This document shows, in pieces, positions 1 to 64,000 of a stretch of 64,000 nt of DNA (within the stretch, counting starts at the first letter, position 1; every line of letters starts with the position of its first letter). The notes beneath the pieces were generated by a model. It saw only the letters and a program-made list of their open reading frames with translations. It ran no database searches and was not told the origin of the DNA. Position numbers and translations under genes: made by a program. Origin of the DNA: Lachnospiraceae bacterium MD335 (GTDB taxonomy: Bacteria > Bacillota > Clostridia > Lachnospirales > Lachnospiraceae); the NCBI GenBank assembly GCA_000403335.2, contig KE159629.1, positions 775,854 through 839,853 on the forward strand, in the 5' to 3' direction.

Positions 1-65
1 CCGGCAGATAACAAAATCCAAACCCCGGCACAAAGCACTATGAAAAAAGAAAATGACTAAAACAG

Positions 66-94
66 TTGAAAAAAGAAACGGTTTCTACTATAAT
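66..94 (+). promoter_or_regulatory. sigma-A type promoter of the DHH phosphoesterase gene
   Basis: The -35 box TTGAAA (66-71) and a perfect -10 box TATAAT (89-94) are separated by 17 bases. A 13-base inverted repeat, AGAAAC-G-GTTTCT (74-86), fills most of the spacer, where a bound repressor would block RNA polymerase. The leader to the start codon is about 100 bases. The promoter is a strong match; the operator role is inferred. Confidence 0.8.
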
Positions 95-139
95 ATACCT
101 AGTAAAATTTTGCTTGATTAAGAGCATTGATGATACAGG

Positions 140-180
140 AAGAAAATATTCTGCTCACTGTGAGCAGCTCGCATTTTCTT
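140..180 (+). promoter_or_regulatory. leader hairpin before the DHH phosphoesterase gene
   Basis: A perfect 8-base inverted repeat with a one-base centre (CTGCTCAC-T-GTGAGCAG, 151-167) is flanked by a second pair of arms (AAGAAAAT 140-147, ATTTTCTT 173-180). Together they form a long interrupted stem ending just before the ribosome binding site. It could be an RNA element or a DNA operator. There is no run of T long enough to call a terminator. Confidence 0.5.
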
Positions 181-200
181 CGAAAACAAGGAGGATTGAC

Positions 201-1121
201 ATGAGATTAATAACACGTTCTGATTTTGACGGTCTTGCCTGCGGAGCGCTTTTGAAAGAGGCAGGTATTATCGACTGTTGGAAATTTGCACATCCAAAGG
301 ATTTACAGGATGGGCTTGTGGAGGTTACGCAAGATGACTGCCTTGCAAACGTTCCCTTTGTCGAGGGCTGCGGTCTTTGGTTTGACCATCACTCAAGCGA
401 GCATGAGCGTCTCCAGTTGGAGGGAAAATATAAAGGAGAGAGCCGGATTACGCCTTCCTGCGCGCGCATTATTTACGAATATTACGGCGGAAAGGAAAAG
501 TTCCCCCAGTTTGACGATATGATGGAGGCAGTCGACAAGGTGGATTCGGGAAACCTTACAATCGACGAAATCCAAAATCCCAAGGGCTGGATTTTGGTCG
601 GATTCCTGATGGACCCTAGAACGGGACTTGGTCGGTGGAGAAACTTTACCATATCAAACTATCAGTTAATGGAAAAATTAATCGACGCCTGCCGCACCAT
701 GACGACGGACGAGATTTTAAACCTTCCGGACGTCAAGGAACGTATCGAAGTTTACTTTGAGCAGAACGAAAAGTTTATGGAAATGGTGAAAAAATATACG
801 CGCGTGGACGGCAACCTGATTATCTCTGATTTAAGAGGCGTGGACCCGATTTACTCCGGAAACCGTTTCCTGATTTACAGTATGTATCCCGAACAGAATA
901 TCTCCGCATGGATTGTCAGCGGACGCGGCGGCGCGGGCTGCTCAGCGGCATGCGGCTACAGCGTGCTTAACAAAACCTCCAATGTAGATGTCGGAAGCCT
1001 GATGTTAAAGTACGGCGGCGGCGGACACAAAAAAGTCGGCACCTGCCAGTTCAGTGACGAAAACATGGATACGCAGCTGCCAAAGCTGCTTGCAGAGCTG
1101 GCACAGCTGGCAAACGCTTAA
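201..1121 (+). CDS. DHH-family phosphoesterase, exopolyphosphatase-like
   Basis: A 306-residue cytoplasmic protein of the DHH/DHHA1 phosphoesterase superfamily, whose members hydrolyse phosphodiesters or polyphosphate using bound metal. The N-terminus has the metal-binding SDFDGLACG motif, then FDHH (the DHH signature near residue 65). The C-terminus has the glycine-rich GGGGHKKVGTC motif of DHHA1. An open frame extends upstream to 66, but that would start inside the promoter. AAGGAGG lies directly before the ATG at 201, so that start was chosen. The gene is a single unit with its own promoter, leader hairpin and terminator. Substrate cannot be read from sequence: polyphosphate, nanoRNA or cyclic dinucleotide products are all possible. 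Confidence 0.85.
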   Translation: MRLITRSDFDGLACGALLKEAGIIDCWKFAHPKDLQDGLVEVTQDDCLANVPFVEGCGLWFDHHSSEHERLQLEGKYKGESRITPSCARIIYEYYGGKEKFPQFDDMMEAVDKVDSGNLTIDEIQNPKGWILVGFLMDPRTGLGRWRNFTISNYQLMEKLIDACRTMTTDEILNLPDVKERIEVYFEQNEKFMEMVKKYTRVDGNLIISDLRGVDPIYSGNRFLIYSMYPEQNISAWIVSGRGGAGCSAACGYSVLNKTSNVDVGSLMLKYGGGGHKKVGTCQFSDENMDTQLPKLLAELAQLANA

Positions 1122-1142
1122 AATTTATTGTACAGATATAGT

Positions 1143-1187
1143 AAAAGCTGCACAGTCAACGTAAAAACTGACCGTGCAGCTTTTTTA
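1143..1187 (+). terminator. terminator of the DHH phosphoesterase gene
   Basis: An 11-base stem (AAAAGCTGCAC at 1143-1153 with GTGCAGCTTTT at 1174-1184) runs into six T. It starts 22 bases after the stop codon. Confidence 0.85.
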
Positions 1188-1293
1188 TGCACACGGGCAC
1201 CCAAAGGAAATATGTCATCAAACCGATAAATCGGTTCGCTGACGGGCGCCCGGCGCGACGAGTAGGGGAAGATGAATCTTCTCTACTCGATTA
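1187..1293 (+). repeat. dispersed two-stem-loop repeat, copy 1
   Basis: The element starts at the end of the preceding terminator's T run. It holds a small stem-loop (AACCGA-TAAA-TCGGTT, 1221-1236) and a longer one (CGAGTAG 1259-1265 plus GAAGAT, pairing with ATCTTC and CTACTCG 1283-1289). A related element lies at 26554-26645 on the other strand, with the same order of parts and the same position behind a terminator. Confidence 0.5.
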
Positions 1294-1313
1294 CCCACAC
1301 CACGATTAACCGT

Positions 1314-3137
1314 CTATCCAAGCGTCAGATTAAGATAACCGTCATCACACACCCACGCCGTCATCTCCTGCGTGCGCAGTATCATACCGCCCTCATTTTT
1401 TTCATATGCCTGGCTGGTGTGGGTGTCACGCATAAGCATCGGCAAAATTTCCGATAGTTCCTCCTCGTCCAACGTCGTTTCTACAACCTGCAATGCTTTC
1501 ACGCCGGATTTTTGGGGACAGACACGGTACATCAGCACCCCCTGTGCACCACTGCGCCTATCGGTCAGCTTTAACGCCGCGCCGCCGCAAAATACATTTT
1601 CTTTCATTGCATAGCGGATTGCTTCCTCATCCCACTCCACGTAACCCTCAGCGTCAAAATAGCGGTCGCGGATTTCCTTGTATTCCTTGGCAGACACCTC
1701 GGAAACCTCCCAATTTCCCAATTCCGCCATGCGGATTTGACCGGTGTTTTCTGACACGAATGTCATATCCTCCGCTACCTCGTACGCCGCATTTTCTGAC
1801 ATGCGTGTCACTTTTTCCGTGCAGGGATTATAAATCCAACACGGACTCTGCTTAAAGACTTCGTCAAATCCAAGCCGTTCATAGTACCGCTGCAAACCCT
1901 CGTCGGCAGGCTGCAGAATAAGCGGCTCGCCGTACTTTGCAAAAGCATGTCCAATCAGCTTTGACGCATAACCCCTTCCCCGGTATTGGGGCAGCGTCGC
2001 AACGGCATACACATACCTTGCAGCATGTTTTTCGCCGTCTATCGTAATCGTAACGGGCAGCAGGCTCAGCATGGAAACCGGTCTGCCGTCGGCGTGAATA
2101 ACAAGCATATTTTCCGTTTCAAAACGGTTCGACAAATACAAATCAATGTACGCCCTGTCGTCCCCGAAACACACCTGCCAAATATGTTCAATCGCATCTT
2201 TGTCCGTTTCGTTCGCAAAGACGACACTGCTCTCCACCACCCTGTACTTTTTCAAAATCAACTCCGGATAATACGAAAGCTTTGCCTTGCGCAGTCCCAA
2301 ATCTCCCGTATCCTCCTCACGGTTTACATAAGTAAATCCTGTGCCTTCATGTAAGATAAACTGCTGATTAATCATCGGATAGGCGCCCTGCAAATCCGGA
2401 TACGCTTTTTCAAAATGCACGACAAGCGTGTCCGCATTCAGCCGCTCCCCAATGGTAAACGCCACAATTTCATCCGCCTTATACAGCACGCCTCCCACAA
2501 AGCCAAGCGCCTCAAAATGATCCAACGCTTCGTCAAGCACGTTCAACTCTTCCTCCATACTGTCATTCCACTTATCGGCGCGCATACGCTCCCACTTTTT
2601 GGACATTTCACGGCAGCCCTCAATGTTTGCCGCACTCATCGGCTCATAACGCCAGTCCTGTGCGTCCATAAAACGCGCAATGTGATTTCGCTTTCCGTGG
2701 AGCTTTTTGCCGCGCAGGCTTGCAAGCTTTTCCACCGTATAAATATAGTCAAAGTCGCCTCTGTCGGCATCAATTTCAAATTCCCCCCGAAACCATTCGA
2801 TTAAATGTGTTCTGTCCGCCTCCAAAACAGGATACATTTGGAGCGCCTGTCCGTCCTGCCTGCAAAGCGCCCGCATTGTTTCCAGCGCCGCCCGTTTGTC
2901 TCCGTTTCCAAAAGGAAACGAATAGCTGTACTGCCCTTTTTTCCTCTTATCCCTGTATCGGATAACACCGCATCCGAACAGCTCTCCCACCTGTACGTCA
3001 TATGCTTTTGCATAAATAAAGTTGTTGGCAAAGCTGTACTCGCACGACGCATGATTGCTCTCTTTCAATTTCTCATTCACCCATTCCCTGTCCGAAATTT
3101 GAATCGGATGAAAATTCTGTTCCATCTTTTCCGTCAT
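1314..3137 (-). CDS. DUF2156 domain and GNAT acetyltransferase fusion protein
   Basis: A 607-residue protein with two acyltransferase-type domains. Residues about 1-305 resemble DUF2156, the fold of the catalytic part of phosphatidylglycerol lysyltransferase (FemX/GNAT-like). Residues about 308-440 form a GNAT N-acetyltransferase domain with the acetyl-CoA loop in LPQYRGRGYASKLI and the GLQRYYERLGF end strand. The remaining 165 residues resemble nothing I recognise. There is no signal peptide or membrane segment, so this is not a whole MprF. The start has AAGGAG about 13 bases upstream, which is rather far; an internal ATG at codon 5 is an alternative. It is transcribed alone. The substrate, possibly an aminoacyl or peptidoglycan group, is unknown. 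Confidence 0.75.
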   Translation of the reverse strand: MTEKMEQNFHPIQISDREWVNEKLKESNHASCEYSFANNFIYAKAYDVQVGELFGCGVIRYRDKRKKGQYSYSFPFGNGDKRAALETMRALCRQDGQALQMYPVLEADRTHLIEWFRGEFEIDADRGDFDYIYTVEKLASLRGKKLHGKRNHIARFMDAQDWRYEPMSAANIEGCREMSKKWERMRADKWNDSMEEELNVLDEALDHFEALGFVGGVLYKADEIVAFTIGERLNADTLVVHFEKAYPDLQGAYPMINQQFILHEGTGFTYVNREEDTGDLGLRKAKLSYYPELILKKYRVVESSVVFANETDKDAIEHIWQVCFGDDRAYIDLYLSNRFETENMLVIHADGRPVSMLSLLPVTITIDGEKHAARYVYAVATLPQYRGRGYASKLIGHAFAKYGEPLILQPADEGLQRYYERLGFDEVFKQSPCWIYNPCTEKVTRMSENAAYEVAEDMTFVSENTGQIRMAELGNWEVSEVSAKEYKEIRDRYFDAEGYVEWDEEAIRYAMKENVFCGGAALKLTDRRSGAQGVLMYRVCPQKSGVKALQVVETTLDEEELSEILPMLMRDTHTSQAYEKNEGGMILRTQEMTAWVCDDGYLNLTLG

Positions 3138-3244
3138 ATTGATAACGATACTCCTTCCATAACCCGCGCGTTTGGGATTAACTGTTGTCTGTTTTTTAGT
3201 ATTTCCTGCCGTTTTTATTTATAATCCATTTTCCATCATGCGCC

Positions 3245-3283
3245 AAAAAAAGGCAGATGATGCGTTTTCACCTGCCCTTTTCC
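3245..3283 (-). terminator. terminator behind the PspA-family gene
   Basis: On the minus strand an imperfect stem built from AAGGGCAGGTGA and TCATCTGCCTT is followed by seven T. It sits 10 to 48 bases behind the pspA-like stop codon. Confidence 0.75.
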
Positions 3284-3292
3284 CGCAAAATT

Positions 3293-3976
3293 TTAAATTC
3301 CAAGCTTTTCCTTTAACGCCGCAAGCTCATTGTCCACCGACACGTCGCCCGCACTGCCCGCATATTTGTCCGTCAGGCTCTCGACACTGATGTTCTGCGC
3401 GTCAAGCTCTGCCGCCGCGCTCGCCTCGGCAAGCATACGCTCGGCTTTCTGCTCATATTTATTGAATGCATCTTCACTGACAGCGCTGTTTGCCTTTGCA
3501 GCCGTATTGGTAATCTGCTCCTGCGCCCTTGCCAGTGAAATTTTTGCCTTTGCGGCGTCTTTCCTCTGCTCAAGCTCCTCGATATTGCGCACAAGCTTAT
3601 TATAGCCTTCCTGCATCATCTGCGCATTTTTACGGCAGACAGCTAAATTCTGCGCAAGGCTCTCACGCGTTGTTTCGAGACTCTGCTTTGCCGAAATCAA
3701 AGCACGCGCATCATCTTCATTTCCTGCTTTTAAAGCGTTCTCCGCCGCCTGCTGCTTTCTTGCAATGCTCGCGTCACAGTCAGAAAGCTTTTTCTCGGCA
3801 AGCTTAACGTCTGCCATCACTGCCGCCGTATCTTTTTTGACATCTGCCAAATCCCGCTTATAATCAATCAAAAGCTGATCAATCATTTTTGCCGGATCTT
3901 CGCATTTGTCCAAAATTGCGTTGATGTTTGCCTCCAAAATTTTCGGTATTCTGCCTAATGTGTCCATAAGTCCCAT
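3293..3976 (-). CDS. PspA/IM30 family protein
   Basis: A 227-residue, almost wholly helical coiled-coil protein of the PspA/IM30/Vipp1 family (ESCRT-III-like). These coat the inner face of the membrane under envelope stress. The family start is visible: an amphipathic N-terminal helix (MGLMDTLGRI), then DPAKMIDQLL. Long alanine, glutamate and lysine-rich helices follow to residue 200, and the end is ALKEKLGI. It follows a membrane protein gene with only 26 bases between, so the two are likely cotranscribed. That protein may be its membrane partner, as LiaI/LiaF-type proteins are in Bacillus. No own promoter is apparent in the gap. Confidence 0.9.
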   Translation of the reverse strand: MGLMDTLGRIPKILEANINAILDKCEDPAKMIDQLLIDYKRDLADVKKDTAAVMADVKLAEKKLSDCDASIARKQQAAENALKAGNEDDARALISAKQSLETTRESLAQNLAVCRKNAQMMQEGYNKLVRNIEELEQRKDAAKAKISLARAQEQITNTAAKANSAVSEDAFNKYEQKAERMLAEASAAAELDAQNISVESLTDKYAGSAGDVSVDNELAALKEKLGI

Positions 3977-4002
3977 ATCGTAGTCCCTGCCTTTCCTTTT
4001 AT

Positions 4003-5001
4003 TCAGTCTTTCTTTAAATATTTGTCTTCCAAATTGTCCGCCGCAATATCACCGACAGGAGTGTTTAAAATCCGTGCGTCCTCTTCCGCCTTTTCTTTTG
4101 CGCGCTTATGTCTCATTTTTATCACGGATACGACTGCAACAGCAACAACAATCACGACAGCCAGTATGATGCCCCACACCATGACGTCTGTTTTCGTCGC
4201 CGATACACGCATAATCGCTTTTGCCGTATTGTTGAACGCGCTGATAAACACATCGTCCGTATCCATATACGACGTCCAGTACCGGTCCAAATAGTTCCAA
4301 AAGATTTCCACTGCCTCCGCGTCCATCACCGAGGACGTCTCAAATCCGTTCGCGTACGCCATATAGCCTACATCGTTGTCCGTGTCCTTCTCGGCAAAAT
4401 AGACATAAAGAAAGATATTTTCCGTGTCAAAATTCGCATCATAGTAATCCAATGCCCACTGTTCTTTTTGGTCTTTCGTCTTTAACGCCGCGTCATATGC
4501 CTTTAAAATGATAAATGGCTGAACGCCTGTTTCTTCCCAAAACGATTTTAACTCAGCCGCCGTCTTTGCCGGATTTTGAAACCAGCCAATCTCATCAATG
4601 ATACAGTCATTCATATAAGCTTTTCCTGTATCAAGCTTTTCCCTTACAATGGTACTTTTGACAGAATTGTAACTGCCGTCCCCAAAACCGCGAAACGCCC
4701 CCATAACCACAGCCATAATCAAAATCCAAACCATAACTACAATTATCATTACCGCATATGTGCCGATGCCTGCTCCTACGTAATAACCGCCCCCATAGCC
4801 GTAATGTCTGTATCTTCTCGACATTCTGTATCTTGGCGGCGTATATCCGCCGCTTCCCATTCTGTTACTGCTGCTCATTCTGCTGCCGCTTCCCGCACGG
4901 CTGCGGCTGCCGCCAATCTGATGTCCGCCTCCCGACCTGCCAAAGCTGTGTCCGCCTCCCGAAGACCGGTGTCCGCCGCCTCCGGCTCCTGCTCTGCCCA
5001 T
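4003..5001 (-). CDS. glycine-rich two-pass membrane protein, possibly TPM-like, paired with PspA
   Basis: A 332-residue membrane protein. The first 60 residues are rich in glycine, serine, histidine and arginine (MGRAGAGGGGHRSSGGG). A transmembrane helix follows near residue 85 (VMIIVVMVWILIMAVVMGAF), then an extracytoplasmic domain of about 165 residues, a second helix (VWGIILAVVIVVAVAVVSVI) and a short charged tail. The middle domain looks like the TPM_phosphatase fold (LDTGKAYMNDC, FLYVYFAEKD), but I could not confirm it. The frame is open to 5271, but GAAAGGAG and AGGG lie just before the ATG at 5001 and the upstream codons look non-coding. It leads a two-gene operon with the PspA-like gene. 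Function is inferred only: envelope stress sensing or anchoring. Confidence 0.7.
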   Translation of the reverse strand: MGRAGAGGGGHRSSGGGHSFGRSGGGHQIGGSRSRAGSGSRMSSSNRMGSGGYTPPRYRMSRRYRHYGYGGGYYVGAGIGTYAVMIIVVMVWILIMAVVMGAFRGFGDGSYNSVKSTIVREKLDTGKAYMNDCIIDEIGWFQNPAKTAAELKSFWEETGVQPFIILKAYDAALKTKDQKEQWALDYYDANFDTENIFLYVYFAEKDTDNDVGYMAYANGFETSSVMDAEAVEIFWNYLDRYWTSYMDTDDVFISAFNNTAKAIMRVSATKTDVMVWGIILAVVIVVAVAVVSVIKMRHKRAKEKAEEDARILNTPVGDIAADNLEDKYLKKD

Positions 5002-5271
5002 ACTAATTTCCCTGCTCCTTTCAACGTCCGCGCTGTTTTTGCACATTCTGCAACTGCCGCATTTCCTTTTCAGTTTATCGGGTATTGTTTCGTTTGTCAA
5101 TAACAATGTCGTTACTGTTTCCTCTGCTTTGATACCCATACCCTGTCCATATCCGACACAATTCCATCTCACACAAATATTGACAACAGCGCATAAAACG
5201 CCTACAATAAAAAGCGAATATATTTTCGATAATACATTTTCAAAATCAAGAACAAAATGAGGTATCAGCAC

Positions 5272-6591
5272 ATGGCACAGTTAAGCCTTTTTGATAACGA
5301 CAACACGACAACTGCCCCGCTCGCAAGCCGTCTGCGACCGGAAACCTTGGAAGAATATGTCGGGCAGAGCCATCTGCTTGACAAAGGGAAAATCCTGCGG
5401 CAGTTAATCGACAAAGACCAAATCTCCTCCATGATTTTCTGGGGACCGCCCGGCGTGGGCAAAACAACGCTCGCGCGGATTATCGCGGGGCGCACCAACG
5501 CTGCCTTTGTCGAATTCAGCGCCGTTTCAAGCGGCATTAAGGAAATTAAGGAAGTTATGGAACAGGCGGAGCAAAACCGCCATTTAGGCGTGCGCACGCT
5601 TTTGTTTGCCGACGAAATCCACCGCTTTAACAAGGCGCAGCAGGACGCATTCCTGCCCTATGTCGAAAAAGGCAGCATTATCCTGATTGGCGCGACAACG
5701 GAAAATCCGTCCTTTGAAATTAATTCCGCTTTATTGTCACGCTGCAAGGTGTTTGTCTTAAAATCGCTTGACGAAACGGACTTGACGCGCCTGCTCTCCC
5801 ATGCCCTGAAAAGTCCGAAAGGGTTTGGGACGACAAGCATTGCCATGGAAGAAACACATCTTCACGCCATCGCCCGCTTTGCAAACGGCGACGCCCGCAC
5901 TGCCCTCAATACATTGGAAATGGCGGTGCTGAACGGCGAAATTGATGACAGCGGAACCATTCATGTGGACAACGAAGTGCTCGCGCAGTGCATGAACAGG
6001 CGTTCTTTGCTCTATGATAAAAACGGCGAGGAGCATTATAATTTAATATCCGCCCTTCACAAATCGATGCGCAACAGCGACCCCGACGCGGCGGTCTACT
6101 GGTTATGCCGTATGTTGGACGGCGGCGAGGAGCCGCTCTATATCGCAAGAAGGCTGGTTCGTTTTGCCAGTGAAGATGTCGGTATCGCGGACTCGCAGGC
6201 GTTACAGGTGGCAGTTGCCGCCTATCAGGCATGTCATTTTTTAGGTATGCCTGAATGCGATGTGCATTTGACACATGCTGTCGTTTATCTGTCGATGGCG
6301 CCAAAGTCCAATGCGCTTTATATGGCGTGTGAGCACGCAAAGGAGGACGTGCGTACGCTGCCTGCAGAGCCTGTGCCGCTTCAAATCTGCAATGCGCCGA
6401 CAGCGTTAATGAAGGAACTTGATTATGGAAAAGGGTATGTTTACGCGCATGAAACGCAGGAAAAGCTTTCCAAAATGAAATGCCTTCCTGACAGTCTTGC
6501 AGACAAACGCTACTATCTGCCGACCGAGGAAGGCAAGGAAAAGGCGGTGAAGGAACGGCTGGAGGAAATTCTTGCGTGGAAGAACGGGTGA
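5272..6591 (+). CDS. rarA: replication-associated recombination protein RarA (MgsA), AAA+ ATPase
   Basis: A 439-residue AAA+ ATPase related to the clamp-loader subunits and RuvB. RarA acts at stalled replication forks. Walker A is GPPGVGKTT (residues about 58-66), Walker B is LLFADEIHRF, and sensor 1 is GATTEN followed by SALLSRC. The C-terminal half has the RarA-typical MRNSDPDAAVYWL and the long MgsA C-terminal helices. The frame opens at 5257, but the second ATG (5272) gives the family N-terminus MAQLSLF and has TGAGGT 8 bases before it. It is divergent from the membrane protein gene, with a 270-base gap holding both promoters. Confidence 0.93.
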   Translation: MAQLSLFDNDNTTTAPLASRLRPETLEEYVGQSHLLDKGKILRQLIDKDQISSMIFWGPPGVGKTTLARIIAGRTNAAFVEFSAVSSGIKEIKEVMEQAEQNRHLGVRTLLFADEIHRFNKAQQDAFLPYVEKGSIILIGATTENPSFEINSALLSRCKVFVLKSLDETDLTRLLSHALKSPKGFGTTSIAMEETHLHAIARFANGDARTALNTLEMAVLNGEIDDSGTIHVDNEVLAQCMNRRSLLYDKNGEEHYNLISALHKSMRNSDPDAAVYWLCRMLDGGEEPLYIARRLVRFASEDVGIADSQALQVAVAAYQACHFLGMPECDVHLTHAVVYLSMAPKSNALYMACEHAKEDVRTLPAEPVPLQICNAPTALMKELDYGKGYVYAHETQEKLSKMKCLPDSLADKRYYLPTEEGKEKAVKERLEEILAWKNG

Positions 6592-6594
6592 GCG

Positions 6595-7788
6595 TCAGGA
6601 TAAAAAGCAGTTTTGATAAGAAGTTTTCACAAAATCATAGTCAAACGCTTTTCTTGCCTGCGCAAACAGGCTGCCAAAACGGTCTGCCTTTGCCTCCATA
6701 TAGGCGCTGACCGCCAGTGCAGCCGTCTGCCCGTTTTTGTCCGTTTCAAGCTCAGAAAGCGCAATTGACACTGTATGGATGCCGCTTTTGTCAAGCAGGG
6801 CATAATAACACCACCATTGTAGGTATGCCCCCATATTCCCCAATGTCGTTGCCTGTTTCTCATTGTCAATGTGCTCTGATGTATCCTGTAAGTCCTCTTC
6901 CAAGCCCTCAAAATCATTTGCGGCAATGCATAGCAGCTTTTTAAAAGAGTCAGTACGGGAACTGTCTCGATTTTCATGAGACAGTCCGCTCCAATATTTT
7001 TCAAAAAAGTAGTCGAACAGATCCTTTTTCCCACTCCATACACATTCGCTCAATACTCTCACATACATTCGTGCCGGTTCAGCGTTCTGACAATATTGAT
7101 ACCAGCTTAAATACTTCTTTGGAACATTTTTGTGAATCAGGTCAAGCATCAGTGTCTCAGCCTGTTTGACATTTCCAAGCAACAGGAAATGGTCCAAATA
7201 AAATCTATGCTCGCACACATAACACCCCCTAATCTCACGCTCATGGTTTTTGAACCTGCGCGCTGCGTCCTTTGCCCGCTCCTTATCATGGTATAAAATC
7301 CCCATTTTCATCTCAGCATTGTAATAGCAATACCGTTCTCCATATTTATGCGTGACATCCTCATATTTTCGCATAAACATATCCATTTTCGCATCATCAA
7401 TCTCACAGCATTGAAAATATACATAAAAAATATATTGACAAATCCACACATTCGTATACGCCATAGTTGTTTTCGAATAGTTTGGAAGCATCTTGTCCAT
7501 ATAAAGTGCGCTGTCTTTATAATACACTTCCGCGTATTTGATAATTTCTTTATAATTATAATTGCTAGGGCGCTCATCCAAGTACATCAGATTCACTATG
7601 GCGTGAAAATAGATTGACCATTCGTTCTCCTGCTTGGAGACTTTTATAATTCTCTTTAACATTGTTGATAATGTCTTATAATTTTTATCATATTCATCAT
7701 AGCTGCCGCGCGTCAAATTTTGCACGCTGCGCAGCAAATTCGCAAGCTCCGGTGTAAAAGTATTCGGATTACTGCCATTAAAAAACAT
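6595..7788 (-). CDS. uncharacterised helical protein encoded behind an Hsp90-family gene
   Basis: A 397-residue protein that I do not recognise. It is predicted mainly alpha-helical, with repeated aromatic-rich helices of 30-40 residues that suggest a TPR-like or other helical-repeat scaffold. It is rich in tyrosine, cysteine and methionine (for example YVYFQCCEIDD and GCYVCEHRFYLDH). There is no signal peptide and no clear membrane helix. It begins 36 bases behind the Hsp90-family stop codon on the same strand and is probably cotranscribed, so a cochaperone or client role is possible. Base composition is more AT-rich than the neighbours. An AGGAGGAAT ribosome binding site is present. Its stop lies 3 bases from the convergent rarA stop. 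Confidence 0.7.
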   Translation of the reverse strand: MFFNGSNPNTFTPELANLLRSVQNLTRGSYDEYDKNYKTLSTMLKRIIKVSKQENEWSIYFHAIVNLMYLDERPSNYNYKEIIKYAEVYYKDSALYMDKMLPNYSKTTMAYTNVWICQYIFYVYFQCCEIDDAKMDMFMRKYEDVTHKYGERYCYYNAEMKMGILYHDKERAKDAARRFKNHEREIRGCYVCEHRFYLDHFLLLGNVKQAETLMLDLIHKNVPKKYLSWYQYCQNAEPARMYVRVLSECVWSGKKDLFDYFFEKYWSGLSHENRDSSRTDSFKKLLCIAANDFEGLEEDLQDTSEHIDNEKQATTLGNMGAYLQWWCYYALLDKSGIHTVSIALSELETDKNGQTAALAVSAYMEAKADRFGSLFAQARKAFDYDFVKTSYQNCFLS

Positions 7789-7824
7789 TATATTAATATT
7801 CCTCCTGTCCCATTTATCCTTTGA

Positions 7825-9597
7825 TTACTTCCCATACAACGCATATTCCATCAGCCGCTGCAGACACTTGTTCATCAGTTCCATTTCCTTCCCGCCCAAT
7901 GTATAATGCCCGGTAAGCAATGCCTGTATGTAAATCACCTGAATCATCGTCTGCGCAAGCTTAGGCTCTTGTACCTGTCCAAGGCTTTTGACAAAGCTGT
8001 TGTTACTGTTTAAATACAGTCTGTTGCCTCCCCCTTCTTCCTCGTCCTCCCCGAAATCGAACCCCTCAAAAAATCCCGAAAAACTGCTTTCACCCATCGC
8101 GTCAGCAAAAAATGTGTCCTCTCCCGGCACATACAACGCCTGTAAGCTGTTTGGCGAAAAGCTCTTGAAGGAAACGCTGCACCCAAACGCATTCAACCCC
8201 TCCTGTGCCCAACCCTGAAACAGCGCAAGCTCCTGCACAAACGCCTCCGGCGCCTCCTCCAAAATATGCTCATAAGAGCTATAGTCAAACGCCTCTATTT
8301 TCACGTTTTTATAAAACTTCGGGAGCTTTTGCAAAAGCCCTGCGTCATAGATATAGCCACCGTTTACAAGCAGGCTCCTTGTCCCCTCCAAAAGCGGACA
8401 AAGCCGCCTGAAATCGTCAAGCTCCACACAGAAACTTACCGGAACCTTTTTCGATGCATTGACAATCTGAAATCCTGTCAGAGTTCCCTGATTGGTCGGA
8501 AACGTCAGAAACGGAAAGAACAGCTTATAAATCTGCTCATTTTCCATCGCAAGCGATTTGATTGCCACATTATGAATTTGTGTCAACTGCTTCAATTTCC
8601 GGACATCATATTGGGACAACGACAGGAAATAATCAAAAATACACTTTTCAATCTGATTTTTTGCCTTCATCAGCTTATTGTCCCTTGTAAACCCTTCCCT
8701 TGACGCAGTCGGCGTAAGGTCGTCCATATCCACAATACATCTTGTAAAAAATGCCCATTGCGGAAGCAAATCCCTGCCATCCTCTGTAACATACATACTT
8801 TTCAGAAATATTTTATGATGAACAGACGTACTGACATTTGTCTGCCTTGTGGAAACATAGGCATACCCCCGAATTCCATCGCCAGTCAGTGTAATCACAT
8901 CAAAAAAAGGTTCGTCGAAAATCTGCTCCCCAAATTCCATAATGCTGTCCGCCATGCTAAGCTGCTGCCGCCACGGAATAAAATTGTCATTGACTACCTT
9001 CTGTTGGTCTTCCCCCTCAAAGAAAATCGGAATACGCAGCAGAAAGCCATATTCCGCCAAATTGTCCATGATTTCGCGCTCCGTAAAAAATTCGTCCTTG
9101 ACTCCCGTCAGCTTTAGCAAAACCTGCGTGCCCGGCTCCATACTCTTTTTCGGTTCCGTAATCACATACGACCCGTCGCTTTTGCCAACCCACTGATAAC
9201 ATTGTTCCTCCGTAACCGAACGTGTCACCACTTTGATTTCATTCGTCACAAGAAAGCAGGACAAAAGCCCGATGCCAAACTGCCCGATAAAGCTGTTTCG
9301 CACCGTGCTGTCCCGCTTAGATGACTGCCCGATGACTGACAAAAAAGAATGGATTTCCTCCTTCGTCAGTCCGATTCCGTTATCCGCAAACGTAAGCTGC
9401 GCCCCGTCTTTCGTTCTTTGATACGTGACCGTTATTTTCCCTTCCGTATAAGCTTTGTCCGCCTTTTTGCGCGCGTCAATCGCATCGGCGGCGTTTTGCA
9501 AAAGCTCGCGCAAAAACACCTTGTCACTTGAATATAAGTTATCGCTCAAAAGACGGATAATGCCCTTTAAATCAACCTTGAAATTGTAATTTGCCAT
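7825..9597 (-). CDS. HSP90 family chaperone, short variant
   Basis: A 590-residue ATP-dependent chaperone of the HtpG/Hsp90 family. The GHKL ATP site is clear: FLRELLQNAADAID (the N-motif), FADNGIGLT (the DxGxG loop) and SFIGQFGIGLLSC (the lid glycine motif). The middle domain keeps PTASREGFTRD in place of the standard SREVLQ region. The protein is about 30-40 residues shorter than E. coli HtpG. Its second half diverges strongly and contains an acidic, glycine-rich insert (GEDEEEGGG, near residue 520). This is the HSP90-like subfamily distinct from canonical HtpG. It is followed by an unknown helical protein and preceded at 84 bases by the ahpC-ahpF pair. Confidence 0.85.
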   Translation of the reverse strand: MANYNFKVDLKGIIRLLSDNLYSSDKVFLRELLQNAADAIDARKKADKAYTEGKITVTYQRTKDGAQLTFADNGIGLTKEEIHSFLSVIGQSSKRDSTVRNSFIGQFGIGLLSCFLVTNEIKVVTRSVTEEQCYQWVGKSDGSYVITEPKKSMEPGTQVLLKLTGVKDEFFTEREIMDNLAEYGFLLRIPIFFEGEDQQKVVNDNFIPWRQQLSMADSIMEFGEQIFDEPFFDVITLTGDGIRGYAYVSTRQTNVSTSVHHKIFLKSMYVTEDGRDLLPQWAFFTRCIVDMDDLTPTASREGFTRDNKLMKAKNQIEKCIFDYFLSLSQYDVRKLKQLTQIHNVAIKSLAMENEQIYKLFFPFLTFPTNQGTLTGFQIVNASKKVPVSFCVELDDFRRLCPLLEGTRSLLVNGGYIYDAGLLQKLPKFYKNVKIEAFDYSSYEHILEEAPEAFVQELALFQGWAQEGLNAFGCSVSFKSFSPNSLQALYVPGEDTFFADAMGESSFSGFFEGFDFGEDEEEGGGNRLYLNSNNSFVKSLGQVQEPKLAQTMIQVIYIQALLTGHYTLGGKEMELMNKCLQRLMEYALYGK

Positions 9598-9681
9598 AAT
9601 CTTCCTCGTATTGTATTCTGATTTTTTTCTTTATTTTAGCGCAATACAGGATATACTTCAAGCAAAACGAGCGCATTCCTT

Positions 9682-11358
9682 TTACATATTTTCTAAAATC
9701 CCGGCAATCTCCTCAACGCCCTTCTTCCCAAACAGCACCTCTTTCCCTTCGTCAATCACAAGACAGGGAACCGCCATGATGTTGTACTTTTCCTTCAGCT
9801 CCGGGAATTTTGACAAATCATACATCTCCGCCTCAATCGTGTCGGAAATCGCGGCAAGCTTCTGCGTCGCCATCACGACCTCGGGGCAGTTCGTGCAGCT
9901 AAGCGTCGCCATCACCTGCAGCAAATGCTTATGCTGTAATCCCCGTATGCGCTGCCGCGTGTTCTCACCAACGCTGTTTTTGCCTGCACCCGAAGCGCCG
10001 TAAAGCGCCACCACAAACGAGTTAAACTCATGACCGCCGGGTACACTGTAATACCGGATGCCAATACTTCCCTGTTCATTACAAATATCAACATACGGTT
10101 TTGCGTCACCCGTTTGGAGCGTCTTATCATCAATTTCGGTCTTTACCTTTTCGTGAATACCGACAAGCTCGTTGACAAAACTCTCAAGCTCCGCCGAAAC
10201 TGTATCCTGCCCGACGACCGCCCTGATAACCACGGTATTTGGAAACTTTTCAAAAACCTCCACAAGCTGCCCGCGCATTTCCTTTGTTAAAAATCCGTCC
10301 TTAGCCGCACTGTCCGATGATTCCGCTATCCCCTGTGCATTCGCGCCGCCCTCTACTGCTGCCTGCGTTTCCTGCGCTGTTTGCTTGGATGCCCCAAGAT
10401 TTAGCCGCTCGCGTGTCTGTGCAATATACTGCTCCAGCGAAGTTGCCGCAATCGCCCCGTCCGACACTGCCGTCACAACCTGCCGCAGGTTTTTAATGCA
10501 CACGTCTCCCGCCGCATACACGCCCGCAATATTCGTCCGCTGGTTTTGGTCAGTCACCACATACCCCTGTTCATTCAGGACAATCTTATCCTTAACCATG
10601 TCCGTCGCAGGCGCATAGCCCACAAACACGAAAATTCCGATGTTTCCGCCGTCCTGCGCACGGTATTCACTGACCATGCCCGTCCTGTTGTCCCTGATTT
10701 TTGCATATTCCACCGTCTTATCGCCGCCCGCCTCAATCAGCTCTGTTTCAAACCGCACCTCAATTTGCGGATAGTTTTTCAACTGCTCATATACGCCGCG
10801 CGCGCACGTAAAGTTTTCGGTGATGACAAGCATTGTTACTTTTTTCACATACCGTGTCAGGAAAATTGATTCCTGCACCGCGGCAAAACCGCCGCCGACC
10901 ACAAGCACCTCTTTGCCCGTAAAGAATTCTCCGTCGCACGTCGCACAGTACGCCACGCCGCGTCCCTTAAATTTCGGCTCGCCCAAAAAACCGAGATGCC
11001 TTGGATTTGCACCGAGCGCAAGCACCACGCCAAGCGTCTGATAAACCGTACCGTCCGTCGTCGTAACGTGCTTGACATCGCTGTCCATATCCACATCGGA
11101 AACATTTGCAATCGCAAACTCCGCGCCAAAGCTTTGAGCCTGAAGTCGCATGTTTTCCGTCAGCGCACTTCCGCTTGCATGCTGCACGCCGGGATAATTG
11201 ACAATATCCGATGTAATCGTGATCTGACCGCCGAACCGCTCTTTCTCCAGCACAATCACACGGTATTTCGCGCGCCCTAAATAAATTGCGGCAGAAAGCC
11301 CCGCAGGACCTCCGCCAATGATAACTGCATCATATAAATCCGTTTTCTGCTGCATCAT
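9682..11358 (-). CDS. AhpF-like thioredoxin-reductase flavoprotein with C-terminal thioredoxin-fold domains
   Basis: A 558-residue flavoprotein that probably passes electrons from NAD(P)H to the adjacent AhpC. Residues 1-310 are a thioredoxin reductase: FAD-binding GGGPAGLSAA, redox pair C138-A-T-C141, NAD(P)-binding VGGGFAA and a closing AAGDVC motif. After a linker of about 40 residues rich in alanine and glutamate come two thioredoxin-like modules, of which the last carries C488-T-N-C491 and a cis-proline loop (AVPCLVI). In E. coli AhpF the double thioredoxin-fold domain is N-terminal; here it is C-terminal, so the domain order is permuted. The start codon overlaps the ahpC stop by one base (TAATG), which implies translational coupling. 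Confidence 0.9.
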   Translation of the reverse strand: MMQQKTDLYDAVIIGGGPAGLSAAIYLGRAKYRVIVLEKERFGGQITITSDIVNYPGVQHASGSALTENMRLQAQSFGAEFAIANVSDVDMDSDVKHVTTTDGTVYQTLGVVLALGANPRHLGFLGEPKFKGRGVAYCATCDGEFFTGKEVLVVGGGFAAVQESIFLTRYVKKVTMLVITENFTCARGVYEQLKNYPQIEVRFETELIEAGGDKTVEYAKIRDNRTGMVSEYRAQDGGNIGIFVFVGYAPATDMVKDKIVLNEQGYVVTDQNQRTNIAGVYAAGDVCIKNLRQVVTAVSDGAIAATSLEQYIAQTRERLNLGASKQTAQETQAAVEGGANAQGIAESSDSAAKDGFLTKEMRGQLVEVFEKFPNTVVIRAVVGQDTVSAELESFVNELVGIHEKVKTEIDDKTLQTGDAKPYVDICNEQGSIGIRYYSVPGGHEFNSFVVALYGASGAGKNSVGENTRQRIRGLQHKHLLQVMATLSCTNCPEVVMATQKLAAISDTIEAEMYDLSKFPELKEKYNIMAVPCLVIDEGKEVLFGKKGVEEIAGILENM

Positions 11359-11921
11359 TATAAAATACCTACTAAATCAAGACTTGGTTTCAGGGTTTCT
11401 GCGCCCGGCTGCCACTTTGCCGGACATACTTCATCTCCATGCTCTGCCACAAACTGCAGCGCCTGCACCTTGCGCAAAAGCTCCTCGGCGTTTCTTCCCA
11501 CGTTTCCGGCGCTGATTTCGTACGCCGCAATCTTTCCCTCGGGATTGATGATAAACGTGCCTCTCTCCGCCTTACCCGTCTCCTCAATTAAAACGTCAAA
11601 ATCAATGCAAAGCGCATGCGTCGGGTCAGCAAGCATCGGATATTCCAGTTTTTTGATGCGGTCCGACGCGTCCTTCCAAGCCTTGTGGACAAAATGCGAA
11701 TCCGTGGATACCGAATAAACTTCGCAGCCCAGTTTTTGAAACTCCTGATACTTGTCCTGCAAATCCTCAAGCTCCGTCGGGCAGACAAACGTAAAATCCG
11801 CAGGATAAAAGAAAAATACCGCCCATTTTCCCAAGATGTCCTTTTTGGTTACGGTCGTAAAGCTGTCCTTATGGAATGCATCAACCGAAAAATCACTTAC
11901 TTCCTTTAAAATCATTGACAT
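11358..11921 (-). CDS. ahpC: alkyl hydroperoxide reductase subunit C (2-Cys peroxiredoxin)
   Basis: A 187-residue typical 2-Cys peroxiredoxin. The peroxidatic cysteine is C47 in FFYPADFTFVCPTE and the resolving cysteine is C166 in HGDEVCPAKW near the C-terminus. It reduces hydrogen peroxide and organic peroxides. It is recharged by the flavoprotein encoded immediately behind it. The frame extends upstream to 12038, but AAAGGAG sits 8 bases before the ATG at 11921 and the length then matches the family exactly. The leader contains an inverted repeat (CTCCCG ... CGGGAG) with a loop of about 30 bases. No PerR box was seen. Confidence 0.95.
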   Translation of the reverse strand: MSMILKEVSDFSVDAFHKDSFTTVTKKDILGKWAVFFFYPADFTFVCPTELEDLQDKYQEFQKLGCEVYSVSTDSHFVHKAWKDASDRIKKLEYPMLADPTHALCIDFDVLIEETGKAERGTFIINPEGKIAAYEISAGNVGRNAEELLRKVQALQFVAEHGDEVCPAKWQPGAETLKPSLDLVGIL

Positions 11922-12043
11922 AATTGTTTCTCCTTTTCTCTTTTTACTCCCGCATTCCCTGATGCCTGAACCTGTGCAAAACCGGGAGCATATAGAGATA
12001 GATTTTGTAAAAATAAGGATTTTATGCATTGATTTCACGTTCT

Positions 12044-12331
12044 TTATCTGATTTCCTTTACCGTGACCAAAACCGTATCCCCCGGCTGTTTTCCGATTTT
12101 ACTGCGAATGTCTTTTCGAATTCCAATAATATAGCAGACAGAACCGTCCGCATTTTTAACGCCCATATTGACAATGCTTCCGCAGTATGGCTCACCGTCA
12201 AAGGTGATTTCCGCCTTTACCCTGCCTTTGCCAAATTCCGTTCGTATATCATATGGAAAACGGACATAGGCGCCGCCTTTCTCAGGAACCGCCTCAATTA
12301 TCGAACAAAATTCATACGTTTTTGTATTCAT
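12044..12331 (-). CDS. DUF1905 domain protein
   Basis: A 95-residue protein matching the DUF1905 family, a small beta-barrel fold of unknown role. Typical features are a start like YEFCSIIEAVPEKGGAYVRFPYDI and the end RKDIRSKIGKQPGDTVLVTV. The full family length is present. It follows the DUF2200 gene by 44 bases on the same strand. The two may share a transcript. I infer no function. Confidence 0.8.
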   Translation of the reverse strand: MNTKTYEFCSIIEAVPEKGGAYVRFPYDIRTEFGKGRVKAEITFDGEPYCGSIVNMGVKNADGSVCYIIGIRKDIRSKIGKQPGDTVLVTVKEIR

Positions 12332-12375
12332 TCCCTGTTCCTCCCCATTTCTACGGTTTCCCGTTTACTAAAGCG

Positions 12376-12726
12376 CTATTTCCTCAAAATTTTTTCCATT
12401 GGTTTTCCTTTCGCCAGCTCGTCAATCAGCTTGTCCAAATACCGGATTTCCTGCATCAGAGGCTCCTGAATCGTTTCCACGCGCACACCGCACACGGTCC
12501 CCGTAATCCGTTTTCTGTTCGGATTCAGTGCAGGCGCATTTTCAAAAAAAGTCCTATAAGTCACCTGCCTGTTTACCGCATCCCCAAGTTCCTCTGCCGT
12601 ATAACCGGTCAGCCAGCAGATTACCTGATTAACCTCGTCTATAGTTCTTCCCTTTTTCTGCGCTTTCGCCGTCAGCAACGGATAGATTTTGGCAAATTGC
12701 ATTGCGTATACTTTTTCGTTATCCAT
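12376..12726 (-). CDS. DUF2200 family protein
   Basis: A 116-residue protein matching DUF2200, a conserved bacterial family of unknown role. Characteristic strings are MQFAKIYPLLTAKAQKKGRT, the aromatic helix VICWLTGY and the C-terminal LIDELAKGKPMEKILRK. It is cytoplasmic and of full length. An AAAGGAG site precedes the start. It heads a probable two-gene unit with the DUF1905 gene and is divergent from the comFB-like gene; the 273 bases between them are AT-rich promoter space. Confidence 0.8.
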   Translation of the reverse strand: MDNEKVYAMQFAKIYPLLTAKAQKKGRTIDEVNQVICWLTGYTAEELGDAVNRQVTYRTFFENAPALNPNRKRITGTVCGVRVETIQEPLMQEIRYLDKLIDELAKGKPMEKILRK

Positions 12727-12915
12727 ACGCCTGTTCTCCTTTCTTTACATGGCTATCATCAAAAGCTGCGCCCAAGATTATCATTTTGTGTGTCAAAACC
12801 TCTATTCCCTACTTTATGGTGCAGCAAAAGTTTACATAAATTGTTTAAAATGTTCTATTATTTTAAATTTTAGCAATTTTTTGATGTTTTTTATTCAAAA
12901 TTTGTGTAAATAGTA

Positions 12916-12944
12916 TTGATTATCTGACAAAAATGCGATAACAT
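12916..12944 (+). promoter_or_regulatory. likely promoter of the ComFB-family gene
   Basis: TTGATT (12916-12921) and TAACAT (12939-12944) are spaced by 17 bases. They lie about 55 bases before the GTG start, in a strongly AT-rich region. The match is moderate and another nearby AT-rich hexamer could be used. Confidence 0.45.
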
Positions 12945-12999
12945 ATTTATAGAATATGTATTGTTCCAATTTTTATAAATTTCAAGGGGGGAACTGAGT

Positions 13000-13269
13000 G
13001 TGGAAGGTTTGAAAAATATTATGGAAGAGGATGTGGAGCGCCAGCTTGATACACTGCTGCCTACCATGCCGAATATATGCAGCTGCGACATCTGCCGGTC
13101 AGATATGGCTGCTTATGCGCTCAACCGTTTAAAGCCGAACTACGTGCGTTCAAACAAGGGAGCGCTTTTTCACAAAGTAAATAACTCGTCCACACAGGCG
13201 AAAACCGATTTGATGACTGCGGTTATCACTGCGATCAATACAATCGGCGCGCGTCCCAGCCATAACTAA
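13000..13269 (+). CDS. late competence development protein ComFB family
   Basis: An 89-residue protein of the ComFB family. The N-terminal helix (GLKNIMEEDVERQLDTLL) is followed by the cysteine motif CSCDICRSDMAAYALN and then LPK-like KPNYVRSNKGALF. In Bacillus ComFB lies in the comF operon; related proteins elsewhere bind cyclic dinucleotides or metal. Here the gene stands alone, without comFA or comFC. The start is GTG at 13000, chosen because AAGGGGGG sits 9 bases before it; the next ATG (13021) would remove part of the first helix. A strong bidirectional terminator follows. Confidence 0.85.
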   Translation: MEGLKNIMEEDVERQLDTLLPTMPNICSCDICRSDMAAYALNRLKPNYVRSNKGALFHKVNNSSTQAKTDLMTAVITAINTIGARPSHN

Positions 13270-13284
13270 AATACAGTCATTTTT

Positions 13285-13324
13285 AAAAGGATTAATCCAA
13301 TCATATGAATTAATCCTTTTTTAT
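13285..13324. terminator. bidirectional terminator between the comFB-like gene and nth
   Basis: A 12-base stem, AAAAGGATTAAT (13285-13296) with ATTAATCCTTTT, carries T runs on both strands. It lies between convergent genes. Confidence 0.85.
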
Positions 13325-13342
13325 TTTAGGCTATTTTTCCCG

Positions 13343-13996
13343 TCAAATCCGTTTCGCACAAATATCTTTCAGACAGCACTCATCGCAATATGGCTTTGTC
13401 CGCGCCGTACAAACCTCACGCCCGTGGTCCACAAGCCTGTGGCAGAAATCACTCCCCTCCTCGGGCGGAATAATCTCCCACAGTGCCATTTCCACCTTCT
13501 TCGGCTCCTTCATCCCGTCCACAAGCCCAATCCGGTTTGTCAGACGAATGCAATGCGTATCCGTCACAATTGCAGGCTTTCCAAACACATCCCCCATAAT
13601 CAGGTTGGCGCTCTTTCTTCCCACACCGGGCAGTTTCAAAAGCTTGTCAAAATCGTCGGGAACCTTATCGTCATATTTCTCATGCAGCATCTGCATACAC
13701 GCACTGATGTCGCGCGCCTTACTGTGCCCAAGACCACAGGGCTTTACTATCTCCTCAATCTCCGACACATCTGCTGCCGCCAAAGCCGCAACCGTCGGAA
13801 ATTTCTCATACAATCCCTGAACCACCACATTCACGCGCGCGTCCGTACACTGCGCCGCAAGCCGCACACTCACCAAAAGCTTCCAAGCCTCATTGTAATC
13901 AAGCGTACAGTCGGAATGCGGATATTCCTGTTTCAGACGCGCAATCACTTCCAATGCGAGCGCCTTTTTTTCCTTCGTTTTTTTGCTCTCTTTCAT
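13343..13996 (-). CDS. nth: endonuclease III (DNA glycosylase/AP lyase)
   Basis: A 217-residue base-excision repair glycosylase that removes oxidised pyrimidines. The helix-hairpin-helix is LPGVGRKSAN, with catalytic Lys128 and the catalytic Asp146 in VTDTH. The 4Fe-4S cluster ligands are C-X7-C-X2-C-X5-C at the C-terminus, one residue more in the first gap than in E. coli. The frame opens at 14020, but that ATG has no ribosome site, while GGAG stands 10 bases before the ATG at 13996. It follows the aspS terminator region and is convergent with the comFB-like gene. Confidence 0.95.
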   Translation of the reverse strand: MKESKKTKEKKALALEVIARLKQEYPHSDCTLDYNEAWKLLVSVRLAAQCTDARVNVVVQGLYEKFPTVAALAAADVSEIEEIVKPCGLGHSKARDISACMQMLHEKYDDKVPDDFDKLLKLPGVGRKSANLIMGDVFGKPAIVTDTHCIRLTNRIGLVDGMKEPKKVEMALWEIIPPEEGSDFCHRLVDHGREVCTARTKPYCDECCLKDICAKRI

Positions 13997-14026
13997 TAAC
14001 ACAAAACTCCATGCTATCAATAAACT

Positions 14027-14078
14027 GCGAATTTGTTCCCTTGCACAAATTTGCCAAAACTGAAAGATTTCTAATCTT

Positions 14079-14086
<8 letters not shown>
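14027..14086. repeat. two-hairpin cassette, copy 1 (aspS end)
   Basis: Hairpin A (GCGAATTTG 14027-14035 with CAAATTTGC 14046-14054) is followed after exactly one base by hairpin B (14056-14086), whose 14-base arms begin AAAACTGAAAG. The aspS stop codon (14079-14081) lies inside the stem of B. B also has T runs and can act as the aspS terminator. Related cassettes are at 17215 and 29619. Confidence 0.6.
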
Positions 14087-15878
<1,792 letters not shown>

Positions 15879-15904
15879 AATCTCCTCCATGCCGATTGAA
15901 CGGC

Positions 15905-17167
15905 TTAGTTTTTTAATCCTTCTTTATAAAAATCCTGAAACTCCTCATATCCCTGCGCCGTAAGCTGCTCCTTTTGGAATTTCTTGTTCTTGTTCATCCG
16001 CACGACAAGCACCTGTGCACCGTTCTCCCGTTCCTTTTGCGCCTTGCCAATCACCTCGCGCAGCGCCTCGTTTGACACGCCCTTTTCCACAAGATACGCT
16101 ATTTTCTTACTCTGATTTGGAATTTGGAAACCGTTCTCCAGCAAAATCAGAATAATCCGCTCAAAGCCAATGGAAAAGCCGCACGCTGGAACATCCTTTC
16201 CCGTAAACCTGCCGACCATCCCGTCATAGCGTCCGCCTCCTCCGCAGCTGCCGCCAAACTCCGGCATCGCAATCTCAAAAATCGTTCCTGTATAATACGA
16301 CATGCCGCGCACCAGCGTGGGGTCGAACACCAGTTTAAAGCAGTCGCTCTTTGTCGCGTTCACGCTCTCAATAATATCCCGAAAACTTGTCCGTACCTCA
16401 TTCTCCAAAAAGTCTTCCAGTTTTTCCTCAATAAAGGAAAGCGTATCCTCAGCCGTCTGCATGCCCTGAAAAAGCGACAGGTATTTGTCAACAAGCTCTT
16501 TCGCATAGCCGTCCGCAAGCAGCTCCTGCTCTACACCGTCAAGACCGATTTTGTCCATCTTATCAAGCGTGATAAAAATACTGTCATAGTGCGCCTCATC
16601 AAAGCCGCTGTACGCCGCCATCGCCTTCAAAATCCTGCGGTCATTGATACGGATTTCAAAATTTTGAAACCCCAAATTTCCAAGCGTTGTCGTCGTCGCC
16701 AAAATCAGCTCGATTTCCGCAAGGTTAGACGGCTCGCCTAAAATGTCAATATCACACTGCATAAACTGACGGTATCTGCCTTTTTGCGGTCTGTCCGCAC
16801 GCCACACGTTTCCGATCTGCAATGCCTTAAACGGCGCCAGCAGCTCGTTTGCATGGTTGGAATAATACCGTACGAGGGGCACGGTAAGGTCATAACGCAT
16901 ACCGTAGTCAACGACATCTGCCTCCTCCTTTGCCGTCTCCAAATTCAGCTTTTCCCCGCGTTTTAACACTTTAAAGACCAGTTTCTCGTTCTCACCGCCC
17001 TGCTTACTGCTCAGATTTTGAATGTCCTCCATGCACGGCGTCTCAATCGGGGTAAATCCAAACTTTGCATATGTTTCCTTAATTACGGCGATTACGTAGT
17101 CGCGCATCTGCATCTCCTCAGGCAAAATATCCTTCATGCCTGTCACAGGCTTTTTATTTAATGCCAT
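15905..17167 (-). CDS. hisS: histidyl-tRNA synthetase
   Basis: A 420-residue class IIa synthetase that charges tRNA-His. Motif 1 falls near TPIETPCMEDIQNL, motif 2 is QIGNVWRADRPQKGRYRQF, the histidine-A motif is VRGMSYYTGTIFEI, and motif 3 is GFSIGFERII. The C-terminal anticodon domain is present and complete. AGGAAATGAGGT precedes the start. It is the first gene of a hisS-aspS operon, a common Firmicute pairing. The 258-base leader holds a two-hairpin cassette and a short tandem repeat but no T-box signature. Confidence 0.97.
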   Translation of the reverse strand: MALNKKPVTGMKDILPEEMQMRDYVIAVIKETYAKFGFTPIETPCMEDIQNLSSKQGGENEKLVFKVLKRGEKLNLETAKEEADVVDYGMRYDLTVPLVRYYSNHANELLAPFKALQIGNVWRADRPQKGRYRQFMQCDIDILGEPSNLAEIELILATTTTLGNLGFQNFEIRINDRRILKAMAAYSGFDEAHYDSIFITLDKMDKIGLDGVEQELLADGYAKELVDKYLSLFQGMQTAEDTLSFIEEKLEDFLENEVRTSFRDIIESVNATKSDCFKLVFDPTLVRGMSYYTGTIFEIAMPEFGGSCGGGGRYDGMVGRFTGKDVPACGFSIGFERIILILLENGFQIPNQSKKIAYLVEKGVSNEALREVIGKAQKERENGAQVLVVRMNKNKKFQKEQLTAQGYEEFQDFYKEGLKN

Positions 17168-17214
17168 ACCGGTACCTCATTTCCTTATTTATAATCATGC
17201 TTCCTTCTTAATGT

Positions 17215-17269
17215 GCGAGTTTGGGCTGCAAAGCACAAACTTGCGGGTTGAAAATTTTAATTTTCAACC
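17215..17269. repeat. two-hairpin cassette, copy 2 (hisS leader)
   Basis: Hairpin A (GCGAGTTTG 17215-17223 with CAAACTTGC 17236-17244), one base, then hairpin B (GGTTGAAAATT 17246-17256 with AATTTTCAACC 17259-17269). The A arms are close to those of the copy at 14027. On the hisS transcript, B comes first and A lies about 50 bases before the start codon. Confidence 0.6.
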
Positions 17270-17312
17270 TTTTATCTCCCATGATTTTACACTTTTTGCA
17301 CCAGCTTTTCAA

Positions 17313-17340
17313 GTACTATCTCCAAAGTGCTATCTCCAAA
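17313..17340. repeat. tandem 14-base direct repeat in the hisS leader
   Basis: Two adjacent copies, GTACTATCTCCAAA and GTGCTATCTCCAAA, differ at one base, and a partial third (GTATCAT) follows. They lie about 150 bases before hisS and could be a regulator site or replication slippage. Confidence 0.5.
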
Positions 17341-17425
17341 GTATCATCTTCATTAAAAAATTTTACACACAAAAGTTTCGTTACTTTCCACTGTGTTTTG
17401 GTAACAACTATTTATCTGCCACACT

Positions 17426-17674
17426 TTAGTCGCACCCGAAATTGCGCACGCTTCCCTTCGCCCAAGGACTGCCCACGTCACAGCGTCCGTGATGATACGC
17501 GGTACTCACCGTGCCCTCGCTCTGCTCATCGGACACCTCGACCTTAATACGGCTCACGCCGCCCGAAGTCTTTTCGTCCAGCATTTTGATAACATCCTCA
17601 ATTTCCATCTCCTGCTGCCGTTTCTTTTGCTGCGCAAGCTCGTCCATATCCTCTAATCCGCTAAATACTGCCAT
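17426..17674 (-). CDS. conserved small protein, function unknown
   Basis: An 82-residue soluble protein. It starts MAVFSGLEDMDELAQQKK, continues with a charged helix (EMEIEDVIKMLDEKTSGG) and a beta segment (SRIKVEVSDE), and ends with a tail of histidine, cysteine and aromatic residues (YHHGRCDVGSPWAKGSV). The tail is distinctive and could bind metal. From memory, similar short proteins are common in Lachnospiraceae, but I know of no assigned role. AAAGGAG lies upstream; an ATG at 17686 is only one base behind it, so the next ATG (17674) was chosen, although its spacing is long. It lies 28 bases behind the lipoprotein gene and upstream of hisS. Confidence 0.6.
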   Translation of the reverse strand: MAVFSGLEDMDELAQQKKRQQEMEIEDVIKMLDEKTSGGVSRIKVEVSDEQSEGTVSTAYHHGRCDVGSPWAKGSVRNFGCD

Positions 17675-17702
17675 ATTAATCACCATGCTCCTTTACAAAA
17701 TT

Positions 17703-18398
17703 CTACTCCGTTTCCCTGCTCCAGTTTTCCGTTGGAATCGTCATCATATATCCGTCCCCAAAAACCGTTTCCTTCAAATCTCCTGTTGTGTAGCAGTCAT
17801 ACACCAAAAGAACGTTTCTGACTGCATCTTTTGGAATATCATATATCAGTTTTCCTTTTATCTCCTCACCGACCGTTGCAAGCCATACTTCTTCCAACTG
17901 TTCCCCGTCAAGCCCCTCATCTAGCGGATAAAGCTTTTCATAATCCTGCCCTACGGACTCTCCGACATAACAGACCATAAGAAATTCCCGCGCATACATG
18001 CTAAAAACAAGCTCATCACCACAAGGCGTAATCGCAACGTCAAGAACCATGAACGCACGTCCGCTCTCTGCCGCCACGCCGCCAACCGAGTCCGTAAACG
18101 TAACCCTGTCAAGCTTCAGGTCATAAAACATTGTGCTTATCTTGTCTTTCCGTTCAAAAAAATATATTTCCCCGATAGGGACGTCCTCTGAAGGCTCTTC
18201 TGCCGTTGTCTGCTCTGTATGAAGCGCCTGTGTATCGTACACTTGCGTATCAGATATATCCATATATGCTGTTTCTGTTTCCAAATCCTGCGAACCAACA
18301 TTCGATGTCCTGTCGGCACATCCCGTGCCCAACATTATAACTGCCGCAATCATAGAAAGCAATGCAATCATTGTCTTATTGGTCTTTTGTTTTTTCAT
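17703..18398 (-). CDS. uncharacterised lipoprotein
   Basis: A 231-residue exported lipoprotein. The N-terminus is lysine-rich, followed by a hydrophobic stretch and the lipobox LGTGC, so Cys27 would be lipidated. A low-complexity acidic and threonine-rich linker follows to about residue 65, then a beta-rich domain that resembles the DUF4352/DUF5067 immunoprotective type (FYDLKLDRVTFTDSVGG, GRAFMVLDVAITP). The frame opens at 18431, but the lysine-rich start at 18398 has AGAAGG before it and gives a proper signal peptide. It lies between the hemZ remnant and a small conserved gene. The role is unknown. Confidence 0.7.
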   Translation of the reverse strand: MKKQKTNKTMIALLSMIAAVIMLGTGCADRTSNVGSQDLETETAYMDISDTQVYDTQALHTEQTTAEEPSEDVPIGEIYFFERKDKISTMFYDLKLDRVTFTDSVGGVAAESGRAFMVLDVAITPCGDELVFSMYAREFLMVCYVGESVGQDYEKLYPLDEGLDGEQLEEVWLATVGEEIKGKLIYDIPKDAVRNVLLVYDCYTTGDLKETVFGDGYMMTIPTENWSRETE

Positions 18399-18474
18399 AT
18401 TCAACCTTCTGTTTCCATTCCTGTCCTGCAACTCTACAAACCATTATATTTTTCGCAGTACAAACTGTCAAGCG

Positions 18475-18685
18475 TTACTGCGCGTTTTCCTCTAATACGG
18501 TTGTCTGCAGTTTCCGCTTTCTCTCAATCATTTCGTCAATTTTTTCTATATAAAGAGCCACATCCTTCACATTCTCGCACCGCTCGATTCGCCCGTCGGG
18601 ATACACTCTTTTTGTAATCGCCCCCGCGCCAAGCGCCACTATGGTCTGCACTTCCTCCATTATCAGAATATTATATGGGCGTTTG
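18475..18685 (-). pseudogene. hemZ: hemZ remnant, C-terminal fragment only
   Basis: About 65 codons encode the end of HemZ, an oxygen-independent coproporphyrinogen III dehydrogenase-like radical SAM protein. The part seen is YNILIMEEVQTIVALGAGA, then TKRVYPDGRIERCENVKDV, ending in a charged helix. The family is normally near 480-500 residues, so the radical SAM cysteines and the rest are missing. The frame stays open upstream to 18840, but those codons are antisense to a transposase fragment and do not look like HemZ. The break is near 18685. This is best explained by an insertion and deletion that removed most of the gene. Confidence 0.75.
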
Positions 18686-18689
18686 CGAA

Positions 18690-19012
18690 TACCATTCGTC
18701 CGGATGGGTGAATCTGTACAGGGCAGTTCACATAGACATTGCCGTTTTTGTTTCCCTGTAACAGGATCTTTTATCCATTTCCGCGATACGCAAGAATGGG
18801 ATAATACGTATAAAATGCGAACTGCTGTAGAAAGAGACATTCAGCATATAAAGGAAAATCTTTGTCTTGCAGGCAGGCGTACACAGAACGAAAAGACTTT
18901 GTATGCTGATTTAGTCCTTGCCGGCATCACACAACTCATTACTGTTGTCCTTGCGGATAAGATCAAACACCATGAATGCCTCCGCAGCTTGAAACCTCTC
19001 ATTGTATAGATC
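18690..19012 (+). mobile_element. transposase remnant (C-terminal end, IS1182/DDE type)
   Basis: The plus strand encodes the last 100 or so residues of a DDE transposase, ending at a stop at 19007-19009. Recognisable parts are HCRFCFPVTG, RDTQEWDNTYKMRTAVERD (the conserved region around the last catalytic glutamate), NLCLAGRRTQNEKTLYADL and LAGITQLITVVLADKIKHHE. The N-terminal two thirds and any left end are absent. The fragment is bounded by a broken hemZ on one side and a broken GGDEF gene on the other. It is therefore a scar of an insertion sequence. The family call is from motif memory. Confidence 0.75.
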
Positions 19013-19954
19013 TTACCAGCATAATACTCTGTATACATCGATTCTTTGTGCCAACCGCACCTTATCCTCTGCATTGCCGATAAACGCCGCTCCGTTCTCA
19101 CAGACGCGGTACCCATGCAAATGATATTGCCTGATTTCTTTATAAATATCATTCAAAAGCACAGCGCCCTGATTCCAATCCATGCTCTTCTCCGTTCTGC
19201 AAAAGCAAAAGACCGCTATGACAGGATTTTGTTTCTCAAAATCAAATTCTTCCAATACCTTTTCAAAAACATATTGATTGAACAGCGCAGTTTTCTTATC
19301 CACATATTTTTCAGCATTCTCATTGCTTAAAATCAGTCCAAGAAAAATCATCGTGGAACAGACAACCACCACCAGTGTTTCCGGAATCGCCATCTGAATA
19401 ACCGCAGTAATCACATAAAGCGGAACGGCAAGAATAATAGCAAGCCGCTTTTCCTCGTCCAAAAGCTTCCAATAACGAAGACAGTAATACAGAATCAACA
19501 GCAGATAAACCGCAAGGCTCCCATATAGCGCGTACGCCTTGGGACCTAAAGAATAATTGGTTGTTATTCCTTTCACATACGTAATGGGCAATGTCAAAAT
19601 CCCAACCGTCGATATGGCAAACGGCACACCGTACAGTATTTTAAGCGTTTTTGGAAATTTCAGATTCGTCTCCAAATAACTTCTCATATATACAAACAAC
19701 AGATAAATAAAAGCCAATATAGACAATAAATAGATAATGTGTACAACCAAATTGAAAGCGTCCGGAACCACATCCCTTTAGTTCACCGTACAAATTGTAA
19801 TCAAATCAAAAGACGTATTGCATAATGCCGCTGCAATCAGCCACTGAAACAGTTTCGCAGACCGAATCGGAAGATGCGGCTTCCGATAGTAAAACACAAC
19901 CATGTATATCATAAATAAAAGACATGCAGCCGATGTCTTAATCAACACCAACAT
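19013..19954 (-). pseudogene. membrane GGDEF-type signalling gene, interrupted and truncated
   Basis: The original start is an ATG at 19954 with AGAGAGG before it. The first 55 codons give two membrane helices (SAACLLFMIYMVVFYY and KLFQWLIAAALC) and end at an in-frame TAA (19788-19790) between TICTVN and RDVVPDAFN. The frame then continues without shift for 250 more codons with about five further helices and the start of a degenerate GGDEF domain (DKKTALFNQYVFEK in place of DxLTGLxN). Translation stops at 19013, at the transposase scar, before the GGDEF signature. The gene therefore carries both a nonsense codon and a 3-prime truncation. A restart at 19771 is open but would lack the first helices. 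Confidence 0.75.
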
Positions 19955-19983
19955 ATGGATGATTCCTCTCTTTTGGCAGACAA

Positions 19984-20919
19984 TTACAGATTGTTTCTTA
20001 TTTTAAACACATTCTCCATGTGCCATTGCAAATATTCTTTTAAAGGATAATACGTTTTATTTTGCGGTAAATATATGGTCTTATCCTGATAGTTATAGTA
20101 ATTTTGACAAAATCCAAAATCTTGTTTTAATCTGTTACCAACCATCACCTTATAATCCGTACTAATTGTAATATAACCTCTGTCAAACAACGTATGAATG
20201 TCTGAACGTAACAGGATACCATTATTTACCTCATTTAATCCATCTTTTGAAAAAGCCCTTATATGCGCTGCCTGTAATACCGGCAATGCTCTTTCGCCAC
20301 TAATGGCACACCTTCTTGCATATGCATCCGTTACCAAAACTCTAAACGCACCTTGTCCTATACGATGTTTAGTTGTTGTTTCATAATACTTTACCTTTGG
20401 GATTACCATTGACTTATTATACCTGCTGTCTGTATAGAAATTTAAGCGCTTAATCACTTCTTTATAAACTCTTTTTCCTTCTCCAACAGTTGTATCATAT
20501 TTCTTACCTTGAACAATTTGGGGAGCCCAATCATTGATTGGGTTAATCCAATCCTTTTTTTCAAAGAAGAAAGGCTCTGTCAAAACAATACATCCGATCC
20601 TCATATCGTCTAAATCCATATGATGTTCCTCTTTATACTTATGCGCTCGTTCCACCAATTCCTGTTTATTCTTTACACCATTTTTTTCCAAAAATATATC
20701 CCAGGCACTATCACATGACATTTGAGAATATCCAACATAATAAGCTCCACCGACAATGGCATCATAGGGTTTTTTTAATTTAAAAAGAAACAGGCTGTTA
20801 GGCTGCAACGCTTTAAACTCTTTTTTTATTCCAGGCTTCCAAAAATTCACCTCGTCATATTTTTGCTCCACCTGAAATGTAAACCAATCGTAATCCGTAA
20901 GTCCTACATACATTTCCAT
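19984..20919 (-). CDS. HNH endonuclease domain protein
   Basis: A 311-residue protein with a C-terminal HNH nuclease domain: RRCAISGE, then LQAAHIRAFSKDGLNEVNNG, then LRSDIHTLFDRGYIT, which together carry the conserved histidines and asparagine. The N-terminal 190 residues (YVGLTDYDWFTF, then FLFKLKKPYDAIVGGAYY) resemble the binding domain found with solitary HNH restriction-type nucleases. No methyltransferase lies nearby, so it may be a modification-dependent or orphan nuclease. The frame opens at 20958; AAAGGG stands 11 bases before the ATG at 20919, which was chosen. The gene is much more AT-rich than its neighbours and sits next to an IS scar, which suggests transfer. Confidence 0.8.
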   Translation of the reverse strand: MEMYVGLTDYDWFTFQVEQKYDEVNFWKPGIKKEFKALQPNSLFLFKLKKPYDAIVGGAYYVGYSQMSCDSAWDIFLEKNGVKNKQELVERAHKYKEEHHMDLDDMRIGCIVLTEPFFFEKKDWINPINDWAPQIVQGKKYDTTVGEGKRVYKEVIKRLNFYTDSRYNKSMVIPKVKYYETTTKHRIGQGAFRVLVTDAYARRCAISGERALPVLQAAHIRAFSKDGLNEVNNGILLRSDIHTLFDRGYITISTDYKVMVGNRLKQDFGFCQNYYNYQDKTIYLPQNKTYYPLKEYLQWHMENVFKIRNNL

Positions 20920-21033
20920 ATCACAAATACCCTTTCTGACTTTTACCATCTGTACCATAATTTCTATTGCTATCTTTTAAATTGATATTTCTATTATTGT
21001 TAACCAACCATACGTTTTATTTTCTCGCTATTA

Positions 21034-21055
21034 AGGACTATGTTGCCATAGCCCT
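21034..21055 (-). terminator. weak terminator-like hairpin behind the nitroreductase gene
   Basis: GGACTATG (21035-21042) and CATAGCCC (21047-21054) form an 8-base stem with one mismatch, 26 bases behind the stop codon. The T run on the minus strand is short (CCTT). Confidence 0.35.
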
Positions 21056-21080
21056 CAAATAAATACTATAAATCTCAACT

Positions 21081-21623
21081 TTATACAAATTTTACCAAAT
21101 CATCCACACTCTTGCGTTTTGGCGCCTCCGGCGCCTCGTCCGCGTAGCCCATTGCCACAAGCGCTGCAACCTTCTGTCCTGCGTCAAGACCAATGATTTG
21201 TGCAACCTTATCCTCATCAAAAATGCCAAGAATTACACAGCCCAATCCCTTGTCATGCGCCGCAAGGCTAAACGTCTGCGTGGCAAGTCCCGCATCAAAT
21301 ACTTCCCACCGGTCCTCTTTAGAAGTTGAATACGATCCGTCTCTTTCAAAACCGCTCCTGCCATGTACCATTGTCACAACCACAAGTGCCGGAGCGTCGT
21401 TGATAATGCCTTTGTTATGTTCAAATCCAAGCGTCGCCTCCCCGGCGATTTTCGCCTTCATATCCGCGTTCTCCACAATCGTATAACGCGTTACCTGTGT
21501 GTTCTTCCATGAAGGAGCATATGCTGCAGCAGCTACAATTTCCCGCACGGTTTCCTGCTCTACCTGCTGCGGCTTAAACTTGCGAATACTCCGACGCGTC
21601 TCAATGCACTGTAATGTTTCCAT
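21081..21623 (-). CDS. nitroreductase family protein
   Basis: A 180-residue FMN-dependent nitroreductase-fold oxidoreductase. It opens with the family motif IETRRSIRKFKPQQV, has the FMN-contacting APSWKNTQ loop, and later the GLGCVILGIFDE segment with the conserved glycine run. It probably acts as a homodimer in the cytoplasm. The natural substrate is unknown; in anaerobes such proteins reduce nitro groups, quinones or flavins. It lies 40 bases behind the SufB/D-like gene on the same strand and may be in the same operon. The strong AGCGAGGTATTTTT start region supports the ATG at 21623. Confidence 0.88.
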   Translation of the reverse strand: METLQCIETRRSIRKFKPQQVEQETVREIVAAAAYAPSWKNTQVTRYTIVENADMKAKIAGEATLGFEHNKGIINDAPALVVVTMVHGRSGFERDGSYSTSKEDRWEVFDAGLATQTFSLAAHDKGLGCVILGIFDEDKVAQIIGLDAGQKVAALVAMGYADEAPEAPKRKSVDDLVKFV

Positions 21624-21663
21624 AAAAATACCTCGCTTTCGTGATACGTATATAAATTAATAG

Positions 21664-22581
21664 TTACTTTAAAAAACCGTTCACAATCTGCTCCTCCGCC
21701 TCCGCTTCGGTCAGGCCAAGCGTCATTAACTTAATCAATTGCTCGCCTGCAATTTTCCCGATTGCCGCCTCGTGTATCAGACTTGCATCAAGGTGATTAG
21801 CCGTAATTTCCGGAATAGCGCGCACCACCGCGTTGTCCATGATAATCGCGTCGCACTCCGAATGTCCGGCGCACTTATTATTGCCGTTAATATGGGAGTA
21901 GAATGTTTGTTCTGACGCATCTTTTGCTACCGAACGCGAAATCACATTTGTGCTCGAATCCTCGCCGTCCAAATCCACATAAAAATTGGTCGTCGCCTTC
22001 TGTTTTCCGTGCGTCATCAGCTTTTCCTTAATCACAAGCTGCGCGCCTTTTCCAAGCTTTGCCCTTGTGACACGCTCCGTCGAATCCACGCCCTTAATCT
22101 GCACCGTGTCCATTTCCATGTAACTGTTTTCATCCATCTCCACCACAGTTTCCGGGTTCATAATGCGCTCACCCGTACCCTCGCCTGTACCGTAATGCTT
22201 TTCCACATACCGGATTTTTGCATTTTTGCCCACATAAAACGTATGAATACCGCTGTGCTCACTCGCCTTGTCGCCGCCGTTGTGAATACCGCAGCCTGCG
22301 ACAATCGTAACGTCACAGTCCTCACCGATGTGAAAATCATTGTACACCAGTTCCTTTAATCCGGTCTGTGTCATTAACACCGGAATATGCACGCTTTCGC
22401 GCTTTGTTCCCGGCTTGATATAAATATCAATGCCCGGTTTGTCCTCCTTTGTGACAATCTCAATATGTTCCGTCGAACGTCTGCCTGCCGCCTCACCGTT
22501 TGCACGGATATTGTAGGCGCCCGCAGGCACGTCATGCAGGTCTGCCACCTGCATCAATAACGTCTTCTGAAGCTCATCCAT
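21664..22581 (-). CDS. SufB/SufD family Fe-S scaffold protein
   Basis: A 305-residue protein of the SufB/SufD beta-helix family. The core run is typical: SVAKDASEQTFYSHINGNNKCAGHSECDAI (given as its parts SRSVAKDASEQTF and KCAGHSECD), then PEITANHLDASLIHEAAIGKI. It is shorter than SufB or SufD of the full operon (about 430-470 residues). With the SufC gene it matches the two-gene form found in many anaerobes and archaea. The start is the ATG at 22581, with AGGAGG 8 bases upstream; it overlaps the end of sufC by 8 bases. Cys and His residues in KCAGHSEC could be cluster ligands. Confidence 0.88.
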   Translation of the reverse strand: MDELQKTLLMQVADLHDVPAGAYNIRANGEAAGRRSTEHIEIVTKEDKPGIDIYIKPGTKRESVHIPVLMTQTGLKELVYNDFHIGEDCDVTIVAGCGIHNGGDKASEHSGIHTFYVGKNAKIRYVEKHYGTGEGTGERIMNPETVVEMDENSYMEMDTVQIKGVDSTERVTRAKLGKGAQLVIKEKLMTHGKQKATTNFYVDLDGEDSSTNVISRSVAKDASEQTFYSHINGNNKCAGHSECDAIIMDNAVVRAIPEITANHLDASLIHEAAIGKIAGEQLIKLMTLGLTEAEAEEQIVNGFLK

Positions 22582-23302
22582 GTATACATCCTCCTGCATT
22601 ATGCCTGCACGCAAAGCCGTCGTCCAAAAGCTGCGGCAAAATCTCGTCCCTCGTCCCCACATTCGTAATTTCGCCGCTTGCAATGACCACAATTTCGTCC
22701 GCAATATTCAAAATCCGCTCCTGATGTGAAATAATCACGATATTTCCCTGCGTCTGTCCGTGCATGCTTTCAAATACCTTAATTAAATTCTGAAAACTCC
22801 ACAAATCAATGCCCGCCTCCGGCTCGTCAAACACCGAGAGCTTTGTGCCGCGCGCAATGACCGTCGCAATCTCAATACGCTTTAACTCGCCTCCCGAAAG
22901 GCTTGCATTCACCTCGCGGTTGATGTAATCCCGCGCACAAAGTCCCACCTCCGAGAGGTATTTGCACGCACCGTCAACGCTCAGCCGCTCTCCCGCCGCC
23001 AGCCGGATTAAGTCAAGCACCGTAATGCCTTTAAAACGCACGGGCTGCTGAAACGCAAAGCTGATTCCAAGCCGCGCCCGCTCGGTCACGGACAATTCCG
23101 TAATGTCCTGTCCGTCCAAAAAAATCTGCCCTTCGGTCGGCTGTATAATGCCTGCAATCAGTTTCGCAAGCGTGGACTTTCCGCCGCCGTTAGGACCCGT
23201 AATTGCCGTAAACCGTTGATCTATCTTTAAATTCACCTGATTTAAAATATCTTTTCCATCTCCGTCATTCACATGATAAGAGATGTTTTTTAACTCTAAC
23301 AC
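22574..23302 (-). CDS. sufC: SufC-like ABC ATPase
   Basis: A 242-residue ATPase of the SufC type, which drives Fe-S cluster assembly on the SufB/D scaffold. Walker A is GPNGGGKST, the Q-loop region is FAFQQPVRFKGI, the ABC signature is LSGGELKR, and Walker B is LSVFDEPEAGIDL, with the SufC-specific D-E-P-E-A-G sequence. There is no membrane partner. The frame has an ATG at 23317, but that codon is part of ATGGAGG; the GTG at 23302 lies 8 bases behind GGAGG and starts the family-like VLELKNISY, so GTG is preferred. It leads the sufC-sufB/D pair. Confidence 0.9.
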   Translation of the reverse strand: MLELKNISYHVNDGDGKDILNQVNLKIDQRFTAITGPNGGGKSTLAKLIAGIIQPTEGQIFLDGQDITELSVTERARLGISFAFQQPVRFKGITVLDLIRLAAGERLSVDGACKYLSEVGLCARDYINREVNASLSGGELKRIEIATVIARGTKLSVFDEPEAGIDLWSFQNLIKVFESMHGQTQGNIVIISHQERILNIADEIVVIASGEITNVGTRDEILPQLLDDGFACRHNAGGCIHG

Positions 23303-23396
23303 GTATTCTGCCTCCATTCTATGACGTATTGCAGCCGTATCGTACCCCTCCGGCTACAATTCAAGTATACCCAATATCTGCCTAAATTGCAATTCC

Positions 23397-24245
23397 CTAA
23401 ATCTCCACCCGGAAACAGATTTCCTGTACACCCGCGCGTTCCAAAAGCTCCACGGTGATTTCCCCGTTATGGCTTATCGCAATCCGGTTTGCCTGATACA
23501 GTCCAAGCCCCCTGCCCTCGCGGTTTTGTTTTGTCGAATAGCCTTTCTCAAAAAAATGCTGGATTTCGCCCATTGTAAGACGCTCCACCTGATTTTTAAT
23601 CATGAAAATCAGCTTATCATCCTTCGCGTCCAACACCATCTCCACCTGATTCCGCGCAGGCGTCGCCGCCTCAAACGCATTGTCCACAAGCACGCCGATA
23701 ATCTCCACAAGAAAATGTTCTGACACGGATGTCACAATTTCCTGACTAAGCACCTGCAAGTCAACGTCAACATATTCCGGCGCCGCGATAATCTTGCTGT
23801 ACAAAAACCCTGCAAGAATCTTATCGGAAATGCGTAAAAGCGACGGGCTGCATCTTGACCTGTCATCATAGATTTCCCTGCCGTACGCCGACTGCGCCCT
23901 CACCAGCTCGTCATAATTGTCAATCGTCACATGCATATTCAATATCGCATTCATGTGATTGTCAAACTCGTGCTGCCTTGCCCGAATATCCTTTGTCAGC
24001 TCCTCCATCGGCTTTATGTAAAGCTTATAAATCTTGAGTTCTTCCTCATTTCTTTTCAGCGCCGCGTAATTGCGCCCCCAATCTAAAAAGCCAAAAAAAA
24101 TCACCGAAAAAATAATGCCGAACAGCACCATCACCTTTATGTCAAGCGTGTGGCTCAGTGACAGGTCAATCATCAGATAAACCGTCACAATCAATGCCGC
24201 CACGCAAAATATTCGATATAAAAATTTTCTGCCAAGTTCTGCCAT
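23397..24245 (-). CDS. sensor histidine kinase, AgrC/GHKL type
   Basis: A 282-residue membrane sensor kinase. Two transmembrane helices are near residues 10-28 (YRIFCVAALIVTVYLMIDL) and 37-54 (VMVLFGIIFSVIFFGFLD). The phospho-acceptor helix has RQHEFDNHMN, with the histidine in the AgrC-like context. The ATPase domain has the N-box IIGVLVDNAFEAAT and the G-box GRGLGLYQANRIA. Its input domain is minimal, so the sensed signal is probably in the membrane or at its face. The ATG directly follows the stop codon of the LytTR regulator gene (TAAATG), so the two form a coupled two-component pair. Confidence 0.88.
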   Translation of the reverse strand: MAELGRKFLYRIFCVAALIVTVYLMIDLSLSHTLDIKVMVLFGIIFSVIFFGFLDWGRNYAALKRNEEELKIYKLYIKPMEELTKDIRARQHEFDNHMNAILNMHVTIDNYDELVRAQSAYGREIYDDRSRCSPSLLRISDKILAGFLYSKIIAAPEYVDVDLQVLSQEIVTSVSEHFLVEIIGVLVDNAFEAATPARNQVEMVLDAKDDKLIFMIKNQVERLTMGEIQHFFEKGYSTKQNREGRGLGLYQANRIAISHNGEITVELLERAGVQEICFRVEI

Positions 24246-24998
24246 TTAATATTCCTTACCCTTTATCCTGTTAATCAGCCTGTTTTTGTATGTGACACCC
24301 ACTTCCGCCGTCTCCCCGTTTTTGAGGTTAATCAGTCCGTTTACAGTGTCCACGCATTCGATATAATCGCAGTTTACCACACACATCCGGTGTACCTGCA
24401 AAAACTGCTCTTTTGGCAGCTTTTCCATCAACTGTTTAATTGACAGATACGGCACCCGCATTTCCTCTTTTGCGAGCACAAAACAAACTCCTCTTGTCAC
24501 TGCCCTGATACAGATAATATCCTTGCAAAACAGCTTATAATTAACGCCGTCTTTTTTAACCATCACAAAGCGCTCCCGCGTTTCCCCCTGTTGCGAAAGA
24601 AATAAAAGTTTTCCAACAAGCTGTTCAATGTCCGCCTCATTGTAAGGCTTAATCAGGTATTGATAACAGTGCAGCTCCCTGTATGCGGAAAGTTCCATAT
24701 TCGCAAGTGAGGTTATCATCACAATCGGCGTAAAAACATACTCTTTTTTTGCCCGGATTTCGCGGGCAAATATCATTCCCGAAATGTCGTCCTTGTCGTC
24801 GGGATTTAAGTTTATATCAAGCAAAAAAGCCTGAAAGGGCTGCTGCGCCTGATGCAGCGCAGCTCTTGCCTCCTCCAGACTGTTTACGGGGACCGCGGAC
24901 ACGGACTTTGATACGTTTTCCGCCATAGCTGCAACCGCATTCAGGCTGTCTTTGCTATCCTCAAGTATCAAAATTTTTGTCACACTCTGACTTTCCAT
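24246..24998 (-). CDS. response regulator with LytTR DNA-binding domain
   Basis: A 250-residue AgrA/LytT-type regulator. The receiver domain (residues about 8-130) has the acidic pocket in ILILEDS, the phospho-acceptor aspartate in FLLDINLNPDD and the conserved lysine in YLIKPYNEADI. The LytTR domain (about 145-245) has YKLFCKDIICI, EQFLQVHRMCVVNCDYIE and VTYKNRLINRIKG. It binds DNA as a dimer at direct repeats. It is encoded just before its partner kinase. No target gene such as a peptide pheromone is nearby. Confidence 0.9.
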   Translation of the reverse strand: MESQSVTKILILEDSKDSLNAVAAMAENVSKSVSAVPVNSLEEARAALHQAQQPFQAFLLDINLNPDDKDDISGMIFAREIRAKKEYVFTPIVMITSLANMELSAYRELHCYQYLIKPYNEADIEQLVGKLLFLSQQGETRERFVMVKKDGVNYKLFCKDIICIRAVTRGVCFVLAKEEMRVPYLSIKQLMEKLPKEQFLQVHRMCVVNCDYIECVDTVNGLINLKNGETAEVGVTYKNRLINRIKGKEY

Positions 24999-25030
24999 AT
25001 CCGATCCTCTCCCCGTTTTATACAGTTATC

Positions 25031-25942
25031 TTATTTTACAATTTCGCCGACCGACTTTACAAGTCCTGCCACACCCTGAATTTCCGACGGTATGATAATC
25101 TTTGTCGCCGTGCCGTTTGCAGCCTTCTCAAATGCCTCAAGCTTTTTAATCGTAAGCACCGCATCATCTGCGCCTGCTTCTTTCAGGAACTTAATACCTT
25201 CCGCATTTGCCATCTGTACGACTCTGATTGCCTCCGCCTGACCTTCCGCCTCACGGATTTTACGCTCTTTTTCTGCCTCGGCACGAAGGATTGCAGCCTG
25301 CTTTTCCGCCTCTGCCTCCAAAATTGCCGACTCTTTCTGACCTTCCGCAACAAGGATTGTCGACTTCTTCTCACCTTCCGCACGAAGGATTGCTTCACGC
25401 CGTTCACGCTCCGCCTTCATCTGCTTCTCCATCGCATTGCGGATTGCCTCGGGCGGAATGATGTTCTTCAACTCAACACGGTTTACCTTGATACCCCAAG
25501 GGTCGGTTGCAACGTCGAGCGCAGAACGCATGTTTGTGTTGATGACTTCTCTTGAAGTCAGTGTCTGATCCAGTTCCATATCACCGATAATGTTTCGAAG
25601 CGTTGTCGCCGTCAGCTTTTCAATCGCCATAATCGGGTTATCCACACCATATGCATACATCTTCGGATCAGTGATTTGGAAAAATACGACCGTGTCAATC
25701 TGCATCGTAACGTTATCCTTTGTGATAACGGGCTGCGGCGGGAAATCCACCACCTGCTCTTTTAAATTGACTCTCTTTGCCACCCTGTCAAGGAACGGAA
25801 TCTTAAAGTGAATGCCGACGCCCCACGTGGTATCGTATCCGCCAAGACGCTCGATAACATACGCCGACGCCTGCGGCACGATGCGCACGTTCACTGCAAT
25901 GACTACAATAATGATAAATAAAATTGCTAATATCCAAAACAT
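25031..25942 (-). CDS. SPFH/Band 7 membrane protein (stomatin/QmcA-like)
   Basis: A 303-residue membrane-anchored SPFH protein. One N-terminal helix (FWILAILFIIIVVIAVNV) anchors it. The SPFH domain follows (QASAYVIERLGGYDTTWGVG, then TKDNVTMQIDTVVFFQI), then a long coiled coil rich in alanine, glutamate and lysine (AERERREAILRAEGEKK and repeats) and a hydrophobic C-terminal patch. Stomatin-type proteins organise membrane domains and usually work with NfeD. The start overlaps the nfeD-like stop by one base (TAATG), so the two are translationally coupled. The repeats in the coiled coil are visible at DNA level as near-identical 30-base units. Confidence 0.93.
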   Translation of the reverse strand: MFWILAILFIIIVVIAVNVRIVPQASAYVIERLGGYDTTWGVGIHFKIPFLDRVAKRVNLKEQVVDFPPQPVITKDNVTMQIDTVVFFQITDPKMYAYGVDNPIMAIEKLTATTLRNIIGDMELDQTLTSREVINTNMRSALDVATDPWGIKVNRVELKNIIPPEAIRNAMEKQMKAERERREAILRAEGEKKSTILVAEGQKESAILEAEAEKQAAILRAEAEKERKIREAEGQAEAIRVVQMANAEGIKFLKEAGADDAVLTIKKLEAFEKAANGTATKIIIPSEIQGVAGLVKSVGEIVK

Positions 25943-26385
25943 TAGTTTGTCTCCTCCTCATACTTTTCAACAATTAATTTTACACCTTTAATGTCCACAA
26001 CTTTTGCGAGAGTTCCCGCCGCAATTTTGCAGCCGTTGTCCGCCGCCCGCACAGTCCAGTCCTGACCGTTCACCACCGCACAGCCCGTTTCGACAATATT
26101 GTCAACGTCCTGTGTAATGCGCACGATCTTGCCGATAATGCCCTCATAATTCGTCCTTGTACGCGTCACGTTTATGTACTTCACTACCAGCGGTCTTGTG
26201 AAGATCAACGTCGCAAAGGATACGGCGAGAAAGACAGCAATCTGCAGCTTTGTCCCGGCGCCCAAAAGCGTTGCCAGCACTGCCGCAAGCGCGCCAAGCG
26301 CAAACCAAATCGCGCCGAAGCCGACCGTTACAATCTCAATGATAATCAGTACAATCATCGCAACCAGCCACACCATTGTATTCAT
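25942..26385 (-). CDS. NfeD family membrane protein
   Basis: A 147-residue short NfeD protein. Three hydrophobic segments occupy residues 3-75 (VWLVAMIVLIIIEIVTVGF, AIWFALGALAAVLATLL and IAVFLAVSFATLIF). A C-terminal OB-fold domain follows, with GIIGKIVRITQDVDNI, GCAVVNGQDWTVRA and a closing VVDIKGVKLIVE. NfeD proteins work beside SPFH proteins in membrane microdomains. The start at 26385 has AAAGGAGGAGG 6 bases upstream; the open frame further upstream to 26418 has no ribosome site. It is the first gene of the nfeD-SPFH pair. Confidence 0.92.
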   Translation of the reverse strand: MNTMVWLVAMIVLIIIEIVTVGFGAIWFALGALAAVLATLLGAGTKLQIAVFLAVSFATLIFTRPLVVKYINVTRTRTNYEGIIGKIVRITQDVDNIVETGCAVVNGQDWTVRAADNGCKIAAGTLAKVVDIKGVKLIVEKYEEETN

Positions 26386-26553
26386 GATACCTCCTCCTTT
26401 CCGGTATGCTAAGTTCAAAGGATTTTTGTTTCCTCAAATATATCTTACTGTATCTTGTGATTTAATACAACGGCTTTTGCGTCAATAAGGTGATTTTCGT
26501 ATTGTAATTGAGCAGGGAAATGAGCTTCATATATCCCTTGGGTGTCCGTGTGC

Positions 26554-26645
26554 AATCGGGTAGGAGAACGACCTTCTCCACTACTCGCCGCGCGCCCCAT
26601 GCGCCGCTTCTGCGGCATACTTCCTCTGCACGGGCGGCGCATAAA
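26554..26645 (-). repeat. dispersed two-stem-loop repeat, copy 2
   Basis: Read on the minus strand, the element starts at the T run of the grcA terminator. It holds a small stem-loop (GCCGC-AGAA-GCGGC, 26603-26616) and then a longer one made from GCGAGTAG, GGAGAA, TTCTCC and CTACCCG. The order and position match the copy at 1187. Base changes in the first stem-loop are compensated, so the structure is kept while the sequence differs. Confidence 0.5.
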
Positions 26646-26672
26646 AAGGGTACTGCCATATAGACAGTACCC
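26643..26672 (-). terminator. terminator of the grcA gene
   Basis: GGGTACTG (26648-26655) and CAGTACCC (26665-26672) form a perfect 8-base stem followed on the minus strand by five T. It lies 15 bases behind the stop codon. Confidence 0.85.
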
Positions 26673-26686
26673 TCTTCAAGCCTTAA

Positions 26687-26929
26687 TTATACACCTTCAT
26701 GGAATGTTCTTGAGATAACATCCGCCTGCTGTTCCGGTGTCAGCTTAATAAAGTTTACGGCATAACCTGAAACACGGATTGTAAGCTGCGGATAATTCTC
26801 CGGATGCTTCTGCGCGTCCAAAAGCGTATCCCTGTTCAAAACATTGACATTCAAATGATGTCCTCCCTTTGTTGCATAACCATCCAAAAGATTTACCAAA
26901 TTGTCTACCTGCTGTGTATTTGCTGCCAT
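26687..26929 (-). CDS. grcA: autonomous glycyl radical cofactor, GrcA/YfiD-like
   Basis: An 80-residue protein equal to the C-terminal end of pyruvate formate-lyase. It carries the glycyl radical motif RVSGYAVNF, with the radical glycine at Gly55, and the family strings [19 protein letters not shown] and [15 protein letters not shown]. GrcA replaces an oxygen-damaged radical domain of pyruvate formate-lyase. No pfl or activase gene is in the window. The ATG at 26929 has AAGGAGG 8 bases upstream; a TTG two codons earlier was not chosen. A Crp/Fnr regulator lies upstream on the same strand. Confidence 0.92.
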
Positions 26930-27131
26930 AATCAATTCCTCCTTGTTTGATACATACTTATATTTTTATTTGTTTGTTTTTATCCTGCCTGTTTGTTTTC
27001 AGCTTGTGACTATAGTATATTCAAATCTCAGAAGAATTTCCGTAACATCTGTTACATTTTTTATATTTTTTTGTTTAAAACAAAATACAATTTTAAAATC
27101 ACTGCAACTATTCAGTACCTTCATAATTACA

Positions 27132-27220
27132 GGCATCATCCCATGCAAAAACACCTCATGGTTGGGATGATGCCTTACTTTCTCTATGCTTTCTCACGGA
27201 TTTTGCAGCAAGTGCAAAAT
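27132..27220. promoter_or_regulatory. two perfect stem-loops between the Crp/Fnr gene and grcA
   Basis: The 306 bases between the genes hold a 12-base perfect stem (GGCATCATCCCA 27132-27143 with TGGGATGATGCC 27163-27174) with a 19-base loop. A second, 10-base perfect stem (GGATTTTGCA 27196-27205 with TGCAAAATCC 27211-27220) lies 21 bases away. Neither is followed by a T run on the gene strand. They may end or stabilise the groESL-crp transcript or control grcA. The remaining 200 bases next to grcA are AT-rich promoter space. Confidence 0.5.
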
Positions 27221-27241
27221 CCTGACCCAGATAGTTAAAAA

Positions 27242-27934
27242 TCAATACAATGCTTCAAGTGCGCGGCTGTCCGAAAGCTTTATCACATTTTTTTCCACGG
27301 TGATTAACCCTTCCTGCTGCATTTTCATTAACTCCCTCGAAAGCGACGGACGCGTTGTCCCCAAATAATCGGCAAGTTCTTCCCTGTTCATGGCAAGATG
27401 CACAATGCCGTTTTGCTCCGCCTGATCCAAAAGCCACAGCGCAATCCTCTCTTTTAACGTTGTTCCCGACAGCAGATGCAGTTTTCTCGTCATGGAAAAA
27501 TTCTTTTCAGACTGAATCTCCAGCATATTTCTTGTAATCAGCCTGTGATGTTCGCAGGCGTTGCTGCAAAAGCAGTAGAAAAAATCCCACGGTATCTCAA
27601 GAAGTCTGACACTGCCCTGCGCAATCGCGTCATACCAATAATTTTCGGCATCTGCAAACAAAAACATTTCGCCAAACACATCGCCTGCCTCCACAAGAAA
27701 CAGCACATCCCGCTTTCCCGACGCAAAATCCTTTGAAAGCATCACGACCCCTTCCAAAAGCAAAAACAGATTTTTCGGGGTTTCGCCCTGTCGGAAAATA
27801 TAGCTTTCATCCTGAAATGTCCGCTCAACCGTTTTTGAACACGCAAACATTTTATCAAGCTCCGCATCACTGATATTGCGGAATAAATGAATATCCCGTA
27901 TGCGTTCCCTGCACCGCTTTACACTCTCCGTCAT
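27242..27934 (-). CDS. Crp/Fnr family transcription regulator
   Basis: A 230-residue regulator. The N-terminal cyclic-nucleotide-type beta barrel is visible (ESYIFRQGETPKNLFLLLEG, then LVEAGDVFGEMFLF). The C-terminal winged helix has the recognition region MNREELADYLGTTRPSLSRELMKMQQEG. There are several cysteines (FYCFCSNACEHH in the dimer helix), but not the N-terminal four-cysteine cluster of E. coli Fnr. The start codon is only 4 bases behind the groEL stop on the same strand, with no own promoter visible, so it should be co-expressed with the chaperonins. The role may be redox, haem or CO sensing, and grcA next door is a plausible target. Confidence 0.88.
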   Translation of the reverse strand: MTESVKRCRERIRDIHLFRNISDAELDKMFACSKTVERTFQDESYIFRQGETPKNLFLLLEGVVMLSKDFASGKRDVLFLVEAGDVFGEMFLFADAENYWYDAIAQGSVRLLEIPWDFFYCFCSNACEHHRLITRNMLEIQSEKNFSMTRKLHLLSGTTLKERIALWLLDQAEQNGIVHLAMNREELADYLGTTRPSLSRELMKMQQEGLITVEKNVIKLSDSRALEALY

Positions 27935-27938
27935 AAAA

Positions 27939-29597
<1,659 letters not shown>

Positions 29598-29618
29598 TCA
29601 TCTTTACTTATTTCATGC

Positions 29619-29679
29619 AGAGAACGCGCCATTTGCGTTCTCTTAATCATTCAGAAAATCTAAGATTTTCTGAATGATT
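29619..29679. repeat. two-hairpin cassette, copy 3 (between groES and groEL)
   Basis: Hairpin A (AGAGAACGC 29619-29627 with GCGTTCTCT 29635-29643) is followed after one base by hairpin B, a perfect 16-base stem (AATCATTCAGAAAATC 29645-29660 with its complement 29664-29679, loop TAA). The A-one base-B layout equals that at 14027 and 17215, though the stems differ in sequence. On the transcript both hairpins lie between the groES stop and the groEL ribosome site. Confidence 0.6.
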
Positions 29680-29682
29680 TGA

Positions 29683-29967
29683 TTACTGGATCACTGCCAG
29701 TATATCGTTCTGCTTTACAATAATGTACTCCTCATCGTCAATCTTAACCTCCGTTCCGGAATATTTTGAGTAAATTACGTTGTCGCCAGCCTTTACTTCC
29801 ATTTTTACCTCCTTGCCGTCTACAACGCCGCCTGGCCCTACTGCGATCACTTCTGCCTGCTGCGGCTTCTCCTTGCTCTGTCCCGGTAAAACAATGCCGG
29901 ACTTTGTGGTCTCCTCAGCGATTAACTGTTTTAATACAACTCTGTCTCCTAATGGTACTAACTTCAT
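29683..29967 (-). CDS. groES: 10 kDa co-chaperonin GroES
   Basis: A 94-residue co-chaperonin that caps GroEL. It begins MKLVPLGDRVVLKQL, has the mobile loop around EETTKSGIVLPGQSKEKP, and ends with the YIIVKQNDILAVIQ strand. AAGGAGG lies 9 bases before the ATG. It is the first gene of a groES-groEL-crp operon controlled by a promoter and CIRCE element. Confidence 0.99.
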   Translation of the reverse strand: MKLVPLGDRVVLKQLIAEETTKSGIVLPGQSKEKPQQAEVIAVGPGGVVDGKEVKMEVKAGDNVIYSKYSGTEVKIDDEEYIIVKQNDILAVIQ

Positions 29968-30021
29968 GTTAAAATGCCTCCTTAAAAATAATTTATGATC
30001 ATTTTTTCCTGTTCTTCGTGA

Positions 30022-30048
30022 TTAGCACTCCTTGTTGTTGAGTGCTAA
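30022..30048 (-). promoter_or_regulatory. CIRCE operator (HrcA site)
   Basis: The sequence TTAGCACTC, nine bases, GAGTGCTAA matches the CIRCE consensus exactly. It lies right behind the promoter at the expected transcription start of groESL. HrcA would bind it as a repressor; hrcA is not in the window. Confidence 0.97.
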
Positions 30049-30056
30049 CAGAACAT

Positions 30057-30085
30057 ATCATAATTTTTTACAAAACGATGTGCAA
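30057..30085 (-). promoter_or_regulatory. groESL promoter
   Basis: On the minus strand TTGCAC (30085-30080) and TATGAT (30062-30057) are spaced by 17 bases and followed within 9 bases by CIRCE. The geometry is that of a classic HrcA-repressed sigma-A promoter. Confidence 0.85.
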
Positions 30086-30190
30086 GCGCATTCAGATGCC
30101 ATTTTCTTCCATTATATCACATTTTCTTTTTTTTACTCACATTTTCTCACGTTTTTGGAATTTAGTTTACTTAATAATTATTTTATATTT

Positions 30191-31138
30191 TTATTTTTTG
30201 TTTATACCTTTCTCGATTTTTTCCCGGTAGCCGGGCGCATTTTTGATTGCAAACTTGTTCTCAAACATCGCGTACTCCGCATCGGAAAGCGCATCCCGAT
30301 AACTCTGCTCCACATTGATATGTATCACGCAGCCTACGGCAATACTCGGCACAAGCTTCTCATCTTCAAAACACTCACATGCCTCCTGTATGCTGTCACA
30401 GTAGCGTCTCGCCTCGTCCTCCTCGACCAACGGCAAAAGCACATGAAACACATCTCCCTCAATCCTGCCGATTACCGCGTCATCAAAACCTGCTTCTTCG
30501 GCTTTTCCTTTAAGGATATTCGCCACCGTCAGCACAAGACGGTCACTCTCCTCCTCGCCGTATTGACTGTCGAAAAATTTCCAGTCATTAATGTTTACAC
30601 AAATAACCGCCGTCGGAACAATCTCCCGCTCCGCAAGCTGACGCATCCGGCTGATAAAGTAATTTCTGTTAAGCAGCCCTGTCAGCGGATCGTTCTGCTC
30701 GGAATACTTTGCCTGATACGCGTCCTTTTCCACCTGCTGCTCCAGTTCGTCGATATATACCGCCTGCTCGCTTGCCATGTAAGACTTTCCGCTAAAGCCC
30801 TCCAATGTTTTAATATATGCATCTAACAGCGCGTTTACCGCTTCCTTCTGATTTTGTGCCACATTTTCATCTTTTGCGTAAATATGGCAGACTGTCCGCT
30901 CCATAACCCTGATTTTATTGCCGGGTTTGTTTTTTACATCGGGCACAAAGCCGTCAAAGTTTCCATGCGTCATAATAACCGCCCCATGCCGGTCCGTCAT
31001 CAACGTATCCAATCCAAACATTGTATGCAGACGTTCCAAAAATGTGCCTGCAGCTTCCAAATCAAACAAATCCTTTGGAAAATAATTTTTGCTGTTCTGA
31101 CTTACTCTCTCTGCAAATGCCGTTTTCTTCCCGTTCAT
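30191..31138 (-). CDS. GGDEF-domain protein with degenerate signature and PocR-like sensor
   Basis: A 315-residue soluble protein. Residues about 25-115 form a sensory domain resembling PocR (FLERLHTMFGLDTLMTDRHG, MERTVCHIYAKDE). A short coiled coil (YIDELEQQVEKDAYQAKY) leads to a GGDEF domain that starts correctly with NDPLTGLLNRNYF. The catalytic signature is EGDVF (residues 227-231 from this start), not GGDEF, so cyclase activity is doubtful; GTP binding or a purely regulatory role is possible. The ATG at 31144 is part of GGAGGATG, so the next one at 31138 is preferred. It is transcribed alone, behind an AT-rich region next to groES. Confidence 0.85.
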   Translation of the reverse strand: MNGKKTAFAERVSQNSKNYFPKDLFDLEAAGTFLERLHTMFGLDTLMTDRHGAVIMTHGNFDGFVPDVKNKPGNKIRVMERTVCHIYAKDENVAQNQKEAVNALLDAYIKTLEGFSGKSYMASEQAVYIDELEQQVEKDAYQAKYSEQNDPLTGLLNRNYFISRMRQLAEREIVPTAVICVNINDWKFFDSQYGEEESDRLVLTVANILKGKAEEAGFDDAVIGRIEGDVFHVLLPLVEEDEARRYCDSIQEACECFEDEKLVPSIAVGCVIHINVEQSYRDALSDAEYAMFENKFAIKNAPGYREKIEKGINKK

Positions 31139-31229
31139 TGTCATCCTCCATTCTCACTTCGCTTACGTTATGTCCAGTATACTGTTTTATCCCCAAATTG
31201 TCCATATGCATATATGCATTCATCATTCC

Positions 31230-32936
31230 TTATTCTTCGCGCAAAACATTTGTGAAAAACTTGTCAATCACCTCTGCAATTCCGTCATGGTCATTGTCAT
31301 GCTCCGTAATATAGTCCGCGCATTCCTTTAACCGCGGCGTTGCATTTGCCATTGCGACACCGATGCCCGCCGCCTCAATCATGGAAATGTCATTCTCCTC
31401 GTCCCCTGCCGCAACCGCGTTCTTTTCAAGGATATTTAACGCTCTGCACAAATTGACCAGTGCATTTCCTTTGCCCGCATTTTTATTGAAGAATTCAAGG
31501 TAATAATTATTGGAAAACGCACACGTAAGCTCTGCCCCAAGCGAAGACGCCTCAATCTCCGCGCGAAACCGCTCAAGCTGTTCCCTGCCGTTTAAATCAA
31601 TCGTAAGAACCTTAAACGGCTCTTTGGAAAGCTCGGTTTCCAAATGGCTTCCGACCACGTACGGCATATGAATAAACTGCGTATAATAACGGATCGCTTC
31701 ATCATCAGCAATGCTGACAACATGCGTGTCCGCATACGTCTGAATATGAATGCCCCGCTCACGTGCCTTATCAAAAAGCTGCTGTGCCGCATCAATCGAA
31801 ACGGAATACTGCGCAATAAATTTATCCGCAAGACAGTCATAGAGCACTGCGCCGTTGTATGCCGTAGCGTAAATTCCGCCCGCCGTATCACTGTCCGCCT
31901 TGTGCATCTGCAAAACCGCATCCTTGATGTCAAGCGTCTCCAGCACCTCCAAAATGCTCTTCACAGGTCTTCCGCTTGCAAGCACGAGACTGCCGCCGTT
32001 TTGAATCAGCTCAAGCAGTTTTGCGCGCATTGTTTCCGAAACAGTTTTCTGTGTGGTTAAAAGCGTATTATCCAAATCCGTAAACAGGATTTTAGCTGAC
32101 CGCGCCCGTTTCATTTTTTCCAAAAGCTTCTTTGGTACACGCAGCCTCCCGTACCCTGTGCCAAGTTCCAAACCCGACTTGTTCTCACCGTGAAAATCAG
32201 AGCCGCCGCTCTCCAGCAGTCCGTACTTTTTGGCAAGCGCCCTGACCTTTCTCTCCTCCGCAGCGCAATACGTACTGTAGTACGTCTCTATCCCCATAAG
32301 TCCTGCCGCCTTCAGCCGTTTCACAAGCAGCTCCAGCTGCTCGCTTCCAAGCCCGTAAAGCATTGGATGCGCCAAAACAGGAATACCGCCCGCTTTCCTT
32401 GTCACGTCGATAACCTCCTCGGGCGTAATTTTCTCACGATGCACAAAATACGGCGTATGGTCGCCCAAATACCGCTCAAATGCCTCATCTCTGCTTTTCA
32501 CATACCCCTTCTCCAAAAGAAACGACGCATAATGCGCTCTTGTGATAACGGCGTTTGGATACGCGCGAAGAAGCTCCTCGTACGTTATGTCAATGCCCGC
32601 ACTCTGAAGATTTGCACAAAGCTTATGGTTTCTGTCCGTACGCGACTGCAAAAAACGCGCAAGGTACGCAAGAAACGCGGGCGACTTATGATCGATAAAA
32701 AGCCCCACAATATGAACGTCCCGCCCGTTGTACTCCGTCGAATACTCAATACCCGCAATGATTTCAACCGGCTTGCCCTTTGCATATTCCATAATTTCGT
32801 CAATACCGTCTACCGTATCATGGTCCGTAAGCGCAATCGCCTTTAATCCCTTCCTGACAGCATAGTCCACAAGCGCGCTTGGCGTCATGCTGCCGTCTGA
32901 CCGGATTGAATGTACATGTAAATCAATTGCTCCCAT
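31230..32936 (-). CDS. PHP-domain phosphoesterase fused to HAD (Cof-type) phosphatase
   Basis: A 568-residue bifunctional-looking hydrolase. Residues 1-280 are a PHP phosphoesterase of the TrpH/RNase AM type, with metal ligands in IDLHVHSIRSDG, LTDHDTVDG, RAHYASFL, LAHPML and GGSDFHGEN. Residues 290-568 are a Cof-type HAD phosphatase, with the nucleophile in FTDLDNTLL, motif 2 in LASGRP, and motif 4 in AVAAGDEENDISMIEAAG. Both active sites look complete. Such fusions could process 3-prime,5-prime-bisphosphates or sugar phosphates. AAAGGAG stands 12 bases before the chosen ATG at 32936; the frame opens at 33008. It lies 87 bases behind the ABC-F gene. Confidence 0.88.
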   Translation of the reverse strand: MGAIDLHVHSIRSDGSMTPSALVDYAVRKGLKAIALTDHDTVDGIDEIMEYAKGKPVEIIAGIEYSTEYNGRDVHIVGLFIDHKSPAFLAYLARFLQSRTDRNHKLCANLQSAGIDITYEELLRAYPNAVITRAHYASFLLEKGYVKSRDEAFERYLGDHTPYFVHREKITPEEVIDVTRKAGGIPVLAHPMLYGLGSEQLELLVKRLKAAGLMGIETYYSTYCAAEERKVRALAKKYGLLESGGSDFHGENKSGLELGTGYGRLRVPKKLLEKMKRARSAKILFTDLDNTLLTTQKTVSETMRAKLLELIQNGGSLVLASGRPVKSILEVLETLDIKDAVLQMHKADSDTAGGIYATAYNGAVLYDCLADKFIAQYSVSIDAAQQLFDKARERGIHIQTYADTHVVSIADDEAIRYYTQFIHMPYVVGSHLETELSKEPFKVLTIDLNGREQLERFRAEIEASSLGAELTCAFSNNYYLEFFNKNAGKGNALVNLCRALNILEKNAVAAGDEENDISMIEAAGIGVAMANATPRLKECADYITEHDNDHDGIAEVIDKFFTNVLREE

Positions 32937-33022
32937 CGTTATCACCAGCTCCTTTCCTATCCTGATACCGTCCTGATATAAGGAAAAGGCAGATGTAATT
33001 CCCTGCATCTGCCTTCGCTCTT

Positions 33023-34672
33023 TTATTCTTCCCCGCCGCTCTCGTCCTCTGCCTCGGCAGTGTACACAGCTGTTCTCTTTCTTGCCATCTCATCGCTTGC
33101 AAGGTATTCATCATACGTTGTAATCTTGTCAATCAAAGTACCGTCAGGCAAAATCTCCATAATCCGGTTTGCCGTCGTCTCTACAAACTGATGATCGTGG
33201 CAGGCAAAAATTGCCGCACCCGGAAATTTAATCAATCCGTTATTCAGCGCCGTAATCGATTCCATGTCAAGGTGGTTTGTCGGCTCATCCAAAATCAGAC
33301 AATTTGCGCCGCTAATCATCATCTTACTCAAAAGACAGCGTACCTTCTCGCCTCCGGAAAGCACCTTCACCTTTTTTACGCCGTCCTCGCCCGCAAAAAG
33401 CATACGTCCCAAAAAGCCGCGCACATACGTAATGTCATCGACCTTGGAGTATCCCATAAGCCAGTCCGCAATCGTATAGTCATTGTCAAACTCGTTTGTC
33501 GGATCCTTCGGAAAATACGCCTGCGAAGTCGTAACGCCCCACTTATAAGAACCTTCGTCCGGCTCCATTTCTCCCATTAAAATCTGAAACAGCGTTGTCT
33601 TTGCAAGCTCGTTTCCGCCCACAAACGCCACCTTGTCCTCGCGTCCTAATATAAACGAAATCTTGTCAAGCACCTTTTCGCCGTTGATTGTCTTGGAAAG
33701 ATTTTCGACCGTCAATACCTCATTGCCGATTTCACGGTCCGGTCTGAAATCAATATACGGATACTTCCGGCTTGACGGCTTAATGTCGTCCAACTCAATT
33801 TTCTCCAAAGCACGCTTTCTTGAAGTCGCCTGCTTTGACTTTGACGCATTTGCCGAGAAGCGGGAAATGAATTCCTGCAGCTCTTTAATTTTCTCTTCCT
33901 TTTTCTTGTTTGCCTCTTTCATCTGCTTGACAAGCAGCTGGCTTGACTCATACCAAAAATCATAATTGCCCGCGTAAAGCTGGATTTTGCCGTAATCAAT
34001 GTCCGCAATCTGTGTACAGACCTTGTTCAAAAAATAACGGTCATGCGATACCACGATAACCGTGTTCTCGAAATTAATCAAAAATTCCTCCAGCCACGCA
34101 ATCGCGTCCAAATCAAGATGGTTTGTCGGCTCGTCAAGCAGCAAGATGTCCGGATTGCCAAAGAGCGCCTTTGCAAGCAGCGCCTTTACCTTCTCGCTGC
34201 CGTTTAAATCCTTCATCACTGCATAGTGCAGGTCCGTGTCAATACCAAGTCCGTTTAAAAGCTGCGCGGCGTTCGACTCCGCCTCCCAGCCGTCCATCTC
34301 GGCAAATTCACCCTCCAGCTCACTTGCACGAATACCGTCCTCGTCGGTAAAATCCTCCTTTGCATAAATGGCGTCTTTTTCCTTCATAATCTCATAAAGA
34401 CGTGCGTTGCCCATAATTACCACATCCATTACGGAATACTCGTCATATTTAAAATGGTCCTGTTCCAAAACGGAGAGCCTTTGTCCGGGCGTAACAACAA
34501 TATCGCCCTTTGTCGTCTCCAATTTCCCTGACAAAATCTTTAAAAAGGTTGACTTTCCCGCTCCGTTTGCTCCGATTAAACCGTAGCAGTTGCCCTCCGT
34601 AAATTTAATGTTGACATCCTCAAATAATGCCTTTTTACCAACGCGGTACGTTACATTGTTTGCACTGATCAT
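33023..34672 (-). CDS. ABC-F family ATPase (YkpA/YbiT-like) with one degenerate site
   Basis: A 549-residue protein with two ABC domains and no membrane part. ABC-F proteins act on the ribosome as translation factors or in antibiotic protection. Domain 1 has Walker A GANGAGKST and Walker B ILLLDEPTNHLD, but its signature is LNGSEK. Domain 2 has the signature LSGGEK and Walker B CLILDEPTNHLD, but its Walker A is GGNELAKTT, lacking the usual last glycine. The linker is lysine-rich (EANKKKEEKIKELQEF). The two changes fall in the same composite ATP site. The protein resembles the YkpA/YbiT branch, which is not usually a resistance factor. Its own promoter region lies upstream. Confidence 0.9.
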   Translation of the reverse strand: MISANNVTYRVGKKALFEDVNIKFTEGNCYGLIGANGAGKSTFLKILSGKLETTKGDIVVTPGQRLSVLEQDHFKYDEYSVMDVVIMGNARLYEIMKEKDAIYAKEDFTDEDGIRASELEGEFAEMDGWEAESNAAQLLNGLGIDTDLHYAVMKDLNGSEKVKALLAKALFGNPDILLLDEPTNHLDLDAIAWLEEFLINFENTVIVVSHDRYFLNKVCTQIADIDYGKIQLYAGNYDFWYESSQLLVKQMKEANKKKEEKIKELQEFISRFSANASKSKQATSRKRALEKIELDDIKPSSRKYPYIDFRPDREIGNEVLTVENLSKTINGEKVLDKISFILGREDKVAFVGGNELAKTTLFQILMGEMEPDEGSYKWGVTTSQAYFPKDPTNEFDNDYTIADWLMGYSKVDDITYVRGFLGRMLFAGEDGVKKVKVLSGGEKVRCLLSKMMISGANCLILDEPTNHLDMESITALNNGLIKFPGAAIFACHDHQFVETTANRIMEILPDGTLIDKITTYDEYLASDEMARKRTAVYTAEAEDESGGEE

Positions 34673-34824
34673 GAATATATCCTCTTCACTTTATTTCTAT
34701 ATTAATTTTATGTGTTTGCTGCATCTTTTTCATTATACATAAAACGTAAAATATTTCAAGGGAAAATTCAGATTTTAACCACAAGTTTAATTCTTGAATT
34801 GATATAAAATTTTAAGAAAAAGAC

Positions 34825-34852
34825 TTGAAAAATTTTAAAAATTCCGTATGAT
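34825..34852 (+). promoter_or_regulatory. promoter of the chemoreceptor gene
   Basis: TTGAAA (34825-34830) and TATGAT (34847-34852) are spaced by 16 bases, about 60 bases before the start codon. The region is very AT-rich. Confidence 0.55.
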
Positions 34853-34911
34853 GTAACTATAAACATTAAAATCATATACATTAATTCTAAAGAAAGTAAG
34901 AGGGTATGTAA

Positions 34912-36261
34912 ATGGGAATCGGAAAGGGAAAAGCAGTACTTATGAAGGCAGTCTCAGAATTAAAGGAGGCTGATTACTCCAAAGAGCCTGAGTTAAACAA
35001 GATTTACCGGCGGCTGCTTGGCGGCAGAAAACAGTTTGCGGAGGTTTTTGAAAAAAATATCAAGGCAGTCATGCAGATCAGTTCTCTTGACTTGACGATG
35101 CAGCACCAAACAGATAAAATTATGGATATATCCCGCAAAGTGACAAAGGCAACCGAAACACTTTTCGGCACGTCTGCCGGCTCCTCGAACAGCCAGCACG
35201 AAGAGCTGACAAACAACATTATCAAAATCTCTGAGAAAACAGATGAAGTTTATCAAAAAATAGAATCCGGACAAACGGAACTGACCATGATTAAGGAGCT
35301 TTCTGATCAAACAATCGAAGTTTCCCGCGAAATGAAAAAAGATATGGATGAGCTTGTGAACATTATCAACCGCATCAGCACTGTTGTCGCAGGCATCGAT
35401 TCAATTTCCCTGCAGACAAACCTGCTTGCGCTCAATGCCTCCGTAGAAGCTGCAAGGGCAGGTGAGGCAGGAAGAGGCTTTGCGGTCGTTGCCGGTGAAA
35501 TCCGGGAACTTGCGGAAGAAACGCAAAAGATGACAAAAAGTATGGAATCTTTTGTGGACGATATGAAAAGCGCTTCAAAAAAGAGCGTAAAGAGCTCTAC
35601 GGATACCATCGAGTCACTGGCGTCCATGACCGACAAAATCAAAAACGTATGGGAATTAAATAACGAAAGTCAGAGCCACGTTTCCAACATCAACGAATCG
35701 ATCAGCTCCATTGCCGCTGTCAGCGAAGAAATCAGCAGTTCTATGGCAGAAATGGAGCACCAGTTAATGGAAAGCTCAAACTTTATGCGTCAGGTCGGAG
35801 AAGATCTGCATGAGGCTACCAGACCGGTTGTTGACATCGAAAAAACGCTTGATGATACAGTAAAACAAATGGGTGATATGACAAAAGATGTATTCTTCCA
35901 CTTGGAAAAACACGAATTTTCCGAATACATGAAAACTGCGATTTCGTCCCACCATGCTTGGCTTAACAATCTGAAAAAGATGATCGACAGCAAAACCATC
36001 ACGCCTTTGCAGCTTGATTCCTCAAAATGCGGATTCGGTCATTTCTACTATGCCATGACGCCTGATTTTCCCGGTGTACTTCCGGTTTGGGAGGGCTTAG
36101 GACCCAAGCATCAGAAATTCCACCGCTACGGCGCCAATGTGATTAGCGCAATCAATAACGGTGATTACATAGAAGCGGAGCGGATTTACCATGAAGCCGC
36201 AAACTATTCAAAGGAATTAATTTCCGATATGGAGAGAATTATACAGATTGCAAATGCATAA
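34912..36261 (+). CDS. soluble methyl-accepting chemotaxis-type protein with CZB zinc domain
   Basis: A 449-residue cytoplasmic chemoreceptor. No transmembrane helix is present. Heptad-rich helices surround the signalling hairpin [39 protein letters not shown] (tip near residues 165-200; only the core is cited). The C-terminal 120 residues form a chemoreceptor zinc-binding (CZB) domain: HHAWL (His347/348), C373 in [11 protein letters not shown] with His377, and His404 in [11 protein letters not shown] domains sense zinc or hypochlorous acid. No che or flagellar genes are nearby, so its partner array is elsewhere. AGTAAGAGGGTATGTAA precedes the ATG. Confidence 0.92.
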
Positions 36262-36305
36262 AAAACGCTTATGAACACTTGACAAATCAGAAAAGTAAAT
36301 TTAAT

Positions 36306-36343
36306 AAAGCAGTGAATCGTTTTTGGCGATTCACTGCTTTTCA
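36306..36343. terminator. bidirectional terminator between the chemoreceptor and Sel1-repeat genes
   Basis: A perfect 14-base stem (AAAGCAGTGAATCG 36306-36319 with CGATTCACTGCTTT 36327-36340) has T on the plus strand and AAA giving T on the minus strand. It lies between convergent genes. Confidence 0.85.
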
Positions 36344-36358
36344 TAATGTTTGTCATCC

Positions 36359-37600
36359 CTAACGGCGTACCCACTTTCCAAATCCCAGCATCGTCTTCTT
36401 ATAATTCTTCAGCTCTTCCTTAGCCTCCTGATGATCGCCTGCCTTCTGCAAAAATGCAACGCCCCGTTCAATGTCCTCCGCAACGCCAAGCCCGCGCGCA
36501 AAAATCATGCCGCGAAGATAATCTGCTTCCCAGTAATTCCAATCTACCTGATCCAAAAACATACGTGCCCTCGTGTAGTCCTGCGGCGTTCCATATCCGT
36601 AAAAACAGCACTTGCCTAAATAAAATACACCCCATTTGCTGCCCTTATCATAAGCATATGATAACAGCTCAAATGCCTTGTTATAATCCTGCGCAACGCC
36701 TCTTCCGAAAAAGTACGCCTTTCCCAAACGGTTATGACTGTCAATATGCCCGAGCGGAAGCTCCTTCTGAAAGCATTCAACGGAATATGCCTCATTTTTT
36801 GCCGTGCCGATTCCCTCGGCATAGCAGCGTCCCACATCGCACCAAGCGCCGGGATGTCCGCCGTCTGCCGCCTTTTGGAACCACTGCAGCGCTTCCTCTT
36901 TGCGTCCTGCCTCTTCCAACTCCTCCGCATAAATTGCCTGATGAAGCGGATGACCGTACTCCGCACCGATTCGGAACAAATCCCTTGCCTTTGACGGGTC
37001 CGGCTTTATAATATCCTCATCGCCCTTTGTATAGTATTGATTCAGGTTGTTTGCCGCAAAGTACATGCCGCCGCGCAAAGCCTTCCAAAACCAGTCCTCA
37101 CACTTTGAAATATTTTCCTTTAAATATGCCTTAAACGCCGCCTGATTAGGGAAATCCTCGCTGCCCTTATTCTGTATGCGCAAAAAATCCCACCAAAAAT
37201 AACAGTTGCCAATCACATACTGACAGAATGCATCTCCGTCCTGCGCCTGCCCCAAAACCACGTCAAACGCTTCCTGCAGATTTGCAAACGGCATCTTCTG
37301 CTCAAGCGCGGGCGTAAGCTCCCCGCAGCGCAGACAAATCAACACGCCAAGCGCACTTCCCTGCTCCACGGATTTATGATAAAGCGCAGTCGCTTTATCA
37401 TCATCCTCCGGAAACCGATGTCCGATCCACACATACTGGCGACCGCAATAGCATCTTGCCAGGATACAGGATGCATCCCCGTCCCCTGCAGCCGATGCCT
37501 GCTCCAATAAAGCAAATGCCTCCTTCCCCCGTCCTGTACGCTCATGATAATAAATATCCTCCAGCGCCTGCTTCACCTCATTGCTCAGTGTCTTACCCAT
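36359..37600 (-). CDS. Sel1-like repeat protein, third gene of the ibrAB operon
   Basis: A 413-residue protein built of Sel1-like (TPR-type) repeats of about 36 residues. Clear units include EEALQWFQKAADGGHPGAWCDVGRCYAEGIG, AFELLSYAYDKGSKWGVFYLGKCCFYGYG (cited as parts ALQWFQKAADGG, LGKAYFFGRGVAQD and GKCCFYGYGTPQD). Five to seven repeats can be counted. There is no signal peptide. Such proteins are protein-interaction scaffolds. It starts 47 bases behind the ibrB-like stop with GGAG close by, so it probably belongs to the ibrA-ibrB transcript. A direct functional link is an inference. Confidence 0.85.
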   Translation of the reverse strand: MGKTLSNEVKQALEDIYYHERTGRGKEAFALLEQASAAGDGDASCILARCYCGRQYVWIGHRFPEDDDKATALYHKSVEQGSALGVLICLRCGELTPALEQKMPFANLQEAFDVVLGQAQDGDAFCQYVIGNCYFWWDFLRIQNKGSEDFPNQAAFKAYLKENISKCEDWFWKALRGGMYFAANNLNQYYTKGDEDIIKPDPSKARDLFRIGAEYGHPLHQAIYAEELEEAGRKEEALQWFQKAADGGHPGAWCDVGRCYAEGIGTAKNEAYSVECFQKELPLGHIDSHNRLGKAYFFGRGVAQDYNKAFELLSYAYDKGSKWGVFYLGKCCFYGYGTPQDYTRARMFLDQVDWNYWEADYLRGMIFARGLGVAEDIERGVAFLQKAGDHQEAKEELKNYKKTMLGFGKWVRR

Positions 37601-37647
37601 ATTTTTCTCCGTCCTTTCTTTTCTTTATTGATTATTTGCATAAAATA

Positions 37648-38217
37648 TTATTTTTCTTCCTCCTGCGCATTTTTTTCGTCCTCACGCAGCATATCCTCAA
37701 TCGGTTTCCATGCCTGACCGAAGTTGACATCCTTAAAAAGCGCCGCAAGCCCGCTTATCTGCTTGAGACGCAGAATTTCATCCTTATCCATGCCCAAATG
37801 CTTTGAAATCCACGCGTCGCTTCTGCCCAGCTCATGCAGCTCCTTGACAATATTGCTCATCAGATCCACATCATGCGAACCGCGCGCGCGATTATGTCTG
37901 ACTGTACTAGCCATGCGGTTTGACAACGGTTTGTCAATCACGGCAACCGGCATCATCCCATGCTCCCGCTCGTAAATATCAGGATACTCCTTCATTACAT
38001 GCCAGCGGTGAAATCCGTCCACAATCGCGTACAAGTCCTTCTTCGGGGAATAGTAACATACAATCGGCATCGTATAACCGTCCTCCCTGATGCTGTCATA
38101 AAGCAGCTTCATCTCCGGCGGAGCAACGCTGTTAGGATTGTATGTATTAGGCACAATCTTTTCAAAAGGAACTGCAATCACATTGTATACCGGACTCTTA
38201 AATTCATTATTTGCCAT
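37648..38217 (-). CDS. ParB/Srx-fold nuclease-like protein, IbrB-like
   Basis: A 189-residue protein of the ParB/sulfiredoxin superfamily. The typical box is IVDGFHRWHVMKEYPDIY (the G-x-H-R motif), preceded by the PNTYNPNSVAPPEM turn and followed by RHNRARGSHDVDLM. A helical helix-turn-helix-like region (GRSDAWISKHLGMDKDEILRLKQ) closes the protein. This matches IbrB, which is always found with IbrA. In E. coli the pair affects expression of immunoglobulin-binding eib genes; the chemistry is unsettled. The start overlaps the end of the ibrA-like gene by 11 bases, giving tight coupling. Confidence 0.85.
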   Translation of the reverse strand: MANNEFKSPVYNVIAVPFEKIVPNTYNPNSVAPPEMKLLYDSIREDGYTMPIVCYYSPKKDLYAIVDGFHRWHVMKEYPDIYEREHGMMPVAVIDKPLSNRMASTVRHNRARGSHDVDLMSNIVKELHELGRSDAWISKHLGMDKDEILRLKQISGLAALFKDVNFGQAWKPIEDMLREDEKNAQEEEK

Positions 38218-39529
38218 TAATCATTTCTCCATATTTTCGTTTGATTTTATCGTTTCGCAATTGCTCCTGCCGCGTCAGCCCAAAGCCCATAAAACGGCAG
38301 GTATGATCGTTCTTCAAAATGCAGTAGCACATCCGTTTCCAGCTCGGAATGTCCTTTGTTGATTTAATATCGTCCGTATCATCGGGAATATCCCCGACAA
38401 AAACAACTCTGGAATTTTTCATCAGCGTATAATTGGATACACCGTTTCGCCGGATATTGTATCCGTGGTCAATCAGCTCCTGTATCACACTTTCCTCCAA
38501 ACCGCCGCCGGTCTTATGCCAAAATTCGATTGAAGTCTTGAACTTTTTTACATAATTATTTCGAAGTCTTGCTGGAAGCGTATCGAGCAGGAACTTCGTA
38601 TAGGATTCCCATGTGTGTCCTTCCGGAAGCGTGATATTGCGGTATCCCATCGCTTTGGTTTTTCCGTAAATACAGCCAAAATTCGCCCCGCGCACACGTC
38701 CCACCAGCTTTGTCCAAATTTCTGGATCCAGCACTCTGTATAGGTTCAGGGAATCTTTTGAAAAATCGTTAAACGGCGAAGCCACACGCATCTGATCAAT
38801 TTTCAGCCCCGCCTTATAATATAAATCATACAATACATTATAGTCATAATGAAACTGATAATTTGCCACCCACACATCCTGATTGGACCAGTCATAAATG
38901 GGCGATGCACACCACACATCCTTAAACTGCTTGGAAATCCAGCACTCCCCGTTGTACCCGTACTTCTTATTCACAATACCGCTGTAACGCTGCAGCGATT
39001 CGTCCGCGCGAATCCCCAGCAGACTGACTGTTTTTCCGTAATCATGCGTTTCCCTGTAAAAACGCCCGAACTGCTTTGCAAGATCTTCCTGATGCATCCG
39101 GTAACGGTAATGATTAAACGGTTTATCTATTGTGATGACATAGGGATAATTTGGTCTTGGACGCACCCACTGGTCTTCTTTTTTATCGTCCCACGGATAC
39201 CAGTACATCTCATAACTGCTCAGCGCCGTTCTCGTCGCCATCGGCAGACATACCCAGTACAAATCACATTCTCCCTCAAGCGCTTTAAAGGTTCTTGTGA
39301 CATACTCCGTCGTCACAGTATACTGCGCCTCAAAATCCTGATGGAATACGCCAATTCTGCGTCCCGGATAATACTTGCGCTTAAAATCCAATAAAAGGTT
39401 AAGCAGTACGCCGCTGTCCTTGCCGCCGCTAAATGATACATAGATATTGTCGAACTCATGAAACAGGTAATGGAAGCGTTCCTGCACGGCATCATAAACG
39501 TTCTTTTTTTCATATCCTTTTACCATCAT
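38207..39529 (-). CDS. PAPS-reductase/ATP-pyrophosphatase family protein, IbrA-like (DUF3440)
   Basis: A 440-residue protein of the PAPS reductase superfamily. The PP-loop is VSFSGGKDSGVLLNLLL near residue 30, where ATP or an adenylated substrate would bind. The DUF3440 region follows with the VTTEYVTRTFKALE, HPIYDWSNQDVWVANY-like stretch (SPIYDWSNQDVWVANY) and a C-terminal cysteine and histidine cluster (CYCILKNDHTC), possibly metal-binding. It matches IbrA of enteric bacteria and prophages. GGGAGGG lies 7 bases before the ATG at 39529, which was preferred over the frame start at 39586. It heads the ibrA-ibrB-sel1 unit. Confidence 0.87.
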   Translation of the reverse strand: MMVKGYEKKNVYDAVQERFHYLFHEFDNIYVSFSGGKDSGVLLNLLLDFKRKYYPGRRIGVFHQDFEAQYTVTTEYVTRTFKALEGECDLYWVCLPMATRTALSSYEMYWYPWDDKKEDQWVRPRPNYPYVITIDKPFNHYRYRMHQEDLAKQFGRFYRETHDYGKTVSLLGIRADESLQRYSGIVNKKYGYNGECWISKQFKDVWCASPIYDWSNQDVWVANYQFHYDYNVLYDLYYKAGLKIDQMRVASPFNDFSKDSLNLYRVLDPEIWTKLVGRVRGANFGCIYGKTKAMGYRNITLPEGHTWESYTKFLLDTLPARLRNNYVKKFKTSIEFWHKTGGGLEESVIQELIDHGYNIRRNGVSNYTLMKNSRVVFVGDIPDDTDDIKSTKDIPSWKRMCYCILKNDHTCRFMGFGLTRQEQLRNDKIKRKYGEMINGK

Positions 39530-39658
39530 AACGTATCCCTCCCAAAGCTGTATAATCTGCTGATTTTCCTGACACACCCAAAACAAACATCAATATTGTA
39601 GCATATTTTTCCATTTTTTTCCATTTTTTAGAAAATTTTTCCAATTTAATTTTAAAGA

Positions 39659-39700
39659 AAAAATGCTTTGAGCGATACCCGTACCGCTCAAAGCATTTTT
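39659..39700. terminator. terminator behind the sugar ABC permease genes
   Basis: A perfect 16-base stem (39659-39674 with 39685-39700) contains AATGCTTTGAGCG and has A and T runs on both ends. It lies 12 bases behind the permease stop and closes the ABC operon. It could also act in the other direction. Confidence 0.9.
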
Positions 39701-39711
39701 TCCGTATTTGA

Positions 39712-40584
39712 TTATCCTTTTACGCTTCCCAGCGCAACTCCCTGTACAATAAACCGTGAGAGGAATAAATAGACGATAATTACAGGAAAAATGGAAAATG
39801 CAATCATCACATAAACCTGCCCCATATCAAATTTCAGCCAGTCCGCGCTTCTTAACTGCGCAATCAAAATCGGCAGAGTCTTCTTTTTCTCGTTATGCAA
39901 AATCAACGCCGGTGTGAAGTAGTTATTCCAGCTTGTCACAAACGTGAAAATCATCTGCACTGCGATTGCAGGCTTCATCAGCGGAAACGCAATCGTGTTG
40001 AACGTCCGAAACTCGCCGGAGCCGTCAATTCTCGCCGCTTCCACCAAAGACAGCGGCAGCGTACTTTCCATATACTGTTTCATATAAAAGAAGGTCGCAG
40101 GCGCTGCAATTGCAGGCACAATCAGCGGAATAAAGGAATCTTCCAATTTCATTTTAGACACCAGCTGCAGAAAACCAAGTGCGGTTACCTGCGTCGGGAT
40201 CATCATAATCATCAAAATAAACGAAAACATGAACTTCTTTAATTTAAAGTCATACGCATGAATCGCATACGCCGTCATCGTCGAAAAATAAGTGGACAAA
40301 ATTGCCGAGAGCGCCGCGACAATAAATGAGTTGAACATTCCTGACCAAATCGGCAGCGTGCTCTTTGTCAGCAGATTATGCCAGTTTTCCAGCAAATGCG
40401 TACTCGGTATCGGCGTAAAGCCCGTCGTCAGCTCCCCGTGGGAACGGGTTGCATTGATAAACAATATGTAAAACCAAAACAGACACAGGACAGATACCAA
40501 CACCAAAGCAAGATAAGCGACCGCTCTTCTAGGACCCAGTGCCAGCCCTTTTTTATTTTTATAATTATTTTCCTGATTCATCAT
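39712..40584 (-). CDS. carbohydrate ABC transporter permease (MalG type)
   Basis: A 290-residue inner membrane permease of the CUT1 sugar ABC family. Six hydrophobic segments are visible, beginning with VAYLALVLVSVLCLFWFYILF. The EAA loop, which docks the ATPase, is SLVEAARIDGSGEFRTFN. A typical late segment is IFTFVTSWNNYFTPALI. It lies 9 bases behind the MalF-type permease gene and is the last gene of the operon. No ATPase gene is present, so a shared MsmX-like ATPase elsewhere is expected. Confidence 0.93.
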   Translation of the reverse strand: MMNQENNYKNKKGLALGPRRAVAYLALVLVSVLCLFWFYILFINATRSHGELTTGFTPIPSTHLLENWHNLLTKSTLPIWSGMFNSFIVAALSAILSTYFSTMTAYAIHAYDFKLKKFMFSFILMIMMIPTQVTALGFLQLVSKMKLEDSFIPLIVPAIAAPATFFYMKQYMESTLPLSLVEAARIDGSGEFRTFNTIAFPLMKPAIAVQMIFTFVTSWNNYFTPALILHNEKKKTLPILIAQLRSADWLKFDMGQVYVMIAFSIFPVIIVYLFLSRFIVQGVALGSVKG

Positions 40585-40593
40585 TGCTCCCTC

Positions 40594-41505
40594 CTATTCC
40601 TGATTTCTGTTTGTCGCCTTATAGACGAACATACTCAAAATTCCGGTTACGATAAACAGAAGGACTGACAACGCACCTGCCATACCGTAATTCTTGCTAA
40701 ACAAATGTTTGTTCAAGTACATAATCAATGTCATGGTCGAGCGCATCGGGTCACCGGTTCCGTTCGTCAAAATCTGCGGTACATCAAACATCTGTAAACC
40801 GCCGATTAGCGAGGTTATCATCACGTATACCAAAATCGGCCGCAGCAGGGGCAGTGTAATCCTGAAAAATACCTGCGTGGAAGTCGCACCATCCACTTCC
40901 GCCGCCTCAAAGAGCGATGTGTCAATCCCCATCATTCCTGCCATCAGCAAAATGGTCGTATTTCCAAACCACATCAGAAAGTTCATAAAAGCAACCAGTG
41001 ATCTTGCACTCCATGTATTGGACAGAAACTTAAACGGCTCGCTTGTGATACCAGCCTGCATCAAGATAGAATTGACCGGACCGCTGTTAGAAAACAAGGT
41101 AAAGAACAGCATTGCAAATGCTGACGCCATAATCAGATTAGGCAAATAAATAACGGTCTTAAAAAAACGCTGTCCTTTCAGCCGCAGGCTCGGATTGGAG
41201 AACCATGCGCCAAGCAGCAAAGACACAAGAATCTGGGGTACAAATCCCATCACCCACATAATCAGCGTATTTTTTGCATATGTCCACAGATCCGCATTCT
41301 GCAAAATTGCCGCATAGTTTTTAAAACCTATGAAATTTGGTCCGATTTGCGTCAAACCGGAACGGTAATTCTCATAGAAACTGTTTATAACCGTCGTAAC
41401 CAAAGGTATCATTTGAAAAATTATGTAAACTCCAATAAAAGGAATCAGGAAAATATATCCCCATTTATTATAACTTACCACCCTACTTTGCTTTCGGCTC
41501 TTCAT
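40594..41505 (-). CDS. carbohydrate ABC transporter permease (MalF type)
   Basis: A 303-residue CUT1 sugar permease. Six hydrophobic segments start with WGYIFLIPFIGVYIIFQMIP. The EAA motif is SLFEAAEVDGATSTQVFF, in the cytoplasmic loop before LPLLRPILVYVMI. It pairs with the MalG-type protein as the transport channel. It follows the binding lipoprotein gene after a 189-base gap holding a strong stem-loop, so it is probably expressed at lower level than the binding protein. AGGAGG lies before the start. Confidence 0.93.
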   Translation of the reverse strand: MKSRKQSRVVSYNKWGYIFLIPFIGVYIIFQMIPLVTTVINSFYENYRSGLTQIGPNFIGFKNYAAILQNADLWTYAKNTLIMWVMGFVPQILVSLLLGAWFSNPSLRLKGQRFFKTVIYLPNLIMASAFAMLFFTLFSNSGPVNSILMQAGITSEPFKFLSNTWSARSLVAFMNFLMWFGNTTILLMAGMMGIDTSLFEAAEVDGATSTQVFFRITLPLLRPILVYVMITSLIGGLQMFDVPQILTNGTGDPMRSTMTLIMYLNKHLFSKNYGMAGALSVLLFIVTGILSMFVYKATNRNQE

Positions 41506-41651
41506 CTTTCATATCCTCCTTTTCATCCTTATTCTGCACCTGTTATCTGTATCACGGCAGCCATCATCAGCTGCAGAACTCGCAGCAAATCTCTTTTTCA
41601 CTTCCTATGCCTAACCAAAACCTGCTGCCGGTTCTGCATTTAAACTTATTT

Positions 41652-41683
41652 TGTGCCTGCCCGACTGCTGTCAGGCAGGCACA
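41652..41683 (-). promoter_or_regulatory. intercistronic stem-loop behind the sugar-binding protein gene
   Basis: A perfect 10-base GC-rich stem, TGTGCCTGCC with GGCAGGCACA, lies 12 bases behind the lipoprotein stop and has no T run. Such stems, as in malE-malF, protect the upstream message and lower downstream expression. The function is inferred from position. Confidence 0.65.
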
Positions 41684-41694
41684 TTGCTGTCAGA

Positions 41695-43134
41695 TTAATA
41701 TGTCAGCTCAGGATATTTCTCTACTACTGCCTTGTAGAATAAGTCAAGTGCGCCGTCTAAATCCGTATTGCCGTCAAAGTAATTCTTCATTGCGTTTTGG
41801 AACTCTTCATTACAGCCCTGGTCATAGATGGAAAGGTTGCTCAAATCAAGACCTTCAACACCTGCGCAGTACATTGCAAGCGGGTTCTGTCCGCCCAAAA
41901 TCTTGCTTGAGTAGCTTGCATCTTCTGCCATTGCGTTCATTGCCGGCTTGTTGTTTACGAAATCATCATCCGCCACAACGATTTCCTTCATGATTTCTTC
42001 ATTTGCCGTCATCTGCAGCATGATGTCTTTTACAAGGCTGGCATTGTCTGTTCCTGCCGCTGCACAAATCCATGTACCGCCCCAGAAGAAGCCCTGCGGT
42101 CCTTCGGTTGCTGCCCATCCGCCTGCGTTACCGATACTTCCTTCTTTGTCGGCTGCCATACTGAAGTTTACAAGCCAGGCCGGTCCGAAATAAGAGAATA
42201 CCTTGCCGTCCGGATAAAAGCCTCTTGACCAGTCATCGCTCCAAAGGTCATGTGTTCCGATTTGACCTGCGTCTACAAGCGCCTTCGAATCCTCTACCCA
42301 CTTCATAATGTTGTCGTCAATGTTAATCTTTCCGTCAACCACCCATTTTGAGGTTACGTTGTTGGAATATACACGGTATGTATCGTTTGCGGAAGAAGCC
42401 ACATAATAGCCCTTATCCTTCAAGGTCTTTGCCGTCTCGTTAAACGTATCCCAATCCTTTACGTACTCCTGAATCTCAGCCGGATCATCCGTGCCGAAAA
42501 CATCCTTTGCCACCTCGCGGCTATAGAACATAACGCCCGGGCATCCCTGCCATGAAACGCCTTTTAATACGCCGTTCGAATCCGTTACAATATCCTTCGT
42601 ATACTGATACTGGTTTGCCAAATCCGCATCCGTGATGCCAAGATCCTTAACAGGCATTGTGAACTCAGTATCTACATATTTTAACGCATAATCCGCCTCA
42701 ACCAAAAAGAGGTCAATTTTATCATCCGTTGCCGCGTCCGCCTGTCTTAACAGGGTTTCGTCCAAATTGTTCTGATATGCGTTGTCGTCATTTGGCGTGA
42801 TATTCCATACAACCGATACGTCGCCGATGGTTCCGTGTGTCGCGTCGATAACTTCATAGTTGGGATAGTGGTCTTTGATGCGGCGGTAAAACTCGTCGTT
42901 CCAGCAGTATACGTTCAAAACCTTTCCTTCGTCAGCCGACGTGTCCACCGCTGCCTGCGTTTCCGTATTGTCGGCTGCAGGTGTCGTCTGTGCCGGAGCC
43001 GGTGTGTCTGCCGCGGGCGTTGTTGCCGTCGGTTCATTATTGCTGGCTGCCGGTTCTTGACTGTTTCCGCATCCGGCTAACAGTCCGGTCAGCATTGTTG
43101 CTGCAAGTAACGTACTTAATACTTTTCTTTTCAT
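41695..43134 (-). CDS. sugar-binding lipoprotein of the ABC transporter
   Basis: A 479-residue extracytoplasmic solute-binding protein of the CUT1 type. The signal peptide ends in the lipobox LLAGC, so Cys22 is lipidated. A low-complexity linker rich in alanine, proline and threonine runs to about residue 65. The binding domain starts with KVLNVYCWNDEFYRRIKDHYP and contains many surface tryptophans, typical for sugar stacking (WFSYFGPAWLVNF-like FSYFGPAWLVNF and AGGWAATEGPQGFFWGGTW). ATGGAGG lies 7 bases before the ATG. With the GH94 enzyme opposite, a beta-glucoside such as cellobiose is the likely ligand. Confidence 0.93.
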   Translation of the reverse strand: MKRKVLSTLLAATMLTGLLAGCGNSQEPAASNNEPTATTPAADTPAPAQTTPAADNTETQAAVDTSADEGKVLNVYCWNDEFYRRIKDHYPNYEVIDATHGTIGDVSVVWNITPNDDNAYQNNLDETLLRQADAATDDKIDLFLVEADYALKYVDTEFTMPVKDLGITDADLANQYQYTKDIVTDSNGVLKGVSWQGCPGVMFYSREVAKDVFGTDDPAEIQEYVKDWDTFNETAKTLKDKGYYVASSANDTYRVYSNNVTSKWVVDGKINIDDNIMKWVEDSKALVDAGQIGTHDLWSDDWSRGFYPDGKVFSYFGPAWLVNFSMAADKEGSIGNAGGWAATEGPQGFFWGGTWICAAAGTDNASLVKDIMLQMTANEEIMKEIVVADDDFVNNKPAMNAMAEDASYSSKILGGQNPLAMYCAGVEGLDLSNLSIYDQGCNEEFQNAMKNYFDGNTDLDGALDLFYKAVVEKYPELTY

Positions 43135-43189
43135 ATTTTTTCCTCCATAAAAATGATAAAAATAAGTTGTGCGTTTATCCTAAGGAATA

Positions 43190-44218
43190 TTATTCCCCAA
43201 ATGCCGTTTCCATTGTTCTGACAGTCTTTCCTTCGTACACCTCTCCCTCAATCACCACCGTTTGTACAACGGTTGTCTTTGGATTTTCGATTAACTGAAT
43301 CAGGTTTTGTGCCGCCTGCGCGCCAATCTGCTTCGTGTTCTGCCGCAGGGTCGTAAGCTGTGGTTCTAAATGCCTGCCAATCCGAATCCCGTCATACCCC
43401 GCCACGGATATATCCTGTGGAATGTCCAGTCCCCTGTCGTTGATGGCATTGATGCCGCCAAAGCTTGCAAAATCGTCGGGATACAGAATACAAGTCGGCG
43501 GATTGGGCAAATCCAGCAGCTCCATTGTTTTTAAAAATGTCGCATCGGTGTCTCTGTAAGCAGCTTCCTTAATGTATTCATCCGGAATATCCAGTCCCAG
43601 CTCCTGTGCCGTCCTGTAAAAGGAAGCGAGTCTGCTTTGGGTTACCGCAGAGTCCGCACCGTGTATGTAGGCAATGCGCCTGTGCCCTTTGTTGTATACG
43701 AATGTAAGCAAATCCTTCATGCCCTTTACATTGTCCGAAATAATTGCCATTCTGTTATTAAACAGGTGGTCAATCGTAACCACCGGAATGTTGCTTCGCA
43801 CCAGCTCCAGCACCTCCGGATCGTAGAAATCAACACAGGCAATCACGACGCCGTCGAACCCTCTGTATCTTGCATGTTCCAAGTAAGACATCCTGTTCTC
43901 CCTTGTCTTATTGCAGTTGATAAAGGTCATATCGTAACCCTGCCCCTCCACGGTCCGCTTAAAACTGTCAAGCACATATGAAAAATAGTCATGTGTCAGA
44001 CCGCTGCGCGCTTCGTCGGTAAACAGAACCCCGATATTGTATGTGCGGCGCGTCTTTAACGCTTTTGATGCAGAATTGGGAACATATCCCATCTCTTTGG
44101 CAATCTGCCGAATCCGCTTTTTTGTTTCTTCCCCGATGTCCTTGTGGTCATTCAGCGCCTTACTGACTGTCGCCACCGATACCCCGCAGGCCATCGAAAT
44201 GTCTTTCATTGATACCAT
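43190..44218 (-). CDS. LacI family transcription regulator
   Basis: A 342-residue regulator. The N-terminal helix-turn-helix is typical (VSMKDISMACGVSVATVSKALNDH, with the hinge GYVPNSASKAL). The C-terminal sugar-binding core has IGVLFTDEARSGL, VVTIDHLFNNR, GHRRIAYIHG and a closing TTLRQNTKQIG. It is encoded 55 bases upstream of the binding lipoprotein gene on the same strand and divergent from the GH94 gene. Operator-like sequences in the intergenic region fit both self-regulation and control of the phosphorylase. The ligand is probably the imported sugar. Confidence 0.94.
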   Translation of the reverse strand: MVSMKDISMACGVSVATVSKALNDHKDIGEETKKRIRQIAKEMGYVPNSASKALKTRRTYNIGVLFTDEARSGLTHDYFSYVLDSFKRTVEGQGYDMTFINCNKTRENRMSYLEHARYRGFDGVVIACVDFYDPEVLELVRSNIPVVTIDHLFNNRMAIISDNVKGMKDLLTFVYNKGHRRIAYIHGADSAVTQSRLASFYRTAQELGLDIPDEYIKEAAYRDTDATFLKTMELLDLPNPPTCILYPDDFASFGGINAINDRGLDIPQDISVAGYDGIRIGRHLEPQLTTLRQNTKQIGAQAAQNLIQLIENPKTTVVQTVVIEGEVYEGKTVRTMETAFGE

Positions 44219-44270
44219 GCTTCCACTCTCCTGCCTATAGAAGTAACTGTTTGGTTCTTTTTATTTACTT

Positions 44271-44283
44271 AATCGTTTTCGTA
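44271..44283. promoter_or_regulatory. LacI-type operator-like box 1
   Basis: The 13-base string AATCGTTTTCGTA is repeated exactly at 44432-44444, and a variant (TAAACGTTTTC) lies in the GH94 promoter. This copy sits just behind the lacI promoter, near its expected transcript start. A regulator site is inferred. Confidence 0.6.
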
Positions 44284-44288
44284 CTTTT

Positions 44289-44317
44289 ACTATAATCCAA
44301 TTTTGAGATAATTACAA
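44289..44317 (-). promoter_or_regulatory. promoter of the LacI-type gene and ABC operon
   Basis: On the minus strand TTGTAA (44317-44312) and TATAGT (44294-44289) are spaced by 17 bases. The operator-like box 1 follows 6 bases downstream. Confidence 0.6.
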
Positions 44318-44431
44318 GAGGTTTTTGTGCTTTTTTTATATTTTAGGTAATTTTACACATTTTTCATTGGCTATTTTGTCTATTTTCCTAAATTTCTTGC
44401 AATTTTCGTCATTTTATGCAATTGCTATCAA

Positions 44432-44444
44432 AATCGTTTTCGTA
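44432..44444. promoter_or_regulatory. LacI-type operator-like box 2
   Basis: An exact second copy of the 13-base string at 44271, followed directly by AACGCTT. It lies near the middle of the 449-base region between the divergent genes and could allow looping with the promoter-proximal sites. The rest of that region is AT-rich, without further recognisable genes. Confidence 0.55.
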
Positions 44445-44566
44445 AACGCTTCTTTCCTGATTAACTGTACCCCGATTTGCATAAAACCGTTGTTTTTTCT
44501 ATTAATATCAACACTTTGTCCCATTAAACATATTTGTTCTTACCATCAAAAAATTTTTTTCAGCAC

Positions 44567-44595
44567 TTGACTTTTACTTAAACGTTTTCTATAAT
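44567..44595 (+). promoter_or_regulatory. promoter of the GH94 phosphorylase gene with an operator in the spacer
   Basis: TTGACT (44567-44572) and a perfect TATAAT (44590-44595) are spaced by 17 bases. The spacer holds CTTAAACGTTTTC with the palindrome AAACGTTT (44580-44587), a LacI-family half-site pattern. A bound repressor would block the promoter. Confidence 0.8.
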
Positions 44596-44667
44596 GCAAT
44601 CAGAGAGTGATATTTTGAATACCTTATGTTTGTTTATTGATTATTAGAAACGGAGGACTTTGCGAAT

Positions 44668-47103
44668 ATGAAATTCGGATATTTTGACGACCAAAACAAA
44701 GAATATGTCATAACAACGCCCAAAACACCGCTTCCCTGGATTAATTATCTAGGATGCAATGAATTTTTCAGCCTGATTTCCAACACCTGCGGCGGATACA
44801 GCTTCTATAAAGACGCAAAACTGCTGCGTCTGACAAGATACCGCTACAACGATCTTCCGGCAGATACAAACGGAAAATACTTTTACATAAAAGACGAAAA
44901 CAGCGTGTGGAACCCGGGCTGGCAGCCATCAAAGACGGATTTGGATTCCTATGAATGCCGCCACGGTATTGGCTACAGCCGCTTTACCGCATCAAAAAAC
45001 GACGTGGAAGCCGGTTTACTGACATTCGTACCCATGAATGACCTCTGCGAAATCAGCAGCTTAACGTTGACCAACCGTTCCGCATCAAAAAAAGAACTGA
45101 CACTGTTTTCCTATGTGGAATGGTGTCTTTGGAACGCGGACGACGATATGAAAAACTTTCAGCGCAACTTAAATATCGGCGAGGTGGAAGTCATTGGTTC
45201 CACTATTTATCACAAGACAGAGTACCGCGAGCGCCGCAATCATTATGCCGTATATTCGGTCAATACCAAGACGGACGGATTTGACACAAGCCGCGACGCG
45301 TTTATCGGCGCATACCGCGGCGCAAATCTGCCGCTTGCCGTAGAAAACGGCGCCTGCACAAACTCGATTGCAAGCGGCTGGTCCCCGATTGCCGCCCATC
45401 AGATTAACGTATCGTTAGCGCCCGGCGAAACGAAATCGTTTGTTTTCATTCTCGGCTATGTGGAAAATCAGGAAGACGAAAAGTGGGAATCGGACGGCAT
45501 TATCAACAAAAATCCCGCAAATGCACTGCTTGCAAAATATCAGACGGACGCTGACGTGGAAACGGCTTTCGCAAGCTTAAAGCAGTACTGGGATACGCTG
45601 CTTTCAAAATACAGCGTAAAGTCCGAAAACGATAAAGTGGACCGCATGGTCAACATTTGGAACCAATACCAGTGCATGGTAACCTTTAACATGTCACGTT
45701 CGGCGTCATACTATGAATCAGGAATCGGACGCGGTATGGGATTTCGCGATTCGTGTCAGGATTTGCTCGGGTTTGTGCATTTAATTCCCGACCGCGCAAG
45801 GGAACGTATTATTGACATTGCCTCTACGCAGTTTCAGGACGGCAGCGCATATCATCAGTACCAGCCGCTCACAAAGAAAGGCAACTCCGACATCGGAAGC
45901 GGTTTTAACGACGATCCGCTGTGGCTGATTGCCGGAACGAGCGCTTATGTGCGGGAAACAGGTGATACTTCGATTTTGACGCAGCTTGTCCCTTTTGACA
46001 ACGATATGTCGGCGGCAGCGCCGCTGATGGAGCACTTAAAACGTTCTTTGGACTATATTATTACGCACAAGGGACCGCATAACCTACCGTTAATCGGACG
46101 TGCGGACTGGAACGACTGTCTGAATCTAAACTGTTTTTCCGCACATCCCGGAGAATCGTTCCAAACCTTTGGACCAAGCGAGGGACCGGTTGCGGAGTCG
46201 GTATTTATTGCCGGCATGTTTGTAAAATATGCAGAAGAATATGCACAGCTTGCCGAGCTTATGAATATACCCGAAGAGGCTGCGCGGGCAAGAGCGGAAG
46301 CCGCAGCGATGAACGAGGCAATTTTAAAGGACGGCTGGGACGGCGACTGGTTTATCCGCGCTTATGACGCATACAGCCGCAAAGTCGGCTCCAAAGAGTG
46401 TGAGGAGGGGCAGATTTATATTGAACCGCAGGGCTTTTGTGTGCTTGCAGGCGTCGGTGTTAAGGAAGGGCTTGCCGAAAAGGCGCTCAATTCCGTCAAA
46501 GAAAAACTGGATACGGATTATGGAATTATGCTGCTGCAGCCTGCCTATACCAAGTATCACTTAGAGCTTGGCGAGGTTTCCTCCTACCCGCCCGGATACA
46601 AGGAAAACGCCGGAATTTTCTGTCACAATAATCCGTGGATATCCATTGCGGAAACAGTCATCGGCAGGGGAAGCCGCGCATTTGAAATCTATCGCAAGAC
46701 CTGCCCTGCTTATGTGGAGGAAATCAGCGAAATCCACAGGACGGAACCTTATGTGTATTCGCAGATGATTGCCGGAAGGGATGCAAAATCCCACGGCGAG
46801 GCAAAGAACAGCTGGCTGACCGGTACGGCAGCGTGGACGTTTGTCAATATTTCACAGTATATTTTGGGCGTTTCCCCCACACACGCGGGGCTTTGTGTAA
46901 ATCCCTGCGTTCCGAAAGGATTTGGCGGCTTTACGCTGACCCGGAAATTCCGTGAGGGAACTTATACGATTACCGTAAAAAATCCCGATAACGTGGAAAA
47001 AGGTGTGCGCAGCATGACGGTTGACGGGAAAGCGGTTGACGGATGTATCATTCCGTATGAAAAAGGGAAGACAACTTATCAGGTCGTTGTAACGATGGGA
47101 TAA
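44668..47103 (+). CDS. GH94 cellobiose phosphorylase
   Basis: An 811-residue inverting phosphorylase of family GH94. It splits cellobiose with phosphate into glucose 1-phosphate and glucose in the cytoplasm, saving ATP. The N-terminal beta-sandwich is followed by an (alpha/alpha)6 barrel. Conserved strings are [48 protein letters not shown], and [15 protein letters not shown], where Asp483 in W-N-D is the expected general acid. The length and these motifs fit cellobiose phosphorylase better than chitobiose or laminaribiose enzymes. No signal peptide. CGGAGG lies before the ATG. It is divergent from the LacI-ABC operon and probably shares its regulator. Confidence 0.93.
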
Positions 47104-47107
47104 AAAG

Positions 47108-47145
47108 CAACAGGCAGAGCTCTTGACCGGCTCTGCCTGTTTGCT
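47108..47145. terminator. bidirectional terminator between the GH94 gene and the lipoprotein gene
   Basis: The stem CAGGCAGAGC with GCTCTGCCTG (47111-47120 and 47130-47139) is flanked by A and T on both sides. It lies between convergent genes. Confidence 0.8.
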
Positions 47146-47174
47146 TCTCGCTTCATATTACTGTGCCTTATTAT

Positions 47175-48482
47175 TTATTCCAACGTCTCCTTCTGCAGCC
47201 GGTCAAACTCCGCCATGCACTCGTCTACCGTAGCGCCGTTTAAGAGTTCCCGTACAATGAGGCAGGTATTTCCCCACTGCTCCAATTTCATACCTGCATT
47301 AGCGCCGAGAACATACACATTCTCATTAATGCGGTCATTGAGCGGCTTTAACGCGGGAATACACTCCACTTCCACATTCTTTGAAGGTGAAATCACCTTG
47401 TTGGTCTCCGAATAAACCCGAAGCGCCTCATCGGAAGTCATCACCTCCAAGGCGCGCATTGCATCCTCGGCATGCTCTGCATCTGCACCGACCGCAAATC
47501 CGGTTATCGACATAACCGGCATCTGTCCGCGGCTGCTCGGAAAACCGATAACCAGCATGTTAAAATCCGGCTTCCCATAGGCAGTCTGCGTGTTTGCGGC
47601 GCCCCAGTAAGCCATGACAATCGGTGTTTTCTGTGCCAAAAAGTCCGCTCCCTCCCCGTCGATTGCCTCACTCACATAAGCTTTCTTTGCATCAATATAC
47701 CCGCGGTCAATCAGCTCCTGAAGAAATTCGAAACCGGGACGCATATAATCGCTGTACTTGCGTTCTCCGCTGTTAAGCGCCGCAATTTCGGCTTCCGTAT
47801 TTCCTCCGTTATACAAATCCGCATATGCCTGTGCCAAAACAAACGTTTCCAGCCACCAGCGGTTTGCGCCCACCGGCGTTTCAATCCCGTTTTCCTGAAA
47901 TACCCGGCAGCACTCCAAAAAATCCTCCGGCGTCTCGGGCAGCGCAAGGTTGTATTGGTCAAACATGTCTTTGTTGATAAAAAGCCCGTACGCCACAACC
48001 TCCTGCGGAATTGCCACCAGCTTTCCGTCCACCACATTTGCCGTCTTCACAACATCCCGCAGATTTTTTGCGCTCTCAAGCCCCGATAAATCCATCAGCT
48101 TTCCCTCTTCACCCAAAACCTTAATCACGTCCGGGTTGAGCAGGTACAAATCATCCATATCGTTTCGCGCCCTGTCAAGCGCCACCTCGTCGTATGTTTT
48201 GTCCTGATAATTTTCCGCGGTGTAAGTGATATAGTTCACCGTGATACCAAGCGCCTCCTCCGCCATAACAACCGTTTTGTCCGATGCGCTCCTTGCTACG
48301 TTATCGACATCCGGCTGTGTTTTCTCCATTGGACTATACATCCTGACCATCCTTGTGTTGTCCGCATCATTGGAGATCAAATTGTTTCCAATCTCCGGCT
48401 TTCCGATACAGGCTGTCATAAGAAACATCGTCACTCCCGCAAGACAAACTGCTGCAAATTGTCTGATACTGCTTTTTTTCAT
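47175..48482 (-). CDS. solute-binding lipoprotein linked to the hybrid kinase
   Basis: A 435-residue extracytoplasmic binding protein of the sugar ABC type. The signal peptide ends in LMTAC, so Cys25 is lipidated. The core includes LLNPDVIKVLGEEGKLMDLSG, PVMSITGFAVGADAEHAEDAMRALEVM (cited from its middle) and the C-terminal hinge ELLNGATVDECMAEFDRLQ. It starts 4 bases behind the stop of a hybrid histidine kinase gene and has no permease neighbours. It is therefore probably a periplasmic-side sensor subunit for that kinase rather than a transporter part, as seen for other binding-protein-dependent kinases. The ligand is unknown. Confidence 0.85.
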   Translation of the reverse strand: MKKSSIRQFAAVCLAGVTMFLMTACIGKPEIGNNLISNDADNTRMVRMYSPMEKTQPDVDNVARSASDKTVVMAEEALGITVNYITYTAENYQDKTYDEVALDRARNDMDDLYLLNPDVIKVLGEEGKLMDLSGLESAKNLRDVVKTANVVDGKLVAIPQEVVAYGLFINKDMFDQYNLALPETPEDFLECCRVFQENGIETPVGANRWWLETFVLAQAYADLYNGGNTEAEIAALNSGERKYSDYMRPGFEFLQELIDRGYIDAKKAYVSEAIDGEGADFLAQKTPIVMAYWGAANTQTAYGKPDFNMLVIGFPSSRGQMPVMSITGFAVGADAEHAEDAMRALEVMTSDEALRVYSETNKVISPSKNVEVECIPALKPLNDRINENVYVLGANAGMKLEQWGNTCLIVRELLNGATVDECMAEFDRLQKETLE

Positions 48483-48486
48483 TCTG

Positions 48487-51066
48487 TTATTCCTTTCTTT
48501 GCACGCACTGTTTTATGACCTTCCTTAATAAGGCAATATCTATCGGCTTTGCCAAATGTATGTTCATTCCGGCGGCAAGCGCCTCCTTTTCATCCTCTGC
48601 AAACGCATTTGCCGTCATGGCAATAATCGGTATTTCTTTGGCATCTTCACGTTTTAATGCCCTGATTGCCCTTGTCGCGTCGTAACCGTTCATCACCGGC
48701 ATCTGAACATCCATTAAAATCGCGTCAAACGTCCCCTCCGCGGCAGCCTCAAAGCGCTCCACGGCAAGCTTACCGTTTTCAACAATCTCGCAGTCTGCTC
48801 CTTCTATTGACAAAATTTCCCGCAAAATCTCCGCATTAATCTCATTGTCCTCCGCGGCAAGAAAATGCATTCCCTCAAGATTGTCATGTTCAGCCGGCTC
48901 CTGCAAAACTGCTCCGTCTTTTTCAGCCGCCATTTCCGAAATTTTTTCCTGGAATGCGGAAACAAAAAACGGTTTTGAGAGCACCCCCGTATTTTTCATA
49001 CGAAGTGCGTCTTCCACTCCTTCCGGTCCTTGCGCTGTCAAAAATAAGATCGGCACTGTCTCCGGCAGTATTTTTCTGATTTCTTCCGCTATCCGGACAG
49101 CATTGCGTTCCGGAGTATCCCAGTCCAGCAAAACGGCATCATATCCCTCTTGCCGGCTACTGCAATCCGCGATTAAACACATTGCCTCTTCCCTGTCAAA
49201 TGCCGTATGAACCGTAATGCCCACGTCCTTCATCAGCATCTGAATATTTTTTCCGCCCTCTGCACTGCCGCTTACCGCCATAACCCGCGCAATGCCGCTT
49301 TCCTCCCAAAAACGCTTATATTTTTGTTCCTGCGGAATACTAAGTTCCAAGTCAACCCGGAAAAGACTTCCTTGATTGACCTCGCTGAACACGTCAATTG
49401 TTCCGCCCATAAGCTCCACAATATTTTTGGTAATCGCCATGCCAAGTCCTGTACCCTGAACCTTGTTTGTGGTACTGTTCTCCGCTCTTGTAAACGCGTC
49501 AAAGATGGTCTTTAGATACTCTTTTGTCATACCGTACCCGTCATCCTCAACCTCGATGCGGATATGCTCATACTGACTGGAACGCTGTTTTAATCCGATG
49601 ATACGAAACCAGATATTTCCCCCTTGCGGCGTATATTTTACGGCATTGGAAAGAAGGTTTATCAAAATTTGGTTAATCCTGGTCTCATCGCCTTGAAGAT
49701 ATTCGTGTTCAATGTTTGTCACTTCAATATTGAACGTTTGTTCTTTTGCATTTGCCATCGGACGAATAATGGCATCCACCGAAGACACCAGGTCATTTAA
49801 CGTAAACTCCTCAATCGCGAGTACAACTTTGCCGCTCTCAATCTTTGAAACATCCAAAATATCGTTAATCAGGCTAAGCAGATGCTGACCGGACGCCATA
49901 ATTTTTTTCGTGTATTCCCGCACTTTTTCAGGATTTTCCGCATCCTTGGCAAGCAGCGATGCAAAACCCAAAACCGCATTCATCGGCGTGCGGATGTCAT
50001 GTGACATATTGGACAAAAACATGGTCTTGGAATTGCTTGCAGCCTGCGCCGCCTGCAGTGCCTCCGCCAGCTGCCTGTTATGGACCTCCCGCTCCGCTTC
50101 CCGTTCTTTTCTAAGGTTATTCTGCTGCCTCTGATTAAAATAGAATAAAAGACAGCACAGAAAAAACGCAACAAGCATCACGATAACAACAATGAAAATA
50201 TTTTGGTTGACTGTCCGTCCCTCCTGCTGTATTGCCTCAATCGGCACATAACCAATCAGATAAATCGTGCCGTTATTGACCGACCACATGTAAATCAGAG
50301 AACTTTTTCCCCGAATATCATGATAGAACATCATATTCTCAGCGTTTTTTATACAATCGGAAACTTCCGCCTGCAAATCCGCTTCCAAAATATCGTTTGC
50401 CCTGAAAAAATCTTCCAAATTCAAATGCCCTGCGCTGCGCTCTCCCATCCCTTTTGGTTTGAGCACCATCCGCTGGCTTTGAGCATCCATAATATACAGC
50501 ATTGCTTTCCCATCGTAAAAACCGTTCGGAAGAGATTTGTCAAACGAATCGTATACATACTCGACATAAAGCGCGGCAATCTGCCGACCGTCTTTTTCTA
50601 CCGGACATTTCATGGTATATGCCCATGTTCCCATATAGTTCATATAAGAACGGGAAACCTCCAGTCCTCCAATTGCCCCGCCTGCGGAAAAATCCAGTCC
50701 CTCCTCGGAAAAGGTCTCTCCCGTGTTGGAAATGCCCTGCGTCTCTCCTGCACGAATCAGCGATATTTTTACCATCGTCTGATTTTTACTGTAAGATTCG
50801 ATATATTCTTTCGGATCATCTGCCACTGCAACTTTCTGTGCCATCATTGTCTGAAACTCGGCTTCCTTATTTAGGATTGCCTCTATTGTACACTCGATTA
50901 AATCTAAGCTTTCGCTTAGATTTTGAATTGCCGACGCGGACATCTCCGTTGAAATTTTGCGTGCAACCGAAAAAACGACCGCACCTAAAATACAAAATAC
51001 CAAGATAATGGAAAGAAGCAGGGAAACGCCTTGATCCGCTCCGCTTTTTTTCTGTTTCCTTTTCAT
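48487..51066 (-). CDS. hybrid sensor histidine kinase with two receiver domains
   Basis: An 859-residue membrane kinase. TM1 is near residues 12-35 (SLLLSIILVFCILGAVVFSVA), an extracytoplasmic double-Cache-like region follows to about 285, and TM2 is IFIVVIVMLVAFFLCCLLFY. The HisKA domain has the phospho-acceptor His356 in MSHDIRTPMNAVLG. The HATPase domain has INLLSNAVKYT and GTGLGMAITKNIV. Two receiver domains end the protein: the first has AVLLDWDTPERN, the second AILMDVQMPVMNGYD with its phospho-acceptor aspartate. No DNA-binding output is present. The ATG at 51066 has CGGAG upstream and lies next to the stop of the ECF gene. An operon of ECF S component, kinase and binding lipoprotein is likely. 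Confidence 0.9.
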   Translation of the reverse strand: MKRKQKKSGADQGVSLLLSIILVFCILGAVVFSVARKISTEMSASAIQNLSESLDLIECTIEAILNKEAEFQTMMAQKVAVADDPKEYIESYSKNQTMVKISLIRAGETQGISNTGETFSEEGLDFSAGGAIGGLEVSRSYMNYMGTWAYTMKCPVEKDGRQIAALYVEYVYDSFDKSLPNGFYDGKAMLYIMDAQSQRMVLKPKGMGERSAGHLNLEDFFRANDILEADLQAEVSDCIKNAENMMFYHDIRGKSSLIYMWSVNNGTIYLIGYVPIEAIQQEGRTVNQNIFIVVIVMLVAFFLCCLLFYFNQRQQNNLRKEREAEREVHNRQLAEALQAAQAASNSKTMFLSNMSHDIRTPMNAVLGFASLLAKDAENPEKVREYTKKIMASGQHLLSLINDILDVSKIESGKVVLAIEEFTLNDLVSSVDAIIRPMANAKEQTFNIEVTNIEHEYLQGDETRINQILINLLSNAVKYTPQGGNIWFRIIGLKQRSSQYEHIRIEVEDDGYGMTKEYLKTIFDAFTRAENSTTNKVQGTGLGMAITKNIVELMGGTIDVFSEVNQGSLFRVDLELSIPQEQKYKRFWEESGIARVMAVSGSAEGGKNIQMLMKDVGITVHTAFDREEAMCLIADCSSRQEGYDAVLLDWDTPERNAVRIAEEIRKILPETVPILFLTAQGPEGVEDALRMKNTGVLSKPFFVSAFQEKISEMAAEKDGAVLQEPAEHDNLEGMHFLAAEDNEINAEILREILSIEGADCEIVENGKLAVERFEAAAEGTFDAILMDVQMPVMNGYDATRAIRALKREDAKEIPIIAMTANAFAEDEKEALAAGMNIHLAKPIDIALLRKVIKQCVQRKE

Positions 51067-51067
51067 A

Positions 51068-51652
51068 CTAAATCTCCGTCTGTTCACAACCTGTCATTTT
51101 ATGTCCTTTGCGAAACCGGACAAGTCCTGTCCTGTTTAATGCCACCATAATCGCGGGGATGATTGCAAGCTGAAGAACAATGCCCGGAACGGCATTCAAA
51201 AACGCGCCTGCCATAAACATCTGCCACGAGAACGCATTTCCTATAAGCCCGAGCATCGCCACACGCACAATACCCCAAACCAGCCTGCCGCCTATCATTG
51301 CAATGATCAGGGAACGGTACAGGGATACAATGCACTGCCATTTGGAATGCTGGTATACGAAACCCGCAATTGCCCCATATGCCGCCAGTTCAAAAGCCAT
51401 TGCAATGCCGTTTGGCATCGGCGGCGTCCCAAAAAGCGTATAGCGCAGCAGCGGCAGGATAAAGCCGACAATACCGCCATACTGCCAGCCGCAAATCAGT
51501 CCGCAGACAATCACCGGAATATGCATTGGCAAAAGCATGTTTCCGATCTGCGGAATCTGCCCCGTAAAGAATGGCAGAACAATCCCCACCGCCATAAGCA
51601 TGGCTGCCGTAACCAGATTTTGAATGTGTTTTCGAATGGTTGTCTGTTTCAT
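51068..51652 (-). CDS. ECF transporter S component
   Basis: A 194-residue integral membrane protein with about six hydrophobic segments. It begins with a basic cytoplasmic end (MKQTTIRKHIQNLVTAAML) and the characteristic S-component helix LMAVGIVLPFFTGQIPQIG, then MLLPMHIPVIVCGLICGWQYGG, YTLFGTPPMPNGIAMAFEL and a final MVALNRTG. These strings are typical of ECF S components for vitamins such as thiamine precursors, pantothenate or riboflavin. The EcfA/T module is not in the window and would be shared. It leads the operon with the hybrid kinase. A 9-base inverted repeat lies 35 bases upstream. Confidence 0.88.
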   Translation of the reverse strand: MKQTTIRKHIQNLVTAAMLMAVGIVLPFFTGQIPQIGNMLLPMHIPVIVCGLICGWQYGGIVGFILPLLRYTLFGTPPMPNGIAMAFELAAYGAIAGFVYQHSKWQCIVSLYRSLIIAMIGGRLVWGIVRVAMLGLIGNAFSWQMFMAGAFLNAVPGIVLQLAIIPAIMVALNRTGLVRFRKGHKMTGCEQTEI

Positions 51653-51685
51653 AATTTCCTCTTTTCTGTTTGATTTTTGTGCATT

Positions 51686-51709
51686 ATATCATAAATTTTC
51701 AATTTATGA
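51686..51709. promoter_or_regulatory. operator-like inverted repeat before the ECF S component gene
   Basis: A perfect 9-base inverted repeat, ATCATAAAT-TTTCA-ATTTATGAT, lies 34 to 57 bases before the start codon of the ECF-kinase-lipoprotein unit. It could bind a regulator or form an RNA hairpin. No T run on the gene strand supports termination. Confidence 0.5.
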
Positions 51710-51762
51710 TCAACATTCGCCGTTCGCAAAATGAACAAGTCCACTTTGCTTTCTTGCGCTCA

Positions 51763-52404
51763 TTATATCATATTGTCATCGAAGCTGCCGGTATCCACCG
51801 TGATATTTGCGACGCTTTCGATTACAAAATGCCGAATATAGTGTTCTTCCAGTGGTATCCACCGTTTTTCAAAAACGGAAAAGTTACTGCCCTCCCTCAT
51901 CTGCAGACGCCTTCGCTGCTCCTGTTTTTTACAGGTTAAAAAAATGGTCAGGTCATATTGCGCCGCCAAAAGCGGATGCAGGGAATAACTACCTTCCACT
52001 ACAGTCAGATTGCAGGGTTTTAGCACAACGGCATTTCCCATACAGCCTTTTTTGCAGCAATAAGGGCGGTAATGTACTGCTATGCCTTGTCGGAGCGGAC
52101 AAAGGACCTCATGTAAAAACCGCATCAGATCCATATTTCCGGCGGGAATTTCAGTCCAGTTTTTTTCGCGCTGCTCAATCGGCAGGTAAAAGTCGTCCAT
52201 ATGGAGAATATTGCAAGAAAATATATTGTCAATCAGATTGGCAAGAGATGTCTTTCCGCTGCCGCAGCGCCCGTCAATCGCAATCACTGCGGGATTTCCC
52301 TTTTTTACGAGCCGGTCAACTTGTGTCAGCACGTCAAAATAACGCTCGTCCGAAACCGTATACGAAACATGCTTCTCCAAATGTTGCAAAAAATGATCTT
52401 TCAT
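51763..52404 (-). CDS. uridine kinase-like P-loop protein
   Basis: A 213-residue protein of the uridine kinase/phosphoribulokinase superfamily. The P-loop is AIDGRCGSGKTSLANL, the substrate loop is LHMDDFYLPIEQRE, and the second motif is VVEGSYSLHPLLAAQYDLTIFL. The C-terminal arginine-rich lid (KKQEQRRRLQMREG) is present. It lacks the strict UMP-family core, so the substrate could be uridine, a sugar or a vitamin. It lies 110 bases upstream of the ECF S component gene on the same strand; a link to vitamin or nucleoside salvage is possible. The N-terminal 20 residues are not conserved. Confidence 0.82.
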   Translation of the reverse strand: MKDHFLQHLEKHVSYTVSDERYFDVLTQVDRLVKKGNPAVIAIDGRCGSGKTSLANLIDNIFSCNILHMDDFYLPIEQREKNWTEIPAGNMDLMRFLHEVLCPLRQGIAVHYRPYCCKKGCMGNAVVLKPCNLTVVEGSYSLHPLLAAQYDLTIFLTCKKQEQRRRLQMREGSNFSVFEKRWIPLEEHYIRHFVIESVANITVDTGSFDDNMI

Positions 52405-52535
52405 TCTTATGTTTACCTCTAAATACCTCTTTTCCCAATCCGTTTTCTAACCTTATTATATTTTTTTCTGCGCCCGTATGCAACACTATTTTTTAAGAAT
52501 ACGCTTACAATCCTGTTCTCCTATTTCATTTTATG

Positions 52536-52588
52536 CAAAAAACAGGCAGAATGCTCCCTAAAAATTAAAACATCCTGCCCCAAAAAAT
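52536..52588 (-). terminator. terminator behind the GPH symporter gene
   Basis: On the minus strand GGCAGGATG (52579-52571) pairs with CATTCTGCC (52553-52545), followed by G and six T. It starts a few bases behind the stop codon. Confidence 0.8.
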
Positions 52589-52589
52589 T

Positions 52590-53984
52590 TTATTGTGCTG
52601 CATTTGGCGGCTGCGCCTTCATTTTTTCATTCGTCTCCTCGACATTCATTCGTGAGAGCACAAGCATAATGACCACGTCAATCGCAAACGGAAGCCATAA
52701 GTACATGATGTGCAGCATATTGATGCACGAATCCGGCTGAATTGCCAGCTTTCCGTCAAATCCGCTAAACTCTAAGAGCCAGCCGGCAATCGCCGTACCG
52801 AGACCGCCGCCGAGCTTTACTCCGAGTGACGTACAGGAATACATGGTTCCGTCTACGCGTTTCCCCTTTGTCAAGAACGTATATTCGGAGCAGGACGCGA
52901 TAACTGCGTTCATATCGCCCTGCCATGGTCCCTGACCAAATGCGGCAATTGCCGTAAACGCCAGCATCAGCGGAATGCTTCCCATATAGCCGGCAACAAC
53001 GACAAGCCCTCTGCCAATCACCGCGATAATATAACCCCTGAGGTTGAGTTTGTACATGCCTTTCCACCTCCCGACAAGCGTCGGCGTGAAAATCAATGCG
53101 ATAATCAGCGGAATATTGACTGCCCATGAAAATACACCGTAAAGGTTCTCGTTTTTAAGCACATATGTCATATAATAAATACCGGCATTAATCATTGCTC
53201 CATACAACTGCTGTAAAATATAGACGCCGCAAATCATCAGATAAAACCGGTTTGACGCAAGAAGCCGGAATGCCTCGAAAAGCCCGTACTTTTCTTCCTG
53301 TGTTTTTTGCTCTTCCCCGTTGAGTTCCTCCTCGGAAAGCTCCTTTACGGAGAGCGCCGAAACCGTATTGATTATCAGTCCGATTACCGCGTATACAATC
53401 GCCACGGTTCTCCAAGCCTGTGCTCCTGCGCCGCATTCGGCAACAAATCCGATGGTAACGGACTGGATAAGCAGACTTGTAGAGAATGCAAAGATAAACC
53501 GGTAAGAGCCCATCTGCACACGCTCCTTGCTGTTCTTGGTCACAAGCGACGTCAATGCCGAATACGCAATATTGTTTGCCGTGTAAAATACACCGTTTAA
53601 CAGTGTGTATGCGATGAAAAACCATGCATACTGTGCCGTTTCTCCCCAGTCCGTCGGTATGGCAAAGATTGCCGCCAGCGTCACTGCACAGCCGATGTAT
53701 CCGTACAGCATCCAAGGTCTCGCCTTTCCGAGCCTGCTGTGCGTCTTGTCAATCATTGCGCCGAAGAAAATATCGGTAAAACCGTCAAACAGCTTGGAAA
53801 CCGCAATCAGCGTACCCACAATGCCCGCGGAAAGACCGATTGTGTTGGTCAGATAAATCATGACAAAAGAAGACAAAAACGCATATACGACATTTCCGGC
53901 AATATCTCCGGAACCGTACCCCACTTTATTGTACCATTTCAAATATTTTTTCTCTTCCGTTCTATTTTCTACTCTATTCTCCAT
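52590..53984 (-). CDS. glycoside/cation symporter (GPH family, MFS)
   Basis: A 464-residue transporter with 12 hydrophobic helices, of the GPH family (melibiose or lactose permease MelB/LacS type). Typical motifs are NKVGYGSGDIAGNVVYAFLSSFVMIYL at the start (cited as GYGSGDIAGN), FFGAMIDKTHSRLGKARPWMLYG (cited as DKTHSRLGKARPW), and KTQEEKYGLFEAFRLLASNRFY in the central loop. It imports a glycoside with a proton or sodium. It is 26 bases behind lacZ on the same strand, so the two form an operon for beta-galactoside use. GGAGG lies before the ATG. Confidence 0.93.
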   Translation of the reverse strand: MENRVENRTEEKKYLKWYNKVGYGSGDIAGNVVYAFLSSFVMIYLTNTIGLSAGIVGTLIAVSKLFDGFTDIFFGAMIDKTHSRLGKARPWMLYGYIGCAVTLAAIFAIPTDWGETAQYAWFFIAYTLLNGVFYTANNIAYSALTSLVTKNSKERVQMGSYRFIFAFSTSLLIQSVTIGFVAECGAGAQAWRTVAIVYAVIGLIINTVSALSVKELSEEELNGEEQKTQEEKYGLFEAFRLLASNRFYLMICGVYILQQLYGAMINAGIYYMTYVLKNENLYGVFSWAVNIPLIIALIFTPTLVGRWKGMYKLNLRGYIIAVIGRGLVVVAGYMGSIPLMLAFTAIAAFGQGPWQGDMNAVIASCSEYTFLTKGKRVDGTMYSCTSLGVKLGGGLGTAIAGWLLEFSGFDGKLAIQPDSCINMLHIMYLWLPFAIDVVIMLVLSRMNVEETNEKMKAQPPNAAQ

Positions 53985-54010
53985 AAGAAACCTCCATTCT
54001 TATTTGCTGT

Positions 54011-57082
<3,072 letters not shown>

Positions 57083-57114
57083 TTACATTTGTCGTTCCTC
57101 TCATTTCTTTTGTG

Positions 57115-57143
57115 CTTATATTCTACGATTTTACACAAATCAA
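57115..57143 (-). promoter_or_regulatory. promoter of the lacZ operon
   Basis: On the minus strand TTGATT (57143-57138) and TATAAG (57120-57115) are spaced by 17 bases, about 60 bases before the start codon. Confidence 0.65.
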
Positions 57144-57157
57144 GTCCATAAACAGGA

Positions 57158-57187
57158 TTAGACAAAACATGCACAAAATGATACAAT
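57158..57187 (+). promoter_or_regulatory. promoter of the AraC-type regulator gene
   Basis: TTAGAC (57158-57163) and TACAAT (57182-57187) are spaced by 18 bases, 32 bases before the ATG. It is back to back with the lacZ promoter, so one regulator site between them could serve both. Confidence 0.55.
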
Positions 57188-57218
57188 AAAAAGGCAAATT
57201 ATTTTGAAGGAGGCATTT

Positions 57219-58088
57219 ATGTATTTAAACTCGGGATATTTGAACAATTCACATATTGATTTCAAAGACAAGTCAAGACCTTTGATTGTCGGAAGCTGCG
57301 GAACGTATCGTCTTTATGCGCATCCGAAGCTGCCGACCCTGCGCCCGCGCGGAAGATTGGACTTTCAGATTATCTACGTTTGCGCCGGAGCTGCACATTT
57401 TCACTTTGACCATGCAGAAAATGATACAGTCGTCACCGCCGGCAACATAGTGGTATACAGACCGAAAGAATTTCAGAAATATGAATATTATGCTGACGAC
57501 AAAACCGAGGTATACTGGGTCCACTTTACCGGCGGCAATGTCAAGAATATCTTGAGAAGCTACGGCATTTCGGATGACATGCGCGTATTTTATGTAGGAA
57601 CTTCTTTGGAATACGAACGAATTTTCAAAAGAATGATAACGGAGCTTCAACGCTGCCAGGCAGACTATGAAGAAATGCTGACGATGCTTCTGCGGCATCT
57701 TTTGATTTTAATACACAGGCAGCTGACAAAGCAGCATGTGCTGAAAAATGAATACTTAGACAGTGAAATGGACTTGGCGGCACAGTATTTTAACGACAAT
57801 TATAATACCGACATCCGCGTTGAGGATTATGCAGCGTCCCGCAGTATGAGCGTCAGTTGGTTTATACGCAATTTCAAGGCTTACACGGGCAGTACCCCGC
57901 TGCAATATCTTGTGTCCATCCGCATTGCGAACGCACAGGCGCTGCTGGAGACAACCACCTACACGGTAACAGAAATCGGGCGCATTGTAGGGTATGATAA
58001 TCCGCTGTATTTCAGCCGTATCTTTCACAAACAGAACGGGGTTTCGCCGTCGGAATACCGCAAACGGGTGCTAAGAAATGATTCGTAG
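57219..58088 (+). CDS. AraC family transcription regulator
   Basis: A 289-residue regulator. The N-terminal cupin-like ligand domain contains LDFQIIYVCAGAAHFHFD and VHFTGGNVKNILRS. The C-terminal DNA-binding domain has the two helix-turn-helix units of AraC proteins: VEDYAASRSMSVSWFIRNFKAYTG and VTEIGRIVGYDNPLYFSRIFHKQNGVSPSEYRK. GAAGGAGG lies before the ATG at 57219; a TTG at 57204 is in frame but overlaps the ribosome site. It is divergent from lacZ and is its likely activator by galactoside. Its stop codon lies in a hairpin shared with the convergent rlmD-like gene. Confidence 0.92.
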   Translation: MYLNSGYLNNSHIDFKDKSRPLIVGSCGTYRLYAHPKLPTLRPRGRLDFQIIYVCAGAAHFHFDHAENDTVVTAGNIVVYRPKEFQKYEYYADDKTEVYWVHFTGGNVKNILRSYGISDDMRVFYVGTSLEYERIFKRMITELQRCQADYEEMLTMLLRHLLILIHRQLTKQHVLKNEYLDSEMDLAAQYFNDNYNTDIRVEDYAASRSMSVSWFIRNFKAYTGSTPLQYLVSIRIANAQALLETTTYTVTEIGRIVGYDNPLYFSRIFHKQNGVSPSEYRKRVLRNDS

Positions 58089-58104
58089 TTCATACGAATC
58101 ATTT
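58076..58104. terminator. bidirectional hairpin holding both stop codons of convergent genes
   Basis: A perfect 12-base stem, AAATGATTCGTA (58076-58087), loop GTTCA, TACGAATCATTT (58093-58104). The AraC stop TAG (58086-58088) and the rlmD-like stop TGA (58099-58101, minus) both lie inside it. T runs are short, so it may act mainly in mRNA end stability. Confidence 0.65.
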
Positions 58105-59520
58105 CGCCAAAGTCAGCTTACAGACTGTCTCAATCCCCGTCGTATAAGGAAACATATCCACACAGCAGGCGCGCTCCACCTCATACCCGCAATCAAGCAG
58201 CGCCGCAAGATCACGCGCCAGGCTTGTGGGCTTGCAGGAAATATAAATCATCTGCTTTGCCCGAATCTGCTCGCCAATCTTTAAAAGCGCTTTGGGATGA
58301 ACCCCGTCACGCGGAGGGTCGAGCACAATAACGTCCGGCTTTTCATGAAGCTCGTCAATCACCTTGAGCACGTCTCCCGCGATAAATGTACAGTTGTCCA
58401 AACCGTTTTGTTTGGCATTCTGCCGCGCTGCCTCAACTGCTTCCTCCACGATTTCCACACCAATCACGTTCTTCGCCACAGGCGCCAAAAGCTGGGCGAT
58501 GGTTCCCGTACCGCTGTACAGGTCAAACACGGTCTTATCACACGCCCCGCCGCCCGAAATATCGCCGAGAAAATCGCGCGCCGTCTCATACAATACCTCC
58601 GCGCCCAATGTATTTGTCTGAAAAAACGAGAACTGGGAAATTTTGAATTTGAGTCCTAACAGTTCCTCGTAAAAATAATCCTTTCCATACAAAATAACCG
58701 TTTCATCACTTTTCACAACATCTGCTATCGAATCGTTTTTCGTGTGAAGCACACCTGTTATTTTTCCTTTTAGCGGTAATGTCAACAGCGCCTCAACCAG
58801 CGGCGCAAGGTCATGTGTCTCCTGTGTGGTTGTAACAAGCGCAACAAGAATCTCGCCTGTCTTTTGTGCCTTTCTGACAAGCAAGTGCCTCAAGTACCCC
58901 TCATGGCGCATGCGGTGAAAATAACTGCTGTTTTTTTGTTTGAAATAGTCCAGCACGCAGGAAAGAATCGCCCTGTAATCCCCATCTGCAATACGGCAGT
59001 CCCGAACAGACACAATGTCATAAAAGCTTCCCCGTTTATGCATTCCCAATGCAAGCGGTCCATCCTTATATTCATCTCCAAAGGAAAATTCCATTTTATT
59101 CCGGTAATCCGCCTGAACGGGACTGGGCTTGATCCCCTCAAAAATATTGCCGATATATGCATCCAAATCTCCGTTCTGCCCTTTTAATAACATCTGTTTT
59201 TCAAATATTGGGCGCAGCAGCCGCAAGACCTGCGTCTCTTTGAGTTCAAGCTGCTTTTCATAGGGAACGCTTTGGTAGCTGCACCCGCCGCAGGAACCAA
59301 AATGCGGACAAGGGCTTTTGATTTCGTATGCCGCAGGCTCAAGGACCTCCAAAAGCCTCCCCTCCGCCTTTCCTTTGCGCTTTTTATTCACCATAAAAGA
59401 TACCTTCTGCCCCAAAAGCGTGTTCTTAACCACCGCAGCCTCGTCCTCACAACGCACAATTCCTTTATTCGGAAAATCAATCCGCTCCACATATCCTTCG
59501 TAAATCTGTCCCTTTTTCAT
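58099..59520 (-). CDS. 23S rRNA (uracil-5-)-methyltransferase, RlmD/RumA type
   Basis: A 473-residue SAM-dependent RNA methyltransferase with a TRAM domain at the N-terminus. Iron-sulfur cluster cysteines are C71, C77 and C80 (CPHFGSCGGC), with a later cysteine as fourth ligand. The SAM motif is VFDLYSGTGTIAQLLAPV, the catalytic cysteine is in QMIYISCKPTSLARD, and LDPPRDGVHPKAL follows motif IV. It methylates a uridine of 23S rRNA or tRNA. The ATG at 59532 is part of ATGGAGG; the next ATG (59520) is properly spaced. It stands alone between terminators. Confidence 0.93.
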   Translation of the reverse strand: MKKGQIYEGYVERIDFPNKGIVRCEDEAAVVKNTLLGQKVSFMVNKKRKGKAEGRLLEVLEPAAYEIKSPCPHFGSCGGCSYQSVPYEKQLELKETQVLRLLRPIFEKQMLLKGQNGDLDAYIGNIFEGIKPSPVQADYRNKMEFSFGDEYKDGPLALGMHKRGSFYDIVSVRDCRIADGDYRAILSCVLDYFKQKNSSYFHRMRHEGYLRHLLVRKAQKTGEILVALVTTTQETHDLAPLVEALLTLPLKGKITGVLHTKNDSIADVVKSDETVILYGKDYFYEELLGLKFKISQFSFFQTNTLGAEVLYETARDFLGDISGGGACDKTVFDLYSGTGTIAQLLAPVAKNVIGVEIVEEAVEAARQNAKQNGLDNCTFIAGDVLKVIDELHEKPDVIVLDPPRDGVHPKALLKIGEQIRAKQMIYISCKPTSLARDLAALLDCGYEVERACCVDMFPYTTGIETVCKLTLAK

Positions 59521-59544
59521 TGTAACCTCCATATCCGTTAAACG

Positions 59545-59574
59545 AAAAACGGGGTGCCTTTTCTCAGCACCCCC
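59545..59574 (-). terminator. terminator behind the acidic membrane protein gene
   Basis: GGGGTGC (59551-59557) and GCACCCC (59567-59573) form a stem followed on the minus strand by GTTTTT. It lies just behind the stop codon at 59588. Confidence 0.8.
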
Positions 59575-59587
59575 TACTGTCCGTCTC

Positions 59588-59920
59588 TTATTTTACAGTT
59601 GTATAATCGTTTTCTTTTTCCGCATCCTGCTCTGTTTCTGCCTCATCCTCTTCGTCGTCGAAAAAGTCATCTTCAAAATCGTCATCAAACTCATCATCGA
59701 AATCGTCAAGATAGTCCGGTGTCATATAACGATATACAGCATACGCGATTGCGGCTACCGCTGCAACGGCACCAATAATCGCAAGTACCCACAACACGGT
59801 ATTTGCCTTCTTCTCATTCTCCGTTTTCAGCTCGTTTTTTGCACAATATTTACTCAGTATATCGCTGCTTACCAAGTTCTTATCCTGCAAATAATCTACT
59901 AAATCGTCCCATTTTTTCAT
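59588..59920 (-). CDS. small membrane protein with a highly acidic tail
   Basis: A 110-residue protein. The N-terminal third is a charged helix (MKKWDDLVDYLQDKNLVSSD), then NEKKAN and one transmembrane helix (TVLWVLAIIGAVAAVAAIAYAVYRY). The C-terminal 45 residues are nearly all aspartate, glutamate and phenylalanine (DDFDDEFDDDFEDDFFDDEED). I do not recognise a family beyond a general resemblance to small Lachnospiraceae membrane proteins. The tail, probably cytoplasmic or cell-wall facing, would bind cations or basic proteins. AAAGGGG lies 8 bases before the chosen ATG at 59920. It is transcribed alone behind the helicase gene. Confidence 0.7.
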   Translation of the reverse strand: MKKWDDLVDYLQDKNLVSSDILSKYCAKNELKTENEKKANTVLWVLAIIGAVAAVAAIAYAVYRYMTPDYLDDFDDEFDDDFEDDFFDDEEDEAETEQDAEKENDYTTVK

Positions 59921-60021
59921 CTCAAAAGCCCCTTTCTGATTTTGTTTCACGCCCGGCAAAGCTCCGTTGTATATATCATATCATCTTTCATTCATTTTTA
60001 CTACCATTTTCAAACAATTTA

Positions 60022-62514
60022 TCAGATTTTTTTAAGCCTTGCAAATGCCGCATACATAATTTTGTTTCCGTATGCGTCAAATGACACCGTCACCTTAAAA
60101 TCCCTTGTATCCTTGACAATATCAAGCACCGTTCCCTCCCCGTATTTCACATGCTGCACACGGTCTCCCTTCTCATAGCCGAGCGCTCCGGACGATATTA
60201 CGGATGCGCCCTTTGTCAGCCCGTCCAAAGATTTTGCAATATAAGGCTTATTGGCGGCAGGTGTCTCCTTTTTGCGCACCACTGCCTTTGGCTTGGAGGC
60301 AAGAATCTCCGAAATATTTTTTCTTGCCGGTGCAGCGCTTGGTGCGCTTGGTGCACTCACCGTCCCGGATTTCTTCTGTTGCGTCTGCGGCAGGTCAAAA
60401 ACCGTATCACTCAGCTTATCTGCCAAAGCGCTGTCCTGTGCTTTTAAGTAAGCGGCTGCCTCAAGCCAGTTATTTTGTCCTGCCGAAAACGGCTTTGTCT
60501 TGAAAATGTTCTTTTGGTAAGAGTCCTCCTCATATCCGTAATCCGTTTCGCGGTACTTTAAGGAGGAGGGTCTGTTATCCATAAGCCCCGCAGGAATCTC
60601 CGTGACAAAACGGCTCACGCGGTTATACTGCGTCTGTCCTCTGATCATGCGCGATTTCGCACAGGATATTGTCAGGTCCTCCTTTGCCCGCGTAATCCCC
60701 ACATAGGCAAGCCGGCGCTCCTCCTCCACCTCTGAAGGATCATCGCCCATAATTGTCATATAGCTTGGAAAAACACCGTCCTCAAGCCCGGAAAGATACA
60801 CGAAGGGAAATTCAAGCCCCTTCGCGCTGTGAACTGTCATCAGAAGCACCTTATTGTCATCCTTGCTCACACTGTCAATGTCCGCCACCAGGGCAATCTC
60901 CTCAAGAAAAGCAGAAAGTGTCACTTCCTCACCGTTCTTTTCTTTTTCCAGTTCAAAACTCACAAGCTTCGTAATCAGCTCGTCAATATTTTCAATTCGG
61001 TCCTTCGCATCTTCCTCATCCGAAGCTTCAAGCTCCCGAACATATCCTGTTGTTTCGATTACATCCGTTATTAAATCTTCAAGCCCTCCTAAAGAAAGCT
61101 TTGTCCGAAACATCCGTATCATCAGCGCAAAGCTTTTCAGTTTTTCCGCCGCCTTACCTTTTGCAAATGTAGGAATTTCCTCCACCTGTTCTAGCGCCTC
61201 AAAAAAACTGATGCCCAGATCATCCGCATACTCCTGAACCTTCGTAATGCTCGCCGCGCCAATTCCGCGCCGCGGTACATTGATAATCCGCTTAACCGCC
61301 AAATCGTCCTTCCCGTTATCAATCGTTTTTAGGTACGCAAGAATATCCTTGATTTCCCTTCTCGCGTAAAAGTTCACGCCCCCGACAATTCTGTACGGAA
61401 TGTTGAGCGCCACAAAATTCTCTTCCAGGATACGGGACTGTGCATTCGTTCTGTAAAGCACCGCACAATCGCGGTAATCCCCAAAACGCTCCCGTATTTT
61501 CTTTTTAATATCACCTGCTATGTATTCCCCTTCCTCGTAAGCGTTGTCAAATTCCCGAAAATGAATCCGGTTTCCTGCACCCTTATCCGTCCAAAGCGCT
61601 TTGTCCTTGCGCTCCGTATTATGTTTAATCACCGCATTCGCAGCATCAAGAATATTTTGCGTCGAGCGGTAATTCTGTTCCAGCTTAATCACTGCCGCTT
61701 CGGGATACGTTTCCTCAAAATCCAAAATATTGCGGATATTGGCTCCCCGGAATTTATAGATCGACTGGTCATCGTCTCCCACCACGCACAAATTCCTGTC
61801 TCTTGACGCAAGCAGCCTGATCAGCTCAAACTGTGCCGTGTTGGTATCCTGATACTCGTCCACCATAAGATACCGAAAGCGGTTCTGATAATTTTCCAAC
61901 ACCTCAGGGCAGCTTTGGAAAAGCTCCACCGTCTTGACAATCAAATCGTCAAAATCAAGGGCGTTATTTTTTTTCAGTGCAAGCTGGTACTCTGCATACG
62001 CTGCGGAAATGCGCTTTTTTGTGTAATCACCCGCTGCTGCCTGCTCATATTCCGTAGTGGAAATCAGACAGTCCTTCGCGTGCGAAATGGCAGATAAAAT
62101 CGTACGCTCCTTGAGCATTTTCGTATCGATATTCAGCCTTTTACACACATCCTTCATCACACTTTTGGAATCGTCCGTATCGTAGATTGTGAAATGATTA
62201 TCAAATCCAAGACGGTCAATGTAACGCCTTAAAATCCGCAAACAGGTTGAGTGAAAGGTGGACACCCAAACACTTTCGGAGCCATGCCCTACAATCGCAT
62301 CCACCCTGTCGCGCATCTCTCCCGCCGCCTTATTCGTAAACGTAATCGCCATAATATTCCACGGATTTACGCCCTGATCCCGAATCAGATACGCAATGCG
62401 GTTTGTCAGCACGCTCGTCTTTCCGCTGCCGGCGCCCGCAAGAAGCAGTACAGGACCTTTTGTCGTAAAAACGCCCCTTTTCTGTTGTTCGTTCAATGTA
62501 TCATAGAGTCCCAT
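60022..62514 (-). CDS. pcrA: UvrD/PcrA-type DNA helicase
   Basis: An 830-residue superfamily 1A helicase that moves 3-prime to 5-prime on DNA in repair and replication. Motifs seen: Q motif LNEQQKRGV, Walker A AGAGSGKTSVL, motif Ia ITFTNKAA, Walker B LMVDEYQDTN, motif III CVVGDDDQSIYKFRGA, motif IV EQNYRSTQNIL, motif V LLMTVHSAKGLEF and motif VI ERRLAYVGITRAKEDL. The C-terminal 150 residues are variable, then a tail with a Tudor-like KYGEGTVLDI which binds RNA polymerase in PcrA. The ATG at 62514 has AGAGAGG upstream. It is divergent from the binding lipoprotein gene. Confidence 0.94.
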   Translation of the reverse strand: MGLYDTLNEQQKRGVFTTKGPVLLLAGAGSGKTSVLTNRIAYLIRDQGVNPWNIMAITFTNKAAGEMRDRVDAIVGHGSESVWVSTFHSTCLRILRRYIDRLGFDNHFTIYDTDDSKSVMKDVCKRLNIDTKMLKERTILSAISHAKDCLISTTEYEQAAAGDYTKKRISAAYAEYQLALKKNNALDFDDLIVKTVELFQSCPEVLENYQNRFRYLMVDEYQDTNTAQFELIRLLASRDRNLCVVGDDDQSIYKFRGANIRNILDFEETYPEAAVIKLEQNYRSTQNILDAANAVIKHNTERKDKALWTDKGAGNRIHFREFDNAYEEGEYIAGDIKKKIRERFGDYRDCAVLYRTNAQSRILEENFVALNIPYRIVGGVNFYARREIKDILAYLKTIDNGKDDLAVKRIINVPRRGIGAASITKVQEYADDLGISFFEALEQVEEIPTFAKGKAAEKLKSFALMIRMFRTKLSLGGLEDLITDVIETTGYVRELEASDEEDAKDRIENIDELITKLVSFELEKEKNGEEVTLSAFLEEIALVADIDSVSKDDNKVLLMTVHSAKGLEFPFVYLSGLEDGVFPSYMTIMGDDPSEVEEERRLAYVGITRAKEDLTISCAKSRMIRGQTQYNRVSRFVTEIPAGLMDNRPSSLKYRETDYGYEEDSYQKNIFKTKPFSAGQNNWLEAAAYLKAQDSALADKLSDTVFDLPQTQQKKSGTVSAPSAPSAAPARKNISEILASKPKAVVRKKETPAANKPYIAKSLDGLTKGASVISSGALGYEKGDRVQHVKYGEGTVLDIVKDTRDFKVTVSFDAYGNKIMYAAFARLKKI

Positions 62515-62664
62515 AATCCTATCCTCTCTCTTCCCGTTTTCCAATCCGTTTTTTCCCGACATGGGAAATTATATCATTTAAAGCGCAGCGTTTCAATGCC
62601 TTTCTCCAATCACCTTATTGGTTTTGGCGCATATGATAATCAAAACAATATTCGGAGAATCCGC

Positions 62665-63699
62665 ATGAAACAACGAAAACCACTATCCATACTCCTTGCG
62701 GCAGCGCTCCTTGTTTCCGCGCTTGTCGGCGGATGCGGCAGCAAAGATACTTCCGACGTTTCAGGGCTTACAAAAGTAACGCTGAACGAAGTCGCACACT
62801 CTATTTTTTATGCGCCGATGTATGTTGCGATTGAAGAAGGGTATTTTGCCGAAGAGGGCATCGACCTTGAACTTGTGACAGGCTATGGCGCCGACAAGAC
62901 CATGACTGCGCTTCTTACAGGCGAAGCGGACATCGGGTTTATGGGAAGCGAAGCGTCCGTCTACACCTACCTTCAGGGCGCCGGGGATTATGCCGTAAAT
63001 TTTGCGCAGCTCACACAGCGCGCGGGCAATTTCCTCGTGAGCCGTACCCCCATCGACGACTTTAACTGGGATATGATAAAAGGAACTTATGTTCTCGGAG
63101 GCAGAAAGGGCGGAATGCCGCAGATGGTATTTGAATACATTCTGAAAATGAACCAAATTGATCCTGACAGTGACCTTACCATCGACACAAGCATCGACTT
63201 TGGCTCTACCGCGGCAGCATTTGCAGGCGCGAAAGAAGGTGACGCCGGCTATGCCGACTTTACCGTAGAGTTTGAGCCGCATGCCACATCACTTGAAACG
63301 CAGGGTAAAGGCTATATTGTCGCCTCACTCGGCGTAGACTCCGGCTATGTGCCATACACTGCATTCAGCGCAAAAAAGAGCTATCTTGAGAAAAATCCCG
63401 AAATTCTTCTCTCGTTTACAAAGGCGCTGCAAAAAGGTATGGACTACGTCGCAAGCCATTCTGCCGATGAAATAGCATCTGTTATTCAGCCACAGTTCCC
63501 GGAAACGGAGCTTTCCACCATCACCACGATTGTGGAGCGCTACCGGTCCCAGGACACATGGAAAAACGATCTCGTCTATTCCGAGGACAGCTTTATGCTT
63601 TTGCAGAATATCTTAATGGAAGCCGGCGAACTGGAAAACTATGTCCCTTATGAAACACTTGTAAACAATACCTTCGCAGAACAGGCAAAATCCAAATAG
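62665..63699 (+). CDS. NMT1/THI5-like substrate-binding lipoprotein
   Basis: A 344-residue exported binding protein of the nitrate, sulfonate, taurine or thiamine-precursor ABC family. The signal peptide ends in LVGGC, so Cys24 is lipidated. The domain has the family strings HSIFYAPMYVAIEEGYFAEEGID, MTALLTGEADIGFMGSEA, GRKGGMPQMVFEYIL and YTAFSAKKSYLEKNPE. CGGAG stands 7 bases before the ATG at 62665; the frame upstream to 62251 is antisense to the helicase gene. A terminator follows at once, so the permease and ATPase of this system are not adjacent. The ligand cannot be read from sequence. Confidence 0.9.
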   Translation: MKQRKPLSILLAAALLVSALVGGCGSKDTSDVSGLTKVTLNEVAHSIFYAPMYVAIEEGYFAEEGIDLELVTGYGADKTMTALLTGEADIGFMGSEASVYTYLQGAGDYAVNFAQLTQRAGNFLVSRTPIDDFNWDMIKGTYVLGGRKGGMPQMVFEYILKMNQIDPDSDLTIDTSIDFGSTAAAFAGAKEGDAGYADFTVEFEPHATSLETQGKGYIVASLGVDSGYVPYTAFSAKKSYLEKNPEILLSFTKALQKGMDYVASHSADEIASVIQPQFPETELSTITTIVERYRSQDTWKNDLVYSEDSFMLLQNILMEAGELENYVPYETLVNNTFAEQAKSK

Positions 63700-63710
63700 C
63701 CGGGACACAG

Positions 63711-63742
63711 CAAGGCGCCGCTGCTAAACGGCGCCTTGTTTG
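63711..63742. terminator. terminator behind the binding lipoprotein gene
   Basis: A perfect 10-base stem, CAAGGCGCCG with CGGCGCCTTG (63711-63720 and 63729-63738), runs into GTTTG. It lies 12 bases behind the stop codon. Confidence 0.75.
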
Positions 63743-63770
63743 CATACAGTGCTTTACCGCGTGCAGTTTC

Positions 63771-64000
63771 TCACTGCACGCACATAATCATATCCCGTTC
63801 CGTCCTCACGCCAAGCGTATCGGTTCCGCACACATGTACGGTATAATTTCCCGCACTGTTCAAATCATAACGCCCTGACATATTGAGACGGTATTCTCCC
63901 AGCTCACAGACCTCCCCCTGTGCCGTCCGCACTGCCAACGCGGCATAAATATCGGCAACGGTTGCCCCCACAGGCAGATACATCACGCCGTCTCCCATCT
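63771..64000 (-). CDS. C-terminal part of a possible surface protein, cut by the window edge
   Basis: The last 75 or so codons of a gene that runs off the right edge. The fragment is beta-rich: GEYRLNMSGRYDLNSAGNYTVHVCGTDTLG, cited as YDLNSAGNYTVHVCGTD, resembles the bacterial Ig-like repeats of the DUF5011/HYR type, in which a (N/D)-x-x-G-x-Y-x-V pattern recurs. Two cysteines could pair. The start, length and any cell wall anchor are outside the window. An internal ATG at 63998 is not proposed as a start. Confidence 0.5.
   Translation of the reverse strand, partial: MGDGVMYLPVGATVADIYAALAVRTAQGEVCELGEYRLNMSGRYDLNSAGNYTVHVCGTDTLGVRTERDMIMCVQ

Follow-up and report, generated by a model that had tools for sequence, protein, structure and literature searches.

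The ibrA-ibrB-sel1 locus and its proteins

We analysed a stretch of 64,000 nucleotides from Lachnospiraceae bacterium MD335, hereafter the window. Three consecutive genes lie on its minus strand. The ibrA-like gene (38207-39529) encodes 440 amino acids from an ATG at 39529, and an alternative TTG start at 39586 would yield a product of 459 amino acids. It is followed by the ibrB-like gene (37648-38217; 189 amino acids) and by a Sel1-repeat gene, sel1 (36359-37600; 413 amino acids). ibrA and ibrB have 11 bases in common (38207-38217, minus strand), an overlap that probably reflects translational coupling, and ibrB and sel1 are separated by 47 bases (37601-37647). A terminator-like hairpin of 14 pairs (36306-36340, minus strand, z = -8.0) lies 3' of sel1. 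A second strong hairpin (39656-39703, minus strand, z = -10.3), which the consensus terminator scan missed, lies in the interval that separates ibrA from the ABC permease gene upstream and is probably the end of the upstream transporter transcript. Because these two hairpins bracket the three genes and the hairpin scan found none in the ibrB-sel1 interval, a single ibrA-ibrB-sel1 transcript is plausible and indeed probable.

One flank of the locus contained ABC permeases, a LacI regulator and a GH94 protein; the other contained an MCP, an ABC-F protein, a PHP/HAD hydrolase and a GGDEF protein. A solute-binding-like open reading frame (41695-43134) gave no Pfam match at 1e-5, and no phage families were found by Pfam among the flanking genes. 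A sequence-only reading of the window had named the three genes as ibrA-like, ibrB-like and Sel1 and described an operon-like layout outside any prophage. The matches to DUF3440, phrog_2159 and Sel1, the single strand with an 11-base overlap followed by a 47-base gap, and the lack of phage families among the neighbours agreed with this description, and that reading was also right that the biochemistry of IbrAB is not established.

The IbrA of the window matched Pfam DUF3440 (6.3e-88; 293.7 bits, cut-off 25), PAPS_reduct (1.7e-10) and phrog_2302 (8.3e-102), with a PP-loop ATP-pyrophosphatase domain (PAPS_reduct) at residues 29-238 followed by DUF3440 at residues 241-423. From 160 chromosomal and viral loci, 148 IbrA and 155 IbrB sequences were usable. 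The N-type PP-loop [ST]-x-GKDS was intact in 148/148 IbrA relatives; further motifs were D65/E67, G-x-R-x2-E-S-x2-R and P-x2-D-x4-D-x-W. Two cysteines were near-invariant, C94 (148/149) and C411 (144/149). ECG-x-H, the C-terminal catalytic motif of PAPS reductases, was present in 0/148 relatives, and inspection of the window protein likewise found none. In the structure model (pLDDT 85.2), the PP-loop half resembled CysH, FAD synthase and CysD by Foldseek, with moderate TM-scores (0.25-0.33, relative to the query, in the 50 matches listed), and the solved structures nearest by sequence were only CysD, FAD synthase and LarE, all with weak scores. Judged by its motifs, IbrA is predicted to be an ATP-pyrophosphatase of the PP-loop type that lacks the PAPS-reductase motif.

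IbrB matched phrog_2159 (3.5e-80) and, under the gathering score of 26.3, Pfam ParB_N (7.9e-5, 23.1 bits). It is composed of a ParB/Srx-fold N-terminal domain and a helical region resembling that of KorB, ParB and Noc. The motifs D-G-x-H-R and H-N-R-A-R-G were found in 155/155 relatives, and 57 of the 189 positions were at least 98.5% identical across 156 sequences. The structure model (pLDDT 78.7) matched Noc, ParB and KorB above SerK and sulfiredoxin, with TM-scores up to 0.59, indicating that IbrB is ParB/KorB-like by predicted fold. GERR is the P-motif of ParB and GGCHR the catalytic motif of sulfiredoxin; each was sought in the IbrB relatives and found in 0/155. IbrB shares its predicted fold with the CTP-dependent DNA clamps KorB, ParB and Noc but has DGxHR in place of the GERR P-motif, is too short at 189 amino acids for their C-terminal dimerisation domain, and has no parA-type neighbour among the flanking proteins scanned. 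A canonical ParABS clamp identity is not supported, since GERR is absent and no parA was found among those flanking proteins.

The ibrA-ibrB pair on chromosomes, plasmids and phages

IbrA and IbrB are an already known pair, represented by ybdN/ybdM of E. coli K-12, IbrAB of E. coli ECOR-9, and copies on phages and plasmids. We assembled 109 other ibrA loci from two collections, of which 106 were distinct after removal of three duplicates between the collections. ibrB was present in 104/106 distinct loci (107/109 before removal), and in the two loci without it the sequence stops just past ibrA. On these counts, the linkage of ibrA and ibrB is far beyond what chance would be expected to give. 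Open reading frames were called mechanically as the longest ones, and overlapping frames cost ibrA in 6/110 loci (window included) and ibrB in more; gene-level tallies after these losses rest on 104, 92 or 87 loci. The two genes overlapped in 51/76 chromosomal and 35/67 viral loci where both passed the filters, the start codons being mechanical. Annotated E. coli and Klebsiella plasmid copies showed the same gene order and overlap, with enterobacterial plasmid IbrA 30-33% identical to the window protein among the matches listed. Within the genus of the host, ibrA was found in 22/38 genomes, and DUF3440 occurred in 2/14 control genomes, E. coli among them.

The accessible text of a citing paper describes IbrA and IbrB of ECOR-9 as activators of prophage eib genes (PMC7649339). 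Both families match those of the window by annotation, whereas the host differs and the window pair is chromosomal with a Sel1 gene behind it. YbdN/YbdM, according to the portion of PMC9068703 available, form a two-gene operon of a DUF3440 and a ParB-like protein that adjoins, and is repressed by, the LysR-type CitR; the window pair instead directly adjoins an ABC permease gene upstream and sel1 downstream.

The 80 viral contigs that best matched the window IbrB, a set not thinned for relatedness, all held IbrA, and ibrA preceded ibrB on the same strand in all 73 contigs with both reading frames called. Viral IbrB was 62-76% identical to the window protein across the 80 loci. Phage records per host genus were near-equal in number for IbrA-like (215) and IbrB-like (220) matches, although only 41/215 IbrA matches covered 80% of the query, indicating that many are distant. 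In 60/80 of these unthinned viral loci, an SNF2-like helicase gene lay upstream of ibrA on the same strand, with no open reading frame in between in 53 and one or two in 7, and overlapping in 46; it lay downstream in 6/80 and was absent in 14/80. The one helicase scanned contained PF00176 and PF00271. The recurrent third gene of phage ibrAB is an SNF2-like helicase. The window carries the same pair without a helicase, and 20 phage helicases tried gave no match at 1e-8 beside chromosomal ibrAB loci. A literature search, covering mainly open-access papers, found no link between IbrAB and SNF2 in the listed titles or abstract openings.

We considered whether the pair belongs to an anti-phage defence or DNA-phosphorothioation-like system related to Dnd, Ssp or BREX type 4. 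DndC and DndB likewise join a PP-loop enzyme to a ParB-superfamily partner, as the accessible part of PMC10853773 describes, and the near-invariant cysteine pair of IbrA is consistent with such chemistry. However, the window trio gave only weak DndC and BrxP matches with PADLOC models; the DndC equivalog scored 23.8 bits, far below the cut-off of 290.4, and no dnd, ssp or Dnd-like genes occurred among the nine flanking window proteins (30191-47103), where PADLOC matched only the ABC-F protein, with generic ABC-ATPase models. In the relatives, 115 of 122 flanking proteins were scanned (four contig-end partials and three others, for length, were dropped) and gave 5 PADLOC family-hits, a figure without a control set. 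The mad3 and mad8 models among these hits also match the window ABC-F protein and are therefore generic, and the commonest flanking families were housekeeping. Among the flanking proteins scanned, the defence islands for which a survey had been suggested were not found. In addition, phages carry the pair together with a helicase, an arrangement more in keeping with phage takeover or counter-defence. We regard a defence or phosphorothioation-like system as unlikely.

The Sel1-repeat gene

The sequence-only reading had proposed ibrA, ibrB and the Sel1 gene (Pfam Sel1, 9.1e-29) as one three-gene system and a survey of Sel1 constancy. This proposal was not borne out, as a Sel1 gene was found in 0/106 distinct other ibrA loci, 103 of which extend at least 300 bases past ibrB; absence from most homologous loci was the outcome that the sequence-only reading itself had named as refuting the proposal. 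From this comparison, sel1 does not appear to be part of the general ibrAB unit. The placement of sel1 is in itself not unusual: among 87 other loci with a callable next gene (up to three duplicates included), that gene was on the same strand as ibrB in 45 and within 50 bases of it in 14.

The same-strand trio was found only in this genome and two congeners (G426 and G400). The G400 trio has other flanking genes, and the sole N-run of that stretch lies inside its ibrA. A further genome of the genus, G415, retains ibrB-sel1 on a contig that ends inside ibrB. The genus Sel1 orthologue (89-100% identity) adjoined ibrA in 3/22 ibrA-bearing genomes, window genome included. Sel1 as a constant partner of ibrAB was rejected, with the trio seen only in three genomes of one genus and one partial case.

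A true three-component system, with the Sel1 protein as a scaffold for IbrA and IbrB, would agree with the single strand, the short gap and the bracketing hairpins, and with the trio being kept in G426 and, amid other flanks, in G400. In another genus, a 62% identical Sel1 relative adjoins ibrB (G273), though in convergent orientation, and 14/397 genomes of the family sample had both DUF3440 and Sel1-relative matches, compared with approximately 9.6 expected by independence (73 and 52). However, only the window genome and G273 among those 14 had the two within 10 kb, and G402 carries ibrA and Sel1 on separate contigs. When 13 Sel1 loci other than the same-strand trio were read, ibrAB was missing from the stretch examined in 12, and in 8/13 a conserved membrane-protein gene lay directly upstream of Sel1. 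Together with the 106 loci lacking Sel1, these observations make a three-component system quite unlikely.

The usual membrane partner of the Sel1 gene was sought in the window genome and not found, and in an empty-site comparison none of ten MCP orthologues of the genus had any other window gene beside it. In the literature search, which covered mainly open-access papers, no listed paper contained Sel1 together with IbrA or IbrB. In our reading, sel1 is a recent, lineage-specific addition, possibly co-transcribed with the pair. Sel1 may have a role in the trio-bearing clade, given that the trio is kept in three to four genomes, once with different flanks.

Proposed function of the ibrA-ibrB module

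Database names and the PAPS_reduct domain of IbrA point to a sulfur-metabolism pair, in which IbrA would be a PAPS/APS reductase and IbrB a SerK- or sulfiredoxin-type enzyme. IbrB matched the SerK NCBIfam model (4.8e-6), and SerK and sulfiredoxin were among its lower-ranked fold matches. However, neither catalytic motif, ECG-x-H in IbrA or GGCHR in IbrB, occurred in any relative; the SerK equivalog reached 25.9 bits, the cut-off being 380; and Noc, ParB and KorB outranked both folds. The PAPS reductase, sulfiredoxin and serine-kinase identities thus failed on motifs or on the SerK score, and a sulfur-metabolism pair is improbable, while the C94/C411 pair leaves open sulfur chemistry for IbrA. 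A toxin-antitoxin-like pair, with IbrB as antitoxin and IbrA as toxin, is highly improbable: it is predicted for Listeria lmo1309/lmo1310 in the TASmania table of PMC7020466 (accessible text), from a ParB-like profile and adjacency with the DUF3440 protein added by guilt by association, and the high conservation of IbrB and the enzyme-like PP-loop site argue against it.

We propose, with about an even chance of being right, that ibrA-ibrB is a coupled, DNA-targeted module that alters transcription and/or marks DNA, to which Sel1 is a lineage-specific addition. The core would be the translationally coupled pair, here chromosomal and elsewhere on phages and plasmids. IbrA would modify its substrate, probably a nucleic acid above all, in an ATP-dependent reaction such as adenylation, and IbrB would act as a nucleotide-gated DNA-binding partner that targets IbrA to DNA; in phages, the SNF2-like helicase would join them there. 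The outcome would be a DNA mark, a change in the transcription of resident genes like that reported for the eib genes of prophages, or both. Sel1, probably encoded on the ibrAB transcript, would be dispensable for the core function. DndB, with DndC, and DpdB are precedents for DNA-modifying enzymes that are served by a protein of the ParB superfamily, as given in the accessible parts of PMC10853773 and PMC12839542. Against this DNA-targeted module stand the pair-bearing phages without a helicase (14/80 viral loci), the lack of a helicase match beside chromosomal loci for the 20 helicases tried, the near-invariant cysteine pair of IbrA, the distance of many phage IbrA matches, the ParB_N match below the Pfam gathering score and the only moderate Foldseek TM-scores.

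A bolder version, which we consider unlikely, is that the phage SNF2-IbrA-IbrB operon writes a new ATP-driven DNA mark or adenylates a DNA-bound protein. The helicase would open or translocate DNA, and IbrB would be a nucleotide-gated clamp; bacteria would keep the helicase-less core as a chromosomal regulator, to which the host genus would lately have added a Sel1 scaffold tying it to a host signal.

Phages, plasmids and chromosomes all carry the highly conserved IbrA/IbrB gene pair, for which no chemistry is given in the searchable literature. The position of Sel1 outside the general unit and the helicase neighbour in phages indicate which genes should be combined in experiments. Should IbrAB indeed act on DNA, phage takeover or gene regulation would gain a mechanism built on a PP-loop enzyme.

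Layout of the ibrA-ibrB-sel1 locus

The three genes lie on the minus strand of the window: ibrA (38207-39529; Pfam PAPS_reduct and DUF3440, PHROGs phrog_2302), ibrB (37648-38217; sub-threshold Pfam ParB_N, PHROGs phrog_2159) and the Sel1-repeat gene sel1 (36359-37600; Pfam Sel1). The operon-like layout claimed by the sequence-only reading was confirmed; ibrA and ibrB overlap by 11 bases, and sel1 follows on the same strand after 47 bases. Two very stable hairpins were found, one (39656-39703; z -10.3) separating ibrA from the ABC permease gene upstream of it and one (36306-36340; z -8.0) 3' of sel1; the ibrB-sel1 gap folded no better than its shuffles (z -0.59). The overall terminator scan was close to the shuffle mean (4 found vs 2.8 expected); therefore, support for both hairpins comes from the folding test. 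Judged from the sequence, hairpins at both ends and a gap without a stable fold indicate that the trio is likely carried on a single transcript. In this genome (4.96 Mb, 19 contigs), the genes on one side of the trio encode ABC permeases, a LacI regulator and a GH94 protein, and those on the other encode MCP, ABC-F, PHP/HAD hydrolase and GGDEF proteins, consistent with the earlier claim that no prophage genes adjoin it.

The ibrAB pair in phages, plasmids and chromosomes

Phage records with IbrA-like matches numbered 215 and those with IbrB-like matches 220; 41 of the former and 212 of the latter matches cover 80% of the query, and counts per genus were near-equal. IbrA also matched 596 plasmid records, 566 of which cover 80% of the query. 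An unannotated circular record of 55 kb (L289, OY725847.1), which bears the label Subdoligranulum variabile plasmid, encodes an IbrA 74.7% identical to that of the window.

When viral contigs were searched with IbrB, the best 80 of 144 were kept, and ibrA was present in all 80. In 60 of these loci, ibrA is preceded on its own strand by a gene of a helicase cluster (one member matching Pfam SNF2-rel_dom and Helicase_C), in 53 without an intervening ORF and in 46 with an overlap of the called ibrA start, ORF starts being mechanical. The helicase was downstream in 6; none was detected in the other 14, including 4 with less than 1 kb of sequence before ibrA. Of two annotated Streptococcus phages, one has a helicase gene immediately upstream and the other lacks one there. 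No match at 1e-8 was obtained between 20 viral helicases and the neighbours of chromosomal ibrAB loci.

A cupin cluster, whose scanned member is ectoine-synthase-like, occurs in 8 of the 80 viral loci; in L265 the cupin sits between ibrA and ibrB. In Mycobacterium phage Gaia (L192), a similar stretch precedes IbrB within one protein annotated ectoine synthase/ParB; across L192 and L193, ectoine synthase is annotated as a single protein with IbrB or beside it. Mycobacterium phage Devonte (L196) and Bacillus phage 031MP003 (L195) carry the PP-loop gene between two ParB-like genes, the closer 32-33% and the other 17-23% identical to IbrB.

The 25 Pfam families listed (of 117) for 115 proteins encoded beside ibrAB in relatives were led by EPSP synthase (9) and MatE (5), followed, at 4 each, by queuosine synthesis, MCP and Fe-ADH. 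PADLOC at 1e-10 gave 5 family-hits (mad3 2, mad2 1, mad8 1, a GlgB-named model 1), a raw, uncontrolled count. The window's own ABC-F protein matches mad3 and mad8, indicating that such models respond to ordinary ABC ATPases.

Predicted activity of IbrA and IbrB

The IbrA alignment (n=149) comprised 148 usable sequences from 160 loci and the window. S34, G36, K37, D38, S39, D65, E67, G172, R174, E177, S178, R181, P210, D213, D218 and W220 are conserved at 99% or more, and cysteines C94, C411, C401 and C403 occur in 148, 144, 134 and 129 sequences, respectively. ECG-x-H was found in 0 of the 148 relatives, and the DndC profile scored the window protein far under its cut-off. The IbrA model (pLDDT 85.2) matched CysH, human FAD synthase and CysD (best E 7.2e-7); query TM-scores were 0.25-0.33 among the 50 matches listed, indicating that the match covers the PP-loop half only.

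DGxHR and HNRARG are present in 155 of 155 IbrB proteins. The IbrB model (pLDDT 78.7) matched Noc, ParB and KorB best (query TM-score up to 0.59, KorB); SerK and sulfiredoxin ranked lower, and the SerK profile match was far under cut-off. In L035 and L036, a 362-aa IbrB ORF downstream of ibrA carries a GNAT acetyltransferase domain after the ParB part (Acetyltransf_1 in L035).

In published work, E. coli K-12 ybdNM is under CitR (PMC9068703), IbrB is reported to activate Eib expression (PMC7649339, citing Sandt 2002), and IbrA/IbrB are described in Asgard-archaeal viruses (PMC8813620) and glacier phages (PMC4490671). ATP, GTP or CTP binding by ParB folds is also described (PMC12704722), and DndB and DpdB are presented as members of the ParB superfamily that partner DNA-modifying enzymes (PMC10853773, PMC12839542). 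We regard it as an even call that IbrAB is an ATP-using enzyme guided by a DNA-binding partner: IbrA, a PP-loop enzyme, would consume ATP, and IbrB, the putative ParB/KorB-like partner, would guide it, all catalytic steps being ones that we infer.

Association of sel1 with ibrAB

DUF3440 matched in 73 of 397 family genomes (70 above cut-off). The best 80 of 499 relatives from a genome-contig scan, many of the named ones Lachnospiraceae, were combined with 29 loci from the family scan, giving 109 loci besides the window (106 distinct). ibrB was present in 107 (104 distinct); in the other two (L005, L093), the sequence stops just past ibrA. Sel1 had been proposed as part of a three-gene system, and a constant Sel1 neighbour was not borne out: tblastn at 1e-3 detected the Sel1 gene in 0 of the 109 loci (0 of 106 distinct), the view past ibrB being limited to 458-938 bases in the 29 family loci and ending 4 bases after the ibrB match in L069. 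With a repeat profile (16 Sel1 proteins, 48 repeats), the window's own protein was the sole match among neighbours. The next gene is on the same strand within 50 bases in 14 of 87 other loci, so the layout by itself is ordinary. In L040 and L042, the slot of sel1, between ibrB and an MCP gene, holds a 367-371 aa protein whose start presumably resembles a sulfotransferase; a Pfam scan of the L040 protein gave no match.

Of 38 genomes of the genus, 22 contain ibrA and 6, the window's own among them, contain a Sel1 relative of full length and at least 71% identity; one more has a relative that is cut short. The trio keeps order and strand in the window genome, G426 and G400; in G415, sel1 and a partial ibrB run up to a contig end. 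Its flanking genes in G400 differ from those in the window, suggesting that the trio moved as a unit or that its surroundings did. In G402, ibrA and the Sel1 relative sit on separate contigs. Both DUF3440 and Sel1-relative matches occurred in 14 of 397 family genomes vs about 9.6 expected by independence; they lie within 10 kb only in the window genome and in G273, from another genus, where the Sel1 relative (62%) and ibrB are in convergent orientation.

Apart from the same-strand trio, 13 Sel1 loci were read. In 8 of them (L178, L180, L181, L183, L184, L185, L187 and L188), the gene immediately upstream encodes a conserved membrane protein, and this family is likely the true partner of this Sel1 family. 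One member scanned with Pfam gave no match, nor did a search of the window genome for the family. Given the Sel1-free survey, the few same-strand trios and the membrane-protein gene elsewhere, sel1 is most readily understood as a gene of its own that joined ibrAB within one small clade. The locus thus represents a known gene pair accompanied by a clade-limited Sel1 neighbour.
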